DNA of 64,000 nucleotides from Citreicoccus inhibens (GTDB lineage: Bacteria; Myxococcota; Myxococcia; Myxococcales; Myxococcaceae). This document shows, piece by piece, positions 1 through 64,000 of the stretch. Position 1 is the stretch's first letter. Each line of letters opens with the position of its first letter. The notes below the pieces were generated by a model. That model saw only the letters and a program-made list of their open reading frames with translations, ran no database searches and was not told the DNA's origin. The stretch lies in assembly GCF_019039035.1 (NCBI RefSeq), contig NZ_JAHNZT010000003.1:372001-436000 (forward strand), read 5' to 3'. The position numbers and the translations under genes are program-made.

Positions 1-554
<554 letters not shown>

Positions 555-557
555 GGG

Positions 558-1901
558 TCAGCCGCGGGCGCCCACGCGCCACCGGTCCTCCCGGCCACGG
601 ACGGGCTCGAGCAAGAGCCCGTCCTCCAGGCCGCGCAGCGCCGCGCCGCTGGCCACCACGCCGGCGGACCCGGACGGCTCCACCCAGTCCGGCAAGCGCG
701 CCAGCCCGCCCTCGGTGGAGCGCCCCGCCACGTGCACGGTGAGGCTCAGCGGGACGGGCAGGTTCGCCAACGTGCGCGCCGCGTCCAGCACCCGGGCGCG
801 GAGTTCACGTGCCGCATCCATGTCCTCGGGCAGCGCGGCCATCGCGAGCAGACAGCCGCAGCCTTCCAGCCGCGCGTCCAGGCCCGCGTCACGCGCCAAC
901 CGGAGCGCTCGCTCCAGGGCGGCATCGAGCGCGTCGAGCGACTCGGCGGATTCGAGCGCCTGCGCGCAGCCCTCGGCGTACAGCGCCACCGCGTGCTCGG
1001 GCGCATCGCGCGCGGACGTGCCTCGCACCGCGCCGCGCAGGTCCTCCATCAACGCATCCACGTCCGGGTAGCGCTCCTCGCGGCGCTTGCGCAGACACCG
1101 CAGCACCACCGCGTCCAACGCGGCGGGCACGGGCGCGCGCTCGCTGGGGCGAGGCGGCGGCGCGTGCAGGTGCTGCTCCTCGACTTCGTGTCGCGTGGGG
1201 CCCGGAAACGGTGGCTGCCCCGTGACGAGTTGGAAGAGGAGCACGCCGAGCGCGTAGAGGTCCGTGCGCGTGTCGGGCACCTCGCCGCGCACTTGCTCAG
1301 GGGCCATGGACAGCGGCGTGCCCATCGCCGTGCCAGTGTGGGTCAGCGTGGAGTTCCCCGGAGCGCCCGGACGCAGGCCCTTGGCCACGCCAAAGTCCAC
1401 CAGCTTCACCCGAGGCGACTCCCCGCTCCCGGCCAGGCGCACCACGTTCTGCGGCTTGAGGTCACGGTGGACGACGCCGGCCGCGTGCGCCTCGCGCAGC
1501 GCCGAGCCCACCTGCTCCATCACCTCCAGCGCTTCACGCGGGGACAGCGGCCCTCGCTGGGCCAGCTCCGCCGCGAGGTCCCGTCCCTCCAACCACTCCA
1601 TGGCGATGAAGGGGCGCCCATCCGCCAGGGTGCCGTGGCCGCGCACCTCGACGATGTGCGGGTGGCGCAGTCGCTGGAGCGTCGCCGCCTCCCGGCGGAA
1701 GCGCCGCAAGGCGAGCGGCGCGAGCGACGCGTGGGAATGCAGCACCTTCAGCGCGGCGGGCGTGCCGTCCTGCACGTGCCGCGCACGGTACAGCGAGGAG
1801 ACCGGCCCGGCGGCGTGCACGGCCACCACCACCCACGGGCCCACGAGCGCGCCGGGGCGCAGCTCCTCGCCGTACAGCGCCTCTTCCCCGGGAGGGGCCA
1901 T
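558..1901 (-). CDS. Ser/Thr protein kinase, short form with degenerate glycine loop
   Basis: A 447-residue Hanks-type kinase. The catalytic domain spans roughly residues 20-290, with the ATP-binding lysine in AALKVL (K52), HRDLKPQN with catalytic D147, DFG at 169-171 and the APE motif in SMAPEQ. The glycine-rich loop reads AAGPVSSLY instead of GxGxxG, so nucleotide binding may be weakened. Residues 290-447 form a mainly helical tail without a domain I recognise, and no membrane segment is obvious, so the protein is probably cytoplasmic. It begins four bases after the stop of the upstream lipoprotein gene, suggesting co-transcription; the ribosome site would lie in the end of that gene (AGAGGGG). 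Kinase fold is certain, activity less so. Confidence 0.92.
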   Translation of the reverse strand: MAPPGEEALYGEELRPGALVGPWVVVAVHAAGPVSSLYRARHVQDGTPAALKVLHSHASLAPLALRRFRREAATLQRLRHPHIVEVRGHGTLADGRPFIAMEWLEGRDLAAELAQRGPLSPREALEVMEQVGSALREAHAAGVVHRDLKPQNVVRLAGSGESPRVKLVDFGVAKGLRPGAPGNSTLTHTGTAMGTPLSMAPEQVRGEVPDTRTDLYALGVLLFQLVTGQPPFPGPTRHEVEEQHLHAPPPRPSERAPVPAALDAVVLRCLRKRREERYPDVDALMEDLRGAVRGTSARDAPEHAVALYAEGCAQALESAESLDALDAALERALRLARDAGLDARLEGCGCLLAMAALPEDMDAARELRARVLDAARTLANLPVPLSLTVHVAGRSTEGGLARLPDWVEPSGSAGVVASGAALRGLEDGLLLEPVRGREDRWRVGARG

Positions 1902-1904
1902 GCG

Positions 1905-3380
1905 CTACTTCGAGCCCCTCTTGTTCGCCACCCGCTTGCACAGCTCGGCGCCCGGGCTGGTCGAGGTGGGGTCGCACGGCATGTGGAGGAAGGTGGTCAC
2001 CGGCTCCTTCCATACCGCGTTGTTGATGTCCCGGCATTGCTCGAAGTCACCATCGCCCACCACCATCGAGCCATCCTGCGACGCACACTTGCCCGCGGAG
2101 GTCTCCGAGTTGCCCCAGCACGGCCCCACCACCGTGGTGGCGCAGTTGGCGCCAGACGCCGGCAGCGCGCACACCCGATGCGTGGAGTACGCCGCCCCGT
2201 TCACCCACGACGGGTCGTAACAGGAGAACATCTGCTTGTAGATGGCGCCTGGGACGACGGCGTCGTCGCCCACCACTTCGTAGGAGACCTGGTCCCCCTG
2301 GCGGTGCACCACCACCTCCACCTTGGTGGCCAGCGCCTTGGGGACGAACAGGTTGCCGTAGAAGGCGCCCTCGCGGACCGAATAGACCTGGGCTTCAGAG
2401 AGGCCGTACTGCACGGGCGCGGCCGAGCTGGCCACCACCGCCGTCAGCCCCGCCGCCCCGCTGTCCCAAGGCCCCGTCATCACGCTGAAGTAGCCGTTGC
2501 TCGGGCACTCGAAGGTGACCACCGGATCACTCCCCGAGCAGCTCCCCTCGCTCTCGTCGATGAACCGGTTCGTGTTCTCGTCGCACCCCACCGGGCCTTC
2601 ACAGACGCGCAGCACCATGCGGGTGCCCGTGCTCGCCCCCAGCGCCGGGCCTGGGCACGCCGCCGCGCCACCCGCGCCCACCGACACCGTGGCCCCCGGC
2701 TGGCACCGGCCCACCGCGTCGCCCCTCCAGCCACAGTCGCGCGACACCCCCTGGGTGGCCGTCGCGCAGGCCGAGAAGCTGGACAGCTTCTGCGCCGTGT
2801 CCGGGTCGTACTCGGCCGGCGCGGTCACCGGCTCCAGCGGGAAGCCCCCACCCGTCAGCGACGCGACCTCGCCGCGCATGGACAGCTCCACGCGCCGGCC
2901 CAGCGCGTTGTTGCGCGCGAGGATACAGCCGGACACGCGCCGCAGACACGCCGTGGAGGGCGACTGGGTCTCCCACGTCGGACACAGGCCCGCCTTGCCC
3001 TTCCACCAGCGCGTGGTGGACGTCAGCGGGTCATACCAGGGGATGTCATGCCCCTGCGGCAGCGCGCAGCTCACCAGGTACTCCATGAACTTCTGCGCGT
3101 CCGGGTCGCGCAGCTGCACGCGCAGGTACTGCGCCCCCGTGAGGGGGTCGAACAGGGCCTTCAGCGAGTCCGTGGACAACATCGCGTTGGCCTGCGGGTT
3201 CGTGGAGATGGCGTTGAGGACGAGCGCGTCCGTGGACAACGAGTTCGCGATGCGGATGTCCGCCCGCTGGGTGCCCAGTTCGGCCTCGGCCTCGCTCGGC
3301 GCGGTCGGTCCACAGGCGGCCAGGGCCAGCAGCAGCGACAGCGCGCCGCGCATCAGGGAATCACGGAACCGGACGGGCAT
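1905..3380 (-). CDS. cysteine-rich secreted lipoprotein of unknown function
   Basis: A 491-residue protein. I chose the ATG at 3380 because GGAGGAGG sits five bases upstream and the next residues form a lipoprotein signal peptide (hydrophobic LLLALAAC with a lipobox cysteine followed by GPT); the frame stays open further upstream but without such signals. The mature part has many cysteines (for example around FECPSNGY and the CALPAS...NCATT stretch), consistent with an exported, disulfide-containing protein. I recognise no catalytic domain. It is directly upstream of, and almost touching, the 447-residue kinase gene, so it may share its transcript. Similar orphan lipoproteins are common in myxobacteria; its function is unknown. 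Confidence 0.85.
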   Translation of the reverse strand: MPVRFRDSLMRGALSLLLALAACGPTAPSEAEAELGTQRADIRIANSLSTDALVLNAISTNPQANAMLSTDSLKALFDPLTGAQYLRVQLRDPDAQKFMEYLVSCALPQGHDIPWYDPLTSTTRWWKGKAGLCPTWETQSPSTACLRRVSGCILARNNALGRRVELSMRGEVASLTGGGFPLEPVTAPAEYDPDTAQKLSSFSACATATQGVSRDCGWRGDAVGRCQPGATVSVGAGGAAACPGPALGASTGTRMVLRVCEGPVGCDENTNRFIDESEGSCSGSDPVVTFECPSNGYFSVMTGPWDSGAAGLTAVVASSAAPVQYGLSEAQVYSVREGAFYGNLFVPKALATKVEVVVHRQGDQVSYEVVGDDAVVPGAIYKQMFSCYDPSWVNGAAYSTHRVCALPASGANCATTVVGPCWGNSETSAGKCASQDGSMVVGDGDFEQCRDINNAVWKEPVTTFLHMPCDPTSTSPGAELCKRVANKRGSK

Positions 3381-3495
3381 GGGCCCTCCTCCAGGGTGGA
3401 AGGGAAAGGGAATGGGCTGAGGCGCAAGCACGGGATGGGCCAGCCCGCACCCGCCCCCCCCTCTCGCGGGGATACCCGCTGAGTCCGCCCGCACA

Positions 3496-3514
3496 TGTGG
3501 CGCCAGACGCCACA
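3496..3514 (-). terminator. hairpin between kinase/AAA gene and lipoprotein gene
   Basis: TGTGGCG and CGCCACA form a perfect 7-bp stem with a 5-base loop. It lies 28 bases after the stop of the large leftward kinase gene and about 115 bases before the start of the lipoprotein gene, where a terminator would be expected. There is no T-run, so it could also be a weak or factor-dependent terminator, or an attenuator. Confidence 0.45.
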
Positions 3515-3541
3515 GCCCTCGGGCGCGCGTGACATTCCACG

Positions 3542-6500
3542 CTACAGGGCATCGGCCACCCGGGCCCGGAGGGACTCGTAACGGGCACGCCACAACGGGG
3601 CTCCCTCCACGGCCTGTCCAGCGCGCGCGAGCCACGAGCGGGCCTCCGCCGTGCGCCCGGCCTGGAGCGCCCCCAACGTCGCCTGGAGGAGGATCTCCAC
3701 CTTCTCGTCCGGGGACGCGAAGGGCTCCGCTTCCTCCACCAGGGTGCTCCAGGCCGCGGTGTCCGCGGGGAGCTCGCCCACCTGCAGCTCCACCAACCGG
3801 CGCATCACAGCGGTGGGTGGAAGGGACTCGGGCGGACAGTGCGAGGCGATCCATTCGAGCTGGCCCCGGGCCTCCGCCCGCTCGCCCCGCGCCGCGCCCA
3901 GCCGCGCCAGGAGGAGGGCATCCACGGGGACGGGGTGCTCGCGAAAGAAGCGCACCCCGAGTTCGTGCGCGCGACGGGCCAGCGGGAGCGCCTCATCCAA
4001 GCGGCCCTGCATGTAGAGGACCTCCGCCAGGTTGAAGGTGGACCAGCGTTCCACTTGGGCATGCCCCAGCTCGCGCCCCAGCGCCATGGCGTGGCGGAGG
4101 TCGTCCTCGATGCGGGCCATGTCGCCTCGCGACAGCCACAGGAGCACGCGGTTGATGCGCGTGGCGGCCAGATGCAGGGCATCGCCGGCGGCCTCGCAGC
4201 GCCGCAGCGCGTCTTCGAAACGCTCGGCCGCTTCATCGGGGCGCTCCAGGAAGGTGAGCGCGGAGCCCAGCAGCGCCAGGGCCACCACGTGCGTCTCGTG
4301 GTCGCGCGCGGCCTCGGCGCCCTCCGCCACGGAGGCCAGGACTCGCGCGGCCGGCCCCCATTCGCCCAGCCGCACGTGCATGCGGCCGCGCGCCAGCGAG
4401 CAGCGCAGCGACAAACGCGGCGAGTCCAACGAGGCGATGCGCTCCAGCGCCTCGCGCGTGCACGCGCCCGAGCCCTCCGCGTCCTCCATCCAATCGCGCG
4501 CGGTGGCCTCCTCCAGCAGCAAGTCCACCACCAGCGCCTCGTCGCCCCGAGCCCCCGCCAGGGCGCGCGCGGCCCCGAGGTCCGCCAGGCCCTCTCGGAA
4601 GCGCTGGAGGCGATGGCGCACCCGACCTCGCCCCGCCAGGGCCAGGGCGCGGCGCTCGGGGTCGGCCTCGGGCAACAGCGAGAGCGCGCGCGTGTAGTGC
4701 TGTTCGGCTTCCACCGGCAGGTGCGCGCGACGGGCCTCCTCGGCCAGCGCGAGGAAGGCCTCCACCGCCTCTTCGTGCGCGCCGCATGCAGCGGCGTGGT
4801 GCGCGCGACGACGTCGGCGGGACGGGCCATCCGTTCCCGTGGCATGCAGCGCGGCGGCGTGCAGCGAGCGGCGCGCGGCCGGTGGGAGCAGCCCCTCCAG
4901 GGCTTCGCGCAACAGCGGGTGTCGGAAGACGAAGTGCCCCGGCTCGGACTCGCGCAACAGCCCCGCGCGCGCCAGCCGCCGCAGCCCGGCGCCCGCGTCC
5001 AGCGAGCCCAGGCGCACCGCGTCCTCCCCCGGGCCCAGGTGGCGCAGCGCCGCGTCCACCCGCTCCACATCGACCTCCGTGCCGAGCACCGCGCACAGTC
5101 GGGCCAGCCCCTGGTGCACCTCGGGCAGCGCGGCGAGGGCGCGCGCGGCGAGGCGCTCGAACAGCGGCGTCACCGACACGTCGAGCAACGCATCCGGCGC
5201 GATGTACCAACCGCCGCCCGGCGAGGCGCGCAGTGCCCCTGCCGCGCGCAGCGCCCCGGCCACCTCCACGAGGGACAACGGGACGCCCTGCGCCAGCCGC
5301 TCCAGGCGGGCCAGGACAGGCTCGGGCACGTGCTCCGCGGGGCGCAGCAAGTGGAGCAGCAGGGCGCGAGTGGACTCAGGCGACAGGGGTGGCAACACGT
5401 GCCGCGAGGCGCGCGCGCTCCGGTCGCCCAGATGCGGACGCAACCCGAGCAGCGAGGGGCGCCCCACCACGCACACCCACAGCGGCGCGCGGCCACCTGC
5501 CAGCGTCGCCAGCTCCAGCGTGTCCAGGCTGGTGGGGTCGGCCAGGTGGGCATCGTCCAACAGCAACACCCGAGGGGCCTCCCGCGAACGCTGGAGCAGT
5601 TGCCCCGCGAGCGCGCGGGCCGCGGAGGGACGGTGCGCCGCCAGCGCCTCGGGGGCGGACGCGGAGGCGGCCACGAGCGCCTCGACCAGCGCATCCGGAG
5701 CGGAGGTATCGGGCGCGGGCGCACGCAGCCGCACCCCACGCGCGAGCCCTTCCTGTCCGAGCCGCGAGGCCAGCGCCTCGACCAACCGCGTCTTGCCGTG
5801 CCCCACCTCGCCCGTCAGGACACAGAGGCCCGGCACCGCCTCGGAGAGGCACGCCCGCGCCTCCGCGACGAGCGCATCGAGCAGCGCCTCGCGCCCCAGC
5901 AGCGGCGGTGCTGCGGGCGCCTCCGACGACGTGCGGTCATCACGGGGGCGCAGGCGAGCCAGCCCCGTGAGCGACGAGGGACACGCCGCGCCCGGCGGCG
6001 ACGTGCTGGGCGCTCCACCCTCGCGCGACGTGTCCAGCGCTTCGCCCTCCAGCGACGTGGTCGGCGCTTCGCGCTCGGGCAGCTCGTCCAGCGCTTCACC
6101 TTCCAGTCGCGCGGCGGCGGCGGCGGTGACGAGCACGGCGCCAGGCACCAGCGACTCGGGCCACCACGACCCCGGCACGGCCAGCGCTGCGCCCGCCACG
6201 CGCGGGGTCGCGGCCCCCGGCCTCACGTGCGCACTCGCGAGGTGGAGGATCGCCGCGCCGCCTCGCTCCTCCTCCAGCAACCGCCGAGCAGCGAGCACGG
6301 CGGCGCGCAGGTTCGCCTCCGCGGACAGGGACTCCGGGAACGCGACCAGATAGCCCCCGCCCCAGACGCGCGAGAGCGCCCCTCCGTGCGGCTCGATGGC
6401 GGCCCGGAGCACCTCCACCGACGCGGGCGTTCGCACCCCCAGGAGCGCCACCGGACGGAGCCCCACCGACTCCACCGGCGCGGGCAGCTCATCCCGCGTC

Positions 6501-7408
6501 ACCAGGAGCGGCGTGGGCGCGTCCGTCCGGCACGCCGCATCGAAGGCCGCCAGCACTTCCGACGCCCGCGCGAAGCGCTCGGCCGGGGCCTTGGCCAAGC
6601 ACCTTCGCAGCAACACATCGAGCCCCGGGGGCACCTCGGCGCGCTCGGAGGCCGCGGGCGCGCGCAAGCTGACGTGACCATGGCGGACCGCGTCCGGTCC
6701 CCCCGTGAAGGGCGGCGCCCCGGTGAGCAGCTCGAAGAGGAGCACGCCCAAGGCGTAGAGGTCCGCCGCGGCGCCGGCCTCCCCGGACTCCAGGCACTGC
6801 TCCGGCGCCATGTAGTGTGTCGTCCCCTGTCGCCACGGCGCCCCCGGCCCCTCGCCGATGCGCGCCAGCCCGAAGTCGAGAAGGCTGAGCGCCCCACCCT
6901 CGCGCAAGAAGACGTTCTCCGGCTTGAGGTCGTGGTGCGCCACCCCCGCGGCATGCACCGCCTCCAGCGCGGCGCACAGGCCCGACAACAGCTCGCGCAC
7001 CCGAGGCGTGGACGCGGCCCCCGTGCCCGGCAGCTCGGCCATCCACGCGGCCAGCGTCTGTCCCCGCAGGCGCTCCAGCACGAGGAACGGACGGCCACCG
7101 AGGGTTCCCTCGTCCAGCAGCTCCGGCGCGATGGGGGCGCCCACCCGGCGCAGCGCCTCCGCCTCATGCGCGAAGCGGCCGGTGCGCGGTGCCCGAGCCA
7201 CCTTCAGCGCCACCTCGCGCCCGTCCCGCTCTCGCACCGCGGTGAAGACGTGCGACGACCCCCCGGCGCCCAGCAGCATCGCGCCGCCGAAGCCGGGCAC
7301 ATCCGGCAGCGGCACCGGCGCGGCAGACAGCACCGGCGCGGGGCGCTCACCGTGCACGGGACACGCCGCTCCGGTGGCAAGGCGGCGGTGGCAGACCGGA
7401 CAGCGCAT
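3542..7408 (-). CDS. multidomain Ser/Thr kinase with zinc ribbon, degenerate cyclase-like, AAA ATPase and TPR regions
   Basis: A 1288-residue signalling protein. Order of domains: a tiny N-terminal zinc ribbon (C3xxC6...C16xxH19); a Hanks kinase at about 40-295 (LGAGGSSHVF loop, K69, HHDLKPEN with D160, DFG 178-180, MAPEQ); a region at 319-436 that resembles a class III nucleotidyl cyclase fold (HGGALSRVWGGGYLVAF, then a VLVTAAAAARL end) but lacks the metal-binding aspartates; a short repetitive linker; an AAA/STAND ATPase with Walker A GEVGHGKT (533-540) and Walker B VLLLDDAH; and a long helical TPR-like C-terminus. The kinase has His in place of the HRD arginine. This resembles the PknK-type architecture in which the ATPase/TPR part senses a ligand or partner. 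It follows the OPT transporter gene by 15 bases, suggesting a shared transcript. Confidence 0.93.
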   Translation of the reverse strand: MRCPVCHRRLATGAACPVHGERPAPVLSAAPVPLPDVPGFGGAMLLGAGGSSHVFTAVRERDGREVALKVARAPRTGRFAHEAEALRRVGAPIAPELLDEGTLGGRPFLVLERLRGQTLAAWMAELPGTGAASTPRVRELLSGLCAALEAVHAAGVAHHDLKPENVFLREGGALSLLDFGLARIGEGPGAPWRQGTTHYMAPEQCLESGEAGAAADLYALGVLLFELLTGAPPFTGGPDAVRHGHVSLRAPAASERAEVPPGLDVLLRRCLAKAPAERFARASEVLAAFDAACRTDAPTPLLVTRDELPAPVESVGLRPVALLGVRTPASVEVLRAAIEPHGGALSRVWGGGYLVAFPESLSAEANLRAAVLAARRLLEEERGGAAILHLASAHVRPGAATPRVAGAALAVPGSWWPESLVPGAVLVTAAAAARLEGEALDELPEREAPTTSLEGEALDTSREGGAPSTSPPGAACPSSLTGLARLRPRDDRTSSEAPAAPPLLGREALLDALVAEARACLSEAVPGLCVLTGEVGHGKTRLVEALASRLGQEGLARGVRLRAPAPDTSAPDALVEALVAASASAPEALAAHRPSAARALAGQLLQRSREAPRVLLLDDAHLADPTSLDTLELATLAGGRAPLWVCVVGRPSLLGLRPHLGDRSARASRHVLPPLSPESTRALLLHLLRPAEHVPEPVLARLERLAQGVPLSLVEVAGALRAAGALRASPGGGWYIAPDALLDVSVTPLFERLAARALAALPEVHQGLARLCAVLGTEVDVERVDAALRHLGPGEDAVRLGSLDAGAGLRRLARAGLLRESEPGHFVFRHPLLREALEGLLPPAARRSLHAAALHATGTDGPSRRRRRAHHAAACGAHEEAVEAFLALAEEARRAHLPVEAEQHYTRALSLLPEADPERRALALAGRGRVRHRLQRFREGLADLGAARALAGARGDEALVVDLLLEEATARDWMEDAEGSGACTREALERIASLDSPRLSLRCSLARGRMHVRLGEWGPAARVLASVAEGAEAARDHETHVVALALLGSALTFLERPDEAAERFEDALRRCEAAGDALHLAATRINRVLLWLSRGDMARIEDDLRHAMALGRELGHAQVERWSTFNLAEVLYMQGRLDEALPLARRAHELGVRFFREHPVPVDALLLARLGAARGERAEARGQLEWIASHCPPESLPPTAVMRRLVELQVGELPADTAAWSTLVEEAEPFASPDEKVEILLQATLGALQAGRTAEARSWLARAGQAVEGAPLWRARYESLRARVADAL

Positions 7409-7423
7409 GGGCGATCCCCGAGG

Positions 7424-9292
7424 CTACCAGAGCGACTGTGTCAGAACGATGACGACGCCCACGAGCCCCTCGCCCGCGATGAGGCCCGCCGCCAACGTCA
7501 CCAGTGACTCTTCCGCATCGGGCCTCGCGCGACGAACCCCCTCCGTGGCCAGCGCGCCCAGAAAGAACCCCAGGCACGTCGAAGCCGGCAGCAAGCACGC
7601 CAACGACAACCCCAGCGGAGAGGGAACCCAGGCCCGCACGCGCTCCGGCAGCGCCCGCTCCGCGAGCGTCAACGCCACCGCGCCCAGCGCCGCCACCGCC
7701 ATGGTCCACCGCGTCTCGGGAGCCAACGTGCCCAGCCCCTGGGCCAGCACCCGCGCCATGCTGGCGGTGACCGTCGCCGCGGGCGCCGGGAAGCGCGTGC
7801 CGCCGAGCGCCGAGACGTCTGGCACCAACACGAAGAACAGCGGCACCACGGCCGCCGCGCCCACCCCCGTCCCCAACAGCTGCGCGAGGAACAAGCGCCG
7901 CGGATGCGCGCCCAACAGGTGCCCCGTCTTCAAGTCGGTGAGCAGATCCGCCGCGGACGAGGCCGCGTTGACGGTGAGCCCCGCCGTGGCGAGGTTGGCT
8001 CGGACGTCATGCGGCAGCAGCACGCCGTACGTCACCTGCGTCACCTGCCCCAGCGCGCCCACGGGGTTCGCGTCCGTCTCGCCGGTGACGCGGCACGCGA
8101 TGAGGCACAGCCCGAACGACAGCGCCACCGCCAACACCGCGTGCGGCACCGGCACGCCAAAGCCCACCCGAGCCACCGCCACCGTCGCGGGCGTCAGCAC
8201 CGCCACGCCGCCCACCCACCAGGCGCGCGGCACCTGGAGCGCATCCACGGGGTGCGCCGAGCCCCCACGCAGCCCCCGCAACGCCCTCGCCAGCGCGCCT
8301 CCCTGGAGCGCGAAGTGCGCCAGCGACGCGGCGGTGAGCGCGGCGGCGCCCGGCCACAGCGTCCACCCCAGCACCTCGCCCACGCCCCCGTCCGCGGGCA
8401 CCAGGCCCAGAGCAAACGCGCGCGGCGCCACCACCCCGTGCACGAGCAGCGCGCCCAACAGCAACGACGCCGTGGTGCGCAGCCCCAGGAGCGCGCCGGC
8501 GCCCACGGGCAAGAGGCTGGTCTCCAGCGCGAAGCCCAACCGCTCCAACGGGATGCCCCCCACCGCACCGGGGAACGCGAACGCGACCGGCAAGCGCCCC
8601 ACGCCATCGCGCAGCACCGTGAGCAGCCCGGCCACGCCCCCACCGAGCCCCAGGGCCCGCAGGCGCGAGCGAGCCCCATCCCCCGTGGCGTGCAGCGCGC
8701 GGATGGCGGCGGCGGCGGCGGTGCCCGTGGCGAAGGGGAGCTGCTCCCGGTCCACCAACTGGCGCTTGAGCGGCACGGCGAAGAACACCCCCAGCGCGGA
8801 CACCAGGAACGTCCACGCCAGCAGCGCCCAGCCCGCCGGGTGATGCCCCGTGGTGAGCAGCCACGCCCCCTGCACCGACACGAGCGCGCCCCCCGTCGCG
8901 TAGCCCGCCGACGAGGCCACCGCTTGCGCCGAGCACGTCTCCAGCGCGGACAGCGGCGCGCCCGCGGCCCGGGGCCACAGCCTCCGCCACACGCCATGCC
9001 CCGCATGCGCGAGCAGCGCCGCGGTGACCGCCACGCCAAACGCCAGGCCCGTCTTCAGGCCCGCATAGAGGTTGGTGGCGCAGGTGAGCACGCCGATGAG
9101 TGCCCCCAACCCCACCGCGCGAGGGGTGAGCTGCGCGAGCCCCTCACCGCGATAGACGTCGCGCAGCCAGCGCGTGTCCGAGTCCTCCGGCCGCGCGTCC
9201 GGGAGGGCCACCGTGGGAGCTGGGGAGAGGGGCGCGGCATCCTCGGATGCGGCACGAGGGGCGGACGGTGCCATGTGACGCCATCTTTCCAC
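7424..9292 (-). CDS. OPT-family oligopeptide/metal-chelate transporter
   Basis: A 622-residue polytopic membrane protein. After a roughly 50-residue hydrophilic N-terminus come the typical OPT segments LTPRAVGLGALIGVLTC and TNLYAGLKTGLAFG, followed by more than a dozen hydrophobic segments. The OPT family moves oligopeptides or metal-peptide chelates across the cytoplasmic membrane by proton coupling. The start is taken as GTG at 9292, preceded by GGGGGAG; an ATG at 9274 would shorten it by six residues. The gene heads a leftward run followed by the large kinase/AAA gene, so the transporter and a sensory kinase may be produced together. Substrate cannot be predicted from sequence. Confidence 0.9.
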   Translation of the reverse strand: MERWRHMAPSAPRAASEDAAPLSPAPTVALPDARPEDSDTRWLRDVYRGEGLAQLTPRAVGLGALIGVLTCATNLYAGLKTGLAFGVAVTAALLAHAGHGVWRRLWPRAAGAPLSALETCSAQAVASSAGYATGGALVSVQGAWLLTTGHHPAGWALLAWTFLVSALGVFFAVPLKRQLVDREQLPFATGTAAAAAIRALHATGDGARSRLRALGLGGGVAGLLTVLRDGVGRLPVAFAFPGAVGGIPLERLGFALETSLLPVGAGALLGLRTTASLLLGALLVHGVVAPRAFALGLVPADGGVGEVLGWTLWPGAAALTAASLAHFALQGGALARALRGLRGGSAHPVDALQVPRAWWVGGVAVLTPATVAVARVGFGVPVPHAVLAVALSFGLCLIACRVTGETDANPVGALGQVTQVTYGVLLPHDVRANLATAGLTVNAASSAADLLTDLKTGHLLGAHPRRLFLAQLLGTGVGAAAVVPLFFVLVPDVSALGGTRFPAPAATVTASMARVLAQGLGTLAPETRWTMAVAALGAVALTLAERALPERVRAWVPSPLGLSLACLLPASTCLGFFLGALATEGVRRARPDAEESLVTLAAGLIAGEGLVGVVIVLTQSLW

Positions 9293-9319
9293 CCTGCTCC
9301 CCCGGCGACGAGCCCTCGC

Positions 9320-9548
9320 TGTGACCTTTCATGTCACGAGGGAGCCAAACATGTAACTTAAGAAATAACTGGAAACAATTGAATACTGGACATATCGCGG
9401 CGCGGCGTCCTAGCGCGGGTGGGCGAGGTCCTCGCGAGGCACATGCGTTGCTCTGGGGGTGGCGCGCAGTCCACGGCCGTGACCTCCGCGCCGGACTTCG
9501 CCGGCGCCCGGGGGGGCGGCCTCACTCGCAGCCCGCCACAGAGGACTC
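9320..9548 (+). promoter_or_regulatory. leader/promoter region of secreted protein copy 1
   Basis: This 229-base region is the most AT-rich stretch nearby (for example AACTTAAGAAATAACTGGAA) and shares blocks with the leader of copy 2: TGTGACCTTT, ATTGAATnCnGGACATnTCGCGGCG, and a near-palindromic GTCCACGGCCGTGAC followed by CGCCGGACTTCGCCGGC. Conservation after duplication suggests a promoter plus operator or a structured 5' leader. The last element can fold (GCCGG...CCGGC). Exact -35/-10 boxes cannot be assigned by eye. Confidence 0.5.
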
Positions 9549-11039
9549 ATGCCTCATTCCCTCCACCGCCCCCACCTGGGCACCGCGCTCACCTTGCTGG
9601 CCGTGGTGACGTTCGCCTGGGGAGGTGCCGCCCAGGCGCAGACCTATACGGGTGGCATCGCGGACAACTTCGTCGCGCCCACCGAGCCCACGTCGCCCAG
9701 CGCGGGGCTGCTGGCGTGGATCGCCGCCAACTACCCGAACCCGGGCTCGCGGCCGTACGACTCGATGGTCATCGACCAGTACTTCGGCACCACGTTCCCG
9801 GGGCTCACGCGCAACGGCCGCATCTGCGGCGCCACGCTGCGCACCACGGTTCGCAACGGCGACACCAACGACTCGCTCGGGCTGCTCTTCATGGGGCCCG
9901 CCGGCACGCCCCTGGCCACGGGCTGGGGAGACTCGCTGGTCAACCTGGGCGTGCCCTTCGGCGCCACGGGCACCATCACCCTCAACCTGGCGTCGCTGCC
10001 GGGCGGCGCCAACCTCCTGCCCACGCTCAACGCCCAGGGCTTCCTCGATGTCATCGTCCAGGACGACAGCGCGGTGGACTTCATCACGCTGACCATCACC
10101 CCGTGCCGCACCGACGTCTTCATCCGCGACAACGCGTCCGACGTGGGCACCGAACCGGGCGCGTACGGCGCCTCGGGCATCTGGAGCAGCCCGGACATCC
10201 GCGTCTGCCAGATGCCCGGCTGCGTGGGCAACCAGAACCCCGAGTTCGGCCAGCCCAACACCCTCTACGTGAAGCTCAACAACTCCGGCCCCAACGCGCC
10301 CGTGGGCAACCCCGGCGTGGGCACGTTGATGCTCTATTACACGGCCTCTGGCGGCGGCGCGCTGTGGAACGCGGACTGGAACTTCATTGGCAGCCTCAAC
10401 GTCACCGTGCCCGCGGGCGCGGTGGGCTACGAGGTCCCCGTGACGTGGAACACCGTCCCTGCTCCCGGCCACTACTGCCTGTTGGCGCGCTGGGTGTCGG
10501 TGTCCGACCCGATGACGTTCGCCGAGCTCATCCCCTCCAACACCGTCAACAACACCATCCGCAACAACAACATCGCGTGGCGCAACGTGAACGTGGTGAA
10601 CCTCAACCCGCTCATCGCCTCGCAGGACTTCGACTTCCGCGTGCGCAATGTCCTTCGTGAGCGCGCCAGCGCCGCCTCCCTGGAGGTCCGCGTGCCCGCC
10701 GGTCCGTCCTTCCTCGACCGCGGACAAATCACCCTCACCCTGCCCCCCGAGCTGTGGTCGACCTGGAGCCGCAAGGGCACGGGCTTCCAGGTCATCGGTG
10801 AGGGCATCGTGCGCGTGACGAGCCCGAGCGGCGCGCGGCTCGACGGCCTCCAACTGGCGCCCCAGGCCGCCCCGTTCGTGCGCGTCACCTTCTCCGCGGC
10901 GGCGGACGTCCGCGCCGCTCCGGCGCAGCCGTTCACCGTGCAGGTGGTCCAGTACGCGGAGACCGACGAGACGCCCGGCCAGGTCATCGAGGTCGGTGGC
11001 GTGGGCTACGACATCAGCCTCGGCGTGGCCAAGCAGTAA
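9549..11039 (+). CDS. secreted protein, copy 1 of a tandem pair
   Basis: A 496-residue exported protein with a clear Sec signal peptide (LGTALTLLAVVTFAWGGAAQA, cleavage likely after AQA, before QTYTGG). The middle has a segment rich in Asn, Gly and aromatic residues (DVFIRDNASDVG, WSSPDIRVC, NNNIAWRNVNVVN) with paired cysteines (RVCQMPGC), and the C-terminal 130 residues look like a beta-sandwich. The central part resembles segments that accompany secreted proteins in myxobacteria and other predatory or soil bacteria, but I cannot assign a named family or enzymatic activity. It has the same length as its downstream neighbour, with which it is collinear over its whole length. It is likely an extracellular or surface-associated structural or binding protein. 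Confidence 0.88.
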   Translation: MPHSLHRPHLGTALTLLAVVTFAWGGAAQAQTYTGGIADNFVAPTEPTSPSAGLLAWIAANYPNPGSRPYDSMVIDQYFGTTFPGLTRNGRICGATLRTTVRNGDTNDSLGLLFMGPAGTPLATGWGDSLVNLGVPFGATGTITLNLASLPGGANLLPTLNAQGFLDVIVQDDSAVDFITLTITPCRTDVFIRDNASDVGTEPGAYGASGIWSSPDIRVCQMPGCVGNQNPEFGQPNTLYVKLNNSGPNAPVGNPGVGTLMLYYTASGGGALWNADWNFIGSLNVTVPAGAVGYEVPVTWNTVPAPGHYCLLARWVSVSDPMTFAELIPSNTVNNTIRNNNIAWRNVNVVNLNPLIASQDFDFRVRNVLRERASAASLEVRVPAGPSFLDRGQITLTLPPELWSTWSRKGTGFQVIGEGIVRVTSPSGARLDGLQLAPQAAPFVRVTFSAAADVRAAPAQPFTVQVVQYAETDETPGQVIEVGGVGYDISLGVAKQ

Positions 11040-11057
11040 CCCGCGCATCGACGCAGC

Positions 11058-11090
11058 GAGGGCGGGCCACGCACGTCGCGGCCCGCCCTC
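11058..11090 (+). terminator. strong GC hairpin after copy 1
   Basis: GAGGGCGGGCC and GGCCCGCCCTC form a perfect 11-bp stem around an 11-base loop, 18 bases after the stop codon. No T-run follows. Its counterpart is kept after copy 2, which supports a role in transcript ending or stability. Confidence 0.65.
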
Positions 11091-11118
11091 CGCGCGCGGT
11101 CCCCGCGGCGCCAACGCT

Positions 11119-11341
11119 TGTGACCTTTTCGGCCACAATCGAGACATGCGAGTAATTGGAGAAATTAAAGCAACCCATTGAATGCAGGACATGTCGCGGC
11201 GTCAGCGTGGGGCGCCGCACAGCCCCTCAAGAGCCCTGCGCTCCGCTGAGGGGTGGCGTGCAGTCCACGGTCGTGACCGCCGCGCCGGACTTCGCCGGCA
11301 TGGGGGATGCGGCCGCACGCATCACTCACAAAAGGGGACCC
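11119..11341 (+). promoter_or_regulatory. leader/promoter region of secreted protein copy 2
   Basis: The 302-base gap between the two secreted-protein genes holds the copy 1 hairpin and then this leader, which repeats the elements of the first leader in the same order: TGTGACCTTTT, an AT-rich block, ATTGAATGCAGGACATGTCGCGGCG, GTCCACGGTCGTGAC and CGCCGGACTTCGCCGGC. The second gene therefore probably has its own promoter under the same control as the first. Confidence 0.5.
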
Positions 11342-12832
11342 ATGCTCCATTCCATTCACCGCCCGCGTCTGGGCACCGCGCTCACCCTGTTGGCATTGGT
11401 GGCGCTCACCTGGGGAGGTGCCGCCCAAGCCCAAACCTATACAGGCGGCATCGCGGACAACTTCGCCGCGCCCACCGAGCCCGCGTCGCCGAGCGCGGGG
11501 CTGCTGACGTGGATCGCCGCCAATTACATGTACCCGGGCACGCGGGACTACGACGAAGGAGGCGCGGACCGCTACTTCGGCACCACGTTCACCAACCTCA
11601 CGCGCAACGGCCGCATCTGCGGCGCCACGCTGCGCACCCAGGTCTTCAACGGCGGCCTCAACGACTCGTTCGGGCTGAAGTTCGTGGACACCACCGGCGC
11701 CCTCCTGGTCCCCGCCTGGGGACGCAGGATCAGCACCCTGGGCGTGCCCTCGCTGACCACGGGCACCATCAACCTCGACCTGGCGGCGCTGCCGGGCGGC
11801 GTCAACCTCCTGCCCACGCTCAACGCGCAGGGCTTCCTCGACGTCACCGTCGATGACGACAGCGCGGTGGACTACGTCACGCTGACCCTCACCCCGTGCC
11901 GCACCGACGTCTTCATGCGCGACAACGCGTCTGACGTGGGCGCGGAGCCGGGCACCTACGGCTCGTGGGGCATCTGGAGCAGCCCGGACATCCGCGTCTG
12001 CCAGATGCCCGGCTGCGTGGGCAACGAGAACCCCGAGTTCGGACAGACCAACTCCATCTACGTGAAGCTCAACAACACCGGGCCCAACGCGCCCGTGGGC
12101 AACCCGGGCGTGGGCACGCTGATGCTCTACTACACGGCCTCTGGCGGCGGCGCGCTGTGGGACACCGACTGGACCTTCATCAACAGCAAGCCCGTCACCG
12201 TTCCCGCGGGCGCGGTGGGCTTCGAGGTCGAAGTGCCGTGGAGCAACGTGCCCGGCCCCGGCCACTACTGCCTGTTGGCCCGCTGGGTGTCGGCGTCCGA
12301 CCCCATGACGTTCCCCGAGCTCATCCCCTCGAACACCGTCAGCAACACCATCCAGAACAACAACATCGCCTGGCGCAACGTGAACGTGGTGAACCTGAGC
12401 CCGCTCGTCTCCACGCAGAGCTTCAACTTCCGCGTGCGCAACCTCCTGCTGGACGGCACCAGCTCCGCCGCGCTGGAGGTCCGCGTGCCCGAAGGGCCGT
12501 CCTTCCTCGAGCAGGGGGACATCACGCTCACCCTGGAACCCGAGCTGTGGGCGAGCTGGGGCCAGAAGGGCACGGGCTTCGAGGTCATCAGTGACGGCGT
12601 CGTGCGGATAACGGACCCGAGCCTCGCGCGGCTCGAGGACCTCCACCTGCCGTCCCATGCCGGCCCGATGGTGCAGGTCACCTTCTCCGCGACGGAGGAG
12701 GCCCGCAACGCGCCCGCCCAGCAGTTCACCGTGCAAGTGGTCCAGTACTCTGAAACGGAAGAGGCGCGCGGCGAGCTGCCCGAGGTCGGAGGGGTGGGCT
12801 ACGACATCACCGTCGGCGTGACGGAGCCGTAA
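11342..12832 (+). CDS. secreted protein, copy 2 of a tandem pair
   Basis: A 496-residue paralogue of the preceding gene product, collinear from the signal peptide (LGTALTLLALVALTWGGAAQA) to the C-terminus. I start it at ATG 11342, which aligns exactly with the start of copy 1 and precedes the signal peptide; the frame is open 62 codons further upstream but those codons fall in the conserved leader. Differences are concentrated between residues 50 and 120 (for example NYMYPGTRDYDEGGADRYFG against NYPNPGSRPYDSMVIDQYFG), while the cysteine-bearing centre is nearly unchanged. As with copy 1, I assign only an exported protein of unknown function; divergence in one segment may mean different ligands. 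Confidence 0.88.
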   Translation: MLHSIHRPRLGTALTLLALVALTWGGAAQAQTYTGGIADNFAAPTEPASPSAGLLTWIAANYMYPGTRDYDEGGADRYFGTTFTNLTRNGRICGATLRTQVFNGGLNDSFGLKFVDTTGALLVPAWGRRISTLGVPSLTTGTINLDLAALPGGVNLLPTLNAQGFLDVTVDDDSAVDYVTLTLTPCRTDVFMRDNASDVGAEPGTYGSWGIWSSPDIRVCQMPGCVGNENPEFGQTNSIYVKLNNTGPNAPVGNPGVGTLMLYYTASGGGALWDTDWTFINSKPVTVPAGAVGFEVEVPWSNVPGPGHYCLLARWVSASDPMTFPELIPSNTVSNTIQNNNIAWRNVNVVNLSPLVSTQSFNFRVRNLLLDGTSSAALEVRVPEGPSFLEQGDITLTLEPELWASWGQKGTGFEVISDGVVRITDPSLARLEDLHLPSHAGPMVQVTFSATEEARNAPAQQFTVQVVQYSETEEARGELPEVGGVGYDITVGVTEP

Positions 12833-12860
12833 CCGGAACACCGACGCATCGGGGCATCGG

Positions 12861-12889
12861 GGGCGGGCCGCGCACGTCGCGTCCCGCCC
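12861..12889 (+). terminator. hairpin after copy 2
   Basis: GGGCGGG and CCCGCCC flank an inner CGCG-CACGT-CGCG stem-loop with one mismatch between them. It is the altered counterpart of the hairpin after copy 1 and lies 28 bases past the stop codon. The rest of 12833-13123 shows no coding region that I can support. Confidence 0.55.
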
Positions 12890-13123
12890 TTCGCGCGCTG
12901 TTCGCCTCGCGACGCGACCTGCCCCGTCTCTGCCGACAACCCGACGCGCCACCCTGGCCTCCAGCACGAGCCAGATGCCCTGAAGCAGCAGCGGCGCGGT
13001 GCGCGAAAACCCTCCTCCCGGGCGAATCCAGACCCAGGTGCTCGGTTTCCATCAGAGTGGACCTTTCCAGGCGCGCGCGGATACTGTGGCGCCACCGTCC
13101 GCGGGCGGTGGGGGTTGGTCTGC

Positions 13124-13579
13124 ATGGGTTCCAGTTCAGTCGTCGTGGGGACGGACCTGGTGCAGGTCTCCGCGGTCGCGGCCTCCATGGAGCGCTTCGG
13201 GATGCGCTATCTGGAGCGGTTGTTCACCCCCGACGAGCTGGCCTATTGCCTGCGCGAACCGCGCGCCGCCCCCGAGCGGCTGGCCGCGAGATTCGCCGCG
13301 AAGGAAGCCACCTTCAAAGTGCTGCGCGTGCATGAGGAGCCCGTGCCCTGGCGCACCATCGAGGTGGTGCGCTCGCCCGAGGGCTACTGTGATCTGGCCC
13401 TGCACGCCGAGGCGCTGGCCCTGGCGCGCGCGCGCGGCCTGACGGGTTTCTGCGTGAGCCTCACCCACGAGGCGGACTACGCGTCCGCCGTCGTCATCGC
13501 CGAGCGAGCCACGGGCGCCACGGGCCCCGTGGTCGCTCCTTCCCCTGCCACCTCCACGACTCCCCAGTGCCATGACTGA
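13124..13579 (+). CDS. holo-[acyl-carrier-protein] synthase-like 4'-phosphopantetheinyl transferase
   Basis: A 151-residue AcpS-type enzyme that would transfer phosphopantetheine from coenzyme A onto a carrier-protein serine. Signatures are GTDLV with the magnesium-binding D11, RLFTPDEL, and LAARFAAKEATFK with E61. Start at ATG 13124 places the protein just ahead of the conserved VVVGTDLV strand. Its C-terminal 25 residues are Pro/Ala/Thr-rich and beyond the usual 120-130 residue family length. The gene overlaps the next one, an acyl carrier protein, by eight bases, so it is probably the dedicated activator of that carrier rather than the housekeeping AcpS. It opens a rightward run continuing to 21470. 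Confidence 0.9.
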   Translation: MGSSSVVVGTDLVQVSAVAASMERFGMRYLERLFTPDELAYCLREPRAAPERLAARFAAKEATFKVLRVHEEPVPWRTIEVVRSPEGYCDLALHAEALALARARGLTGFCVSLTHEADYASAVVIAERATGATGPVVAPSPATSTTPQCHD

Positions 13580-13814
13580 AGCCATCCGCAACATCCTCAA
13601 GGAACACGGCCGTCTGTCCGTCGACATCTCCACCCTCACCGACGCGGCAGACCTGTACCAGGCCGGCATGACGTCCCACGCCAGCGTGAACGTGATGCTC
13701 GCGCTGGAGGCCAACTTCGAGATCGAGTTCCCCGACAAGTTCCTGCGTCGCAGCGTCTTCTCCAGCGTCTCGGCGATCAGCGAAGCGGTCGACGAGATTC
13801 GGGCGGCCCGGTAG
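13572..13814 (+). CDS. atypical acyl/aminoacyl carrier protein
   Basis: An 80-residue four-helix carrier protein. The attachment motif reads AGMTSHASVNVMLALE, so S35 is the likely phosphopantetheine site; the normal DSL motif is replaced by TSH. This variant is, to my knowledge, typical of small carrier proteins partnered with stand-alone amino acid:[carrier protein] ligases, which fits the ligase encoded three genes downstream. The carrier would hold an amino acid as a thioester for the following enzymes. It overlaps the AcpS-like gene by eight bases and is five bases from the acyl-CoA dehydrogenase-like gene, indicating tight translational coupling. Confidence 0.88.
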   Translation: MTEAIRNILKEHGRLSVDISTLTDAADLYQAGMTSHASVNVMLALEANFEIEFPDKFLRRSVFSSVSAISEAVDEIRAAR

Positions 13815-13818
13815 CGCC

Positions 13819-15009
13819 ATGACGACCGTGACCGCGCAGGAAGGTGCCGCACCGGTGGGCCCGCGCCCGCTGGAGACCGTGGCCCGCATCGCCTCGGAGG
13901 TCGCTCGCGTCCACGCGGATTCCGTGGACCGCGAGGGCCGCTTCCCCGCCGAGGCCATCGAGGCGCTCAAGCGCGCCCGGATGCTCGGGGTGCTCGTGCC
14001 CGCGTCGCTCGGCGGGCCCGAGCTGGGCTTGGACGAAGTGGCGGCCATGTGCGAGGCGCTGGCCCACCACTGCGCCTCCACCGCGATGATCTTCGCCATG
14101 CACCACATCCAGGTCGCGTGCCTGGTGCGGCATGGCCAGAGCTCCCCCCTGCTCCGCGCCTACCTCACGGAGCTCAACGAGCGTCAGGCGCTCATCGCCT
14201 CGGTCACCTCCGAGGTGGGCGTGGGCGGCGAGATGCGCGCCAGCGTCACCTGCGTGGAGCAGCGCGACGGTCGCTTCACGCTCGACAAGGACGCCACGAC
14301 CATCTCCTACGGCGAGCACGCGGATGACCTGCTGGCCACCGCGCGCCGCGCCCCGGACGCGCCCCGGAGCGATCAGGTCGCGGTGCTCCTGCGCAAGGGC
14401 GACTTCACCCTGGAGCGCACGAGCGCATGGGACACGCTGGGCATGCGCGGCACGTGCAGCCCGGGCGCCAAGGTGCGCTCGTCCGGTCCCGCCGAGCAGG
14501 TGCTGCCCGTGCCGTTCGCGGACATCGCCAGTCAGACCATGGTGCCGGTATCCCACGTGCTGTGGAGCAGCGTGTGGCTGGGCATCGCGGCCGGCGCCGT
14601 GGGCCGCGCGCGCGCGTTCGTCCGGCAGCAGGCCCGCGCCAGGCCCGGCACCACGCCGCCCACCGCGGTGCGGCTCGCCGAGGTGCACAACCAGTTGCAG
14701 ACCCTGCGCGCCAGCGTGCACGAGGTCTCCAGCGACGCGGGGCGCCGCATGGCGGCCGGAGACCCGGAGGCGCTGTCCTCCATCGGGTTCTCGCTGAAGA
14801 TGAACAACCTCAAGGTGTCCGCCTCGCAGCTCGTCGTGGACATCGTCCATCGCGCGCTGCTCATCTGCGGCATCCAGGGCTACAAGAACGACTCGCCGTT
14901 CTCACTCGGCCGTCACTTGCGCGATGCCCACTCGGCGGCGCTGATGATTGGCAACGACCGCATCCTCGCCACCAACGCCTCCCTCCTGCTCGTCCTCAAG
15001 GACGAATGA
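13819..15009 (+). CDS. acyl-CoA dehydrogenase-like flavoprotein
   Basis: A 396-residue member of the acyl-CoA dehydrogenase superfamily: an all-helical N-terminal domain, a beta domain (TSEVGVGGEMRASVT), and a C-terminal helical domain (SASQLVVDIVHRALLICGIQGY). Where classical enzymes have the catalytic Glu in YEG, this one has ALMIGNDRIL, so the usual base is absent at that position and the reaction may differ from simple alpha,beta-dehydrogenation. In this cluster the likely substrate is an aminoacyl or acyl group on the neighbouring carrier protein rather than a CoA ester; that is inference from context. It begins with ATG 13819, five bases after the carrier protein stop. Confidence 0.85.
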   Translation: MTTVTAQEGAAPVGPRPLETVARIASEVARVHADSVDREGRFPAEAIEALKRARMLGVLVPASLGGPELGLDEVAAMCEALAHHCASTAMIFAMHHIQVACLVRHGQSSPLLRAYLTELNERQALIASVTSEVGVGGEMRASVTCVEQRDGRFTLDKDATTISYGEHADDLLATARRAPDAPRSDQVAVLLRKGDFTLERTSAWDTLGMRGTCSPGAKVRSSGPAEQVLPVPFADIASQTMVPVSHVLWSSVWLGIAAGAVGRARAFVRQQARARPGTTPPTAVRLAEVHNQLQTLRASVHEVSSDAGRRMAAGDPEALSSIGFSLKMNNLKVSASQLVVDIVHRALLICGIQGYKNDSPFSLGRHLRDAHSAALMIGNDRILATNASLLLVLKDE

Positions 15010-15097
15010 CGCCCCTTCCCTGACGCCGCGCGCGCCGCTCGTTGCGGGGCGCGCCCCACCCGCGGCCCTCTCCTTCGCAGTCCCCTGGAGTTCCCCC

Positions 15098-16006
15098 GTG
15101 TCTGACATTTCCGCGCAGGACTTCCACGACGCGCTCGTCGCGCACAAGCTCATCCTCCCCGTCGGCGTGCCCGGTGCGTTCGGCCGGGGGCCCGTGTTCG
15201 AGGACGTGCTGCGGCGCTTCGGTGACCTGGTCACCGAGGCCGCGAAGGACGACGGCGCCGAGCAGATGCTGTTTCCGCCCATCATCGACCGGCGCGTCTT
15301 CGAGAAGAGCGACTACCTCGAGTCCTTCCCCCAGCTGGCCGGCACCATCTTCAGCTTCGTGGGCAACGACGCGCAGCACCGCGAGATGATGAACTGCGTG
15401 CACGAGGGCAAGCCCTGGTCGCAGTTCCAGTCCATGACCGAGGTCGTGCTCGCGCCCGCCTCCTGCTACCCGGTGTACCCGCAGTTCACCGGGACGCTGC
15501 CGGAGAAGGGCCGGCTGGTGGACGTGCAGAACTGGGTCTTCCGGCATGAGCCCTCGCCCGAGCCCACGCGCATGCAGTCCTTCCGCATCCGCGAGATGGT
15601 GCGCGGCGGAAGGCCGGAGCAGGTGGCGGACTGGCGCGACCAGTGGCTGGAGCGCGGCCTGACGCTGTTGCGGCGGCTGGGCCTGCCCGTCGAGCCCGTC
15701 ACCGCGTCGGATCCGTTCTTCGGGCGCGGCGGGCGAATGCTCGCGGCGAACCAGCGCATGCAGAAGCTGAAGTTCGAGGTGGTGGTGCCGGTGCTGTCAA
15801 AGGAGAAGCCCACCGCCATCTGCTCGTTCAACTACCACCAGGACCACTTCGGGCTCCTGTTCGACATCAAGACGCAGGACGGCCAGGTGGCCCACACCGC
15901 GTGCCTGGGCTTCGGCCTGGAGCGCGTGACGATGGCCCTGTTCCGCACGCACGGCTACGTCCCCGCCGAGTGGCCCGCCGAGGTCCGCAAGGTGCTCTGG
16001 CCATGA
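15098..16006 (+). CDS. amino acid:[carrier protein] ligase (truncated class II aminoacyl-tRNA synthetase homologue)
   Basis: A 302-residue stand-alone catalytic domain related to seryl-tRNA synthetase, with no tRNA-binding domain. Motif 2 is VFRHEPSPEPTRMQSFRIRE and motif 3 GFGLERVTMALF. Candidate zinc ligands are C123 (APASCYPVYP), E166 (FRIRE) and C269 (HTACLGFGLE), matching the Cys-Glu-Cys pattern known for Bradyrhizobium Bll0957 and methanogen-type SerRS. Characterised relatives activate glycine or alanine and transfer it to the phosphopantetheine arm of a small carrier protein instead of to tRNA. I chose GTG 15098, preceded by CTGGAG. Neighbours (carrier protein, phosphopantetheinyl transferase, DUF1839) match the context expected of this family. 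Which amino acid is used cannot be read with confidence. Confidence 0.9.
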   Translation: MSDISAQDFHDALVAHKLILPVGVPGAFGRGPVFEDVLRRFGDLVTEAAKDDGAEQMLFPPIIDRRVFEKSDYLESFPQLAGTIFSFVGNDAQHREMMNCVHEGKPWSQFQSMTEVVLAPASCYPVYPQFTGTLPEKGRLVDVQNWVFRHEPSPEPTRMQSFRIREMVRGGRPEQVADWRDQWLERGLTLLRRLGLPVEPVTASDPFFGRGGRMLAANQRMQKLKFEVVVPVLSKEKPTAICSFNYHQDHFGLLFDIKTQDGQVAHTACLGFGLERVTMALFRTHGYVPAEWPAEVRKVLWP

Positions 16007-16983
16007 GCATCGTCTCGGTCCTCGGGGTAGACCCCCGCGCCTACGTCAAGCACGCGCTCCACGCCGAGGGCTCCCTCTGGGTGGAGAAGAACTGCTACGC
16101 CGACCTGTGGATCGAGCTGCTCCATGCCCAACGCCTGGACCCGCTCCCGTTGCTGGCCTTCTCGCTGGCGCTCGACTTCGTGGGCGACCAGTGGACCTTC
16201 TTCAAGCCGCCGCATGAAGACCTGCACACGCTCTACGGCCTGGACGTGCAGGAGCTGAACGTGTGGCGGACGCTGGCCGAGCACGCCGCGCTGCACTTGA
16301 GCGCGGGCCGGCTCGTGCTCACCGAGGCGGACGCGTTCTACCTGCCCGACACCGCGGGCACGGATTACGGCCGCCAGCACACGAAGACGACCATCGCGTT
16401 GGAGACGTTGGACGTGGAGGCCCGCCGCCTGGGCTACTTCCACAACAGCGGCTACTACACGCTGGAGGGCGCGGACTTCGACGGCGTCTTCCGGCGCGGC
16501 GGCACCTGGGACGCGAACGTCCTGCCGCTGTTCGCCGAGTGGGTGAACCTGGAGCGGCTGGAGCGCCACGCGCCCGACGAGCTGCGCGCGCGCTCGCGCC
16601 GATTGCTCGCCCATCACCTGCGCCGCCGCCCCACCCAGAATCCGTGCGCGCGCTTCGCGGAGCGCTTCGGCCAGGACGTGGATGGACTGCGCACCGTCGG
16701 CATCGACACGTACCACGCCTATGCCTTCGCCACGCTGCGGCAGGTGGGCGCGAACTTCGAGCTGGCCGCGGCGTATCTGCGCTGGCTGGATGGAGGCGCG
16801 TCGAGCGGGCTCGTGCGCGCGGCCACGGAGCTGGAGTCCATCTCGTCCGCCGCCAAGACGCTCATCCTCAAGGGCGCGCGCTCGGTCGCGGCGCGAAAGC
16901 CCGCGGACTTCAGTGAGCTGCTCGGGACGATGGTGACCGGGTGGGAGCGAGGCATGGCGCAGCTCGTCTCGGACGCGGGCTGA
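16003..16983 (+). CDS. DUF1839 family protein
   Basis: A 326-residue protein whose N-terminal region (WVEKNCYADLWIELLHAQ, DQWTFFKPPHEDLHTLYG) and TDYGRQHTKTT and YFHNSGYYTLEG segments match what I know as DUF1839. These conserved, histidine/aspartate/tyrosine-rich blocks with papain-like or transglutaminase-like flavour (the N-terminal NCYAD cysteine) suggest an enzyme, possibly the acceptor-side transferase for the loaded carrier protein; that is conjecture. It overlaps the ligase gene by the classic ATGA, supporting translational coupling, and DUF1839 genes are repeatedly seen beside amino acid:carrier protein ligases. No signal peptide or membrane segment, so cytoplasmic. Confidence 0.82.
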   Translation: MSIVSVLGVDPRAYVKHALHAEGSLWVEKNCYADLWIELLHAQRLDPLPLLAFSLALDFVGDQWTFFKPPHEDLHTLYGLDVQELNVWRTLAEHAALHLSAGRLVLTEADAFYLPDTAGTDYGRQHTKTTIALETLDVEARRLGYFHNSGYYTLEGADFDGVFRRGGTWDANVLPLFAEWVNLERLERHAPDELRARSRRLLAHHLRRRPTQNPCARFAERFGQDVDGLRTVGIDTYHAYAFATLRQVGANFELAAAYLRWLDGGASSGLVRAATELESISSAAKTLILKGARSVAARKPADFSELLGTMVTGWERGMAQLVSDAG

Positions 16984-16995
16984 CAGGCGAGGACC

Positions 16996-19596
16996 ATGGG
17001 CCGCATTCGTTCCGTCAGTACCCATCGGGTGACGCCGCTCGATACCGGTTGGCAGGCCGTGGCCGTGGAGCCCGGCGCCGTGGAGGCGCCCTCGCGCCTC
17101 GCGGGAGCATCGCTCGCGTGGATCGCCGCGAGTGTCCCGGGCACGGCCGCCTCGGCCCTGCGTGAGGCGAAGGCGTGGGACCTGGACCGCCCGCCTCCCG
17201 CGCTCGACACGCGCGATTGGTGGTACCGCGTGGACGTGGTGCTGCCCGCGCCCGAGGACGGCGCCGTCTTCCTGTGCTTCGACGGGCTGGCCACGCTCGC
17301 GGAGGTGTGGCTGGACGAGGAGGTGGTGCTGCGCTCGGACAACATGTTCCAGGCGCACGCGGTGGATGTCACCGCGCACGCGGGCGCCGCGCGGCGGCTG
17401 GCCATCCGCTTCCGAGCGCTCGCGCCCGTGCTCCAGGAACGGCGAGCGCGGCCCCGTTGGCGCACGCGACTGGTGGATGCCACGCACCTGCGCTGGTTCC
17501 GCACCACGCTGCTGGGACACATCCCGGGCTGGTGTCCCGCCGTTCCCCCCGTGGGGCCCTGGCGCGCGGTGCGGGTGGAGCAGCGCAGGCACGTATCCGT
17601 CGAGAGCGCGGACGTGCACGCGATGCCTCGAGGCGACGGCGGACACGTCACGGTGGACCTCCAGCTCAAAGCGCTGGGGCGCGCGCGGGTGGTCTCCGCG
17701 ACGCTAGAGGTCGGCCCGGCACACGGGGCCTCCGCGGCGATGGAGGTGGGCGCTGCGCGCGTGGCGCTGACGTGTGAACCCGGCAGCGCGGGCGTCTGGA
17801 GAATCCGAGGCGAAGCCGAGCTGGAAGCCGTGGCGCGCTGGTGGCCGCACACGCACGGCGAGCCCACGCTGTATCCGGCGCGCGTGGACGTGTCACTGGA
17901 GGGCGGCGAGCACGTGACGCTCGATGTGGGCCGCGTGGGCTTCCGCACGGTGGAGCTGTCCCAACAAGACGGGGGCTTCGCGCTGTCCGTCAACGGCGTG
18001 CCGGTGTTCTGTCGAGGCGCCTGCTGGACGCCGCTCGACGTCGTGTCCCTGAACGGGACGGAGCGGGACTACGTGGAGGCGCTGGAGCTGGCGCGCGCGG
18101 CGGGCATGAACATGCTGCGCGTGGGCGGCACCATGGTCTACGAGGACGACCGCTTCTACGACGCCTGCGACGCGCGCGGCATCCTCGTGTGGCAGGACTT
18201 CATGTTCGCCAACATGGACTACCCGGCCGAGGACCCCGCGTTCCAGGCCAGCGCGCGACGCGAGGCGGAGCAGTTCCTCGCCCGCGTGCAGGGCAGCCCC
18301 GCGCTGGCCGTCCTCTGCGGCAACAGCGAGGCGGAGCAGCAGGCCGCGATGATGGGCCTGCCGAGCGAGCAGTGGACGGGCCCGCTCTTCACGTCGCTGC
18401 TGCCCGAAGTCAGCGCGCGCGTGCGTCCGGACGCGCCCTACTGGCGCTCGTCCCCGAGCGGCGGCGCCATGCCGTTCCACACGCGCGAGGGCGTCACGCA
18501 CTACTACGGCGTGGGCGCGTACCTGCGGCCGTTGGAGGACGCGCGGCGCGCGGGCGTGCGCTTCGCGTCCGAGTGCCTGGCCTTCTCCAACATCCCCGAG
18601 GACGCCACGCTGGAGCGCGTGCTGGGAGATGGCGAGGCGCCCGGACACCACCCGAAGTGGAAGGCCCGCGTGCCTCGCGACTCCGGCTCGGGCTGGGACT
18701 TCGAGGACGTGCGCGACCACTACCTGCGCCTCCTGTTCGACGTGGACCCGGCGCGCCTGCGCTACGCGGACGTGCCGCGCTACCTCGCGCTGGGACGCGT
18801 GGCCACGGCCGAGGTCATGGCCGCCACGCTGGCCGAGTTCCGCCGCCCCGGCGCGTCGTGCCAAGGCGCGCTCGTCTGGTTCTTCCGCGACCTGTGGCCC
18901 GGCGCCGGCTGGGGGCTGGTGGATGCCACGGGCCTGCCCAAGGCCGCGTACTACGCCGTCAAGCGCACGCTGCAGCCCGTGCTCCTCGCGCTGTCGGACG
19001 AGGGGCTCGATGGGCTGGACCTGAACGTGACGAATGACTCCGGCGAAGCACTCGACGTGGAGCTGGAGGTGACGTTCTACCGCGACGGAGAGGTCCCGGT
19101 GGCCAGCGGCAAGGCCCCGGTCCTCGTCCCCGCGCGCGGCGCCACGCGACGCTCCACCGAAGCGATGGTGGGCCACTTCGTGGACTCCACCGAGGCGTAC
19201 CGCTTCGGCCCGCCGGGCCATGCGCTCACCATCGCGCTGATGCGCGAGCGCGCCACGGGCCGCGTGCTCCAACGCGCGTTCCACCTGCCCGCGGCGACGC
19301 GGGCCTCGCCTCCTCGCGAGCCCGGACTGGAGGCGCACGCGAGCCCCCTGGGTGACGGCGGGCACCTGGTGCGCGTGCGCGCGAAGCGGTTCGCGCAGTC
19401 CGTCTGGTTCGATGTCCCCGGCCACGTCCCCGAGGACAACTACTTCCATCTGGCTCCCGGTGAGGAGCGCGCGGTGGTGCTGCGGCCTCGGCCTTCGGCG
19501 CGGCCCTTCCGGGGCTTCGTGCAGGCGCTCAACGCGGCCAGCCCCCAGCGCATCGAGTTGTCCGCTCCCGCGGCCTCGGGAGGAATCCGACCATGA
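16996..19596 (+). CDS. glycoside hydrolase family 2 (beta-mannosidase-like)
   Basis: An 866-residue protein with the family 2 layout: jelly-roll N-terminal domain (WWYRVDVVLP, LWLDEE-like AEVWLDEEVVL), an immunoglobulin-like domain, a TIM barrel at about 325-650 and C-terminal beta domains. Both expected catalytic glutamates are present: the acid/base E445 in LCGNSEAEQ and the nucleophile E526 in RFASECLAFSNIP. It lacks a signal peptide, so a cytoplasmic role, such as acting on a glycosylated intermediate of the cluster product, is more likely than polymer degradation outside the cell. It starts 12 bases after the DUF1839 stop and overlaps the next gene by ATGA. Substrate sugar is not predictable here. 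Confidence 0.87.
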   Translation: MGRIRSVSTHRVTPLDTGWQAVAVEPGAVEAPSRLAGASLAWIAASVPGTAASALREAKAWDLDRPPPALDTRDWWYRVDVVLPAPEDGAVFLCFDGLATLAEVWLDEEVVLRSDNMFQAHAVDVTAHAGAARRLAIRFRALAPVLQERRARPRWRTRLVDATHLRWFRTTLLGHIPGWCPAVPPVGPWRAVRVEQRRHVSVESADVHAMPRGDGGHVTVDLQLKALGRARVVSATLEVGPAHGASAAMEVGAARVALTCEPGSAGVWRIRGEAELEAVARWWPHTHGEPTLYPARVDVSLEGGEHVTLDVGRVGFRTVELSQQDGGFALSVNGVPVFCRGACWTPLDVVSLNGTERDYVEALELARAAGMNMLRVGGTMVYEDDRFYDACDARGILVWQDFMFANMDYPAEDPAFQASARREAEQFLARVQGSPALAVLCGNSEAEQQAAMMGLPSEQWTGPLFTSLLPEVSARVRPDAPYWRSSPSGGAMPFHTREGVTHYYGVGAYLRPLEDARRAGVRFASECLAFSNIPEDATLERVLGDGEAPGHHPKWKARVPRDSGSGWDFEDVRDHYLRLLFDVDPARLRYADVPRYLALGRVATAEVMAATLAEFRRPGASCQGALVWFFRDLWPGAGWGLVDATGLPKAAYYAVKRTLQPVLLALSDEGLDGLDLNVTNDSGEALDVELEVTFYRDGEVPVASGKAPVLVPARGATRRSTEAMVGHFVDSTEAYRFGPPGHALTIALMRERATGRVLQRAFHLPAATRASPPREPGLEAHASPLGDGGHLVRVRAKRFAQSVWFDVPGHVPEDNYFHLAPGEERAVVLRPRPSARPFRGFVQALNAASPQRIELSAPAASGGIRP

Positions 19597-21470
19597 GTCC
19601 GAACGTCGCGCGGTCCACGCCCGAACCCGGGCAGGCCCCCGCCCCTCCTCCCGAAGTCCACGCCCTGCCGCTCCCCCTTGTCCTGGGCCCCGAGTCCCGC
19701 CGCCTCTTCGGCTGGTACCACCCGCCGCAGGGCACCTCGACGCGCCGGCTCGGCGTGGTGCTGTGCAACCCCCTGGGCTACGAGGCCATGCCCGCGCACC
19801 GCACGTACCGCCATCTGGCGGCCCGGCTCGCGGAGGTCGGCTTCGCGGTGCTGCGCTTCGACTACGACGGCACGGGAGACTCCGCGGGCCACGACGGTGA
19901 ACCGGGTCGCGTCGCCGCGTGGCGCGAGAGCGTGGGCCTCGCCATCGACGCGCTGAAGCAGCGCGCGGGCGTGCGGCACGTGGGCCTGTTCGGGCTGCGC
20001 CTGGGCGGACTGATCGCGCTGATGACCGCGGCCGAGCGCGACGACGTGCGCGCGCTGATGCTCTGGGCCACCCCCGCGACGGGCCGGGCCTACGTGCGCG
20101 AGCTGCGCGCCTTCCGCCAGCTCAAGGAGAAGGAGAACGCCCAGGCCCCGCGCCCCCCGCCATCGGACGCGGGCGAGGAGATCGCCGGCTACCTGCTCCA
20201 GCCCAGCACCGCGGACGACCTCTCCGCGCTGCGCCCGTTGGAGGCGACGCCGCGCGCGGTGCGCCACGCGCTGTTGCTCGGTCGCGATGACCTGCCAGGC
20301 GCGGAGGCCCAGCTCGCCCGCCATCTCCAGGGTCACGGCGTGGACGTGTCCCATCCCTCCGTGCCGGGCTACGCCGCCGCGATGCGCGACGCGGAGTTCA
20401 CGCTGTTGCCCGAGGATGCGCTCGACACGTTCGTGCGCTGGATGAGCGACACCGACTCACGCGAGGAGGCCTCCGAGCCCGCAGCCCAGGCGGCGCACAC
20501 GGTGGGGAACGCGCCCTTCGAGTGCACCGCGCCGGGCGGCGCGCGCGTGAGAGAGCGCGCGGTGCGCTTCGGCACCGGAGGCCGGCTGTTCGGCATCGTC
20601 AGTGAGCCACTCTCGGGGCGGGCCGAGCGCACCCGCGCAGGCGTGCTGTTCGTCTCCGTGGGCGCCAACCACCGCATCGGGCCCAACCGCATGCACGTGA
20701 CGCTGTCGCGAGAACTGGCCTCGCGAGGCTTCGTGGCCATGCGCCTGGACATCGGCGGCGTGGGAGACAGCCCTCCGGCGCCCGGCGAGCCAGAGCATCC
20801 GCTCTATTCGAAGGCCTCCGTGCGAGACATCCAGGAGGCCATGGACTGGCTGGGCGAGTCGTACGGCCTGCGCCGCCACGTGGTGGCCTCGGTGTGCTCG
20901 GGCGCGTTCCTCACCTTCCACGCGAGCGTGGCGGATGAGCGGGTGGCGGGCCACATCCTCATCAACCCGCAGACCTTCGTCTGGCGCGCGGGCGACTCGC
21001 TCGTCATCCGCCAGCGCGAGCAGCGGCCCGCGTACGAGACGTCGTTCAAGTCCACGCGCTTCTACCGCAGCGCGGCGCTCCAGAAGGAGACGTGGCGACG
21101 GTTGATGCGCGGCGAAATCCAGGTGAAGCGCATCGCGCGGGAGATGCTGTCACGCGCCATGAAGCAGGCGCAGACCCTGCCGTTGCCGGGGCCGCTCCAG
21201 AGCCCCGAGCAACGCCAGCACCAGGACGTGCGCCACGCCTTCGTGGCGTTGGCGGACCGGGGCCTGGAGTCGCTGCTCGTCTACAGCGCCAACGACGGTG
21301 GACTCGATGTCATCGAGCGCTACCTGGGCCCTCACGCGCGCAAGCTGGCGCGTCGTCCCAACTTCCGCTTCGAGGTGGTGGACGGCGCGGACCACACCTT
21401 CACGCCCCTGTGGGCCCAGGCCCATCTGGGTCAGCTCATCCTGAGCTTCATCACTCGGAAGTTTGGCTGA
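19593..21470 (+). CDS. fused double alpha/beta-hydrolase with altered nucleophile elbows
   Basis: A 625-residue protein with two alpha/beta-hydrolase domains. Domain 1 (about 25-285) has DYDGTGDSAG and the elbow LFGLRLGGL, in which the nucleophile position is arginine (R136), so it should be catalytically dead or regulatory. Domain 2 (about 310-625) has RLDIGGVGDS and the elbow VASVCSGAF, placing cysteine C435 at the nucleophile position, and a late histidine in VDGADHTF. Cysteine-type elbows occur in some acyltransferases and in exosortase-associated hydrolases, whose partner also carries GLRLG. A role in releasing or transferring the acyl/aminoacyl group from the carrier protein is plausible but inferred. 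It overlaps the upstream glycosidase gene by ATGA and ends the run. Confidence 0.85.
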   Translation: MSPNVARSTPEPGQAPAPPPEVHALPLPLVLGPESRRLFGWYHPPQGTSTRRLGVVLCNPLGYEAMPAHRTYRHLAARLAEVGFAVLRFDYDGTGDSAGHDGEPGRVAAWRESVGLAIDALKQRAGVRHVGLFGLRLGGLIALMTAAERDDVRALMLWATPATGRAYVRELRAFRQLKEKENAQAPRPPPSDAGEEIAGYLLQPSTADDLSALRPLEATPRAVRHALLLGRDDLPGAEAQLARHLQGHGVDVSHPSVPGYAAAMRDAEFTLLPEDALDTFVRWMSDTDSREEASEPAAQAAHTVGNAPFECTAPGGARVRERAVRFGTGGRLFGIVSEPLSGRAERTRAGVLFVSVGANHRIGPNRMHVTLSRELASRGFVAMRLDIGGVGDSPPAPGEPEHPLYSKASVRDIQEAMDWLGESYGLRRHVVASVCSGAFLTFHASVADERVAGHILINPQTFVWRAGDSLVIRQREQRPAYETSFKSTRFYRSAALQKETWRRLMRGEIQVKRIAREMLSRAMKQAQTLPLPGPLQSPEQRQHQDVRHAFVALADRGLESLLVYSANDGGLDVIERYLGPHARKLARRPNFRFEVVDGADHTFTPLWAQAHLGQLILSFITRKFG

Positions 21471-22362
21471 GCTGGGGCTCGCGCGGGGCGAGGGACTTGT
21501 CGAAGAAGTCCCCCACCCGGGCCAGATACGCGTCGCCGTCGGGCGTCTGCGCGTAGTGCCCATGCCCCGCCCCGGGCACGAGCAGCAGGGTCCGAGGCTC
21601 TCCCGCGAGCGAGAACAAGCGCCTCGCCATGTCCGGAGGCACGGCGCGGTCCTCCGTGCCAGCGATGAGCAGCAACGGGCGGGGCGCGAGCTTCCCCACC
21701 ACCACCTCGGGGCGCAGGTCGTCCAAGGCGAGCCCCGCATGGCGCGCGGCGAGGACGGCGGGCACGGACGTCACGGGCCCCCACGCTCCGAACTCGTGGG
21801 TGAGCTGCGCGTCCAAGCGGGTGAAGGCCCCCGCCAGCGCCACCGCCGCCACGCGCGCATCCTCGGAGGCCACGCGCGCGGCCACCGCGCTGCCCATGGA
21901 GAAGCCGAAGAGGCCCAGGCGCGACGGATCCACCTCGGGCTGATGCGCGAGGAAGTCGAGGCCCGCGCGCACCGCGGCCCGATGCTCCGCGCCCCACGTC
22001 GCGGGCCCCGGGCTCTCTCCATGCCCCGGCATGTCGAGCAGCAGCACGCCATGCCCTCGACGGGCCAGCGCCGCCGCCTCGTGGACGAGGTCGAGCCGGG
22101 TGGAGGGCGAGCCATGCACCAGGACGATGGCCGAGCCCACGCGGGGCGCCACGTACCAGCCCTGAACCTCGGCGCCCGCGTCGAAGGTGAGCGTGACGTC
22201 ACGCGGCTGGAAGTCCGAGGGGAGACCGGCGCGCGAGGCGGAGGTGAACGCGGGATGGAGCGCCGCGCGTTCATAGCGATACGTCCGCCACGCCTTCACG
22301 CCCACGACCGCGCAGCCTCCCAGCACACCCGCCAGCAGCCACATGAGCCATCTCGTTCGCAT
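21451..22362 (-). CDS. membrane-anchored alpha/beta-hydrolase
   Basis: A 303-residue hydrolase with an N-terminal hydrophobic segment (LMWLLAGVLGGCAVVGV) that may be a transmembrane anchor or a lipoprotein signal with LGGC as lipobox. The catalytic domain shows IVLVHGSPSTR (oxyanion region), GFSMGS (nucleophile serine), an acidic residue in AGTEDRAVPPD and the histidine in VPGAGHGHY. It resembles bacterial BEM46/YqkD-type peptidase/esterase proteins. It converges on the double hydrolase gene with a 20-base overlap of 3' ends. Start at ATG 22362; a GTG six codons upstream is possible. Confidence 0.85.
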   Translation of the reverse strand: MRTRWLMWLLAGVLGGCAVVGVKAWRTYRYERAALHPAFTSASRAGLPSDFQPRDVTLTFDAGAEVQGWYVAPRVGSAIVLVHGSPSTRLDLVHEAAALARRGHGVLLLDMPGHGESPGPATWGAEHRAAVRAGLDFLAHQPEVDPSRLGLFGFSMGSAVAARVASEDARVAAVALAGAFTRLDAQLTHEFGAWGPVTSVPAVLAARHAGLALDDLRPEVVVGKLAPRPLLLIAGTEDRAVPPDMARRLFSLAGEPRTLLLVPGAGHGHYAQTPDGDAYLARVGDFFDKSLAPREPQLSQTSE

Positions 22363-22432
22363 GAGCCCGTCCGGGGGCACATGCTGTCATGAGCAACGTT
22401 CCCGCGCGCGGCCACGACGGGCCGCTGCGCGC

Positions 22433-24781
22433 TCAGTTGGCGGAGAAGCTCATTCGCGCGCTGCCCTCGGCGCACTTCACCTCCACCCATGACAGGTCGG
22501 TGTCCAGTTCCACCCCGTCCTGACGGAAGCGAGCCAGGGCGATGCTCTCCTGGTCGCCCGCCGCGAGGTGAGCCAACCGGTACTGCTTGTTGTTGGCCAG
22601 GCGCAGGTCACAGGACGTCCACGGGCGCGTCTCCAGGTTATGAATCACGAGCCGCTTGAGCGGCCCGATTCCACCGAGCACCACGCGCCCCTTGAGCGAC
22701 TTCGCGACCGCGGGGACCGCGACGGGAGCAGGCGGAGCGGTCGCGGCCACGGGAGCCACCGCGGGAGCATTGGGAGCCGGAGCCGCGCGAGGAGGGCGAC
22801 GGCGATTGCCACGGTCCTCCGCCACGGGCTGCGCCCGAGGAACGAACAGCTTCACGCCAGCAGGAGGGGCCTCGTCCGCGTGAAGCCGCGACAGGTGCTC
22901 GCCGCTGATCTCCATCACCAAGGCCTTGCCGAAGCGAGCCCGGCGGCCATCCGCGCCGGGAGGACCCACCAGGTCGATCTCCGTGCCCTTGCGCAGCCCA
23001 TCCAGACGACCCGCGCGAACGTAGAGCTGTCCGCCGTCCTCGAGGACCTCATGGAACGCGCTGGCCTCGTCGGACCCGGGCACAGATTCGCTCCGAGCGG
23101 AGTCCTCGGCTCCGCGAGGAGCGGCATCGGCATCACGCGTCGGAGCCGCGTTCGCGCGAGCCATGGCATCAGCTCCGCGCCCAGGCACCTCATTCGAGCG
23201 AGCCGGCAGAGCGCCTTGGGGTGTGGGCTCGACGCGAGCGACCGGCGCCGCGCCACTCCCGTTGCGCATCATCACCACCGAGACCAGCGCGAACGCGAGC
23301 ACTCCGCACACCCCGAGGAGCGCCAGCATCGTCGCGCGCTGTCGCCGAGCGTCCGGCGGATTCTGCGCCGCCCCCGTCATCGCGGGTGAACTGGCGGCGG
23401 TCGCGGTTTGCAGGCCGGGTGAACTCGAAGCAGGGCTCCCCCCTGATGCACCGGAGGTCGCGGAGACGTTCGCCTGAGGCTGCATCGCCCCCGAAGCAGC
23501 CACGCCCCCTCCCGTCCCCGAGATGGCAAAGGCCGAGGTGCCACCACTCTGCGCGGACGCGGCGGGAGTGAGCGAGCCCCCTTCGTGCCCCGTGGCTCCG
23601 GAAGCGCCGCTGCCTCCCTGCATCCCGACCGCGGCGGGCGTGGACGCGTTGCCGCCGTGCGCGCCCGACGATGCCGCTCCGCCTGGAGAGAAGGTCCCAC
23701 CGCGCCCCTGCGATGAAGAAGACATCCCAGGCACGGCCGCGCCTCCCGAGCCCTCTCGCACGTATGTCCCCGCCATCTCTGCGGCGTGGACATCGGGCGC
23801 GGTGGGCAGACGGCGGCTGAGCGTGGAGATGAGCCGGCGCTGCTCGGCGAACTCCTCCGGGCAGAGGTCGCGCAGGTACGTGCCCACCTCCTCCGCCCCC
23901 GCTCGCTCGTGCCAGCGGATGGCCTCTTCATTCAGCGCCCGCGCGAAGTCATCGGCGCGGGCGTAACGGTCGTTGACCTCGGGCGCCAGCGCGCGATGCA
24001 CCACCCTGTCGAGCGAGGCGGGAATCTCCGGCCGCACCGAGCGCACCGACGGGATGTTCGGCCGCGCCATCGCGGCGATCATCTGGCCCACCGACTCCGC
24101 GTCGAACAGGCGACGACCCGCCAACATCTCCCAGACCACCACGCCACACGAGTAGATGTCGCTGCGGTGGTCCAGCTGCTCCGCGCGCGCCTGCTCCGGA
24201 GACATGTAGCCCAGCTTGCCCATCACCGTGGACGGCAGCGTGTGCGCGCTCCCCGCCGCGCTCTTCGCGAGTCCGAAGTCGATGACCTTGGTCTCGCCTT
24301 CGTAGGACACCATCACGTTGTGAGGTGACACGTCGCGATGGACGATGCCCAACGACAGCCCATCCGGGCCCACCTTGCGGTGCGCATAGCCCAGCGCCTC
24401 GGCCACGTGCTGACCGATGTGGAGCGCGATGGGAATGGGCAGGGGCGCGTTCACCTGCGAGGCGCGCCCCAGCACGCGCGACAAGTCCACGCCGGGCACG
24501 TACTCCATCGCCATGAAGAGCGTGCCGGCGACCTCGCCCAGGTCATACACCTGCGCGATGTTCGAGTGCTGGAGGTGCACGAGCAGCCGCGCCTCGTGCT
24601 GGAAACGTTGGACGAACTGAGGGTCCGCCCCCATCCGCGGCAGGATGGTCTTGAGGACATACAGCTTCTCGAAGCCTCCCGCGCCCACGAGACTGGCGAG
24701 GTGGACTTCGCCCATCCCGCCTTGTCCCAGGCGATGAATGAGCTGGTATCGACCAAAGGTGGTGGGAGGGGTCTCTGACAT
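22433..24781 (-). CDS. membrane-spanning Ser/Thr protein kinase
   Basis: A 782-residue PknB-like kinase. The N-terminal domain has all key motifs: LGQGGMGEVHLAS, the lysine in YVLKTIL, VHRDVSPHN, IDFGLAKS and GYMSPEQ. A long Gly/Ala/Ser/Thr-rich linker follows from about 330 to 470, then a single membrane span (MLALLGVCGVLAFALVSVVMM). The outer part contains a small beta-rich segment (LYVRAGRLDGLRKGTEIDLVG), a Pro/Ala stretch, and a C-terminal domain ending in WVEVKCAEGSARMSFSAN. This is a receptor-kinase layout in which the outer domains would sense an unknown signal. It is preceded on the same strand by a 36-residue membrane peptide gene. Activity is likely, signal unknown. Confidence 0.93.
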   Translation of the reverse strand: MSETPPTTFGRYQLIHRLGQGGMGEVHLASLVGAGGFEKLYVLKTILPRMGADPQFVQRFQHEARLLVHLQHSNIAQVYDLGEVAGTLFMAMEYVPGVDLSRVLGRASQVNAPLPIPIALHIGQHVAEALGYAHRKVGPDGLSLGIVHRDVSPHNVMVSYEGETKVIDFGLAKSAAGSAHTLPSTVMGKLGYMSPEQARAEQLDHRSDIYSCGVVVWEMLAGRRLFDAESVGQMIAAMARPNIPSVRSVRPEIPASLDRVVHRALAPEVNDRYARADDFARALNEEAIRWHERAGAEEVGTYLRDLCPEEFAEQRRLISTLSRRLPTAPDVHAAEMAGTYVREGSGGAAVPGMSSSSQGRGGTFSPGGAASSGAHGGNASTPAAVGMQGGSGASGATGHEGGSLTPAASAQSGGTSAFAISGTGGGVAASGAMQPQANVSATSGASGGSPASSSPGLQTATAASSPAMTGAAQNPPDARRQRATMLALLGVCGVLAFALVSVVMMRNGSGAAPVARVEPTPQGALPARSNEVPGRGADAMARANAAPTRDADAAPRGAEDSARSESVPGSDEASAFHEVLEDGGQLYVRAGRLDGLRKGTEIDLVGPPGADGRRARFGKALVMEISGEHLSRLHADEAPPAGVKLFVPRAQPVAEDRGNRRRPPRAAPAPNAPAVAPVAATAPPAPVAVPAVAKSLKGRVVLGGIGPLKRLVIHNLETRPWTSCDLRLANNKQYRLAHLAAGDQESIALARFRQDGVELDTDLSWVEVKCAEGSARMSFSAN

Positions 24782-24840
24782 GGCCGCGCAGCCTATACCG
24801 CGCGGCCTGGCTGACGCGCGGGTCCGCGCGTCAGGCTGGG

Positions 24841-24858
24841 CTTCCCGCGCACGGGAAG
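24841..24858 (-). terminator. hairpin between small membrane peptide gene and kinase gene
   Basis: CTTCCCG and CGGGAAG make a perfect 7-bp stem with a 4-base loop (CGCA), six bases beyond the stop codon of the small membrane peptide gene and 60 bases ahead of the kinase start. No T-run. It could end the short transcript or act as a processing site within a shared one. Confidence 0.45.
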
Positions 24859-24864
24859 CAGTCG

Positions 24865-24975
24865 CTATCGGGCGCCGCCCGACTTCCAGCGGCGCTGCTT
24901 ACGGCGGGGACGCGCGACCACCGCGACCCACAGCACAAGCAGTGCCGGAACAAACAATTGAAGGGTTTGGATCAT
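24865..24975 (-). CDS. small single-pass membrane peptide (36 residues)
   Basis: An unlisted short gene: ATG at 24975 preceded by GGGGGGAGATAG, a near-ideal ribosome site, and 36 codons before TAG. The peptide has a short polar start (MIQTLQ), one hydrophobic span (LFVPALLVLWVAVVA) and a strongly basic tail (RPRRKQRRWKSGGAR), the positive-inside pattern of a small inner-membrane protein with its C-terminus in the cytoplasm. The local DNA around its start is unusually AT-rich (ATATGG, CAATTG), which would suit a promoter. It lies 84 bases upstream of the membrane-spanning kinase on the same strand, so it could be a partner or regulator of it, though that is speculation. Confidence 0.6.
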   Translation of the reverse strand: MIQTLQLFVPALLVLWVAVVARPRRKQRRWKSGGAR

Positions 24976-25057
24976 CTATCTCCCCCCGAAATATGGAGCC
25001 CGGGTCTGACGTGTCCGCGCGCCGGTTCCTGATTCGCGCGCGGGCTATAAAGCGCCC

Positions 25058-26347
25058 ATGGCCGAGTCCTCCGACGAGCTGTCCGCTTCCTCACGCATCC
25101 GGGGCCTGGAGCAGGTCGACCGGCTCTCCATACCCCTCCCACATGGCACCGAGGTGACAACGCGCGTGGAGCGTCTGGCCTCGGGCGGACGGCGCATTCC
25201 CCAGGGCGTGGTGGGGCGCGTGGTGCGCACGCGGGACGGCGGCTGCGACGTGCAGATCGTCGGTGTCGGAGAGGTCTGGTATGCCCGCGAGGAGCTGGTC
25301 CCTCGGCGCCCGGGACAGGTGCGGTTCGCCCACCGGCGCGAGGCGGCGTGGACCGCGCTCACGCCGTGTGTCGTCCTCGAAACACGCGTGGGCAGCCACG
25401 CCTGGGGCCTGGCCGATGAGAACTCGGACGTGGATCTGCGCGGCGTGTTCGCCTTGCCCTTGTCATGGACGCTCGGGCTGGGAGAGCCGCCGGTGGACCT
25501 CGTGTCCGCTGACGGCAGCACCACCTACTGGGAGGTGCGCAAGACGGTCGAGCAGGCCCTGCGCGCCGACCCCAACACGTTGGAGACGCTGTTCGTCCCC
25601 GGCGTCCGGGCCCTGGACGAAACGGGCGCGTGGCTGCTCGAGACGCGGGGCGCGTTCGTGTCGCGGGCCATCTTCGGCAGCTTCGGGCGCTACGCCATGA
25701 GCCAGCTCGACAAGCTCACCCGGAGCCAGCGGCTCGCCGAGCACCGGGACCTCGTGCTCGGTTGGCTGTGCGAGGAACCCGCCCCAGACCTGGACGAGGT
25801 GGCCCGGCGGCTCGCGGCCCTGTCTCCGCGCGCCGCGCCCACCGAGCAGGAGGGATTGCTCGCGGCCCGCACGTACATCAAGCAGCTCTACCGCTCGCTG
25901 TCGGATCAGGGCCTGCTCGCGAGCAACGACTTCGTGGCGCTCGCGGCCTACGCGCGCGGCGGCGGACAGCGACCGCCCACGGCGCGCGAGCTGCGCCCGA
26001 AGAACGCCTACAACCTGCTGCGGCTGGTGGCGCTGGCCACGAACTGGCTGCGCGAGGGAGAGCCCACCTTCGCGGCGACCGGAGCCCTGCGCACGCGGCT
26101 GCTGGACATCAAGCAGGGCCGCGTCCCGTTGGAGGACGTGCTGCGCGACGCCGAGGCGATGGCGCCGGAGTTGGAAGAGGCCCACCGGACGAGTCGCCTG
26201 CCCGAGCATCCCGACTATGGTCGCGCGGACGAACTCTTGCGGCGCGTGCGCCACGAGGTGGCCCGGCGCGGGGTGCTCCAGGTACCCGGGCCGCTGGGTC
26301 GAGACGCGCCAGAAGCTCCGGCGCTGGAATGGAAGGACATGGAATGA
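25058..26347 (+). CDS. nucleotidyltransferase (COG3541-like, DNA polymerase beta superfamily), first of a pair
   Basis: A 429-residue protein. Residues around 105-130 carry the nucleotidyltransferase signature GSHAWGLADENSDVDLRGVF, with the GS pair and the two metal-binding aspartates (DVD). The N-terminal 90 residues form a small beta domain (RIPQGVVGRVVRTRDGGCDVQIVG), perhaps SH3-like; the C-terminal half is helical (SQLDKLTRSQRLAEHRDLVLGW). Such proteins, known as COG3541/YcgL-type, occur in bacteria and large phages; the substrate they nucleotidylate is not known to me. The next gene encodes a second, shorter member and overlaps by ATGA, so the two probably act together. The start follows TATAAAGCGCCC without a strong ribosome site. 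Confidence 0.82.
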   Translation: MAESSDELSASSRIRGLEQVDRLSIPLPHGTEVTTRVERLASGGRRIPQGVVGRVVRTRDGGCDVQIVGVGEVWYAREELVPRRPGQVRFAHRREAAWTALTPCVVLETRVGSHAWGLADENSDVDLRGVFALPLSWTLGLGEPPVDLVSADGSTTYWEVRKTVEQALRADPNTLETLFVPGVRALDETGAWLLETRGAFVSRAIFGSFGRYAMSQLDKLTRSQRLAEHRDLVLGWLCEEPAPDLDEVARRLAALSPRAAPTEQEGLLAARTYIKQLYRSLSDQGLLASNDFVALAAYARGGGQRPPTARELRPKNAYNLLRLVALATNWLREGEPTFAATGALRTRLLDIKQGRVPLEDVLRDAEAMAPELEEAHRTSRLPEHPDYGRADELLRRVRHEVARRGVLQVPGPLGRDAPEAPALEWKDME

Positions 26348-27150
26348 AAGGCACGTTGACGGACCATCAGCGACGCATCGCGGACCGCGCGCTCGACGAG
26401 GAATCGGCGCGCCGCGAGCACCTGGTCATCTCGCTGTCCGGCGCGCACGCGTATGGGTTCCCATCCCCCGACAGCGACCTGGACTTGAAGTGCATCCACG
26501 TGGAGTCCACGAGCACGCTCCTGGCGCTCACCCCGCGCATCGTGCCGGCCGAGCGCCTGGAGATCATCGAGGGCGTGGAGGTGGACTATTCGTCCAATGA
26601 GTTGCAGCCGGCGCTGCTCGGCATCCTCCAGGGCAATGGCAACTATCTGGAGCGCGTGTTGGACGCCATTCCACTGCGCACCTCACCCACGCTCGAATCG
26701 CTGCGGCCTCGCGTGCGCGCGGTGCTCTCACGCCGGTTGTACCGGCACTACCGCGGCTTCGCGTCCGGCCAGCTTCGCGAGTGGGAGAAGAGCGGGTTTC
26801 GCTCGGCCAAGCGGCTGCTCTATGTGCTGCGCACCGCGCTCACGGGCGCGCACGCGCTGCGCACCGGGCAGGTGCAGACCGACGTCACCGAACTGCTGGA
26901 GCCGTATGGCTTCGCGCCGGCCCACGCCCTGGTGGAGCAGAAGCTGCGCGGCGAGAAGAGCGAGCTGCCCGAGGCGCTCAGCCAGCACTGGCGCGGAGAA
27001 GTCGCGCGGGCCTTCCAGGTGCTCGATGACGCGCAGGTCGCGTCGGTGCTACCCGAGGAGCCTTCCGCGGAGAGCGTCGCCGCGCTGGAGCAGTGGTTGC
27101 TCGACGAGCGCCGCCGTCGCTGGGATGGCGCGCCACACGAGGAGCGCTGA
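26344..27150 (+). CDS. nucleotidyltransferase-like protein, second of a pair
   Basis: A 268-residue protein with the signature SLSGAHAYGFPSPDSDLDLKCIHV: the aspartate pair (DLD) is present but the usual GS is GA, a possible loss of one phosphate contact. The rest is helical (NGNYLERVLDAIPL, REWEKSGFRSAKRLLYVLRTALTG), like nucleotidyltransferase-associated helical bundles. I start it at ATG 26344, which overlaps the stop of the first nucleotidyltransferase; the frame is open much further upstream only because it is antiphase to that gene. The pairing of one complete and one altered transferase suggests a heteromeric enzyme or a modifying/antitoxin-like arrangement, but no toxin motif is visible. 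Confidence 0.8.
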   Translation: MKGTLTDHQRRIADRALDEESARREHLVISLSGAHAYGFPSPDSDLDLKCIHVESTSTLLALTPRIVPAERLEIIEGVEVDYSSNELQPALLGILQGNGNYLERVLDAIPLRTSPTLESLRPRVRAVLSRRLYRHYRGFASGQLREWEKSGFRSAKRLLYVLRTALTGAHALRTGQVQTDVTELLEPYGFAPAHALVEQKLRGEKSELPEALSQHWRGEVARAFQVLDDAQVASVLPEEPSAESVAALEQWLLDERRRRWDGAPHEER

Positions 27151-27207
27151 CGCGTTCGAGTGGGCCTCACCTTCCCGGTGACTCGGGCCTCTGGCATGTT
27201 GCCGCTC

Positions 27208-27585
27208 ATGGCCAGAGTCACCGGAATCGGGGGCGTCTTCTTCAAGTCGAAGACGGATCACAAGCAGCTCGCGGCCTGGTACGCCCGGCACTTGGGCTTG
27301 CGGCTCGAGGAGTGGGGCGGCGCAATCCTGAAGTGGCCCGAGGACACGGCCGAGGATCGCGGCCTCACCGTCTGGCACGTCGCGGAGAAGCGCAGCGAGT
27401 GGTTCAGCCCGAGCGAGTCGGGCTTCATGATCAACTACCGCGTGGATGACCTGGACGCGCTGCTCGCGCAGCTGCGCAAGGACGGCGTCCCGATTCTCAA
27501 GGGTCCGGAGTCCCACGACAACGGTCACTTCGCGTGGCTCCTGGATCCCGACGGCAACAAGCTGGAGCTGTGGCAGCCGCGATGA
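27208..27585 (+). CDS. VOC (glyoxalase/bleomycin-resistance fold) family protein
   Basis: A 125-residue single-chain vicinal-oxygen-chelate protein. Recognisable parts are GGVFFKSKTDHKQLAAWYARHLGL at the start of the first beta-alpha-beta-beta module, YRVDDLDALLAQLRKDGV in the second and DPDGNKLELWQP at the end, with the metal-type Glu in LELW. Family members bind a divalent metal and act as lyases, dioxygenases or resistance proteins; which applies here cannot be told. ATG 27208 is preferred because it begins at the first strand; ATG 27196 is an alternative. It stops four bases before the end of the convergent LysR gene. Confidence 0.85.
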   Translation: MARVTGIGGVFFKSKTDHKQLAAWYARHLGLRLEEWGGAILKWPEDTAEDRGLTVWHVAEKRSEWFSPSESGFMINYRVDDLDALLAQLRKDGVPILKGPESHDNGHFAWLLDPDGNKLELWQPR

Positions 27586-27588
27586 GCG

Positions 27589-28482
27589 CTACCCCTCGCC
27601 CGCCGGCAGACGCTGTCGGAGCGCCTCCACCACGTGGTCGCGGAACACCACCGTCTTGCGCGGCAGGTGCTGCGCGCTCGGCATGACCAGGTAGATGCTC
27701 CCGTTCAGCAGCGTCCACCGGGGCATCACGCGCACGAGCCGCCCCTCGCGCAGCTCCTTGTCCACCAGGTAGGTGGGCAGCGCGCCGAGCCCCGCGCCGC
27801 GACAGAGGGCCTCGCGCACGAAGAACATGTCGTCCGCGACGAGCCGCGGGTTCTCCGGGAGCGATATCCGCCACGCGCGCTGCAATGAGATGCCACGCAT
27901 GGAGGGCAGCATCACCCAGTCATGCGCGGCGAAGTCGCCCGGCCGACGGGGCGTGCCACGCGCCGCGAGATACGACGGCGCGGCGTACAGGTGCAGCGTC
28001 AGCGAACCCAGGCGCCGAGCCACCAGCCGGGAGTCCTTCAGCCCGTCCGCCATGCGGAACGCGACGTCGAACCGCTCCTTCACCAGGTCCACGGTGCGCG
28101 AGGTGAGCACCACCTCCACACGAACCCGTGGATAGCGCCGGCCAAAGCCCGTCAGGATCTCCGCGAGCACCTCCGTGCCGAAGTCCGCCGTCGCGGTGAC
28201 CCGCAGCGAGCCCGAGGGCTCCGCCTCCAGCTCCGGCACGTCCGCCAGCGCGTCCTGGAGCGACTGGAGACGAGGCCCCATCCGCTCGTACAACGCTCGC
28301 CCCGCCGTGCTCAGCGCCACCGTGCGCGTCGTCCGGTGGAGCAGCCGCACGCCCAGCGTCCCCTCCAGCGCGGTGATGGCCCGGCTCACCGAGGACTTCG
28401 TCACGTCCAGCCGGCTCGCCGCCTCCGTGAAACTTCCCGTCTCCGCGACCGCCACGAAGACCGTCAGGTGGTTGAGGTCCAT
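27589..28482 (-). CDS. LysR-family transcriptional regulator
   Basis: A 297-residue regulator with the N-terminal winged HTH (LNHLTVFVAVAETGSFTEAASRLDVTKSSVSRAITALE) and the effector-binding domain (SLRVTATADFGTEVLAEIL onward). ATG 28482 is well supported by GGAGGAACA directly before it. The family typically represses itself and activates a divergent neighbour when a small-molecule effector binds. Here the divergent gene is an NAD(P)-binding NmrA-type reductase 99 bases away, the probable target. Its closest functional type appears to be the group regulating quinone or aldehyde-responsive reductases, but the effector is not deducible. Confidence 0.92.
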   Translation of the reverse strand: MDLNHLTVFVAVAETGSFTEAASRLDVTKSSVSRAITALEGTLGVRLLHRTTRTVALSTAGRALYERMGPRLQSLQDALADVPELEAEPSGSLRVTATADFGTEVLAEILTGFGRRYPRVRVEVVLTSRTVDLVKERFDVAFRMADGLKDSRLVARRLGSLTLHLYAAPSYLAARGTPRRPGDFAAHDWVMLPSMRGISLQRAWRISLPENPRLVADDMFFVREALCRGAGLGALPTYLVDKELREGRLVRVMPRWTLLNGSIYLVMPSAQHLPRKTVVFRDHVVEALRQRLPAGEG

Positions 28483-28581
28483 TGTTCCTCCAGCGCAACA
28501 GTGTAACGCGCGAGCGCGCATTGCGCCTTGGGTGCAACAACGACACATAGGCGTCGAACCTCGCAGCCTGGAGTCCCCGCC
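28483..28581. promoter_or_regulatory. divergent promoter region with LysR-type inverted repeat
   Basis: This 99-base gap separates the LysR gene from the NmrA gene. It contains an inverted repeat GCGCAA (28493-28498) and TTGCGC (28521-28526), centred on a second, inner symmetric block CGCGCGAGCGCGC. A further TGCAAC follows at about 28533. The arrangement fits a LysR recognition and activation site controlling both genes. Confidence 0.5.
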
Positions 28582-29469
28582 ATGAGCAAGCCCCTCCTCG
28601 TCACCGGTGCCGCCGGCCACCTGGGCCGTCAGGTCCTCGAGCTGTTGCTCGCCGCCAACGTCGGCCCCGTCATCGCCACCACGCGCGACCCCGAGAAGCT
28701 CCGCGACTTCCAAGCGCGCGGCGTCACCGTGCGGGCCGCGAACTTCGATGCGCCCGAGTCCCTCCCCCGGGCGTTCGCGGGCGCCGAGCGCATGCTCCTC
28801 ATCAGCACGGATGACCTCACGCACCCAGGCCGCCGCCTGGAGCAGCACCGCAACGCGGTGGCCGCCGCGGTCACCGCGGGCGTGAAGCACGTGGTGTACA
28901 CGTCCTTGACCCACCCGGATGCGTCCTCACCCATCACCTTCGCGAGCGACCATCGCGGCACCGAGGAGGCGCTGGCGAACAGTCCGCTCGGCTACTCGGT
29001 GCTGCGCAACAACCTGTACGCGGACCTTCTGCTCTACTCCCTGCCGCGCGCGCTCGCCTCCGGACAACTCGTCTCCGCCGCGGGCGACGGCGGCGTGGGC
29101 TTCGTCACCCGGGAGGACTGCGCTCGCGCCGCGGCGGCCGCCCTGACCGACGGCTTCGAGGGGCGCCGCGTGCTGGATGTCACCGGCCCCGAGGTCCTCA
29201 CCTACCCCCAGGTGGCCCACCTCGCCTCCGAACTCCTGGGGCGCCCCCTCACCGCGGTGTCCGTGCCCCGCGAGGCGCTGGAAGCGGGCTTGAAGCAGGC
29301 AGGGCTCGCGCCCACGTTCGCCGCCGCGCTGGCGTCCATCGACGCGGGCATCGCGCAGGGAAAGACCGCGCTCGCCACCGACGTCGTGCGCCAACTCACC
29401 GGCCAGCCCGCGCAAGACGTGCGCGGCTTCCTCACGCGCCACAAGGCCGCGCTGCTCGCCGGAGGGTGA
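28582..29469 (+). CDS. NmrA-like NAD(P)-binding reductase
   Basis: A 295-residue atypical short-chain dehydrogenase-like protein of the NmrA/QOR2 type. The dinucleotide site is LLVTGAAGHLGRQVLELLL, and VVYTSLTHPDASS and LRNNLYADLLLY match quinone-oxidoreductase-2-like proteins. It is probably an NADPH-dependent quinone or aldehyde reductase, or a redox sensor. The classical SDR YxxxK catalytic pair is not evident. Start at ATG 28582, after CTGGAG. It is transcribed away from the LysR gene and is likely its target. Confidence 0.87.
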   Translation: MSKPLLVTGAAGHLGRQVLELLLAANVGPVIATTRDPEKLRDFQARGVTVRAANFDAPESLPRAFAGAERMLLISTDDLTHPGRRLEQHRNAVAAAVTAGVKHVVYTSLTHPDASSPITFASDHRGTEEALANSPLGYSVLRNNLYADLLLYSLPRALASGQLVSAAGDGGVGFVTREDCARAAAAALTDGFEGRRVLDVTGPEVLTYPQVAHLASELLGRPLTAVSVPREALEAGLKQAGLAPTFAAALASIDAGIAQGKTALATDVVRQLTGQPAQDVRGFLTRHKAALLAGG

Positions 29470-29554
29470 GCCCACGAGACTTTGGCGCGCGAGGAGCCTG
29501 TCCATCGCCCACGCCCAGGCACTATCCTCCCAACCATCCTTCCGGGGGGATGTC

Positions 29555-30778
29555 ATGCACATGCGGCGAATCATCCGGCGGTGGGCCATGCCCATCGCCG
29601 TGCTGGGCTGTTTGCTGAACACGGCGAGCGCGCTCGCGGCCACTCCGTTCAACGAGGGGATGGTCACCATCACCCTCGATGACGGCTGGGCCACCCAGTT
29701 CACGGCGGCCCGCCCCGCGCTCAACGCGCGAGGCATCCACGTCACCTATTTCCTCATCACCCACGCGCTCTCCGAGGGCTGGAACGGCTACCTCACGGTG
29801 GAGCAGGTGCGCACCCTGCAGAACGAGGGCAATGAACTGGCCAGCCACACGCTGACCCATCCGGACCTCACCACGCTCTCCCCCAGCGACCTGACCGCGG
29901 AGTTGCACGACTCGCGCCTCTGGCTCGCCAGCACGTTCGGGTTGGCCTCCGTGCCGGCCTTTGCCCCGCCCTATGGCGCCTACAACGCCAGCGTGCTCGC
30001 GGCCATCAAGCAGGAGTACGCCAGCAGCCGCACGGTGAACGGAGGCCGCAACTTCCGAGACACCGTCATCTACGAACTGCGCGGCAACGACGTGAACCGC
30101 AACGTCACGGTGGCCACGGTGCGCGGGTGGATCGACAGGGCCATCGCGGAGAAGAGCTGGCTCGTCCTCCTGTTCCATGAGTTCACCAGCGGAACCCCCA
30201 CCCGCGACACGCAGTACCGCACGGCCAACTTCATCGCCATTCTCGATGACATCCGCACGCGCAACGTGCGCACCGTCACGATGACCGAGGGCGTGGCGCT
30301 CACCGAGGGCCGAACCGAGCCGCCCCCCTCGCAAGGCAGGGTCATCTACGATGACGCGCTCGGCAATGGCTTCCAGGACTGGTCCTGGGCGGAGCACAGC
30401 CTCGACGAGGCCACCACCGTGCACTCGGGCTCGGCCGCCATCCGCTTCGAGCCGGATGACTGGGCCGGCCTGTATTTCCATCACGACGGGCTGGACCTGT
30501 CCGCCTACCAGTCCATCGACCTGTGGGTGCATGGCGGGAGCACGGGCGGTCAGCAGGTCCGCCTCGCCCTGCTCGACGGCACCACCCACCTGGGAGACAT
30601 CCGCCTGGACACCGCCCTGGGACACCCCATCGCCCCGGGCACCTGGGCGAAGGTCTCCATTCCCCTCAGCAGCATGGGTGTGTCATCCGGCACCCTGCGC
30701 GACCTGTACCTCCAGGACGACTCGGGGACGAACCAGGGCACGCTGTACGTGGACGACCTGGTGCTCGTGCCGCGCTGA
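29555..30778 (+). CDS. secreted polysaccharide deacetylase with C-terminal carbohydrate-binding-like domain
   Basis: A 407-residue exported enzyme. A signal peptide (AVLGCLLNTASALAA) leads into a carbohydrate esterase family 4 domain: TITLDDGWATQ (motif 1, catalytic and metal Asp pair), SHTLTHPDL (motif 2, metal histidines), AFAPPYGAYN (motif 3) and VLLFHEF near the end. Residues 260-407 form a beta-sandwich (NGFQDWSWAEHSL, DLWVHGGSTGGQQ, DLYLQDDSG) like a carbohydrate-binding module. It should remove N-acetyl groups from a cell-surface or peptidoglycan polymer. The start follows GGGGGGA. A second deacetylase lies at the far right edge. Confidence 0.9.
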   Translation: MHMRRIIRRWAMPIAVLGCLLNTASALAATPFNEGMVTITLDDGWATQFTAARPALNARGIHVTYFLITHALSEGWNGYLTVEQVRTLQNEGNELASHTLTHPDLTTLSPSDLTAELHDSRLWLASTFGLASVPAFAPPYGAYNASVLAAIKQEYASSRTVNGGRNFRDTVIYELRGNDVNRNVTVATVRGWIDRAIAEKSWLVLLFHEFTSGTPTRDTQYRTANFIAILDDIRTRNVRTVTMTEGVALTEGRTEPPPSQGRVIYDDALGNGFQDWSWAEHSLDEATTVHSGSAAIRFEPDDWAGLYFHHDGLDLSAYQSIDLWVHGGSTGGQQVRLALLDGTTHLGDIRLDTALGHPIAPGTWAKVSIPLSSMGVSSGTLRDLYLQDDSGTNQGTLYVDDLVLVPR

Positions 30779-30821
30779 CCCGGACGCGACAGCGCGGGAG
30801 CACGCACGCTAGAAAGGCCCC

Positions 30822-31880
30822 ATGCGGAACAAGAGGCTGCTCGGACTCGGCGCGGGGCTGCTCCTGGTGGGCGGCTTCGTGCTCAAGACGCTCGCGGACG
30901 CGGGCCAGTTCAAGCACCTGTCGCCCCACTTCGCCGGCCACTGCGTCCCCGTGGCCGGAATGCCCGGCGGCGAGGACATCACCTTTCACCCCACGACGGG
31001 CGCAGCCTATGTGTCCTCGGATGACCGGCGCGCCACGCAGGCGGGCCACCCCGTCCCCGGCGGCATCTACCGCTTCGACCCCGCGAGCTCCTCGCCGCCC
31101 ACGCTGCTGACGGGCGCGTTCCTGGCGGACTTCCACCCGCATGGCCTGAGCCTCTACGTCGCGCCGGATGGCACGCAGACGGTGTTCGTCATCAACCACC
31201 CAACGGCCGGAGGCGCCCAGGTCGAGCGCTTCCAGGTCGGCGCGGACGGAATGCTCGTCCACACGCGAACGGTGCGCGATCCCGCGCTGGTGTCCCCCAA
31301 CGACCTCGTCGCGGTGGACGCGGAGCGCTTCTACGTGACGAACGACCACCACTTCCCGCCCGGGACGCTCCAGGTCGTCGAGGACTACCTCCAGCTTGCG
31401 CGGGGCAACGTCGTCTACTTCGACGGGAAGGGCTTTCACGAGGCCCTCTCCGGCACGGCGTTCGCCAACGGCATCAACTGCTCCGCGGACGGGAAGACGG
31501 TGTACCTGGCCCAGTCCGTGGCCCAATCGCTGTCCGTCTACACGCGCGACGTGGACACCGGAGCGCTCCACCTGCGCCACACGCTTCCTCTGGGCACGGG
31601 CGTGGACAACATCGAGCGCGACGCGACGGGCGCGCTGTGGGTCGCGGCGCATCCCAAGCTGCTCGACTTCGCCTCATATGCCGCGGACGTGACCGAGTCG
31701 CGGCGCGCGCCCACCCAGGTGCTGCGCCTGACCCCGTCCGGCGACACGTTCCAGGTGGACGAGGTCTACCTGGATGACGGCAGTCACATCTCCGCGGCCG
31801 CGACGGCCGCCGTGTCCGGCAAACAGCTCTTGCTGGGTCCCGTCTTCGCCAAGAACCTGCTGAGCTGCGTGCTTCCATGA
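30822..31880 (+). CDS. paraoxonase/arylesterase-like six-bladed propeller
   Basis: A 352-residue protein with an N-terminal hydrophobic span (LLGLGAGLLLVGGFVL) that probably anchors or exports it. The calcium ligands of mammalian paraoxonase 1 are all matched: E51-D52 (GGEDITF), N160-D161 (SPNDLV), N216 (FANGIN) and D262-N263 (VDNIE), and the active-site histidine is in FHPHGLS (H107). It is therefore likely a calcium-dependent lactonase/arylesterase outside the cytoplasm; lactone quorum signals are one possible substrate class. The gene overlaps the next, a glycosyltransferase, by ATGA, which is an unusual partner. Confidence 0.9.
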   Translation: MRNKRLLGLGAGLLLVGGFVLKTLADAGQFKHLSPHFAGHCVPVAGMPGGEDITFHPTTGAAYVSSDDRRATQAGHPVPGGIYRFDPASSSPPTLLTGAFLADFHPHGLSLYVAPDGTQTVFVINHPTAGGAQVERFQVGADGMLVHTRTVRDPALVSPNDLVAVDAERFYVTNDHHFPPGTLQVVEDYLQLARGNVVYFDGKGFHEALSGTAFANGINCSADGKTVYLAQSVAQSLSVYTRDVDTGALHLRHTLPLGTGVDNIERDATGALWVAAHPKLLDFASYAADVTESRRAPTQVLRLTPSGDTFQVDEVYLDDGSHISAAATAAVSGKQLLLGPVFAKNLLSCVLP

Positions 31881-33094
31881 ACGCCCCATCCCTCCCACGC
31901 CCCGCCTCCGACGCCCCGCCCATTCCGGGGGTCCGCCCCATCAAGGTGCTCCACTACCTGGAGAACATCGGCATGACCGGGGTGGAGACCTTCCTCCTCA
32001 TGCTCTGCGAGTCCCAGGCGCGCTCGGGCCGCGTCGTGCCCGCCATCGCCTGCGTGATGGAGGACCGCGAGGAGTTGCAGCGCAGCGCTCGGGCACTGGA
32101 CATCCGCGTCATTCCCTTGCCGTCGCCCGCGGGCAGCGGCAGCGGCTTGGGACGCAAGCTGCGCTCGGCCCGGCTGCGCGCGGAGCGCGTGAGCACCCTG
32201 TCGCGCCTGCTCAAGCGGGAGGAGATGGACGCCCTCCACGTGCACGCGGTGGGCATCGCGGGGATGGATGCGTTCGTCGCCGCCGAGCTGGCCGGCACGC
32301 CCTCCACGCTCGTCACCCACCACGCCACGCTGGAGTGGTTCCGGCAGGGCGGGCGCCCCTCGCGGATGAGCGACGCCACGTTCTGGCTGGAGAAGCAGCG
32401 GGTCAGCCGCGCGGTGATGCCCTACGCCGCGGCCGCGCGGGAGCTGGAGGCCCATGGCATGCCCGCCGCGCGCGTGTCCGTGGTGCCCTTCTGCGTGGAC
32501 CTGAAGAAGTTCCCCGGCCGCCCCGAGCGCGCCGTCCTTCCGGATGCGCCCTTCCGGCTGTTGATGGCGGCGCGCCTCGTGCCGGGCAAGGGCCACGCGG
32601 AACTCTTGAGCGCGGTCGCCAGCCTCAAGGACAGACATCCCCGGCTGAAGCTTGTCATCGCGGGCTCCGGCCCCCTCTCGGATGACATCGCGGCCCAGGT
32701 CATTTCGTTGGGCCTCTCCGAGGTGGTGGAGCTCACCGGGCACCTGTCCAACGAGCGCATGCCCGCGCTGCTCGCCACCGCGGACGCCATCGTGCTGCCC
32801 AGCTACATGCCCGGCGAGACGTTCCCCATCTCGCTGCTGGAGGCCATGGCCACGGGGCTGCCCGCCATTGGCACGCGCTGGTTCGGCATCCCCGACATCA
32901 TCGACGACTCGCGCACGGGCTACCTCGTCGAGCCGCGCGATGCCGCGGGGCTCGCGCGCGCCATCGACGCGCTCGTGTCGGACCCGGCCGCCGCCGCCCG
33001 CATGGGATTGGCGGGCCAGCAGCGGGCCCGCACGGAGTTCTCCTCGGACGGCGTGGCCGCGCGCTACGAGCACCTCTACCGCGCCGGCCTCTAG
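31877..33094 (+). CDS. glycosyltransferase family 4
   Basis: A 405-residue GT-B enzyme. The N-terminal acceptor domain begins VLHYLENIGMTGVETFLLML and the C-terminal nucleotide-sugar domain contains LLMAARLVPGKGHAELLSAV, LVIAGSGPL and the donor-binding motif PGETFPISLLEAMATGLP, followed by GIPDIIDDSRTGYLV. It would transfer a sugar to a polysaccharide or lipid precursor at the cytoplasmic membrane face. Its start overlaps the paraoxonase-like gene, and its last four bases (CTAG) are shared with the stop codon of the convergent nitroreductase gene. Confidence 0.92.
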   Translation: MNAPSLPRPASDAPPIPGVRPIKVLHYLENIGMTGVETFLLMLCESQARSGRVVPAIACVMEDREELQRSARALDIRVIPLPSPAGSGSGLGRKLRSARLRAERVSTLSRLLKREEMDALHVHAVGIAGMDAFVAAELAGTPSTLVTHHATLEWFRQGGRPSRMSDATFWLEKQRVSRAVMPYAAAARELEAHGMPAARVSVVPFCVDLKKFPGRPERAVLPDAPFRLLMAARLVPGKGHAELLSAVASLKDRHPRLKLVIAGSGPLSDDIAAQVISLGLSEVVELTGHLSNERMPALLATADAIVLPSYMPGETFPISLLEAMATGLPAIGTRWFGIPDIIDDSRTGYLVEPRDAAGLARAIDALVSDPAAAARMGLAGQQRARTEFSSDGVAARYEHLYRAGL

Positions 33095-33693
33095 CCCGCG
33101 CTGGGCGGGACGTAGGCGCTCAGCCGCTCGCCGCCCAGCTCGGACGTCACCGAGCCCACGTCCACCGCCACCCGCGGGCGCAGCCTGGCGTCCGCGGGGA
33201 CGTGCCCCAGCTCGACGAGCCCGAGCAGCTCCTCCCCTGACTGCATGCCCAGCACCTCGCGCAGCGGCGACTGCTCGCCCAGGGGCGTGCTCTTCCAGCC
33301 CGAGCCCAACCCCAGCGCGGTCGCGGCCAGGCACACGTTCTGCGCCGCGGCCGCCGCCGAGGCGAGCTGCTCCCAGCGCGGCGCGGGCGACGGCTCCTTG
33401 GGGCTGGCGATGACAGCCACCTGGAGCGGCGCGCGCAGGGCCTTCATCCGCTGACGCTCCAGCACCTCGGGCGGCATCCCCGGGTCCGCGGCGCGCGCCG
33501 CGGCGACCAGCGCCTCACCCAGCCGCTCGCGTCCGGCCCCCCGGACGATGACGAAGCGCCACGGGCGCTGGAGCTTGTGGTCCGGCGCGGTGACCGCCGC
33601 GCGGAGAATCTGGTCGAGCTGCTCACGCGTCGGCTCGGGGCCCGCCAGCACGGGCGCCGTCCGGCGCGTCATCAGGCATTCAAGTGCGTCCAT
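33091..33693 (-). CDS. nitroreductase family (YdjA-like) oxidoreductase
   Basis: A 200-residue FMN-dependent protein. The N-terminal RRTAPVLAGPEPTREQLDQILRAAVTAPDHKLQRPWRF segment and AAAAAQNVCLAATALGLGSGWKS are typical of the small YdjA/RutE-like branch of the nitroreductase family, which reduces quinones, nitroaromatics or enals with NAD(P)H. ATG 33693 is preferred because an AGAGGGAC ribosome site precedes it. No partner gene is obvious. Confidence 0.85.
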   Translation of the reverse strand: MDALECLMTRRTAPVLAGPEPTREQLDQILRAAVTAPDHKLQRPWRFVIVRGAGRERLGEALVAAARAADPGMPPEVLERQRMKALRAPLQVAVIASPKEPSPAPRWEQLASAAAAAQNVCLAATALGLGSGWKSTPLGEQSPLREVLGMQSGEELLGLVELGHVPADARLRPRVAVDVGSVTSELGGERLSAYVPPSAG

Positions 33694-34094
33694 GAAGTCC
33701 CTCTTCCGGGCGCGAAGCCGCGCCCCACGGTCTTTTTCTACACACCCTGTGGCACAGCGTCGATGCCAGCGCACGCTCCCCCCTCCGTGGGTCGGACGAA
33801 GGCCCAGCCGACGTGGCGAGTCAGACGGCGCACGGACACACGCGCCGTTCGTCCCTCCTGCGGCCAGACGTGCGTGACGCGACGCTCCCTCCTTCTCGAG
33901 CGTTCAATTGCACACATCTCGCACACGAATACCCGACGGGTCCCCAATCCCTGACACAATCACTCCACCCCTCGCTCGAGCGAGCCTTCCGGGACCTATG
34001 AGTCAGGCGCGACCCGTTTGATAACAATAACCAGCCGTGACACATCTACGTGCCGCGGCAGCCCTCCCCCCTCGCTGGCGCAGTTCAGACATAC
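33694..34094. other. 401-base intergenic region upstream of the chemotaxis operon
   Basis: This gap is noticeably more AT-rich near its right end (GTTTGATAACAATAACCAG at about 34016) than the rest of the window. No open frame in it has a supporting ribosome site or recognisable product. It should contain the promoter of the chemotaxis operon, and carries the 14-base palindrome described separately. I could not assign a sigma-54 or sigma-70 promoter with confidence. Confidence 0.6.
33971..33984. promoter_or_regulatory. 14-base perfect palindrome, candidate operator
   Basis: CTCGCTCGAGCGAG is perfectly self-complementary and lies about 110 bases upstream of the CheA start, in the region expected to hold the operon promoter. 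It could be a dimeric repressor/activator site; no family is recognised. Confidence 0.35.
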
Positions 34095-35783
34095 ATGGAA
34101 GTCGATCGCCACCTGCTCTTGAGCATCTTCGTCGTCGAAGCGGATGAGCAATTGGGAGGCATTGAAGAGGGATTGCTGGAGCTGGAGTCCAACCCAGACT
34201 CGCCCGGCACCCTGAAACGTCTCTTCCGGCTCATCCATACGCTGAAGGGGACGGCGAACTCGCTCGGGTTCGTGCAGTTGAGCGAATTCGCCCATGTGGT
34301 GGAAAGCCTCATGGACCGGCTGCGCCAGCGCACACTGGTCATCACGCCGGACCGAGTGAGCCTGCTGCTGCGGGCGGTGGACTCCCTGCGCGCCCTGATG
34401 CCCTCGCCCACCGGGGAGTCCGGGGACGTGCCGCCCACCGTGAACGCGGTGCTGGACCTGCTGGCCACGGACATCGCCTCGGCGGCCGAGCACGCCGCAC
34501 GGCCGGACGACCTCTCCGACGACGAGAACCCGACCCCGGCGGAGCCCGCGCGGGAGACGCCCCCCGGGGACCCCGCCACGCACACGCTGCGCGTGGACGT
34601 GCGCCGGTTGGATCGCCTGTTGGACCTGGCGGGCGAGCTCACCATCGCCCGCGAGCGCCTGGGGCGACTCCTGCACAAGCTGGAGGGCGCCGAGGCGGCC
34701 TCGCTGCGCGAGGCGAGCTGGGAGGTGGACCTCGTCTCGCAGGAGCTGCAGGAGCAGGTGATGCAGCTGCGGATGGTGCCGCTGGCGCCCACGCTGAGAC
34801 CGTACGCGCGCACGGTGCGCGACGTGGCGGCCAGCCTGGGCAAGCGCGCGCGGCTGGATGTGCAGGCCGGCGACGTGGAGCTGGACACCCGGCTGGTGGA
34901 GCAGCTCCGCGCCCCCCTCACGCACCTCATCCGCAACGCGCTGGACCACGGCATCGAGCTGCCCGAGGAGCGGGTGGCGAGAGGCAAGGAGCCCTGTGGC
35001 CAGCTCGTGCTGCGCGCCCTCCATGACGCGGGCGCCACCGTCCTGGAGCTGTCGGACGATGGCGCCGGCCTGGACCGCGCGGCCATCGAGCAGCGCGCGC
35101 GGGAGCAGCGGTTGGCCTCAAGGCCCGAGCTACTCGACGACGCGGCGCTGTACGCGCTCATCTTCGAGCCCGGCTTCACCACCACCCAGGCCGTGACGGA
35201 GTACTCGGGCCGCGGCGTGGGCCTGGACGTGGTACGCAGGACGGTGGAGGCCCTGCGCGGCTCGGTGGCGGTGCGCTCAGCGCCCGGCGCGGGCACCACC
35301 TTCACGCTTCGCCTTCCCCTCACGCTGGCCATCATCGACGGGTTCCTCGTCCGCGCGGGCGAGGAGACCTATGTGCTGCCGCTCGACACCGTCACCGAGT
35401 GTCTGGAGTTGCCGACGGGCCAGAGCACCGGCACCGAGCGCGGCATGCTGCACCTGCGCGACCGCGCCCTGCCCTATGTGCGCGCCCGAGACTTGTTCGG
35501 CGTGAGCGCGCCCCCCGCGCCGCGCGAGAACGTGGTGGTGCTCCAGCACGCGGGCGGACAGCTCGGCCTCGCGGTGGATGCGCTGCTCGGCACGCAGCCC
35601 GTGGTGCTCAAACCCCTGGGCACCGTGTTCCAAGGGCTGCCCGGGCTCGCGGGCTCGTCCGTGCTCGGAGATGGGCGCGTGGCGCTCATCCTGGACATCC
35701 CCGGCCTGCTGCGGCTCGCCCACCAGCGCAAGTCCGTCTCCGCTCCCCTTTCGTCTGACCTCCCCCCGGTGCCCCTCACATGA
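34095..35783 (+). CDS. cheA: CheA-type histidine kinase
   Basis: A 562-residue kinase with an N-terminal Hpt domain (phospho-acceptor H48 in [14 protein letters not shown]), a short linker in place of a full P2 domain (about 115-165), the dimerisation helices ([25 protein letters not shown]), the ATPase domain (N box [11 protein letters not shown] boxes DDGAGLD and GRGVGLD) and a C-terminal CheW-like domain ([20 protein letters not shown]). Missing P2 suggests direct transfer from Hpt to the receivers of CheB and CheY encoded downstream. ATG 34095 is taken as the start; an in-frame GTG at 34050 would add 15 residues. It overlaps the receptor gene by ATGA. Confidence 0.93.
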
Positions 35784-37603
35784 GCCAACTGTCCGTTCGC
35801 GGCAAGCTCGTCCTCGCTGCCATCCTCTCCATCGCGCTCTTCGTGGGCATGTGGAGCGTGATGTACCTGATGGCCCACCTCACGCAGGAGAACCACGTCC
35901 ACATCGCGGAGCAGCAGACCAAGGCCCAGCAGCTCGGAGAGCTGGGCATCCAGCTGCTGCACCTGGATACGCCGGGCAATGACGTGCTCAGCAACTGGGA
36001 CGTGGTGGGCGAGCGCGCCAACTTCGAGAACGAGAAGGACGCCTTCGAGCAGAAGTCGCGTCAGGTGGAGGCCCTGCTCGCGGACGACGCGGGCGAGGCC
36101 AACACCTTCCAGAGCCTGCGCCCGGACATCCGCATGCTCGTGACCCACGCCAACCGCGTGTTCGAGGAGGCCACCCAGCGCGTCACCTTCGACAAGGAGG
36201 GCAAGGCCGCGGAGACGAACGCCGCCCAGGAGCGCGCCACCCAGAGCATGGCGATGATGGACCAGGCCTTCAGCCGCGCCAACAAGACGCTCCAGACGCT
36301 CCAGGCCACCCAGCGCGAGAAGATCACCCAGGTGATGCGCCAGACGCAGGAGATGAACAACAGCCTCGTGGGCTACGCCCTGGTGGCGCTGCTGGTGGCG
36401 GTGGCGATGACCACGCTCATTGGCGTGGCCACGGTGCGCTCCATCTCCACCCCCATCGTCCGCGCGGCGGCGGTGCTCACCGAGATCTCCCACGGCAACC
36501 TGGACCACCGCATCGAGGTGACGTCCCAGGACGAGGTGGGCGAGCTGCTGGCGGCCAGCAGCGCGATGATCGCCTACCTCCAGGAGAAGGCCACCGCCGC
36601 GTCCGCCATCGCCCGAGGCGACCTGCGCGTGGAGACGGTGCCGCGCTCGGAGCGCGACGTGCTGGGCAAGGCCTTCGCGCAGATGCGGGAGAACCTGTCG
36701 CGCATCATCGGTGAGATTCGCACCGGCGCGGACAGCCTCGCCTCCGCGGCCGAGCAGATCTCCGCCACCTCCCAGAGCCTGTCCGAGGGCACCAGCGAGC
36801 AGGCCTCGTCCGTGGAGCAGACCACGTCCAGCCTGGACGAGATGACCGCCTCCATCAGCCAGAACGCGGAGAACAGCAAGCGCGTGGAGCAGATGTCTTC
36901 CAAGGGCGCGCGCGACGCCGAGGAGAGCGGGCGCGCGGTCCATGAGACGGTCTCCGCGATGACGGCCATCGCGGAGAAGGTCTCCATCATCGAGGAGATC
37001 GCCTACCAGACGAACCTCCTGGCCCTCAACGCGGCCATCGAGGCCGCCCGCGCCCGCGAGCACGGGCGAGGCTTCGCGGTGGTGGCCACCGAGGTGCGCA
37101 AGCTGGCGGAGCGCAGCCAGAGCGCGGCCAAGGAGATTGGCGAGCGCGCCTCGACGAGCGTGAAGATCGCCGAGCGCTCGGGCGGCCTCCTGGGCGAGCT
37201 GGTGCCGTCCATCCGCAGCACCGCGAACCTGGTGCAAGAGGTCGCCGCCGCGTCCCGCGAGCAGGCCGTGGGCGTCACGCAAATCAGTCAGGCCATGGGC
37301 CGCATGGACCAGGTCACCCAGCGCAGCGCCGCGGCCGCCGAGGAGCTGTCCTCCACCGCCGAGGAGATGGCGCAGCAGGCGCAGGGCCTGTCGGAGATGG
37401 TGGCCTTCTTCCAGGTCTCGCACGACGGCCCCCTGGGGCTGCCGGCCCGCCACGCTCGCGCCGCCCCCGTCGCCCCCCGCGCCCCAGCGCCGCGGCGCGC
37501 CTCCCTCGCTCGCACCCCGCCGCCGCGCCTGGCCCCCGAGGTCAACACCGTGGTGGACGCCTCCGATGAGGGCTTCACCCCCTTCGACGGGGGCACGCGA
37601 TGA
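35780..37603 (+). CDS. methyl-accepting chemotaxis protein
   Basis: A 607-residue receptor with a first membrane span ([22 protein letters not shown]), a periplasmic helical sensor of about 150 residues, a second span ([21 protein letters not shown]), a HAMP linker ([18 protein letters not shown]) and a cytoplasmic signalling domain with the hairpin tip [20 protein letters not shown]. The tail from about 550 is Pro/Arg/Ala-rich and has no CheR-docking pentapeptide. The sensor is helical and four-helix-bundle-like without a ligand motif I know. Its position inside the che operon implies it feeds this operon's own CheA. It overlaps both neighbours by four bases. Confidence 0.93.
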
Positions 37604-38160
37604 TGACCGCGCCCACCAGCGAGTTGGAGCAGTACCTCACGTTCCACATGGCCGGTGAGGCCTTCGCGGTGGGCATCCTGCAGGTGCGGGAGATCCTCCG
37701 CTACGAGACCGTCACCCGCGTCCCAGGCAGCCCGCGCGCGGTGCGCGGCGCCATGAACGTGCGCGGCAGCGTGGTGCCCGTGGTGGACCTGCGGATGACC
37801 TTCGAGGGACAGGAGAGCACCCTCACCCCCAAGACGTGCGTCGTCCTGGTGGAGCTGCCCCAAGCGGAGGGCACCGGGGTGATGGGCCTCTTGGCGGACA
37901 CGGTGGATCAGGTCATCGACCTGCGCCCCGAGGACATCGAGCCGGTGCCCACGCTGGGCGTTCGCATGGACGCCCGCTACCTGTCGGGCCTGGGCCGGCT
38001 GAACCAGCAGTTCGTCCTCATCCTCGACATCGCGCGGACGCTGTCGCCGGAGGCGCTCGCCGCGCGCGACGAACCGCCGAGCCCCGCCGTGCCGAATGAC
38101 CTCGCGCTTGCGCCGGAGCCCGCGGTCGAGCCGCACCCCGCGGAGCCCTCGGGCGCCTGA
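37600..38160 (+). CDS. cheW: CheW adaptor protein
   Basis: A 186-residue adaptor that links receptors to CheA. Typical features are [21 protein letters not shown], the [16 protein letters not shown] core and [12 protein letters not shown]. The C-terminal 35 residues are acidic and Pro/Ala-rich and lie beyond the usual 150-residue family length. The gene overlaps the receptor gene by ATGA and ends on the base where cheR begins. Confidence 0.92.
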
Positions 38161-39089
38161 TGACCACGTCCTCCCGCCCCCACGTCTTTCCCGGCGCACC
38201 CGAACCGCGCCCGCTGAACGACGAGGAGTTCCAGCGCTTCCGCGCGTGGGTGCACCAGGAGAGCGGCATCCTGCTGGCGGAGACGAAGAAGGCCTTCCTC
38301 ACCGCGCGGCTCGGACACCGCATCCGCGCGCTGGGCCTGCCTTCGTTCGGCGCGTACTACCAGCGCGTGACGAGCGGCGAGGACGCGGACGAGGCGCGCC
38401 AGATGCTGGAGGCCCTCTGCATCCACGAGACCTCGTTCTTCCGCGAGCCCTCGCAGTTCACCTTCCTCCAGGACACGCTCGTGCCCGCGTGGCGCGCCGA
38501 GGCCGAGCACGGCCAGCGCACCGCGAGGCTCCGCATCTGGTCCGCCGCGTGCGCCACGGGCGAGGAGCCCTACTCCGTGGCGATGATGCTGGGCATCTGC
38601 CTTCCCGCGGAGGAGGGCTGGGCGGTGGACCTGCTGGCCACGGACCTGTCCACCTCGGCCCTGCGCCGCGCGCGAGAGGGGCTGTGGCCCATCGAGCGGG
38701 CCCGTGAGATTCCGGACGCGTACCTGCGCCGCTACATGCTGCGGGGCACGGGGAAGCAGGCGGGTTGGATGAAGCCCGGCCCGCAGCTCCGCGCCCGGGT
38801 GCAGTTTCGTCCGCTGAACCTGCACCACGTGCCGCACGACGTGAACGGCACGTTCGACCTCATCCTCTGCCGCAACGTGCTCATGTATTTCAGCCCCGCC
38901 GCGCGCCTGCGCGTGGTGGAAGGACTCACGGACCGACTTCGTCCCGGGGGCCATCTCTTCATCGGCCACGCGGAGAGCCTCCAGGGCATGAGCGCGCGGC
39001 TGCGCTGCCTCCGGCCCACCATCTACATGCGCGTGGCGGAGGCGAGCACGCCCCCGCCGCTCGCGGGCGCGAAGCGGGTGGGCACGTGA
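38160..39089 (+). CDS. cheR: CheR chemoreceptor methyltransferase
   Basis: A 309-residue S-adenosylmethionine-dependent methyltransferase that methylates receptor glutamates. The N-terminal helical domain (FRAWVHQESGILLAETKKAFL) is followed by the SAM-binding core (RIWSAACATGEEPYSVAMML), VDLLATDLSTSALRRAREG and FDLILCRNVLMYF. No TPR extension is present. It lies between cheW and cheB with end-to-start overlaps on both sides. Confidence 0.94.
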   Translation: MTTSSRPHVFPGAPEPRPLNDEEFQRFRAWVHQESGILLAETKKAFLTARLGHRIRALGLPSFGAYYQRVTSGEDADEARQMLEALCIHETSFFREPSQFTFLQDTLVPAWRAEAEHGQRTARLRIWSAACATGEEPYSVAMMLGICLPAEEGWAVDLLATDLSTSALRRAREGLWPIERAREIPDAYLRRYMLRGTGKQAGWMKPGPQLRARVQFRPLNLHHVPHDVNGTFDLILCRNVLMYFSPAARLRVVEGLTDRLRPGGHLFIGHAESLQGMSARLRCLRPTIYMRVAEASTPPPLAGAKRVGT

Positions 39090-40303
39090 GGCCAGGGTCC
39101 TCGCCGCTCGGAGGTGGCGCCGGCCGGAGGCGCATCGAGGTCCTGGTGGTGGACGACTCGGCGGTGATGCGCGAGTTGATGACCCAGATGCTCTCGCGCG
39201 AGCCCGACCTGGGCGTCACGGTGGCGGCCGACCCGCTCATCGCGTTCGACAAGCTCCAGCGTCACCGGCCAGACGTCATCGTCCTGGACCTGGAGCTGCC
39301 GCGCATGGACGGGCTCACCTTCCTGCGGCGGCTGATGCGCGACTCGCCGCTCCCCGTGGTGGTCTGCTCGGGCACCGCGCCGCGCGGCACGTGGCGCGCG
39401 TTGCAGGCGCTCGCGCTCGGCGCGGTGGAGGTGTTGGGCAAGCCCCGCTTGGACCCCGCCACCTTTGCCACCCAGGCCGCGGGGCTGCTCGACGCCGTGC
39501 GCGCCGCCGCCCAGGCCCGGCCCCGGCCCCGCGCCCGGGAGGTGACGGCCCGCCTCCCCGCGCCTCCGCCCGTGGCGCCTCCGGCCCCCAGCGCGCCTCC
39601 CCCGCCCATCGCGACCGCGCCACCTGCGTCGACCGTGGTGGCCGCGCTCGCGCCGCCGCGCGCCTCGGAGCCTTCCTCTGCCGAGGGCGAGGTGCTCATC
39701 GCCCTGGGCGCCTCCACCGGGGGCGCCGAGGCGCTGCGCGAGGTGCTCACCGTGATGCCCGAGGACGCGCCGCCCATCGTCATCGTGCAGCACATGCCCG
39801 CGCCCTTCACGGTGGGCTTCGCGCTCGCGTTGGCGCGCTCCTGCCGCATCGAGGTGCGCGAGGCCCGCGCCGGAGACATCCCGCGCCGGGGACTGGCGCT
39901 CGTGGCACCGGGCAGCCTGCACCTGCGTGTGCGCGGCAAGGGCGGCATCTACCGCGTGGAGATTCACGACGGCCCGCCCGTCAATCGGCACCGCCCCAGC
40001 GTGGACGTGCTCTTCGGGTCCGTGGCTCGCGCCGCGGGCGCTCGGGCCGTGGGCGCCCTGCTCACCGGCATGGGCGCGGATGGCGCGGACGGCCTGCTCC
40101 AGATGCGTCAGGCCGGCGCCGTCACCGTGGCGCAGGACGAGGCCTCCTGCGTCGTCTACGGCATGCCCCGTGAAGCCGTGCTGCGCGGCGCCGCGCAGCA
40201 CGTGGTGCCGCTCTCGCAGATGGGCACCACCTTGTTGAACGCCGCGCGCCGCCTCGCGCTCCAACGCCCGCTCCCCTCACCGCACACCCCCTCCTCCCCA
40301 TGA
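39086..40303 (+). CDS. cheB: CheB chemotaxis methylesterase/glutamine deamidase
   Basis: A 405-residue protein. The receiver domain has VLVVDDSAVMRE and phospho-acceptor D68 in VLDLELPRMDG, plus the lysine in EVLGKP. A Pro/Ala-rich linker (about 150-205) leads to the catalytic domain with the serine in GASTGGAEAL, histidine in VIVQHMP and aspartate in GMGADGADGL. It reverses CheR methylation when phosphorylated by CheA. GTG 39086, forming GTGA with the cheR stop, is chosen; the frame is open upstream only as an antiphase shadow of cheR. Confidence 0.94.
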   Translation: MRPGSSPLGGGAGRRRIEVLVVDDSAVMRELMTQMLSREPDLGVTVAADPLIAFDKLQRHRPDVIVLDLELPRMDGLTFLRRLMRDSPLPVVVCSGTAPRGTWRALQALALGAVEVLGKPRLDPATFATQAAGLLDAVRAAAQARPRPRAREVTARLPAPPPVAPPAPSAPPPPIATAPPASTVVAALAPPRASEPSSAEGEVLIALGASTGGAEALREVLTVMPEDAPPIVIVQHMPAPFTVGFALALARSCRIEVREARAGDIPRRGLALVAPGSLHLRVRGKGGIYRVEIHDGPPVNRHRPSVDVLFGSVARAAGARAVGALLTGMGADGADGLLQMRQAGAVTVAQDEASCVVYGMPREAVLRGAAQHVVPLSQMGTTLLNAARRLALQRPLPSPHTPSSP

Positions 40304-40746
40304 CCACGACCCGAAACGCCACGACGGCCGTCCTCAGCAAGCCCCCGGCGACGCGCCAGCGTGTGCTCCTGGTGGATGACAGCCGCTCCATCCGGACCCT
40401 GCTCAAGCTCTACTTGATGGAGCGCGGCTTCGAGTTCCTCGAGGCCAACTCCGCCGAGGAGGCCCTCGCGGTGGTGCGGCACGAGCCCCTGGACCTCGTC
40501 ATCACCGACTTCAACATGCCCGGCGTCAACGGCGCGAGCTTCGTGCGGCTGCTGCGCCTGAGCGACAACCCGCGCGTGCGAAAGATGCCCGTGCTGATGA
40601 TGACCAGCGACGAGCGCCCGCACCACGTCCAGGCCGAGGCCGTGGCCGCGGGCGTCAGCGCCTTCTTGCGCAAGCCCGCCCAGTGCGCGGAGCTGCTCGC
40701 CACCGTGGCGCGCCTGCTCCCCGCGGCGCCCGCGCGCGCGAGCTGA
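40300..40746 (+). CDS. CheY-like single-domain response regulator
   Basis: A 148-residue receiver with VLLVDDSRSIRTLL, phospho-acceptor aspartate in VITDFNMPGVNG, the threonine/serine in MMTSDE and lysine in FLRKPAQ. It carries about 20 extra N-terminal residues (TTTRNATTAVLSKPPATRQ) and no output domain. It is the last gene of the che operon, so it is the probable output, acting on a motor, a motility machine or another kinase. It begins within the cheB stop codon (ATGA). Confidence 0.92.
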   Translation: MTTTRNATTAVLSKPPATRQRVLLVDDSRSIRTLLKLYLMERGFEFLEANSAEEALAVVRHEPLDLVITDFNMPGVNGASFVRLLRLSDNPRVRKMPVLMMTSDERPHHVQAEAVAAGVSAFLRKPAQCAELLATVARLLPAAPARAS

Positions 40747-40839
40747 GGCCCCCTCCCGGAGCACGCCTCCACACACACTCCCGTTCCCGGCCCCAGGCTG
40801 GACTTGTCTTGCCCAGAGGAACTGCGTAAGGCGACGGGC

Positions 40840-42123
40840 GTGACGGCCACCGACACCCAGCGCGCCATCCACGCGGTCTGGCGGATTGAGTCCGCCCGCC
40901 TCATCGCCGGACTCACGCGGCTCGTGCGCGACGTAGGTCTCGCCGAGGAGTACGCCCAGGACGCGCTCGTCGCCGCGCTGGAGCGCTGGCCCTCCGCCGG
41001 CATCCCCAGCAACCCCGGCGCCTGGCTCATGGCCACGGCCAAGCACCGCGCGCTGGACTCGCTGCGCCGCGGCAAATTGCTGGAGCGCAAGCACGAGGAG
41101 CTGGGCCACGAGCTGGACTTGCGCAGCGAGCTGAACGCGCCGGACCTGGACGCCGCCATCGACGAGAACATGGGCGATGACCTGCTGCGGCTCGTCTTCA
41201 TCTCCTGTCACCCGGTGCTGTCCACCGAGGCCCGCGTCGCGCTCACCCTTCGCCTGCTGGGCGGCCTGACGACCGAGGAGATTGCCCGCGCGTTCCTCGT
41301 GCCCGAGCCCACCGTCGCCCAGCGCATCGTCCGCGCCAAGCGGACCCTGGCCGACGCCCAGGTGCCGTTCGAGGTTCCGCGCGGGGCGGAGATGGCGGCG
41401 CGGCTGGCCTCCGTGCTGGAGGTCATCTACCTCATCTTCAACGAGGGCTACTCCGCGACGGCGGGCGACGACTGGATGCGGCCCGCGCTGTGCGAGGACG
41501 CCCTGCGCCTGGGGCGCATCCTCGCGGAACTCGCGCCGAAGGAGCCGGAGGTGCACGGGCTCGTCGCGCTGCTGGAGATTCAAGCCTCGCGCTCGCGCGC
41601 GCGCGTGGGCCCCTCGGGCGAGCCCATCCTGCTGTTGGACCAGAACCGGGCGAAGTGGGACCACCTGCTCATCCGCCGCGGGCTCGCCGCGCTCCAGCGC
41701 GCCGAGTCCCTGAGCCAGGTGCGCGGGCCGTACACGCTCCAGGCCTCCATCGCCGCCTGTCACGCGCGGGCGCGCACCGCCGGGGAGACGGACTGGCCGC
41801 GCATCGCGGCGCTCTACGCGGCCCTCTCCGAGCGGCTGCCCACCCCCGTGGTGGAGCTCAACCGCGCGGTCGCGCTCGCCATGGCCTTCGGGCCCGCGGT
41901 GGGGCTCGAACTGGTGGACTCGCTCCGCGGTGAGCCGACCCTCAAGAACTACCACCTGCTGCCCAGCGTGCGCGGGGACCTGCTGGTGAAGCTCGGGCGG
42001 CTGAAGGAGGCGAAGGCGGAGTTCGAACGGGCCGCCTCGCTGACCCGCAACGCCCGGGAGCAGGCGCTGCTGCTGTCGCGGGCGGCCGCGTGTGAGCAGC
42101 CGCCCGGGGCCTCCGGAACCTAG
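40840..42123 (+). CDS. ECF42-type RNA polymerase sigma factor
   Basis: A 427-residue extracytoplasmic-function sigma factor with a long C-terminal extension. Region 2 includes AVWRIESARLIAGLTRLVRDVGLAEEYAQDALVAAL and the core-binding helix; region 4 includes LTTEEIARAFLVPEPTVAQRIVRAKRTL. The C-terminal 200 residues form a TPR-like helical domain (YHLLPSVRGDLLVKLGRLKEAKAEFERA) typical of the ECF42 group, where it is thought to control activity. ECF42 genes usually neighbour a DGPF/YCII-domain gene, which is not found here. GTG 40840 aligns with the family N-terminus; TTG 40804 would add 12 residues. Confidence 0.88.
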   Translation: MTATDTQRAIHAVWRIESARLIAGLTRLVRDVGLAEEYAQDALVAALERWPSAGIPSNPGAWLMATAKHRALDSLRRGKLLERKHEELGHELDLRSELNAPDLDAAIDENMGDDLLRLVFISCHPVLSTEARVALTLRLLGGLTTEEIARAFLVPEPTVAQRIVRAKRTLADAQVPFEVPRGAEMAARLASVLEVIYLIFNEGYSATAGDDWMRPALCEDALRLGRILAELAPKEPEVHGLVALLEIQASRSRARVGPSGEPILLLDQNRAKWDHLLIRRGLAALQRAESLSQVRGPYTLQASIAACHARARTAGETDWPRIAALYAALSERLPTPVVELNRAVALAMAFGPAVGLELVDSLRGEPTLKNYHLLPSVRGDLLVKLGRLKEAKAEFERAASLTRNAREQALLLSRAAACEQPPGASGT

Positions 42124-42140
42124 CGCGGCCCGGTCGCGCT
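42122..42140. terminator. hairpin straddling two convergent stop codons
   Basis: AGCGCG and CGCGCT form a perfect 6-bp stem with a 7-base loop. Its left arm overlaps the stop codon of the sigma factor gene and its right arm ends at the stop codon of the convergent lipoprotein gene. It may serve as a compact bidirectional terminator, though it has no T-run in either direction. Confidence 0.4.
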
Positions 42141-43672
42141 CACTCCGCCGCTGCTTCTTCGCGCTCGCCCGTCCGGCACGTGTCACGCAGTCGCGTGGAC
42201 CAGAGCTGATTGGCGAGCGAGTCATCCAGCGCGGAGAAGAAGACCCGGTCCCCGATGCGGGTGTACTCGCGCGGATAGGACGACGTGATGGGCGCGATGT
42301 CCTTGAGCAGCTTCGTCCCGGCCAGCGTGCCGTCCGTCACCCAGGGCTCGATGGAGCCGGATTGCGCGGCGAAGAAGGTGAGGTTGTCGCGCACGGTCAC
42401 CACCGGGGAGCCGTACTCGTCCGACAGACTCAGCGGCCGCCGCAGCAGCCTGGTGCCAGCCGCCGTCCCATCCGTCACCCAGAGCTGCGAATCCCGAGGC
42501 GCCGGCCCCGCGCTCCCAATCCCCATGCTGAAGAAGATGCGCCCGCGCCCGACCGAGGCGGCATCCAGGTACGGGTAGGCTTCACCGAACCGGATGTACG
42601 GATTGGGCAGCGTCACGATGGGGGTCTGGGCGCCCGTCGCGATGTCCATGCGGTACACCGCGAGCAGCTGCGCGGGCACCGACGTCACCGTCAGGTAGAG
42701 CGCGCCGTTCATCACCCCGAGCAGCGAGGCCCGGCGCGCGGGGCCGAAGGTGTCCAGACGCACCGTGCCCGCGCTGGTGCCATCCGTGGCCCAGACCTCG
42801 GTGGACCCGTCCAGCCGCGACAGCGTGAAGAACCCCTCCGTGCCCACCACGAGCACGCGGCCGGGGAACACGGTGTTGGGGCTCGTCGAGAGCTGCTTCA
42901 TGCGGGTGGTGGCCCCGGCCGTTCCGTTGCTCGTCCACAGCGCGAGGCCGCTCGGCGCCTGGATGAAGAAGAGCACCGACGAGGGCAGCGCGAGCTGCTC
43001 TCCCGTCGGGAAGGTGCCTGCGCCCAGGTCACGGAGCTGGACCGTCCCCGTGTCGTTCCCATTCGACGTCCAGATTTCAGCGTGCGGAAGCGTGGGGTCG
43101 GGCGGATGGGACTCGCGCAGGAACACGAGCCGGTTGCCCAGCGTCGTCAAGTGCGTCACGAATGAATGCTGAATGCCAGGGCCGAAGGTGAAGAGGCGCT
43201 TCGTGGTCACCGTCGAGCCACGGGTGACCCACAGCTCGGAACCGCGCAGGGAGTCCGTCAGCGTGAAGAAGAGCTGCTCCGTGGCGGCCGTGAGCTGCCT
43301 CACTCGCGTATCCAGTGTCACGAGGGGAAAGGACTTCACCTCGGCCGTGCCCGCCTCGGAGCCATCGCTCTTCCAGAGGGCGCGGCGACCGTCCTCGAAG
43401 TTGATGGCGAAGAAGAGCGTGCCATTGAAGTCAGTCAGGCTCTCCGGTGCCTCGGAGAGGCGCCCCGGGAAGGGCGAGGGCGGAAGAATCCGTTTCACCC
43501 GCGCCGTGTCCGCCGGGCCCGGAAGGCACCACGCATCCGCCACCCGTTCAGACGTGTCCTCCGCGGCCCGAGGCTCCGTCTGTTCATCGGGCGACACACC
43601 TGCCTCTGGCAGCGTGCCACCACAGCCCAACATCCACAGACACCCCACCACCCCAACGCCCCAAGCACGCAT
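42140..43672 (-). CDS. ELWxxDGT-repeat lipoprotein
   Basis: A 510-residue lipoprotein with lipobox WMLGC. The mature protein contains repeated beta-propeller-like units of the form ELWVTDGTxxGT: examples are ALWKSDGSEAGT, ELWVTRGSTV, EIWTSNGNDTGT, ALWTSNGTAGAT, EVWATDGTSAGT, QLWVTDGTAAGT and EPWVTDGTLAGT. Such repeats are abundant in myxobacterial surface proteins, with no known enzymatic activity; they may bind ligands or substrates outside the cell. ATG 43672 is preceded by GGGGAAGG. Convergent with the sigma factor gene. Confidence 0.9.
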   Translation of the reverse strand: MRAWGVGVVGCLWMLGCGGTLPEAGVSPDEQTEPRAAEDTSERVADAWCLPGPADTARVKRILPPSPFPGRLSEAPESLTDFNGTLFFAINFEDGRRALWKSDGSEAGTAEVKSFPLVTLDTRVRQLTAATEQLFFTLTDSLRGSELWVTRGSTVTTKRLFTFGPGIQHSFVTHLTTLGNRLVFLRESHPPDPTLPHAEIWTSNGNDTGTVQLRDLGAGTFPTGEQLALPSSVLFFIQAPSGLALWTSNGTAGATTRMKQLSTSPNTVFPGRVLVVGTEGFFTLSRLDGSTEVWATDGTSAGTVRLDTFGPARRASLLGVMNGALYLTVTSVPAQLLAVYRMDIATGAQTPIVTLPNPYIRFGEAYPYLDAASVGRGRIFFSMGIGSAGPAPRDSQLWVTDGTAAGTRLLRRPLSLSDEYGSPVVTVRDNLTFFAAQSGSIEPWVTDGTLAGTKLLKDIAPITSSYPREYTRIGDRVFFSALDDSLANQLWSTRLRDTCRTGEREEAAAE

Positions 43673-43765
43673 GCGACCTTCCCCTCCGCGACCGGCCTGC
43701 GCGAATGGGTAGGAAGCGGCGAGGGTGGAAACAACCCCCCGCGCGCGACCCCGGCTACCGCCTGC

Positions 43766-44233
43766 CTACCGTCCGAGCCGCGCCGCCAGCTCGAGCCGCG
43801 CCGCGACCGCCAGCGCGTCCGCGCGGTTGTTCTCCACGTCGTCGGAGTGGCCGCGCACCCAGTGCCACGACACCTCGTGCGCGCGCGTGGCTTCCAGCAG
43901 CTCGCGCCAGAGGTCCGCGTTGGACACGGGCTTCTTGTCGGACGTGCGCCATCCGTTGCGCTGCCACTTGTCCAACCACTTCGACTCGAAGGCGTTGCGC
44001 AGGTATTGCGAGTCGGTGAAGACCTGAACGCGGCACGCCATCTTCAGCGACTGGAGGGCGACGAGCGCCCCCGTCAGCTCCATCCGGTTGTTGGTGGAGT
44101 CCGGCTCCGCGCCGCTGAGTTCCTTGCGATAGCCGGCGCGCTCGGGCGCGATGAGGACCGCGCCCCATCCGCCCAACCCGGGGTTCGGAGAGCAGGCACC
44201 ATCGCAGTAGATATGGACGAGGGGGGGCGACAT
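43766..44233 (-). CDS. rnhA: ribonuclease HI
   Basis: A 155-residue enzyme that cleaves the RNA strand of RNA-DNA hybrids. The catalytic carboxylates are D in VHIYCDGACSPNPGLGGWG, E in NNRMELTGAL, D in VFTDSQYL and the last D in RADALA, with the supporting His in WHWVRGHSDD. Length matches E. coli RnhA. Its ATG overlaps the stop codon of the DoxX-family gene, so it is translationally coupled to an unrelated membrane protein. Confidence 0.95.
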   Translation of the reverse strand: MSPPLVHIYCDGACSPNPGLGGWGAVLIAPERAGYRKELSGAEPDSTNNRMELTGALVALQSLKMACRVQVFTDSQYLRNAFESKWLDKWQRNGWRTSDKKPVSNADLWRELLEATRAHEVSWHWVRGHSDDVENNRADALAVAARLELAARLGR

Positions 44234-44760
44234 CAGGCGCGCATGCTATGCGCTTCGCCCGGCCCGTCCACCCCTGCGTGTCCTCGACGGCTCCGCGCAC
44301 GCGGGGGCCGCGACGCCAGCAGGCCATCCACCGAGCACCGTCCGAAGCGCGCCGTCCCGAGGAGCGCCGCGTACAGGGCCACGTAGAGCATCTGCACGCC
44401 CAGCGTCTCCCACTCGCTGCGCAGCGCGGTGCCGACGACGAGGGCCATCATCAGCAGTCCGCCGGCCGCGAGCGCCGGGCGCGTGCGCAGACCGAGCGTG
44501 ACGAGGAGCCCCACCGCGGTCTCGGCGAACGGCAGCGCGAGCGCGAAGGGGCGCACCAGCAGTTCGGGCATGAGCGAACCGGCGAAGGCCTTCACCAGCG
44601 TGGCGGAGAAGGCCCCGGGGCCGCTCACCAGGCGCACCACGCCGTGCAGGAAGATGTTGAGGCCCAGCGTGACGCGCAGCAGGGCATGGCCCGCCTCGGC
44701 ATCGGTGAGCCCGAGCCAGCGCTCGGACGACGGGGGAGATTCACTCGGGGACGTGGGCAT
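44233..44760 (-). CDS. DoxX-family membrane protein
   Basis: A 175-residue protein with four hydrophobic segments (LLRVTLGLNIFLHGVVRL, PFALALPFAETAVGLLVTLG, LAAGGLLMMALVVGTAL, VQMLYVALYAALLG) typical of the DoxX/DoxD family, which is linked to quinone or thiol redox in the membrane. ATG 44760 is preferred, with AGAGGAA upstream. It is divergent from a LysR gene that is its likely regulator, and couples to rnhA at its end. Confidence 0.85.
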   Translation of the reverse strand: MPTSPSESPPSSERWLGLTDAEAGHALLRVTLGLNIFLHGVVRLVSGPGAFSATLVKAFAGSLMPELLVRPFALALPFAETAVGLLVTLGLRTRPALAAGGLLMMALVVGTALRSEWETLGVQMLYVALYAALLGTARFGRCSVDGLLASRPPRARSRRGHAGVDGPGEAHSMRA

Positions 44761-44903
44761 GGGTTCCTCTGAGAAAGGGCCGGGCGCGAGGTGCCCGGCA
44801 GGCTCTCTCTTGCGCCCCACGGGCGAGATTGGGAACGTGGGCGCGAGGAATCACGCCTGTGCCCGCCCGGACAAAACCCAGCGCCCTGCTCTTCGATGAG
44901 GTC
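44761..44903. promoter_or_regulatory. divergent DoxX/LysR intergenic region
   Basis: A 143-base gap between two divergent genes. It contains a partly symmetric pair, CGCCCCACG (44812) and CGTGGGCG (44836), separated by 15 bases and differing by one inserted C, which could be a LysR site. This is the only motif that stands out. Confidence 0.35.
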
Positions 44904-45803
44904 ATGCCCCTGCACGCGTTCGTGCGCGCCGTGGAGGACGGCGGGTTCTCCGCCGCCGCGCGCAGGCTGGGCCTGACGCCCTCCGCGGTGAGCAAGCAGG
45001 TGGCGCACCTGGAGGCCAGGCTCGGCGCCCGGCTGCTGCGCCGCACCACGCACCACGTGAGCCTCACCGAAGCCGGGAGCCTGTTCTACCAACACTGCCG
45101 CCGCGTCCTCGCGGAGCTGGAGGACGCGGCCCTCTCCGTGTCAGCCCTGGACGAGCGCCCACGCGGACTCTTGCGCATCGCCGCGCCCGCGGTGCTCGGT
45201 GAGCTGCACATCGGAGCCGCGGCGGCGGCGTTCCAGGCGGACTTCCCGGACGTGCATGTGGACGTGGACGCGAGCGACCGGGTGGTGGACCTCGTCGAGG
45301 AGGGCTTCGACGTCGCCATCCGCATCGCGGACGACCTGAAGGACAGCACGATGGTGGTGCGTCGCCTCGCGCCCGAGCAGCGCTTGTTGTGCGCCAGCCC
45401 TGACTATCTCCGGCGCCGAGGCACCCCCAGCGACATCGACGCGCTCGTCGCGCATGACTGCCTGCTCTTCAAGCGGAGCCGGGGCCCCCTGGACTGGCAA
45501 TTCCAGGAGAAGGGCGGACCCCGCGCGGTGCGCGTGACGGGCGCCTTCCAGTCCAACAACAACGTGGTCCTCCGATGCGCGGCGCTCAAGGGGCGCGGCA
45601 TCGCGAACCTGCCGCGCTACCTCGTCGCGGAGGATCTGCGCGCGGGCACGCTGGTGCCCGTGCTCACCGACACGCCGATCGCGGGTCGCGCCATCTTCCT
45701 CGTCTATCCCCACCGCCGCCTCGTCCCACCCAAGGTGCGCGCCTTCACGGACTTCTGCATCCGCTACTTCCAGCGCACCCTCCCCTGGGACGAGCGGACG
45801 TAG
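44904..45803 (+). CDS. LysR-family transcriptional regulator (AaeR/CrgA-like)
   Basis: A 299-residue regulator. The HTH is VRAVEDGGFSAAARRLGLTPSAVSKQVAHLEARLGARLL, followed by a periplasmic-binding-type effector domain (LRIAAPAVLGELHIGAAAAAF, DLVEEGFDVAIRIADDLKDS). It is most like the aromatic/aldehyde-responsive group of single-domain LysR proteins that control a divergent neighbour. That neighbour is the DoxX gene. ATG 44904 has GAGG upstream; codons from 44829 are open but extend before the family start. Confidence 0.9.
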   Translation: MPLHAFVRAVEDGGFSAAARRLGLTPSAVSKQVAHLEARLGARLLRRTTHHVSLTEAGSLFYQHCRRVLAELEDAALSVSALDERPRGLLRIAAPAVLGELHIGAAAAAFQADFPDVHVDVDASDRVVDLVEEGFDVAIRIADDLKDSTMVVRRLAPEQRLLCASPDYLRRRGTPSDIDALVAHDCLLFKRSRGPLDWQFQEKGGPRAVRVTGAFQSNNNVVLRCAALKGRGIANLPRYLVAEDLRAGTLVPVLTDTPIAGRAIFLVYPHRRLVPPKVRAFTDFCIRYFQRTLPWDERT

Positions 45804-45828
45804 CCACGCCCCCCACGGCGCGCTCGCC

Positions 45829-46902
45829 TCAGTGCTCGTGCCGATGGTGCAGGTCCGAGACGTGCGAGTGGGCATGCGCCAGCGGCTCATGCCGATGCGC
45901 GTGGCTGTGTGGCTCGGACATCGCCACGCCGGGAGCATGCGCGTGATGGTGGTGCGCATCGTGGACGTGGAGGTGCTCGTGTTCGAGCGCCTCATGGGCA
46001 TGCAGGTGACTGTGGCGCTCGCGGAGCAGCAACACCACGCCCACGGCCATGAGCCCGCCCGCCAGCGCATCCGTGGGACGCAGGTGCTCGCCCAACAGCG
46101 GCACCGCGGCCAGCGCCCCGACGAATGGCGCGGTCGCGAAGTAGGCCGCCTCGCGCGCGGCCCCCAGCAAGCGCAAGGCCTGCGCGTCCAGCACGATGGA
46201 CACGCCATAGCTGACGAACCCCAACAACAGCGCCGCCCCCACCAGCGGCAACGCGGGCACGCGCTGTCCGGTGAGCAGCGCGAGGACCAGGGAGCACGTC
46301 CCGGCCCCCAGCGCCTTGAGCCGCGCGATGGCCATGGGGTCCTTCAGCGACACCCGCTGGGTCAGGTTGTTGTCCACCGCCCACGAGAGACAGGCCCCCG
46401 CGAGCGCCAGCACGCCCAACACGTCGCCCTGCAGCTCGCCCTGCTGTACCCCGAGCACCGATGCCCCCAGCAAGATGGCCCCCGCGGACATCAAGCCCGC
46501 GCGCCCCAGGTGCTCACCGAAGACGAGCAGCGCCAGGACGATGGTGAAGGGCCCCTCCAGGTTCAACAAGAGCGCCCCCGCCACGCCCGACATGCGCTGG
46601 AGCCCCACCAGCATCAGGACAGGCCCCACCACGCCGCCGCACAGGATGATGGCCAGCACCAGGGGAACGTCCTGCCTGCCGAGCCGCGCCTCACGCCCCA
46701 CGGCGCGCGGCGCGGAGGCCCGGGCGCGCAGCACCCAACCGAGCCCCGACAGGCCCAGCCCGCCCCCCAGGTACAGCAGGGCCGCCAGCATGAGCGGTGT
46801 GCTGCCGGGCAACAGCAGCTTCGCGACCGGCGCGCTCAACCCGAAGAGCGCCGCGGCCGAGAGCCCGAACACCGCGCCCTTCACGCCTTGGGAGTCCGAC
46901 AC
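45829..46902 (-). CDS. EamA/DMT-family transporter with a histidine-rich tail
   Basis: A 357-residue inner-membrane protein with ten hydrophobic segments in two EamA repeats (GLSAAALFGLSAPVAKLLL; SWAVDNNLTQRVSLKDP; FVSYGVSIVLDAQALRLL). Drug/metabolite transporters export amino acids, sugars or metabolites. From about residue 293 the cytoplasmic C-terminus is extremely rich in histidine with interspersed Asp and Glu over roughly 60 residues, which suggests binding of a transition metal such as zinc, nickel or cobalt. That tail is unusual for the family. Start GTG 46902 follows GGAGG. Confidence 0.87.
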   Translation of the reverse strand: MSDSQGVKGAVFGLSAAALFGLSAPVAKLLLPGSTPLMLAALLYLGGGLGLSGLGWVLRARASAPRAVGREARLGRQDVPLVLAIILCGGVVGPVLMLVGLQRMSGVAGALLLNLEGPFTIVLALLVFGEHLGRAGLMSAGAILLGASVLGVQQGELQGDVLGVLALAGACLSWAVDNNLTQRVSLKDPMAIARLKALGAGTCSLVLALLTGQRVPALPLVGAALLLGFVSYGVSIVLDAQALRLLGAAREAAYFATAPFVGALAAVPLLGEHLRPTDALAGGLMAVGVVLLLRERHSHLHAHEALEHEHLHVHDAHHHHAHAPGVAMSEPHSHAHRHEPLAHAHSHVSDLHHRHEH

Positions 46903-47025
46903 GTCACCGCGCCTCCATCCGAGCCCGAACCTTGGGGACGGGCTCAGTCAAACGTCATGTCGGGCGCGGTGTCTCGCAAGAACGTGCAGGCCCGCCGGCA
47001 GGTGTCGCGCGCGGCCCGGTGCGCG

Positions 47026-47853
47026 TCAGAAGGACTGACGCAGCAGCGCCTCCACGGCCGCCTTGCGCCCCGGGCTCAGGCGCAGGCGCGTGCCGTCGCG
47101 CAGCACCACCACCCAGCCCTTGTCCACATCCGGCTCCAGCTCGCGGATGCGCTCCACGTTGACGATCGTCGAGCGGTGCACACGCACGAAGCGCCGCGGA
47201 TCCAACCACGCCTCCACCTGCGCCAGCGTCTCTCGCAACATGGGGCTGCGGCCGCCAGCGTGCAGCACCACGTAATTGCCCTCCGCCTCGCACCAGTCCA
47301 GCTCGGCGACCGGCAACAGCAACACCTTGCCCCCCGTCTTCACCGCGATGCGCTCCACCAGGCCCTCGCTCGGCGCGGCCGGCAGGGGCGGCGGGCCCGG
47401 GGGAGGAAGGCGCCGCGCATCGAGCAAGGAGGACAACTGCTCCAACAGTTGACGGTCCTTGCCGCTGGCCACCTGCCGACGCACGCGCTCCAGTGACTCG
47501 TGAAAGCGGCGATCCGTGAAGGGCTTGAGGAGGTAGTCGAGCGCGCTCGCCTCGAAGGCGCGCACGGCGTACGCGTCGAACGCCGTCACGAAGACCACGG
47601 GCGGCATGCGCGCCGGCCCCACTTCGCGCAGCACGCCCAGGCCATCCAGCTCCGGCATCTGCACATCCAGGAACACCACGTCCGGGCGGGCGCTCAAGAT
47701 GAGGTCCACCGCCTCGCGTCCGCCCTCGCACTCCAGGATGGACACGACATCCGGCGCGCGCGCGAGCAGGTGCTTCACGTTGTCCCGCGCGAGGGGCTCG
47801 TCATCCACCACCAACACGCGCATCCCCGGCTCACTCGACGCCTGCTCAGCCAC
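47026..47853 (-). CDS. LytTR-family response regulator
   Basis: A 275-residue two-component regulator: an N-terminal receiver (VLVVDDEPLARDNV, phospho-Asp in FLDVQMPELDG, lysine in YLLKPFTD) and a C-terminal LytTR DNA-binding domain (DWCEAEGNYVVLHAGG, RRFVRVHRSTIVNVERIREL). GTG 47853 is supported by GGAAGGAG seven bases upstream; ATG 47871 lies before that site. It overlaps the stop of the sensor kinase gene, so kinase and regulator are translationally coupled. LytTR proteins bind direct repeats upstream of target genes; none is assigned here. Confidence 0.9.
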   Translation of the reverse strand: MAEQASSEPGMRVLVVDDEPLARDNVKHLLARAPDVVSILECEGGREAVDLILSARPDVVFLDVQMPELDGLGVLREVGPARMPPVVFVTAFDAYAVRAFEASALDYLLKPFTDRRFHESLERVRRQVASGKDRQLLEQLSSLLDARRLPPPGPPPLPAAPSEGLVERIAVKTGGKVLLLPVAELDWCEAEGNYVVLHAGGRSPMLRETLAQVEAWLDPRRFVRVHRSTIVNVERIRELEPDVDKGWVVVLRDGTRLRLSPGRKAAVEALLRQSF

Positions 47854-49000
47854 GGCTCCGCTCCTTCCCATCCTGCGCGCGCGCGGGCGCCTCCAGATAG
47901 GGCAGCTCCAGGCGTGCTCGCACGCCCCCTTCGGCCAGGTCCTCCAATGTCAGGCCATACCCCTCGCCATACAGCTCGCGGATGCGGTCGCGCGTGTTGG
48001 CCACGCCAATGCCCGTCCCGCCCGAGCCCCCGGCCCGCAGGCCCGGTCCGTCATCACGAACCTCCAGCCGCAGCCGCTCGCCCCACCGAGAGGCTCTCAC
48101 GAGAATCCGCCCTCGGGACGCGCGCCGCGACGTGCCGTGCTTCACGGCGTTCTCCACCAGCGGCTGGAGGATGAGCGAGGGCACTCGCGCCCCAAGCGTC
48201 TCGGGGTCGGGCTCCAACAGCACGTCGAGCTTCCGGCCGAAGCGCAGCTGCTCGATGCCCAGGTAGCGCCGCACCATCTCCAGCTCCTCGGCCAGGGGGA
48301 CCTCGTGGTCACCCCGCCCCTCCAGGCTCGCGCGCAAGAGGTGTCCCAACTCCGCCAGGGCCTCCACCGCCTCGGGGTTGCGCTCCTGGCGCACCAGCCC
48401 CGTCACCGCGTTGAGCGTGTTGAAGAGGAAGTGCGGCTCCAACTGCGAGCGGAGCGCCTGGAGTCGCGCCTCCGCCAGCCGCGCCGCCCATCGGAGCTCC
48501 TCCACCTCCTGCTCGCGCACGCGCCGCGCCGCCGCCAGCGCGGTCCAGGCCGCCAGGAGCAACAGGTACTCGAAGAACCCCGCCGCGCCCCGCTCCAGCA
48601 GCAGGGACGTCAGCCCGTCGAGGAATGACACCCGCCGCGCCTCCCAGGACTGGAGGACCGACAGCACCGGCGCCAGCAGCAGCACATGCGCCAGCGCGAA
48701 GCCCACGCCCGCGCCCAGCAGGACCAGCCCGTGCCGCGCCCATCGAGGCCCCGCCAGCGGCAGGCTCCGGAAGAGGGCCAGGAGCCACGGGCCGAGCAAG
48801 GCCCACGCGCTGTAGGGCACCAGCTCCAGGGCCAGCTTGAAAGCGAAGTCCCGAGGCTCCCGCGCATAGGCCCCGAGCGCGTGCGGAACGGCCCCCAGCA
48901 CCCCCGCCGCCATGCCCAGCGCCCAGACACGCACCGTCGGCGGCACGCGCGCCAGGAGCTCCAGCGGTGTCTCTTCCTCCCTGTCCTCCGCGTGGCTCAT
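47846..49000 (-). CDS. LytS/YehU-type sensor histidine kinase
   Basis: A 384-residue kinase with about six hydrophobic segments at the N-terminus (residues 25-185), then the His_kinase core (LRSQLEPHFLFNTLNAVTGLVRQ, phospho-histidine in PHFLFN) and an ATPase domain (LILQPLVENAVKHGTS, RDDGPGLRAGG). The membrane part has no known sensor fold. ATG 49000 follows GAGGAATGCC. It is divergent from a pair of CsgG/TolB-like proteins. Confidence 0.9.
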   Translation of the reverse strand: MSHAEDREEETPLELLARVPPTVRVWALGMAAGVLGAVPHALGAYAREPRDFAFKLALELVPYSAWALLGPWLLALFRSLPLAGPRWARHGLVLLGAGVGFALAHVLLLAPVLSVLQSWEARRVSFLDGLTSLLLERGAAGFFEYLLLLAAWTALAAARRVREQEVEELRWAARLAEARLQALRSQLEPHFLFNTLNAVTGLVRQERNPEAVEALAELGHLLRASLEGRGDHEVPLAEELEMVRRYLGIEQLRFGRKLDVLLEPDPETLGARVPSLILQPLVENAVKHGTSRRASRGRILVRASRWGERLRLEVRDDGPGLRAGGSGGTGIGVANTRDRIRELYGEGYGLTLEDLAEGGVRARLELPYLEAPARAQDGKERSRG

Positions 49001-49102
49001 GGCATTCCTCGGACTGGGAGCCTACCGCGACGCACGCGACAAACATGCCCGGGGCTTGGGCTATGCTGCCGCGGCGCCGTGAAGAGGAGCCCTGGGGGCC
49101 TC

Positions 49103-49867
49103 GTGCCCGATTCCAGTTCCACGAGTCCGCCCCGCGTCCGCGGCGGCCCCCTCCATGCCGAGGGCGTCGCCGCCACGTCCGAGCGCGAGCCCGGGCGGGG
49201 CGTCCACGACGGCACCCTCCAGGTCGAGGCCATCGACCCCGCGAATCCTCGCCCGTCCCGAGGCTCGGGAAGCACCGCGCTGCTCGTGGCCGCGGGCCTC
49301 GCGCTCCCAAGCGTGGCCGCGTTTCTCCTGCGCCCCACTCCGCCCGAACCGGCGCCGCAGGCCAGCCCCGCGCACGCGCTTCCGCTCCCGGAGCCGGCCC
49401 CTGGCGCCCCCCGCGAGCCCGCCCCCGTCCCCACCGGCCCCGTGCGCGTCTGCGTGCTGCGCTTCCGAAGCCTGGGCGAGGACGCGAGGCTGCCGCCCTT
49501 GGAAGAGGCCCTGGCCGAGGCCGTGGTGACGGACGTGGGTCAGCAGCCCGGCCTGCGCATCATCGAGCGCGGTCAGCTCGACCTCGACCTGCGCGAGCAG
49601 GACTTCTCCAACGGGCCCCGCGTGGATCCCGAGACGCGCGCGCGACTGGGGCGCATCGCGGGCGCGGAGGTGGTGATCATCGGGAGCGTCCAGCGCTCGG
49701 GGGACGTGCTCCGGGCCGCCGCGCGCTTCGTCCATGTGGAGTCCGGCGAGGTGCTGGACTCGGTGCGCGTGGAGGCGCCAGCGCAGGCGCCCTTCGCCCT
49801 TCAAGACGTGCTCGCGGAGCGCGTGCGCACGCTGCTGCCGGCCCTCATCCCTCGGTTGCGGCCATGA
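49103..49867 (+). CDS. CsgG/TolB-like domain protein, paralogue A
   Basis: A 254-residue protein. Residues near 70-90 form one hydrophobic span (ALLVAAGLALPSVAAFLL), so it is probably anchored in the inner membrane with the rest outside. The distal region (VRVCVLRFRSLGEDARLPPLEEALAEAVVTDV, LRIIERGQLDLDLREQD, AGAEVVIIGSVQRSGDVLRAAARFV) is a CsgG/TolB N-terminal-like fold. GTG 49103 is preferred because of GAGGAG and GGGGG upstream; GTG 49079 would add eight residues. It shares ATGA with a longer paralogue next door, and both face the LytTR kinase gene. Confidence 0.78.
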   Translation: MPDSSSTSPPRVRGGPLHAEGVAATSEREPGRGVHDGTLQVEAIDPANPRPSRGSGSTALLVAAGLALPSVAAFLLRPTPPEPAPQASPAHALPLPEPAPGAPREPAPVPTGPVRVCVLRFRSLGEDARLPPLEEALAEAVVTDVGQQPGLRIIERGQLDLDLREQDFSNGPRVDPETRARLGRIAGAEVVIIGSVQRSGDVLRAAARFVHVESGEVLDSVRVEAPAQAPFALQDVLAERVRTLLPALIPRLRP

Positions 49868-51291
49868 AGCCTGTCGCATGCGCGCTGCTGATGCTGTCGC
49901 TCACCGTCGCCGCCGAGCCCGCGCCGCCGCCCTTGAGCCCCGTGGCGGTGATGCCGTTCCGGAACCTCAACGGCGACACGGACCTGGACTGGCTCGGCCG
50001 CGGCATGACGGAGACGCTCGTGTCCGACCTACGGGCGAGCGGGCGCGTGGACGTGGTGGAGCGCGAGCAGTTGGACCACGCGCTGACCGAGCTGGCCCTC
50101 CAGACCCGCGACGAGCCCGCGCCCTCCACCGCCGCGCGCGTGGGCAAGCTCGTGGGCGCGCGCACGGTGCTGCTCGGGAGCGTGCAGCGCGCGGGCCCCC
50201 AGGTGCGCATCAACGCGCGCTTCATCGTCGTGGAGACGGGCGAGGTCCTGGAGACGGCCAAGGTGACCGGGCCGATGGAGCGCATCTTCTCCCTCCAGGA
50301 CCAGGTCGTCGCACGACTGATGGGCACCTCCGCGCCACCGCGCGGCAAGCGCCCCACCGGCCCTCGTATCGCCCGCGCCTTCGAGCGCTACGGCCGCGCG
50401 CTCGGCAGCACATCCGACGAGGAGCGGCTGCGACTGCTGCGCGAGGCCCAGAGCGAAGCCCCCGAACTGCCCTACGCCCGTGAGGAGATGGCGCGCGTGG
50501 CGGGGCGCATCGCGGAGTTCGAGCAAGGCAATCGCCCGCGCCTGCAGTTGCAGGCCGCGGAACTTCGGACCCGAGTGAGCGACACGAACCTCACGTCCCT
50601 CCAGCGCTCGGAGGCCGCGATCGACCTCATCCACTTTCAGCTGCTGCGCGGCTCCTGGCGAGCCGCCGTCCGCGACACGGAGCAGATTCGAAAGCTCGAC
50701 CTGCCCTTCTTCCAAGGGAGGCTCCCCGCCGAGGAGGCCGCGTTCGCGCACGTCCTCGCGCTGTCGCATCTCACGGATCCCACCGCGGCAATGAAAGACG
50801 GCGAGGCCTTTCTCCGAGACTGGCCCGCCACGAGCCACACGCAGCTCGTCACCGCCACCCTGCGCAGCCTCGCCATCGCGCGAAATCTGCGCGAGCAGGG
50901 CATCCGCGCGACGCTCCAGCGGATGGAAGAGGCAGAGCGGTCCCACGCGGAGGCGCTCGTCCAGCTCCAGCGCCTGGGATGGTCCAACACCCTGGAGCTG
51001 CGAGGCCGGGACTATGACCGCTGCATGCTGGCGACATCCGACGGGACGTATGAGTTCGCCGTGGAGCCCTGCCGGCGCTACTACCTGACGTGGAACACCG
51101 CCCCGCACGAGGATCGGCAACTGACCCGCATCACCCGCTCCCTCGAGATCATCGCGCTCGTCGGACTCCGTCGCTTCAGCGAGGCCCGAGCGAGGATGGC
51201 GGAGTTTCGCGCCGCGGATCCCGAGGGCGCGGCGGGCAGCACGGCCGAGCAGCGACTCCTCGTCCTCCTTCCAGAGGACGAGGAGGAGTAG
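49864..51291 (+). CDS. CsgG/TolB-like secreted protein with TPR region, paralogue B
   Basis: A 475-residue protein with a signal peptide (CALLMLSLTVAAE), the same CsgG/TolB-like fold as paralogue A (VAVMPFRNLNGDTDLDWLGRGMTETLVSDL, VDVVEREQLDHAL, VGARTVLLGSVQRAGPQVRINARFIVVETGEVLE) and a C-terminal helical, TPR-like region (about 170-475). Two cysteines occur at DRCMLATSD and FAVEPCRRYY. It is probably periplasmic and could organise a complex with paralogue A. No enzymatic motif is seen. Confidence 0.8.
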   Translation: MKPVACALLMLSLTVAAEPAPPPLSPVAVMPFRNLNGDTDLDWLGRGMTETLVSDLRASGRVDVVEREQLDHALTELALQTRDEPAPSTAARVGKLVGARTVLLGSVQRAGPQVRINARFIVVETGEVLETAKVTGPMERIFSLQDQVVARLMGTSAPPRGKRPTGPRIARAFERYGRALGSTSDEERLRLLREAQSEAPELPYAREEMARVAGRIAEFEQGNRPRLQLQAAELRTRVSDTNLTSLQRSEAAIDLIHFQLLRGSWRAAVRDTEQIRKLDLPFFQGRLPAEEAAFAHVLALSHLTDPTAAMKDGEAFLRDWPATSHTQLVTATLRSLAIARNLREQGIRATLQRMEEAERSHAEALVQLQRLGWSNTLELRGRDYDRCMLATSDGTYEFAVEPCRRYYLTWNTAPHEDRQLTRITRSLEIIALVGLRRFSEARARMAEFRAADPEGAAGSTAEQRLLVLLPEDEEE

Positions 51292-51309
51292 CCCCGCCGC
51301 GCGCTCACC

Positions 51310-52203
51310 TCACGGCGTGCCGGAGGACGCCTGCAGGGCTGCGTCCGCCGGGGCCTCATGCTGAGGCGCGAGCGCCGAGCGCTGGAGCCACCCGGCGAGC
51401 CCGAGCAGCGCGAGCCCGGACGTGCGCAGCGTGCGCAGCAGCTCCATGGCGTGCGTCGGCTCGCCCGGGAGGACCACGGGCAGCCACTCACGCGCGTCGT
51501 AGGCGAGCCACACCGCGCCGGAGATGCCCATGGCCCACCACACCCACGCCAGCCGTCCACCGCGCAGCATGTACGCGACACGCAGGATGGGGACGACGAG
51601 CAGGATGGTCGCCATGTCCGCCAGCGTCGACGCGATGATGATGATGGCCGAGTACGTCAGCGTGGAGGACGCGCCCAGGTGCCGCGCCTCGGTGACGAGC
51701 GGCGGGCCGCCCACCGCGAGCGCCGCCACCGCCATGAGGCCCCAGAGTAGATAGGTCCGCGCGCTCGACGGCGGCTGAAGTCCGGACTGGCGGTAGGTCA
51801 TCGCCAGCAGGATGAGCGCGTAGGTGGTGGAGATGTTCGCCAGCACCACGACGACCACGCGCAGCGGCAACAGCGGCGACTCGGTGAAGGGCACGTCCGG
51901 CACCGCGTGCAGCCAGTAGCTGCGCAGCGCGGTGCTGACGAGCGACAGAAGCGCTCCCGAGGCGAACCCCGCCCAGACCTTGCGCAGATAATCGCCCCGC
52001 CCGAAGGCCAGCACCGCCGCCACGGTGCCGAACACGGCCAGGAGGCCCGCGCTCCAGCCCGCCGCGTCGTGCACGAGCAAGAGCTGCCGAGGCGAACCCA
52101 GCGTGCTCGACACGGCAATCAGGTGGCCCAACTGCAGCACCACCGCGATGCCCACCCACAAACCGATGGGCGCGCCGGACCGGCCATTCGTGGAGGCGCT
52201 CAT
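51310..52203 (-). CDS. polytopic membrane protein, unknown family
   Basis: A 297-residue protein with about eight hydrophobic segments (IGLWVGIAVVLQLGHLIAV, SAGLLAVFGTVAAVLAFG, LRVVVVVLANISTTYALILLAM, TYLLWGLMAVAALAVG and others). I recognise no family. ATG 52203 overlaps the stop of the small gene upstream (ATGA), indicating co-translation. An alternative role as a sensor or transporter cannot be decided. Confidence 0.75.
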   Translation of the reverse strand: MSASTNGRSGAPIGLWVGIAVVLQLGHLIAVSSTLGSPRQLLLVHDAAGWSAGLLAVFGTVAAVLAFGRGDYLRKVWAGFASGALLSLVSTALRSYWLHAVPDVPFTESPLLPLRVVVVVLANISTTYALILLAMTYRQSGLQPPSSARTYLLWGLMAVAALAVGGPPLVTEARHLGASSTLTYSAIIIIASTLADMATILLVVPILRVAYMLRGGRLAWVWWAMGISGAVWLAYDAREWLPVVLPGEPTHAMELLRTLRTSGLALLGLAGWLQRSALAPQHEAPADAALQASSGTP

Positions 52204-52475
52204 CGCTGCTTCTCCATGGCCGCGGTGAACTCGGTGAGGATGACCTTGGTGTGCAGGGCGCCGATGAAGGTGTTGAGCATGGGCTTGAGCCCCTCGAGCA
52301 ATTGCGGGAGGTCCTGGACCGCGACCTGCTCGGGGGGACGCTTGAGCGCGCGAACCGCGGCCGTGTGAATGGCCATCTTCGCGGTGAAGCCTCCGAGGAG
52401 TGGTTCGAGGTGGCGCACGAGGATGTCGTGCCAGCCAGACGGCGAGGATTGGGTGGAAGCAGTTGGGGGTGTCAC
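52200..52475 (-). CDS. small hypothetical protein coupled to membrane protein
   Basis: A 91-residue, mostly helical protein (WHDILVRHLEPLLGGFTAKMAIHTAAVRALKR, PQLLEGLKPMLNTFIGALHTKVILTEFTAAMEKQ), with no signal peptide or membrane span. GTG 52475 is supported by GGAGGTGGC just before it; ATG 52514 lacks such a site. The layout (small helical protein translationally coupled to a polytopic protein) suggests a partner subunit. No homologue is recognised. Confidence 0.65.
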   Translation of the reverse strand: MTPPTASTQSSPSGWHDILVRHLEPLLGGFTAKMAIHTAAVRALKRPPEQVAVQDLPQLLEGLKPMLNTFIGALHTKVILTEFTAAMEKQR

Positions 52476-52611
52476 GCCACCTCCGCGTAGGGGCAATGCC
52501 CAGCGTAGAGTCATTTCCGACCAAACACGAGCACCCGGCGCGCGCCATCGCGCTTCCCACCCGGGGATTCCTGGCGACCTCGGAAAGAGGCAGCAGCCGG
52601 CCGAGCGCGGA

Positions 52612-53640
52612 CTACACCTCGACCTGATCCATCATCCACACGGCCAGCTCTTCCAGCTCACGCGCCTGTCCCGGGTGGCGCTCCCGCACCTCGTCGACGG
52701 CGGCCTTCACGCCCGAGCGACGGTAGGGCTTGCCCACCAGGGTGGCCTGGAGATCCTGGACGAGGTCCGGGAACAGCGCGTCGGAGAACACCTGCGCCCG
52801 GGTGATGTGGCCCTGCTCCGAGTCGACGTGCACCTCGAAGAAGCCCCAGGACAGGTACTCGATCATCTGGTGGTTGAAGCGCGGGGCGTTGCCGAAGCGC
52901 CAGTCCCACGAGGAGAACTGATCGAACGTGCCCTGGAGCGAGGGCTGCTGCTGGAGGAAGTCGTGGTTGAGGACCTCCGGCTTCGCGGTCGCGCCGTGCG
53001 CGTCACAGAAGGCGCCCATGACCGCGTCGCACAGCCGCTCGTGGGTGACGTCCACCTGGTGCTGATTGATGTTCATCACCCGCGCGCGCACGCTGGCCTG
53101 TCCCTTGGACTCCAGCTTCTTGGGGTGCGGGGTGAGGTAGTTGGACAGGCGCGTGAGGTCCGTGGAGATGAGGAACGTGCCGTGGTGGAAGGCCCGGTCC
53201 CGCGACTCGCGGTACGCGCTGCCGCTGATCTTCCGCGGGCCATCCGCCGTGGGAATCACCAGGTCATTGCGCCCGGAGGCCTCGGCGGACACGCCCAGCC
53301 GGCGCAGCGCGTCCAGCAGGATGGTCACGTTGGCGGACTTGTCGTAGCCCTGCTTGGGCGACAGGAACGTGAAGTTGGTGTTGCCCAGGTCATGGAACAC
53401 CGCGCCGCCGCCGCTGGTGCGCCGCGCGAGGAAGATGTTGTCCTCCTCCATGCGCTTCAGGTTGCACTCGGACCAGGGGTTCTGGTTGCGCCCGATGACG
53501 ACCGTCTCGGCGTTGCGCCAGAGGAACAGCGTCTGGGTGCTCGAGTCCATCTCCCGGAAGATCCAATCCTCGGTCGCGAGGTTGAACCAGGGGTTGAAGG
53601 TCTCCGACACGAGGATGCGGATGCGCGGCGGTGGGGCCAT
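52612..53640 (-). CDS. lipoate--protein ligase family protein
   Basis: A 342-residue enzyme of the LplA family: WFNLATEDWIFREM, FLWRNAETVVIGRNQNPWSE, RRTSGGGAVFHDLGNTNFTF and KISGSAYRESRDRAFHHGTFLI are all characteristic. It would attach lipoate, through an adenylate, to the lipoyl domains of 2-oxoacid dehydrogenases or glycine cleavage protein H. A C-terminal accessory domain of about 80 residues is present, as in E. coli LplA. The ribosome site is weak (TAGGTTAACGGCCC). Confidence 0.92.
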   Translation of the reverse strand: MAPPPRIRILVSETFNPWFNLATEDWIFREMDSSTQTLFLWRNAETVVIGRNQNPWSECNLKRMEEDNIFLARRTSGGGAVFHDLGNTNFTFLSPKQGYDKSANVTILLDALRRLGVSAEASGRNDLVIPTADGPRKISGSAYRESRDRAFHHGTFLISTDLTRLSNYLTPHPKKLESKGQASVRARVMNINQHQVDVTHERLCDAVMGAFCDAHGATAKPEVLNHDFLQQQPSLQGTFDQFSSWDWRFGNAPRFNHQMIEYLSWGFFEVHVDSEQGHITRAQVFSDALFPDLVQDLQATLVGKPYRRSGVKAAVDEVRERHPGQARELEELAVWMMDQVEV

Positions 53641-53690
53641 GGGCCGTTAACCTAGCGTGCTCCTGGCGCCCGCCCCAAGGCCCGCCGCGC

Positions 53691-53936
53691 TCAGTGCCGG
53701 CTGGGCTGCGCCGGCTCCACCGCGATGCCTCGGGCCACCACCGTCACCGCGTCGGGTGACTCGTCCTGCAGCATGCCGCGGAGCATCTCCCGCAGCTCGG
53801 GGCTCTCCGAGTGGCCATGCACGGAGATGGCGTGCGCCACCGCGGCGTCGAGCACCTCTCCCTCCTCGCCCGCGATGGTCAGCGTGCAATGCGACTCGCT
53901 CGGAGCCTCGCGGCAATCCATCACCTTGCGCGTCAT
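53691..53936 (-). CDS. DUF1059-type small protein
   Basis: An 81-residue soluble protein, MTRKVMDCREAPSES... with TLTIAGEEGEVLDAAVAHAISVHGH and a tail SPELREMLRGMLQDESPD. The CR...C pattern and HAxxxHG segment match small DUF1059 proteins; function is unknown. ATG 53936 has GGGAGGAACACC upstream. It lies 50 bases downstream of the lipoate ligase start on the same strand and stands alone. Confidence 0.75.
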   Translation of the reverse strand: MTRKVMDCREAPSESHCTLTIAGEEGEVLDAAVAHAISVHGHSESPELREMLRGMLQDESPDAVTVVARGIAVEPAQPSRH

Positions 53937-54086
53937 GGTGTTCCTCCCTCTTCTCCTGGGAGTGGACACGCCTGGAGGTCCACGCAAGGCGCGCTCGGGC
54001 GCGCTGTCGCGGAGCGGCCCGTCGGACGGCGCGCGGCGAGGACGAGGGCACGGTCGCTCGCCCCGCCCCTGCGCGAGCACCTCCAC

Positions 54087-55388
54087 TCAGCCGGGCCGCG
54101 CGGCCTCGAGCGCGGGCGCCTGCTCCTCGACAGGAGGCCCATGGAGGAAGGCGTCCTCCATGCGGGCGTCATCACGCAGCCCCTCCCACCTGGCCACGAC
54201 GAGCGTGGCCACGCCATTGCCAATGGTGTTGGTGATGGCGCGCACCTCGGACATGAAGCGATCCACGCCGATGATGAGCGCCACGCCCTCCACCGGCACC
54301 TTGCCGTGCAGGGCGGACAGCGTGGCCGCCAGCGTGATGAAGCCCGAGCCCGTCACGCCCGCGGCCCCCTTCGATGTGAGCAAGAGCACGCCCAAGAGGG
54401 TGAGCTGCTCGCCGAGCGTCAGGGGAACATCGAGCGCCTGCGCCACGAAGAGCGCGGCCATGGTGAGGTAGATGCAGGTGCCGTCCAGGTTGAACGAGTA
54501 CCCCGTGGGGAGCACGAGACCGACCACGGCCCGGTCACACCCCGCCTCCTCCAGGCGCTTCATCATCCGGGGCAGCGCGGGCTCGGACGATGACGTGGCC
54601 AGCACCAAGAGCAGCTCGCCCTGGATGAAGCGCAGGAAGCGCCACAGCGAGAAGCCGCTCAGCCGCGCGATGAGCCCCAGCACGCCCACCACGAACAGCA
54701 GGCACGTGGCGTAGACGGACACCAGCAGGAAGCCGAGCGAGCCCAGCGTGCCCAGACCGAACTTGCCCACCGTGAAGGCCATGGCGCCGAACGCACCGAT
54801 GGGCGCCAGCTTCATCAGCATGGTGACGATGCCGAAGAACACCTGGGACAGCCGCTCCAGGAACTCGAGCAGCGCGTGCCCCGCGGGGCCCAGCCGGGTG
54901 AGCGCGCTGCCGAAGAGGAGCGCCACGAGGAGGACCTGGAGCAGGTCCCCCTTGGCGAAGGCGTCACCGAAGCTGGTGGGGATGATGTTGAGCACGAAGG
55001 ACGTGAAGTCCTGGTGCGCGGCGGCGGTGCGGTACGCATCGATGGACTTCGCATCCAGGCGCGCCACGTCGATGTGCATGCCCGCACCGGGCTGGAGCAC
55101 GTGCGCGACCACGAGCCCCAGGGCCAGCGCGCAGGTGGTGAGGACCTCGAAGTAGAGGATGGCCTTCACGCCGATGCGGCCGACGTGCTTCATGTCGCCC
55201 ATCCGCGCGATGCCAATCACCACCGTCAGGAAGATGATGGGGGCGATCATCATCTTGATGAGACTGATGAACCCGTCCCCGAAGGGACGCATCTTCGCGC
55301 CCAGGTCGGGCCACAGGTAGCCGAGCAACACGCCGGCCCCGATGGCCCCCAGCACCTGGACGTAGAGGCTCTTCCAAATCGGTCTCAT
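54087..55388 (-). CDS. dicarboxylate/amino acid:cation symporter (DctA-like)
   Basis: A 433-residue transporter of the DAACS family. It shows the first span [17 protein letters not shown], the family signature [34 protein letters not shown] and the helical hairpins. It would couple uptake of C4-dicarboxylates, glutamate or aspartate to sodium or proton entry. Start at ATG 55388; a GTG six codons upstream is also possible. It follows the DJ-1 gene on the same strand after a 27-base gap, so they may be co-transcribed. Confidence 0.92.
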
Positions 55389-55415
55389 CAGCCCCGGAAA
55401 TAGCACAGCCCCTGC

Positions 55416-55994
55416 TCAGGCGTGGATGCGGGTCCCCAGGACCTCCAGGAACTTCGCGAGCCAGTCTGGGTGCGCGGGCCACGCGGGCGCGGTGACGAAG
55501 GGCCCGTCCACCACCGCCTTGTCGATGGCGATGTCCGCGAACTCGGCGCCCGCGGAGCGGACCTCCGGAGCGCAGGCCGGGTAGGCCGAAATCTTCCGGC
55601 CCTTCACCACGTCCGCCGCCGTGAGCACCTGCGCGCCGTGGCACACCGCCGCGATGGGCTTCTGGGAGCCAGCGAAGTGCCGCACGAGGTCGAGCACGCG
55701 GCGGTTGAGGCGCAGGTACTCGGGCGCCCGGCCCCCGGCGATGACGAGCGCGTCGTAGCCGCTGGCCTCCACCGCGTCGAAGGCCGCGTTGAGCACGAAG
55801 TCATGCCCGCGCTTCTCGCTGTACGTCTGGTCCCCTTCGAAGTCGTGGATGGCGGTGCGAATCTTGTCGCCCGCTTTCTTGTCCGGGCAGACCGCGTGCA
55901 CGGTATGGCCCACCATCTGGAGCGCTTGGAACGGGACCATGATTTCGTAGTCCTCGCCGTAGTCGCCCACCAGCATCAGGATCTTCTTGCCCAT
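55416..55994 (-). CDS. DJ-1/PfpI superfamily protein
   Basis: A 192-residue protein of the class I glutamine amidotransferase-like fold. The nucleophile cysteine lies in [11 protein letters not shown] and a conserved glutamate in GEDYEIM; the C-terminal half contains [17 protein letters not shown]. Members act as glyoxalase III/deglycase, chaperone or peptidase, which cannot be separated here. ATG 55994 is supported by GGGAGGCGAC. It is close to the dctA-type gene. Confidence 0.9.
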
Positions 55995-56207
55995 GTCGCC
56001 TCCCTCGTGCGCGCCCCAGGCGCGCTCGCGCGGTGCCGTGAGGCACCGACGTGGGCACCGAGCGTCCCCCCCGCGGGCGCGCGAGGCAAGACAGGCGCGG
56101 GAGGGCTCGGCCAGGGGAGGCAAAGCCTGACTCGCCCCCACCCGTGCACGCCTGCTCGGCCGCACATCGCGACCGGCCGGGTCCCTGCTATGGTGCCCGG
56201 CGCATTC

Positions 56208-57551
56208 ATGACTCCAGTGGATTTGCCCCCAGCCGGCCCTCCTGCCTCGGGCGAGGCACGACCGTCCGGCGCCTCGCTCCTCGACCGCCTCCTCGCGCTG
56301 CCCACCCTCTCCCTGCTCGACGCGCAGGGCCGAGACACGGGGGACGTGCGCGAGCGCGCCGCGCGGCTCGCCCGAGCGCTCCGCGGCGCGGGAGTCCCCC
56401 CCGGTGGCCGCGTCGGCGTGGCCCTGCCCAACGGCCCTGAGTTCGTCATCGCGCTCGTGGCCTGCCTGGAGGCCCGCGCCACCTTCGTGCCGCTGAGCCT
56501 CGCCCTGTCGCCCGAGGTCCGCGACCGACGCTTGGAGCGGATCCACGCGGCCGCGCGGGTGGACGCGCACGGCGTGGTGCGCCGCGAGGCCCCGCCGCCC
56601 GAGCCCGCGGTCCCCGTGCCCGCGGTCATCCTCTTCACCAGCGGCAGCGAGGGAGATGGGCGCCCCGTGGCGCTCCCCGAGTCCGCGCTCCTGCACGTCA
56701 TCGACACGCACCACCCCGCGCTCGCGTATGAGCCGGGCACGCGCGTCACGGGCTACCTCCCGTGGAGCCACGCCTTCGGGTTCACCCTCGAACTCCTGAT
56801 GGGGCTGCTGCACGGCGCGCGGGTGCGCTCGGTGCCGCCGCCCTCGTTCCCCGAGGTGCTCGCCTCGGAGCCTCCGGGCTTCCTCTTCACCGTGCCTCGC
56901 ATGCTGGAGCGGCTCGACGCCGCCACGCTGCGCGCGCTGCGTGGAGGAGTCGTGGGCGGCGCGCCTGTCCGCGGCGCGCTGCGCGAGCACTTGCAAGGCA
57001 GCCGGCTGCGCGTGGGCTACGGCCAGACGGAGTGCGCTCCGGGTGCCTCGCTGGGCGAGGCCGGCGAGTGGAACCACGACGACTTCCTCGGCCGCGCGCT
57101 GGGCTGTGAGTTGGAGCTCTGCCCCGCGGGCGACGGTGAACACCAAGAGCTGCGCGTGCGCGGCGCGAACCTCGGCCTCGGCTACGTGGAGGGCGCGCGC
57201 ATTCAACCCTTCCCATTGGACACGGGCTGGCGCGCGACCGGAGACCTGGCGAGCGCCGTGGACGGCGGCTTCGTCTCCGAGGGTCGGCGCGATGAGCTGT
57301 TCAAGCTCGACAACGGCCGGATGGTGAACCCCGTCCCGTTGGAGCTGCCCTTCGACGGCCGCATCCTGCTCGTGGGCATGGGGCGCGACCTCATCCAGCC
57401 GCTGGCCCGGGGCGAGGTCCCCTCGGGCTTCACGCTGCCCATTCCCCACCTTCCCCCCCGGCTGATGCCCGAGTCGTTCTGGAGCGCGTGCACGACGCCC
57501 ACCGGCAAGGTCTCCCGGCGGCGCGCCCAACGTCTCTTCGAGGAATCATGA
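56208..57551 (+). CDS. AMP-dependent acyl/aryl-acid ligase
   Basis: A 447-residue adenylating enzyme, shorter than the usual 500-550. Motifs are present in order: [16 protein letters not shown] (phosphate loop), [35 protein letters not shown] and the C-terminal lysine in TPTGKVSRR. It should activate a carboxylic acid as AMP ester for transfer to CoA or a carrier protein. The next gene, with a four-base overlap, encodes an aromatic ammonia-lyase, so the substrate is plausibly 4-coumaric or cinnamic acid. ATG 56208 is chosen as the first position at the family start. Confidence 0.87.
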
Positions 57552-59044
57552 CTGCCCGCCCTCCCCTTCACTCGCTCACCTTCGACCGCACCCGACGGCT
57601 GACCCCGGCGGACCTCGCGGCCGCGACCGAGCCCGTTCAGCTCACCCTCTCCGAGGAGACGCGCGCGCGGGTCTCGCGCTGCGAGGGCTTCGTGCGCGAG
57701 CAGAACGCCGCGGGCACCCCCATCTACGGGATGACCACGGGCTTCGGTCCGCTCGTGGCCTTCGGCGCGGCCCCCAGTCCCGTGGAGCAGGGCTATGGCC
57801 TGCTCAACCATCTGCGCTCGGGACAAGGCGACTACCTGGCCCCGGGCGTGGCGCGCGCCATGTTGCTGGCCCGCGTGTGGTCACTGGCGCAGGGACACTC
57901 GGGCGTGAGCCTGCCGGTCATCGACGACCTGTGCGCCGCGCTCGCCACGCCCTTCGCGCCGGCGGTGCCCGAGTGGGGCTCGGTGGGCGCCAGTGGAGAC
58001 CTCACGCCCCTGGCTCACGCGGCGGGCGCGCTGCGCGGCGAGGGCGAGGCCTTCTGGGGCGAGGAGCGCGTCCAGGCCGCCGTGGCGCTGGAGCGCGCGG
58101 GGCTGCGGCGGCTCGTGCTCCAGGGTCGGGACGCGCTGGGGTTGGTGAACGGCACGTCGCTGACGGCGGCCGCGGCGGGGCTCGCGGTGCACTCCGCGCG
58201 GCGGGCCGTGTCGCTCGCGCTGAACCTCACGGGCCTGTTGGCGGAGTCGCTTGGCGCGGCGGACACGTTCACCTCGCCGGAGCTGCTGGAGGCGTCGGGG
58301 CACCGCTCCGCGCATGACGTGGCGGTGCGGCTGCGCGAGCGCATGCGCGGCGCCACGGTGAAGGACGGGCGCCCGCTTCAGGAGGCGTACAGCCTGCGCT
58401 GCGTACCGCAGCTCGTGGGCGCCGTGGAGGAGTCGCTGCGCCACGTGGAGCAGGTGGTCGAGTCCGACCTCAACGGCGTGAGTGACAACCCGCTCTTCTT
58501 CCCGGAACAGGGCAAGGTCATCCACGGGGGCAACTTCTTCGGTCAACAGGTGGCGTTCGCCGCGGACGCGCTGAACCTCGCGCTCACGCAGCTGGCGAAC
58601 CTGGCCGAGCGCCAGCTGGACATGCTGTTGGATCCGGGCCGCAACGGTGGCCTGCCGCTGCTCTTGTCCGCGCGACCGGGAGCGCAGTCAGGACTGGCGG
58701 GCGTCAACCTCGCGGCCACGGCGATCGTCGCGTCCATGCGCCGCTACGCCACGCCCGCGAGCATCCAGACGCTGCCCACCAATGGCCACAATCAGGACGT
58801 GGTGCCGTTCGGGACACAGGCCGCCATGGAGGCCCTTCGCCAGAGCGAGCGGCTGCGGCTCGTGCAGGCGTCGCTCGCGCTCGGGCTGCGGCAGGCGGCC
58901 TATCTCGGTGCGCGGCCGCCATCGTCCACGGCGGGCGCCGCGCTGCTCGCGCTGCTGTGCGAGACCGTCACGCCCGTGGATCCGGACCGTCCACTCTCCG
59001 AGGACGTGCGCCGCATGGCCGCGGCCCTCTCTCTCCGGGGCTGA
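57548..59044 (+). CDS. aromatic amino acid ammonia-lyase (tyrosine ammonia-lyase-like)
   Basis: A 498-residue MIO enzyme of the histidine/phenylalanine ammonia-lyase family. The MIO triad is A148-S149-G150 in SVGASGDLTPLAH, the loop tyrosine Y60 is in YGMTTGFGPL, and NGTSLTAA and SDNPLFF are present. The selectivity pair reads H88-L89 in LLNHLRSGQG, the combination of tyrosine ammonia-lyase (Rhodobacter TAL has HL), whereas histidine ammonia-lyase has SH. It would convert tyrosine to 4-coumarate with release of ammonia. It overlaps the ligase gene by four bases, fitting a pathway priming an aryl starter. Confidence 0.9.
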   Translation: MTARPPLHSLTFDRTRRLTPADLAAATEPVQLTLSEETRARVSRCEGFVREQNAAGTPIYGMTTGFGPLVAFGAAPSPVEQGYGLLNHLRSGQGDYLAPGVARAMLLARVWSLAQGHSGVSLPVIDDLCAALATPFAPAVPEWGSVGASGDLTPLAHAAGALRGEGEAFWGEERVQAAVALERAGLRRLVLQGRDALGLVNGTSLTAAAAGLAVHSARRAVSLALNLTGLLAESLGAADTFTSPELLEASGHRSAHDVAVRLRERMRGATVKDGRPLQEAYSLRCVPQLVGAVEESLRHVEQVVESDLNGVSDNPLFFPEQGKVIHGGNFFGQQVAFAADALNLALTQLANLAERQLDMLLDPGRNGGLPLLLSARPGAQSGLAGVNLAATAIVASMRRYATPASIQTLPTNGHNQDVVPFGTQAAMEALRQSERLRLVQASLALGLRQAAYLGARPPSSTAGAALLALLCETVTPVDPDRPLSEDVRRMAAALSLRG

Positions 59045-59068
59045 GCGCTCAGCGATTCGAATGAGGAC

Positions 59069-59098
59069 GTGCGCCCCGGATGAGATTCCGGGGCGTAC
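59069..59098. terminator. bidirectional terminator hairpin
   Basis: GTGCGCCCCGG and CCGGGGCGTAC form an 11-bp stem (one G-T pair) with an 8-base loop, in the 57-base gap between the converging ammonia-lyase and acyltransferase genes. Its symmetry suits termination from both sides. Confidence 0.6.
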
Positions 59099-59101
59099 CG
59101 C

Positions 59102-61111
59102 TCAGCCCTTCTGCGGGGCGCGCACGCCCTGGGTGAGCTGCTCGGGCGGCGCCGCGTCCCAGAAGTCGTAGAAGTTGAACCACTGATAGGGGTACTCGCG
59201 CGCGACGGACTCCAGCTCGCGCACGTAGTCCTCGACCCACGCGCGGAGCTGCGCGTCGCGGTCGATGCCGCGCGCGAACGCCAGCGCGCGCGGGGGCCGC
59301 GCGAAGAAGCGATACGTGGCCGGCGCCACCTGCAGCGAGAACGTGGTGATGAGCGGCGCGCCACTGACCGCCGCGAGCATGAACGGCCCCACCGGAAAGG
59401 GCGCCTCACGACCGAGGAAGGGCACGCGCACGAAGTGCCGGTCCGTGGCTCGGTCGCCCTGCACCGCCAGCAGCGTCCCCTCGCGCAAGGCGCGCACCAT
59501 CTCCAACGAACCGAGGAACTCGTCCCCCACGGCGATGACGCGCGGGCCCTTGCCGTGCGCCTTCTCCAAGAATCGGGACAGGCGCTCCTGCTCGCCCCGG
59601 AACGCAACAATCGCCAGCTTGCCGCGGGTGTTCCCCTGCCCCAAGAGCCCCGCCGCAACGTCCCAATTGCCCAGGTGCGCGGTGAGCAACACGGCGCCCT
59701 TCCCGGACGTGGCGGCCGTGCGGATGTGCTCGATGCCCTCCTCTTCGTAGTGGAAGACGCCTCGGCCCCGAGTGGACAGCAGCGCGCGGTCCACCAGCGT
59801 GCGCGCGAACGAGAGGATGTGCCGATAGCCCCGCCGCCACTTCGCCCATCCGCGCGCCGGCGCCACTGCTCGGTCGAGGAACGCCGCCGAGGACTGGCGG
59901 GCCGCGCGTGAGGTCAGCAGAAAATAGAACGCCACCGGGTACAGCGCCGCGTACGCCGCGCCGATGCCGAACACGCGCGTCACCTGGAAGAAGAACCAGT
60001 GCCCCAGCACGCCGCCGCGGCTGCGCCCCGTCCACTGCCGAGGCCCTTCCACGCGCCTGCGCGCCCAGCTCTCCCAAGCGCCCCACGCCAGCGCCACGCC
60101 CGCGACGATGCCCGCCGCGCCCAGCGGGGGCAGCCCACGCCCCTGGAGCGCGGAGACCGCCGCACCCGCCGCCAGCGCCGGCACCGCGCCCAGCCCCGCG
60201 ACCGCGCAGAGGAACGCCGCCAACGCCCAGCCCCAGCCACTCACCGCGCCGAGCGCCAAGGCGATGCCCACCGCCACGGACAGCGCACGCCACAGGAGCC
60301 CCTCCCCCCCGAGCCACGCCCAGCGCCTCAGCGCGAACAGCGACCGGCCAGGCCGATGCGGCAGCGGCCCCAAGCGCGGCGCCAGGGGGAATGGAAGGAA
60401 GAGGCGGATGCAGGTGAGCGTGTTGAGCAGCGAGATGCGCGCGTTGTCGACGAAGGGCCGGAAGTGGCTGATGCGGTCCTTCGGATAGATGACGCCGATG
60501 GGCACCGAGCGCAGCGGCACGCCGGCCCACGCCGCGCGCAGGAGGATCTCCACCTCGAAGTCGTAGCGCGTGTTGCGCGTGGGCAAGCGCGCACAGGCGG
60601 CGAGCGGATACGCGCGAAAGCCAGACTGGCTGTCCTCCACGCGCGCGCCGCTCTCGAACCAGACCCAGAAGTTGGAGAACTTGCGACCGAACTCGCTGGA
60701 GGCCGGGGCGCCCGCGGCGATGAGATCCCTCGCGCCGATGGTCAACGCCCCCGGCTCCGCCGTGACGGCCGCGGCCAAGGTGGGCAGGTCCGACGGCAGG
60801 TGCTGCCCGTCCGCGTCCAGGGCGATGGCGGTGCGGAAGCCCCGGCGGTGCGCCTCGTCCAGCAGGCGGCGCAGCGCCACACCCTTGCCTCGGTTCCGAG
60901 GCTGCCGGAGCACGGTGGCGCCCGCGCGCTCCGCCTCGTCCCCCGAGCCATCCGTCGAACCGTCGTCGCACACCAGCACGGTGGAGGCGTGCTCCAACGA
61001 GCCCCGCACGACCGCGCCCACCGTGCGCGCGTGGTTGTAGACGGGGATGACGACACAGGCGCCGGCCTGGTCGCAGCTGCGGGTGGGGCGGTCGGTCACA
61101 CGTCGCCTCAT
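59102..61111 (-). CDS. family 2 glycosyltransferase / lipid acyltransferase fusion
   Basis: A 669-residue membrane-associated fusion. Residues 15-240 form a GT-A glycosyltransferase (CVVIPVYNHARTVGAVV, VCDDGSTDGS, IALDADGQHLPSDL, GARVEDSQSGFRAYPL), then several hydrophobic segments (about 290-415), then an LPLAT domain with the acyltransferase HX4D motif in LLTAHLGNWD and IAVGDEFLGS. Such GT2-LPLAT fusions are a hallmark of aryl-polyene and flexirubin pigment clusters, where they attach the polyene acyl chain to a carrier lipid or sugar. It is divergent from the DUF2062-methyltransferase gene with a 123-base gap. Confidence 0.9.
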   Translation of the reverse strand: MRRRVTDRPTRSCDQAGACVVIPVYNHARTVGAVVRGSLEHASTVLVCDDGSTDGSGDEAERAGATVLRQPRNRGKGVALRRLLDEAHRRGFRTAIALDADGQHLPSDLPTLAAAVTAEPGALTIGARDLIAAGAPASSEFGRKFSNFWVWFESGARVEDSQSGFRAYPLAACARLPTRNTRYDFEVEILLRAAWAGVPLRSVPIGVIYPKDRISHFRPFVDNARISLLNTLTCIRLFLPFPLAPRLGPLPHRPGRSLFALRRWAWLGGEGLLWRALSVAVGIALALGAVSGWGWALAAFLCAVAGLGAVPALAAGAAVSALQGRGLPPLGAAGIVAGVALAWGAWESWARRRVEGPRQWTGRSRGGVLGHWFFFQVTRVFGIGAAYAALYPVAFYFLLTSRAARQSSAAFLDRAVAPARGWAKWRRGYRHILSFARTLVDRALLSTRGRGVFHYEEEGIEHIRTAATSGKGAVLLTAHLGNWDVAAGLLGQGNTRGKLAIVAFRGEQERLSRFLEKAHGKGPRVIAVGDEFLGSLEMVRALREGTLLAVQGDRATDRHFVRVPFLGREAPFPVGPFMLAAVSGAPLITTFSLQVAPATYRFFARPPRALAFARGIDRDAQLRAWVEDYVRELESVAREYPYQWFNFYDFWDAAPPEQLTQGVRAPQKG

Positions 61112-61234
61112 GCCCCGCGGGCCCCGCGCCCGTCAACACTCAGGCGGACGGGCCGGGCCCCCCGGGCGGGCATGCCTCGCCCCTCGACGTGGACCTTGCC
61201 TTCCCCGCCGCCGAGCAACGACGCTGCGCCCTCC

Positions 61235-62416
61235 ATGCAGACCCCTGGCCCCACCGACCCATCTCCGCCCCCCATCCCGGCCACTCCGGGCCTGCGCGAG
61301 CGGCTCCGGGCGGTCCCTCGGCAGTTGCTCGCGCGCGTCCACGCCCTGAAGGACGAGCACGCCAGCCCAGGGCGCCTGGGCCTCGCCGTCGCGGTGGGCG
61401 TCCTCATCGGGGCGAGTCCCTTCCTCGGGCTTCAGCTCGTGCTGGCCGTGGCCCTGGCCACCCTCTTCGGCCTCAATCGCTTCGCCGTCCTCCTGGGCTC
61501 GCAGGTGTCGGTGCCGCCGCTCACGCCGCTGGTCCTCTTCGCCAACGCGCAGGTGGGCGCCTTTCTCCTCACGGGACGCTGGCTGCCCCTCTCGCTGCAG
61601 GCGCTGCGCGACGTGCCGGCCAGACAGTTGGCCGCGGACCTGTTCGTGGACCTCCTGGTGGGCGGGCTCGTCGTGGGCGGCGCGCTCGCGCTCATCCTCG
61701 GAGGCGCGACCGCGCACTTCGTGGGGCTCGTGCGTGCGCCCGATGAGCTGGCGCCCCACCTGCCGACGCCGCGGTGGAAGGAGCTTCAGCGCCGGCTGGG
61801 CGCACTGCCCCGCGCGTGGCGCTCGTATGCGCGCTGGAAGCTGCGGCTGGATCCGGTCTACGGACTGGTACTGACCGAGCTGCCCGAAGACGTGGACCTC
61901 GTGGACCTGGGCTCCGGCATGGGCCTGCTCCCGCTGCTGCTCGCGCTGCGCTCACCGCAGGCCCGAGTGCGCGCGTTGGAGTGGGACGCGCGCAAGGCTC
62001 GCGTCGCGAGGGAGCTGCTGGCGGACCTGCCCGGCATGCACGTGGTGGAGGGCGATGCCCGCGCAGGCGCGCTGGGCCAACCGCAGGCCATCACCCTGGT
62101 GGACGTGCTGCACTACAGCCCCGTGGAGGAGCAGCGACAGTGGTTGGAGCGGTGCGCGAATGCGCTCGCGCCGGGAGGGCTGCTGCTCATCCGCGAGTTG
62201 GAGCCCGCGCGCTCGCGCAGGACGTGGGCCACCCGACTGGAGAAGCTCGCGGTGCGCTGGGGCTGGAACCAGGGCGCGACCGTCCAAGCCTGGGCGCCCT
62301 CCGAGATGGCCCATGCCTTGACAGCCTTGGGCTTCACCGCCGTAATCCATCCGGCGGGCTCGGGCGCGTTTCGCGCGAACTCCTTGGTGGTCGCACGCAA
62401 GCCCTCCGCACCCTGA
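61235..62416 (+). CDS. DUF2062 membrane domain fused to SAM-dependent methyltransferase
   Basis: A 393-residue protein. The N-terminal half (about 35-170) is a DUF2062 module with hydrophobic segments (LGLAVAVGVLIGASPFLGLQLVLAVALATLFGLN, LFANAQVGAFLLTGRWLPL). The C-terminal half is a class I methyltransferase with the SAM site VDLVDLGSGMGLLPLLLAL, ALEWDARKARVAREL and LVDVLHYSP. Tethered to the membrane, it could methylate an aryl or polyene intermediate. ATG 61235 is chosen; ATG 61172 is an alternative. The next gene begins four bases after its stop. Confidence 0.85.
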   Translation: MQTPGPTDPSPPPIPATPGLRERLRAVPRQLLARVHALKDEHASPGRLGLAVAVGVLIGASPFLGLQLVLAVALATLFGLNRFAVLLGSQVSVPPLTPLVLFANAQVGAFLLTGRWLPLSLQALRDVPARQLAADLFVDLLVGGLVVGGALALILGGATAHFVGLVRAPDELAPHLPTPRWKELQRRLGALPRAWRSYARWKLRLDPVYGLVLTELPEDVDLVDLGSGMGLLPLLLALRSPQARVRALEWDARKARVARELLADLPGMHVVEGDARAGALGQPQAITLVDVLHYSPVEEQRQWLERCANALAPGGLLLIRELEPARSRRTWATRLEKLAVRWGWNQGATVQAWAPSEMAHALTALGFTAVIHPAGSGAFRANSLVVARKPSAP

Positions 62417-62420
62417 TTCC

Positions 62421-63635
62421 ATGAATACAGACGTCCTGGTGATTGGCGCCGGGCCCGCGGGCAGTGTCGCGGGTTCCCTGCTGGCTCAAAAAGGGCATCG
62501 CGTGACCTGCCTGGAGGCCGGGACGTTCCCCCGCTTCCAGATTGGCGAGTCGCTGCTGCCTCGCTGCAATGACCTCCTGGAGGAAGCGGGCCTGCTGAAG
62601 GCCGTGGTGGCGCGAGGCTATCAGCCCAAGAACGCGGCCTTGTTCCTCCAGGGAGATGCCCGCGAGCGCTTCTGCTTCGCGGAGGTCTTCCCGGGCCAGC
62701 GCACGCAGACGTTCCAGGTGCCGCGCTTCGACTTCGACCAGACGCTCGCCACGGCGGCGCGAGGGTACGGCGTGGACCTGCGCTTCAATCAGCGCGTGGA
62801 CGCGGTCGAGTTCCAGCCGGGCGGCGGCGCGGTCATCCGCTCCACGGACCTGGAGAGCAACGCGACCGAGCAAATCCAGGCCCGCTTCGTCATCGACTGC
62901 AGCGGCTACGGCCGCGTGCTGCCCAAGCTGTTGAATCTGGAGAAGCCGTCGTCGCTGGCGCCGCGCATCGCGCTCTTCACGTGGGTGGAGGGAGACCGCC
63001 GCCCCGAGGGCGCCGAGGAGGGCGACATCTGGGTGTGCCTGCATCCACGGGGCGCGTGGATCTGGATCATCCCGTTCTCCAACGGCCGCACCTCGGTGGG
63101 CGTGGTGATGGAGCGCGCGCTGTACGACAGCGTGTCGGGTTGTGACCGCGACCGGCTGATGAGCCTGCTGCGCGAGGACCCCAACGCGCGCGCGCGCCTG
63201 GCGAACGCGGTGCCGGTGCTGAAGACGATGAAGCTGGAGGCGTGGTCCTCGGCCGTCGAGTCGCTGCACGGCCCGGGCTGGGCGCTCACGGGCAACGCGG
63301 CGGAGTTCCTCGACCCCGTGTTCTCCTCGGGAGTCACCGTGGCGCTGGAGTCCGCCAGCCGGGCCGCGGCGCTCGTGCATCGCACGCTCCAGGGCGAGAC
63401 GGTGGATTGGAACACCGAGTACGGCGCCGTCGTGGAGAAGGCCGTGGGCGTCTTCCGGGTCTTCGTGCGCACCTGGTACACCGGCGAGCTGCCGCGGGTC
63501 CTGCTGCATCCCAACAAGACGCAGGCCATCAAGCGCGCCATCACGGCCATTCTCGGCGGCTACGTGTTGGATCCGGAGAACCCCTTCGTGCGCAACCCCG
63601 AGGGCACGCTCTCCGCCCTCCTCAAGCTGTCGTAG
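62421..63635 (+). CDS. FAD-dependent oxidoreductase of the flavin-halogenase type
   Basis: A 404-residue flavoprotein. The FAD site is VLVIGAGPAGSVAGSLLAQKG and the halogenase family motif is FPRFQIGESLLPRCN; the second marker WxWxIP is present as WIWIIP (213-218). K70 in YQPKNAALF may correspond to the lysine that carries the active chloramine/bromamine in flavin halogenases. It is shorter than tryptophan halogenases and closer in length to phenol/pyrrole halogenases, so the substrate may be the aryl head group of a polyene bound to a carrier. Reductase-type activity is an alternative. Confidence 0.85.
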   Translation: MNTDVLVIGAGPAGSVAGSLLAQKGHRVTCLEAGTFPRFQIGESLLPRCNDLLEEAGLLKAVVARGYQPKNAALFLQGDARERFCFAEVFPGQRTQTFQVPRFDFDQTLATAARGYGVDLRFNQRVDAVEFQPGGGAVIRSTDLESNATEQIQARFVIDCSGYGRVLPKLLNLEKPSSLAPRIALFTWVEGDRRPEGAEEGDIWVCLHPRGAWIWIIPFSNGRTSVGVVMERALYDSVSGCDRDRLMSLLREDPNARARLANAVPVLKTMKLEAWSSAVESLHGPGWALTGNAAEFLDPVFSSGVTVALESASRAAALVHRTLQGETVDWNTEYGAVVEKAVGVFRVFVRTWYTGELPRVLLHPNKTQAIKRAITAILGGYVLDPENPFVRNPEGTLSALLKLS

Positions 63636-63671
63636 CCAGGAACGCAGCCAGCCGGCGAGGACGCTCGGTCC

Positions 63672-64000
63672 TCAGCCGGCCAGCAACTCGCGCAAGGTGA
63701 CCGTGCCGAGCCCGCGCGCGCGCAGCTCCGTGAGCAGCAGCGGGAGGCTCTCCACCGTCTGCTCGCGCAACGCGGAGCGCGCGTGAGGGCTCCCGTCGTG
63801 GAGCGTGAGGATGTGGCCCGCGCGTGTTCTCGCGGCGAGCGCTCGGGCTCGGCGCGCCGTGAAGGCCCACGCGCCATCCCGCGCGGCGTGCGTCCACGTC
63901 ACCACCGTCAATCCGGCCTGACGCGCGGCCTGGTGCACGGCGGGGTTCCGGACGCCCACGGCGGGCCGGTAGTACCGCGGGCGCTCCCCCGTGACGCTGA
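63672..64000 (-). CDS. polysaccharide deacetylase, 3' part (truncated by window edge)
   Basis: The frame is open to the right edge of the window. The visible 108 residues include RPRYYRPAVGVRNPAVHQAA, the motif 3 region of carbohydrate esterase family 4, and GHILTLHDGSPH, which carries the late catalytic histidine. The catalytic Asp and metal histidines lie outside. Deacetylases of this kind also occur at the edge of aryl-polyene-type clusters, so it may belong with the genes to its left. Confidence 0.85.
   Translation of the reverse strand, partial: SVTGERPRYYRPAVGVRNPAVHQAARQAGLTVVTWTHAARDGAWAFTARRARALAARTRAGHILTLHDGSPHARSALREQTVESLPLLLTELRARGLGTVTLRELLAG

Follow-up and report, generated by a model that had tools for sequence, protein, structure and literature searches.

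The locus described here raises the question of what purpose is served by a carrier protein that appears to be charged with an amino acid when its gene lies among those of a flavoprotein, a protein of unknown function and two kinds of hydrolase. The operon consists of seven genes, all on the forward strand, at positions 13124-21470 of a 64,000-nucleotide stretch of Citreicoccus inhibens DNA (hereafter the window), exactly where an initial annotation made from the sequence alone had placed it (Table 1). The seven family assignments given there were all matched by Pfam and NCBIfam models at the same coordinates and on the same strand. The description of the run as tightly coupled is borne out by overlaps of 8 bp (PPT and carrier) and 4 bp (ligase and DUF1839; GH2 and double hydrolase) and by gaps of 4 bp between carrier and flavoprotein and 12 bp between DUF1839 and GH2, but it does not hold for the 88 bp that separate the flavoprotein gene from the ligase gene.

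Table 1. Genes of the operon, with positions in the window and the features supporting each assignment
Product	Position	Strand	Supporting features
AcpS-type 4'-phosphopantetheinyl transferase (PPT)	13124..13579	+	PF01648 (ACPS), 52.5 bits; TIGR00516, 64.1 bits (cut-off 59.8)
Aminoacyl carrier protein (CP), 80 aa	13572..13814	+	PP-binding PF00550; NF005480, 108.7 bits (cut-off 72); phosphopantetheine site Ser35
Acyl-CoA-dehydrogenase-like (ACAD-like) flavoprotein	13819..15009	+	Acyl-CoA_dh, PF02771/PF00441; catalytic Glu absent
Amino acid:[carrier protein] ligase	15098..16006	+	GTG start; tRNA-synt_2b core PF00587; NF005479, 421 bits
DUF1839	16003..16983	+	PF08893, 362 bits; proposed Cys-dependent aminoacyl-CP:amine acyltransferase (amide synthase)
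Glycoside hydrolase family 2 (GH2), beta-mannosidase-like	16996..19596	+	GH2 domains PF22666, PF17753
Fused double alpha/beta-hydrolase	19593..21470	+	Hydrolase_4 twice; N half TIGR03101-like, C half TIGR03100-like

Conservation of the gene set

The PF08893 domain is present in at least 532 stretches of the genome collection, and we examined the genomic neighborhoods of the best 80 of these. The set is anchored on DUF1839, which is therefore present in every locus by construction; genes were counted as within a locus when they lay anywhere in its two flanks, of up to 10 kb each, some contigs stop inside the cluster, phyla were assigned from record titles, and two of the loci (L025 and L075) appear to repeat loci of the myxobacterial set (L018 and L016). 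Within these limits GH2 occurs in 74 and the PPT in 36 of the best 80 loci. If the count is restricted to the 43 loci that have 7.5 kb or more of sequence in each direction, the ligase and GH2 are each found in 42, the carrier in 41, the dehydrogenase-like gene in 40 and the double hydrolase in 28. The hydrolase is absent from the other 15, and some of its matches are low-scoring or truncated (L038, 93 bits; L096, 76 bits).

The best 80 loci span nine phyla. Eight of them include loci that keep the order carrier-flavoprotein-ligase-DUF1839-GH2 on a single strand, and the first four genes are also found in this order in the ninth; many Burkholderiales loci have the genes in two blocks that point away from each other. 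Ten loci from the window's own phylum carry the same genes in the same order up to the contig ends, with two exceptions: in L015 the hydrolase lies on the opposite strand, and L018, a locus of the window's own family, shows no hydrolase in the 3.7 kb that follow GH2. The PPT is also present in four of the ten (L020-L023), and the seven proteins of L020 are 92-100% identical to those of the window. Pairwise identities of six families correlate with each other (r 0.51-0.84), and in none of the 15 comparisons was as high a value reached in 200 permutations. Three near-duplicate loci were dropped for this analysis, which was not corrected for shared ancestry. A lack of conserved gene order, which was named at the outset as an observation that would refute the cluster, is clearly not what we find. 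On the strength of same-phylum gene order, cross-phylum co-occurrence and correlated divergence we reject the idea of spurious genes or chance neighbors.

At the level of whole genomes, the ligase is present in 14 of the 15 DUF1839-bearing genomes tested, sometimes on another contig; the remaining genome (L083) has no ligase match. Six of the 13 genomes having a ligase match lack DUF1839. Among the ligases that occur without it, one is encoded beside an ATP-grasp protein, a thioesterase and an alanine racemase, and another (L166) lies near a nonribosomal peptide synthetase (NRPS). In the Priestia cluster (L110) the trio of carrier, flavoprotein and ligase is found without DUF1839, with a thioesterase nearby. 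Genes flanking the module are mostly not common to the best 80 loci. We propose that the operon forms a pathway module that is complete in itself and has been widely transferred.

Activation of an amino acid on the carrier protein

The ligase is a protein of 302 amino acids in which only the PF00587 core is matched, that is, a class II aminoacyl-tRNA synthetase (aaRS) core without the tRNA-binding part. Its NF005479 score of 421.1 bits is above the curated cut-off of 357, and it closely matches the Bll0957 entries 3mey (E-value 4e-74) and 4h2w (6e-76). Over about 290 aligned residues, C123, E166 and C269 match the Cys, Glu and Cys of 3mey, which we take to be zinc ligands. Both cysteines are present without exception in 83 ligase sequences and the glutamate in 81 of them; here and below, residue counts exclude low-scoring members of each family. 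The segment that is presumably responsible for carrier recognition resembles the variant in 4h2w and is unlike the Bll0957 sequence in 3mey. The NF005479 score and the closeness to Bll0957 support the earlier reading of this protein as a truncated class II synthetase that loads carriers, the loading itself being inferred. The carrier has 4h2w_C and Atu2571 (2jq4) as its relatives in the PDB (E-value 6e-17), and Ser35, the conserved attachment serine, is kept in 78 of 78 sequences.

Amino acid:[carrier protein] ligases were reportedly described in 2010, and papers of 2010 and 2013 are said to report the loading of a small amino acid onto a carrier by relatives of the present enzyme. Such loading is also covered in a 2022 review, according to which, in the excerpt available, the biological role of amino acid attachment by these ligases is still unknown (PMC9437257).

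Domain analysis of the flavoprotein and the hydrolases

The model of the flavoprotein (pLDDT 93.9) has the acyl-CoA dehydrogenase fold (Z about 41). The position of the catalytic glutamate, before the glycine of the C-terminal motif, is occupied by Ile or Val in all 79 sequences that have a residue there; the alternative position used by isovaleryl-CoA dehydrogenase-type enzymes was judged by eye only. Because the catalytic glutamate is absent, the chemistry of this protein remains undecided. ColB1, which according to its PDB title dehydrogenates a carrier-tethered cysteine, shares the fold (Z 40.3), but plain dehydrogenases score equally high, and the fold was rejected as a means of deciding between a dehydrogenase and a flavin monooxygenase since the structural scores are tied.

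The GH2 protein matches beta-mannosidases in the PDB with an E-value of 1e-55. Its putative catalytic pair is retained, E445 in 76 of 79 sequences (otherwise Asp) and E526 in 79 of 79, although assignment of the acid/base is less sure because an alignment gap adjoins the residue. No signal peptide was seen by eye, and the enzyme is seemingly cytosolic. In the double hydrolase, the N and C halves are similar to exosortase A-associated hydrolases 2 and 1, respectively, but here they are fused and score below the equivalog cut-offs (TIGR03101, 106.7 bits against 202.75; TIGR03100, 141.2 bits against 168.45). The C half retains C435 (49 of 49 sequences) and H601 (47 of 47), while in the N half R136 replaces the nucleophile in 47 of 49.

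The predicted fold of DUF1839 matches carrier-dependent amide synthases

Sequence comparison could not place DUF1839 among solved structures: a 76-sequence profile gave no relevant PDB match and no similarity to CcbD, CtaG or AziU3 with E-values up to 10. The AlphaFold model (pLDDT 94.8), when compared with known structures, matches CcbD (Z 19.3), AziU3/U2 (18.2) and CtaG (17.2), and the next, unrelated protein among the matches listed scores 8.1. Alignments to these three take in both parts of a two-part fold and cover 271-283 of 326 residues (Z 15.6-19.3, TM about 0.6), and AziU3/U2 has the lowest Foldseek E-value among the matches listed (6.8e-8). C31, H126 and H147 are invariant in 91 of 91 sequences, and T/S130 is kept beside the two histidines. 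C31, near the N-terminus, is the candidate catalytic cysteine; neither it nor the other residues were superposed on CcbD C19 or on the CcbD triad. AziU3/U2 is linked to aziridine formation and is thought to act on a carrier in the azinomycin pathway, so the shared fold does not fix the reaction of DUF1839.

In the accessible part of PMC12945683, CcbD uses a cysteine, within a C-H-E triad, to couple an amino sugar with the amino acid on a carrier, and CtaG is described in an excerpt of PMC6772006 as a proposed peptidyl transferase between carriers. A C-T/S-H triad has been proposed for DUF1839 from modelling (PMC10318531, seen in part). As far as a predicted model can establish it, DUF1839 shares its fold with the carrier-dependent amide synthases, and we infer that it transfers an acyl group to an amine; the absence of sequence similarity is the reason for saying that it may work like CcbD or CtaG and not that it is one of them.

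Links to sugars and polysaccharides

Several loci place the module beside polysaccharide genes. In L105 a flippase-like domain is fused to the double hydrolase behind a glycosyltransferase; in L111 the ligase, carrier, PPT and a hydrolase homologue lie inside an exopolysaccharide locus; and the Cupriavidus metallidurans module (L108) has a sugar transferase (found by phmmer) upstream and WZC_N downstream. Sugar-transferase genes of the PF02397 type occur in six of the best 80 loci where 0.45 would be expected, a 13-fold excess, and none was found nearby in the other 74. The two sides of this comparison differ in method, the loci having been scanned by phmmer with one seed and the control, which comprises eight genomes, by the Pfam model; 21 control match rows were merged by eye into 18 genes, one of which lies in a counted locus. 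Neither a glycosyltransferase nor a polymerase belongs to the conserved set. Flanking genes were rejected as a guide to the product, since the commonest flanking cluster occurs in only seven of the best 80 loci; the member of it that was scanned is a carboxylesterase-like hydrolase. A sugar acceptor and a link to polysaccharides are supported, but not proved. The earlier suggestion that the run produces a small group derived from an amino acid, or attaches one, perhaps to a sugar, gains support from the ligase, the carrier, the gene order and the DUF1839 fold, and the sugar itself is an inference.

Proposed pathway and alternatives

Judging from the protein families, the AcpS-like enzyme would place phosphopantetheine on Ser35 of the carrier. 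The aaRS-like ligase, as its relatives do, would then adenylate a small amino acid, glycine or alanine by analogy with its family, and load it onto the carrier. The flavoprotein is inferred to oxidise the carrier-bound aminoacyl group, either by dehydrogenation at C-alpha or by oxygenation. The group would next move to Cys31 of DUF1839 and from there to an amine, most likely that of an amino sugar, in a CcbD-like ping-pong reaction; here the fold rests on the model and structure comparison, and the reaction is only inferred. The weakest inferences are the last roles, in which GH2 may trim or recycle a glycoside and the Cys-type double hydrolase may proofread, release or make a second transfer. 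The probable product is a sugar that bears an N-aminoacyl or N-(oxidised aminoacyl) group and that would find its way into surface polysaccharide in some hosts at least. To this scheme we assign a probability of about one half (0.52), all activities being inferred. The fuller version, a tRNA-free pathway spread horizontally across many bacterial groups, in which an enzyme of tRNA-synthetase descent supplies the carrier, a flavoprotein without its catalytic base oxidises the bound amino acid and DUF1839, a papain-like enzyme with no earlier assignment, links it to an amino sugar of surface polysaccharide, is possible but tentative.

The same first steps could also lead to a small diffusible metabolite, such as a signal, a protectant or an antibiotic-like amino-sugar amide, with GH2 serving activation or self-protection. 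This fits the missing glycosyltransferase and polymerase, the lack of the polysaccharide genes searched for in most flanks of the best 80 loci, and the role of CcbD, the closest mechanistic relative, in an antibiotic pathway. Transporters of the small-molecule type adjoin the genes in Phyllobacterium (MFS, L109) and Priestia (DMT, L110), and one flanking cluster, found in five of the best 80 loci, has an NRPS as its sole scanned member (L053). The flippase-hydrolase fusion, the exopolysaccharide loci L111 and L108 and the sugar-transferase excess speak against it, and we regard it as doubtful, though a real competitor. DUF1839 might instead close a ring, or act in some other way on the group that the carrier bears, as is presumed for AziU3/U2, with the hydrolase releasing the product. 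The Foldseek ranking and the Priestia trio with its thioesterase agree with such a reaction; the VIA Z score is slightly higher for CcbD than for AziU3/U2, a small difference, and the GH2 partner in most loci points to a sugar. We consider a reaction of this kind unlikely.

The excerpt of PMC10318531 contains a guess from gene context that DUF1839 serves in the cell wall as a hydrolase or transferase, with glycans as its target and acyl-CoA as its partner, and the papain-like superfamily to which this would assign it fits the fold found here. However, the carrier and the ligase are its conserved partners, so a carrier is likelier than CoA as the thioester donor, and no secretion signal was seen by eye at the DUF1839 start (from 16003; no signal-peptide program was used). 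This makes a cell-wall enzyme very improbable. A loose or accidental grouping of genes with separate functions could be argued from the unconserved flanks and the split Burkholderiales loci, but it is hardly credible when the core set is found whole or split in eight to nine phyla and its members diverge in a correlated manner.

Relation to known systems

The preferred scheme, that is, loading, oxidation and transfer to an amine, has a parallel in butirosin biosynthesis, where BtrI, BtrJ and BtrH account for a carrier-loaded amino acid, its alteration by a flavin enzyme and its papain-like transfer to an amino sugar; the activating and flavin enzymes differ from those of the window. BtrH is a carrier:aminoglycoside acyltransferase according to the excerpt of PMC10318531. 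It is not among the structural matches listed for the DUF1839 model, which excludes nothing.

Lincosamide synthetase (CcbD/LmbD with a carrier domain) is similar in its carrier-bound amino acid and in a Cys acyltransferase whose overall fold agrees with the DUF1839 model, and its acceptor is an amino sugar. Activation there is carried out by an NRPS adenylation domain, whereas the window has an aaRS-like ligase, and the flavoprotein, GH2 and the double hydrolase are extra in the window. The acyltransferases also differ in lacking sequence similarity and in their triads, the proposed C-T/S-H (PMC10318531, in part) against C-H-E (PMC12945683, in part). CtaG of closthioamide biosynthesis shares the fold and a proposed carrier-to-amine transfer, but uses an aryl acyl group and a carrier-bound tri-beta-alanine acceptor, with no sugar (excerpt of PMC6772006).

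If true, the fuller version of the scheme would show for the first time what amino acid:[carrier protein] ligases do in the cell, and would set beside lincosamide synthetase a counterpart based on an aaRS. Gene conservation and the resemblance of DUF1839 to CcbD in fold together lead to a specific question, namely whether the aminoacyl carrier donates to an amino sugar via Cys31. They also point to a likely reaction for DUF1839, a domain without assigned function that is widespread in the collection, and the module suggests new amide-forming and amino-acid-oxidising biocatalysts.

The Atu2573 and Bll0957 ligases and their carriers resemble the window's in family, in carrier relatives and, for Bll0957, in metal-site residues, and differ, for the Bll0957 sequence in 3mey, in the presumed carrier-recognition segment. 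The ligase Bll0957 itself is probably encoded in the same kind of cluster, because the next locus tag, bll0958, is an acyl-CoA dehydrogenase in a table in the part of PMC10888616 that was available.

Conservation of the operon

The seven consecutive genes form a real run, as judged from gene positions, strand and overlaps (8, 4 and 4 bp, with gaps of 4, 88 and 12 bp), within a genome of 9.05 Mb in 123 contigs. Pfam and NCBIfam return the families named in the initial annotation: a phosphopantetheinyl transferase (PPT), a carrier protein, an acyl-CoA dehydrogenase-like flavoprotein, an amino acid:carrier protein ligase, DUF1839, a family 2 glycosidase (GH2) and a double alpha/beta-hydrolase. 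Its overall reading, a carrier-protein amino acid activation cluster, is supported. Upstream, two clearly related proteins, each about 495 aa long, are encoded in tandem; by eye both N-termini resemble a signal peptide, and neither protein matched a Pfam family.

Features and loci discussed, in the coordinates of each stretch
Feature	Source	Positions	Strand
Seven-gene run	C. inhibens	13124-21470	+
First tandem protein	C. inhibens	9549-11039	
Second tandem protein	C. inhibens	11345-12832	
Carrier, flavoprotein and ligase with partner genes	Priestia plasmid (L110)	2884-16707	
Split ligase	Ktedonospora formicarum (L073)	9058-9989	
Two DUF1839 matches	Cupriavidus metallidurans CH34 (L108)	9895; 14656	one per strand
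Module behind nif genes	Rhizobium gallicum (L113)	1-15431	
Module with preceding modification genes	Rhizobium sp. NLR16a (L105)	3576-9981	

A search of 195 genomes of the same phylum found DUF1839 in 11, representing 8 of 90 genera; it is therefore rare and patchy there. The order carrier, flavoprotein, ligase, DUF1839, GH2, hydrolase is kept in 10 same-phylum loci, up to contig ends; the exceptions are L015, with the hydrolase on the opposite strand, and L018, with no hydrolase in the 3.7 kb behind GH2. A scan of named genomes found at least 532 stretches encoding DUF1839 relatives, and the best 80 were retained, many of them from metagenome assemblies; the two sets overlap (L016 is apparently the same locus as L075, and L018 as L025). 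By record titles, these best 80 come from Myxococcota, Pseudomonadota, Bacillota, Gemmatimonadota, Actinomycetota, Chloroflexota, Acidobacteriota, Planctomycetota and Verrucomicrobiota. The conserved gene order that the initial annotation proposed to look for was found: carrier-flavoprotein-ligase-DUF1839-GH2 lies on one strand in eight of the nine phyla. The Bacillota locus (L053) keeps only carrier-flavoprotein-ligase-DUF1839 in order; a GH2 match lies on the opposite strand at a distance of about 8 kb.

Partners within the best 80 of at least 532 loci were the ligase (75), GH2 (74), flavoprotein (72), carrier (69), hydrolase (45) and PPT (36); for the 43 of these loci flanked on each side by 7.5 kb or more the counts were 42, 42, 40, 41, 28 and 23, respectively. 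In many Burkholderiales loci the genes form two adjoining, divergent blocks, flavoprotein-ligase-DUF1839 and PPT-carrier-GH2-hydrolase. Among annotated plasmids, the 8 records listed carry the run as far as GH2, and the hydrolase follows GH2 in 3 (once behind a glycosyltransferase), is on the other strand in 2 and is unannotated in 3; three more records fall outside the 8, one being unannotated and two chosen for differing context. Pairwise identities of six families correlate (r 0.51-0.84), and 0 of 200 permutations were as high in each of 15 comparisons, with shared ancestry contributing. The cluster is far more widespread than a single genome could show. No account of it was found in the literature searched, a search that did not include the 2010 and 2013 ligase papers.

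Variants include the K. formicarum ligase, split across two overlapping frames by a frameshift or sequence error. This locus and three other Ktedonobacteria loci without the double hydrolase (L074, L081 and L085) have a shorter related gene behind GH2, which in L074, the only one tested, matches Thioesterase PF00975.

Carrier, ligase and flavoprotein as an inner module

The ligase aligns with Bll0957 over most of its length and has Cys, Glu and Cys at the aligned positions of what are presumably the zinc ligands of Bll0957. Its segment GRMLAANQRMQ is closer to the variant sequence of 4h2w than to 3mey, and the carrier has more in common with the 4h2w carrier and Atu2571 than with aminoacyl carrier protein 1 of 4h2s. 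One study tabulates bll0957 together with bll0958 (acyl-CoA dehydrogenase), each with a fold change of 3.0 in a phaR mutant versus wild type (PMC10888616).

Whole-genome searches of 15 DUF1839-bearing genomes (L029 counted once) found a ligase over the NF005479 cut-off in 14; the sole exception, with none over the cut-off, is the genome of L083. The ligase itself is rare, exceeding the cut-off in 7/289, 1/299, 3/296 and 4/321 genomes drawn around four module carriers, each count including the starting carrier. In the reverse direction, of the 13 genomes that have a ligase match, 7 also encode DUF1839; in two of the 13 (G895 and G927) the match falls somewhat below the cut-off. Near the 11 over-cut-off ligase loci beyond the four starting genomes (L173 and L174 being at contig ends), we found the flavoprotein 9 times, DUF1839 and the hydrolase 6 times each and GH2 5 times. 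We therefore regard carrier, ligase and flavoprotein as an inner module, which also occurs in combination with other genes.

The Priestia plasmid combines this module with an ATP-grasp enzyme, a thioesterase, an alanine permease, an alanine racemase, a D-Ala-D-Ala ligase and ComX genes. The first four of these partners hint at alanine, and perhaps the set makes a separate alanine-derived product. In Tsukamurella (L111) ligase and carrier occur with glycosyltransferases and without the flavoprotein. An NRPS is found close to a solitary ligase that scores slightly under the cut-off (L166). One genome from the phylum of L092 has a pair of ligase loci separated by about 10 kb (L167), one with carrier and PPT and the other with the DUF1839 module.

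The flavoprotein adopts the acyl-CoA dehydrogenase fold, with Ile or Val at the position of the usual catalytic Glu in 79/79 sequences; H95, H246, W249 and W253 are invariant (80/80), as is N379 (79/79). ColB1, which has a similar fold and according to its PDB title acts on a carrier-bound amino acid, provides a precedent.

DUF1839 as a putative aminoacyl transferase

PMC10318531 counts DUF1839 as new among the papain-like enzymes, gives it a C(T/S)H triad and suggests, as a guess, acyl-CoA-dependent glycan processing. A model built from 76 homologues (mean pLDDT 94.8) gave 19 Foldseek matches at E <=0.001, every one a chain of AziU3/U2, CtaG or CcbD. VIA-align ranked CcbD highest (Z 19.3 over 281 residues at 3.5 A), followed by AziU3/U2 (18.2) and CtaG (17.2); the next row was an ion channel at Z 8.1. 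C31, D110, D116, H126, K128, H147, R246 and Q247 are present in 91/91 sequences, and position 130 is Thr in 87 and Ser in 4. CcbD transfers carrier-bound proline first to its own Cys and then to a thiooctose, at the amino group (PMC12945683). CtaG is a proposed peptidyl transferase between two carriers, one donating the acyl group and the other bearing the tri-beta-alanine that receives it (PMC6772006). Because no sequence similarity of DUF1839 to CcbD, CtaG or AziU3/U2 was detectable, we say that it works like these proteins, not that it is one of them. Our main reading, held at slightly better than even odds (about 0.52), is a pathway that transfers an aminoacyl group from the carrier protein to an amino sugar or similar amine, with DUF1839 as the transferase.

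Possible link to polysaccharides

The solved structures nearest to GH2 are beta-mannosidases, and both presumed catalytic acids are retained. In the double hydrolase, a relative of exosortase A-associated hydrolase 2 (N half) is fused to a relative of hydrolase 1 (C half); Cys435 and His601 are kept in the C half, and Arg occupies the nucleophile position of the N half in 47/49. The family name derives from exosortase A-associated loci, which are tied to exopolysaccharide. The hydrolase of Rhizobium sp. NLR16a carries a fused flippase-like polysaccharide biosynthesis domain (PF13440), and a glycosyltransferase sits between GH2 and the fusion; we saw this fusion in a single locus. The Tsukamurella exopolysaccharide locus also holds a PPT and a hydrolase homologue, and C. 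metallidurans has a sugar transferase upstream and a Wzc-type gene downstream. PF02397-type sugar transferases occur in 6 of the best 80 of at least 532 loci, against an expectation of 0.45 derived from 8 of the genomes concerned (Poisson P 7e-6); their absence from the other 74 of these 80 counts against a sugar link. A polysaccharide destination is likely in some hosts only.

Two rhizobial loci have further neighbors. In R. gallicum, on a plasmid typed as conjugative, the module directly follows nif genes and precedes a 1-aminocyclopropane-1-carboxylate deaminase gene. In Rhizobium sp. NLR16a it is preceded by genes for elongation factor P, EpmA and a lysine-2,3-aminomutase-like protein, another modification system derived from an aminoacyl-tRNA synthetase.
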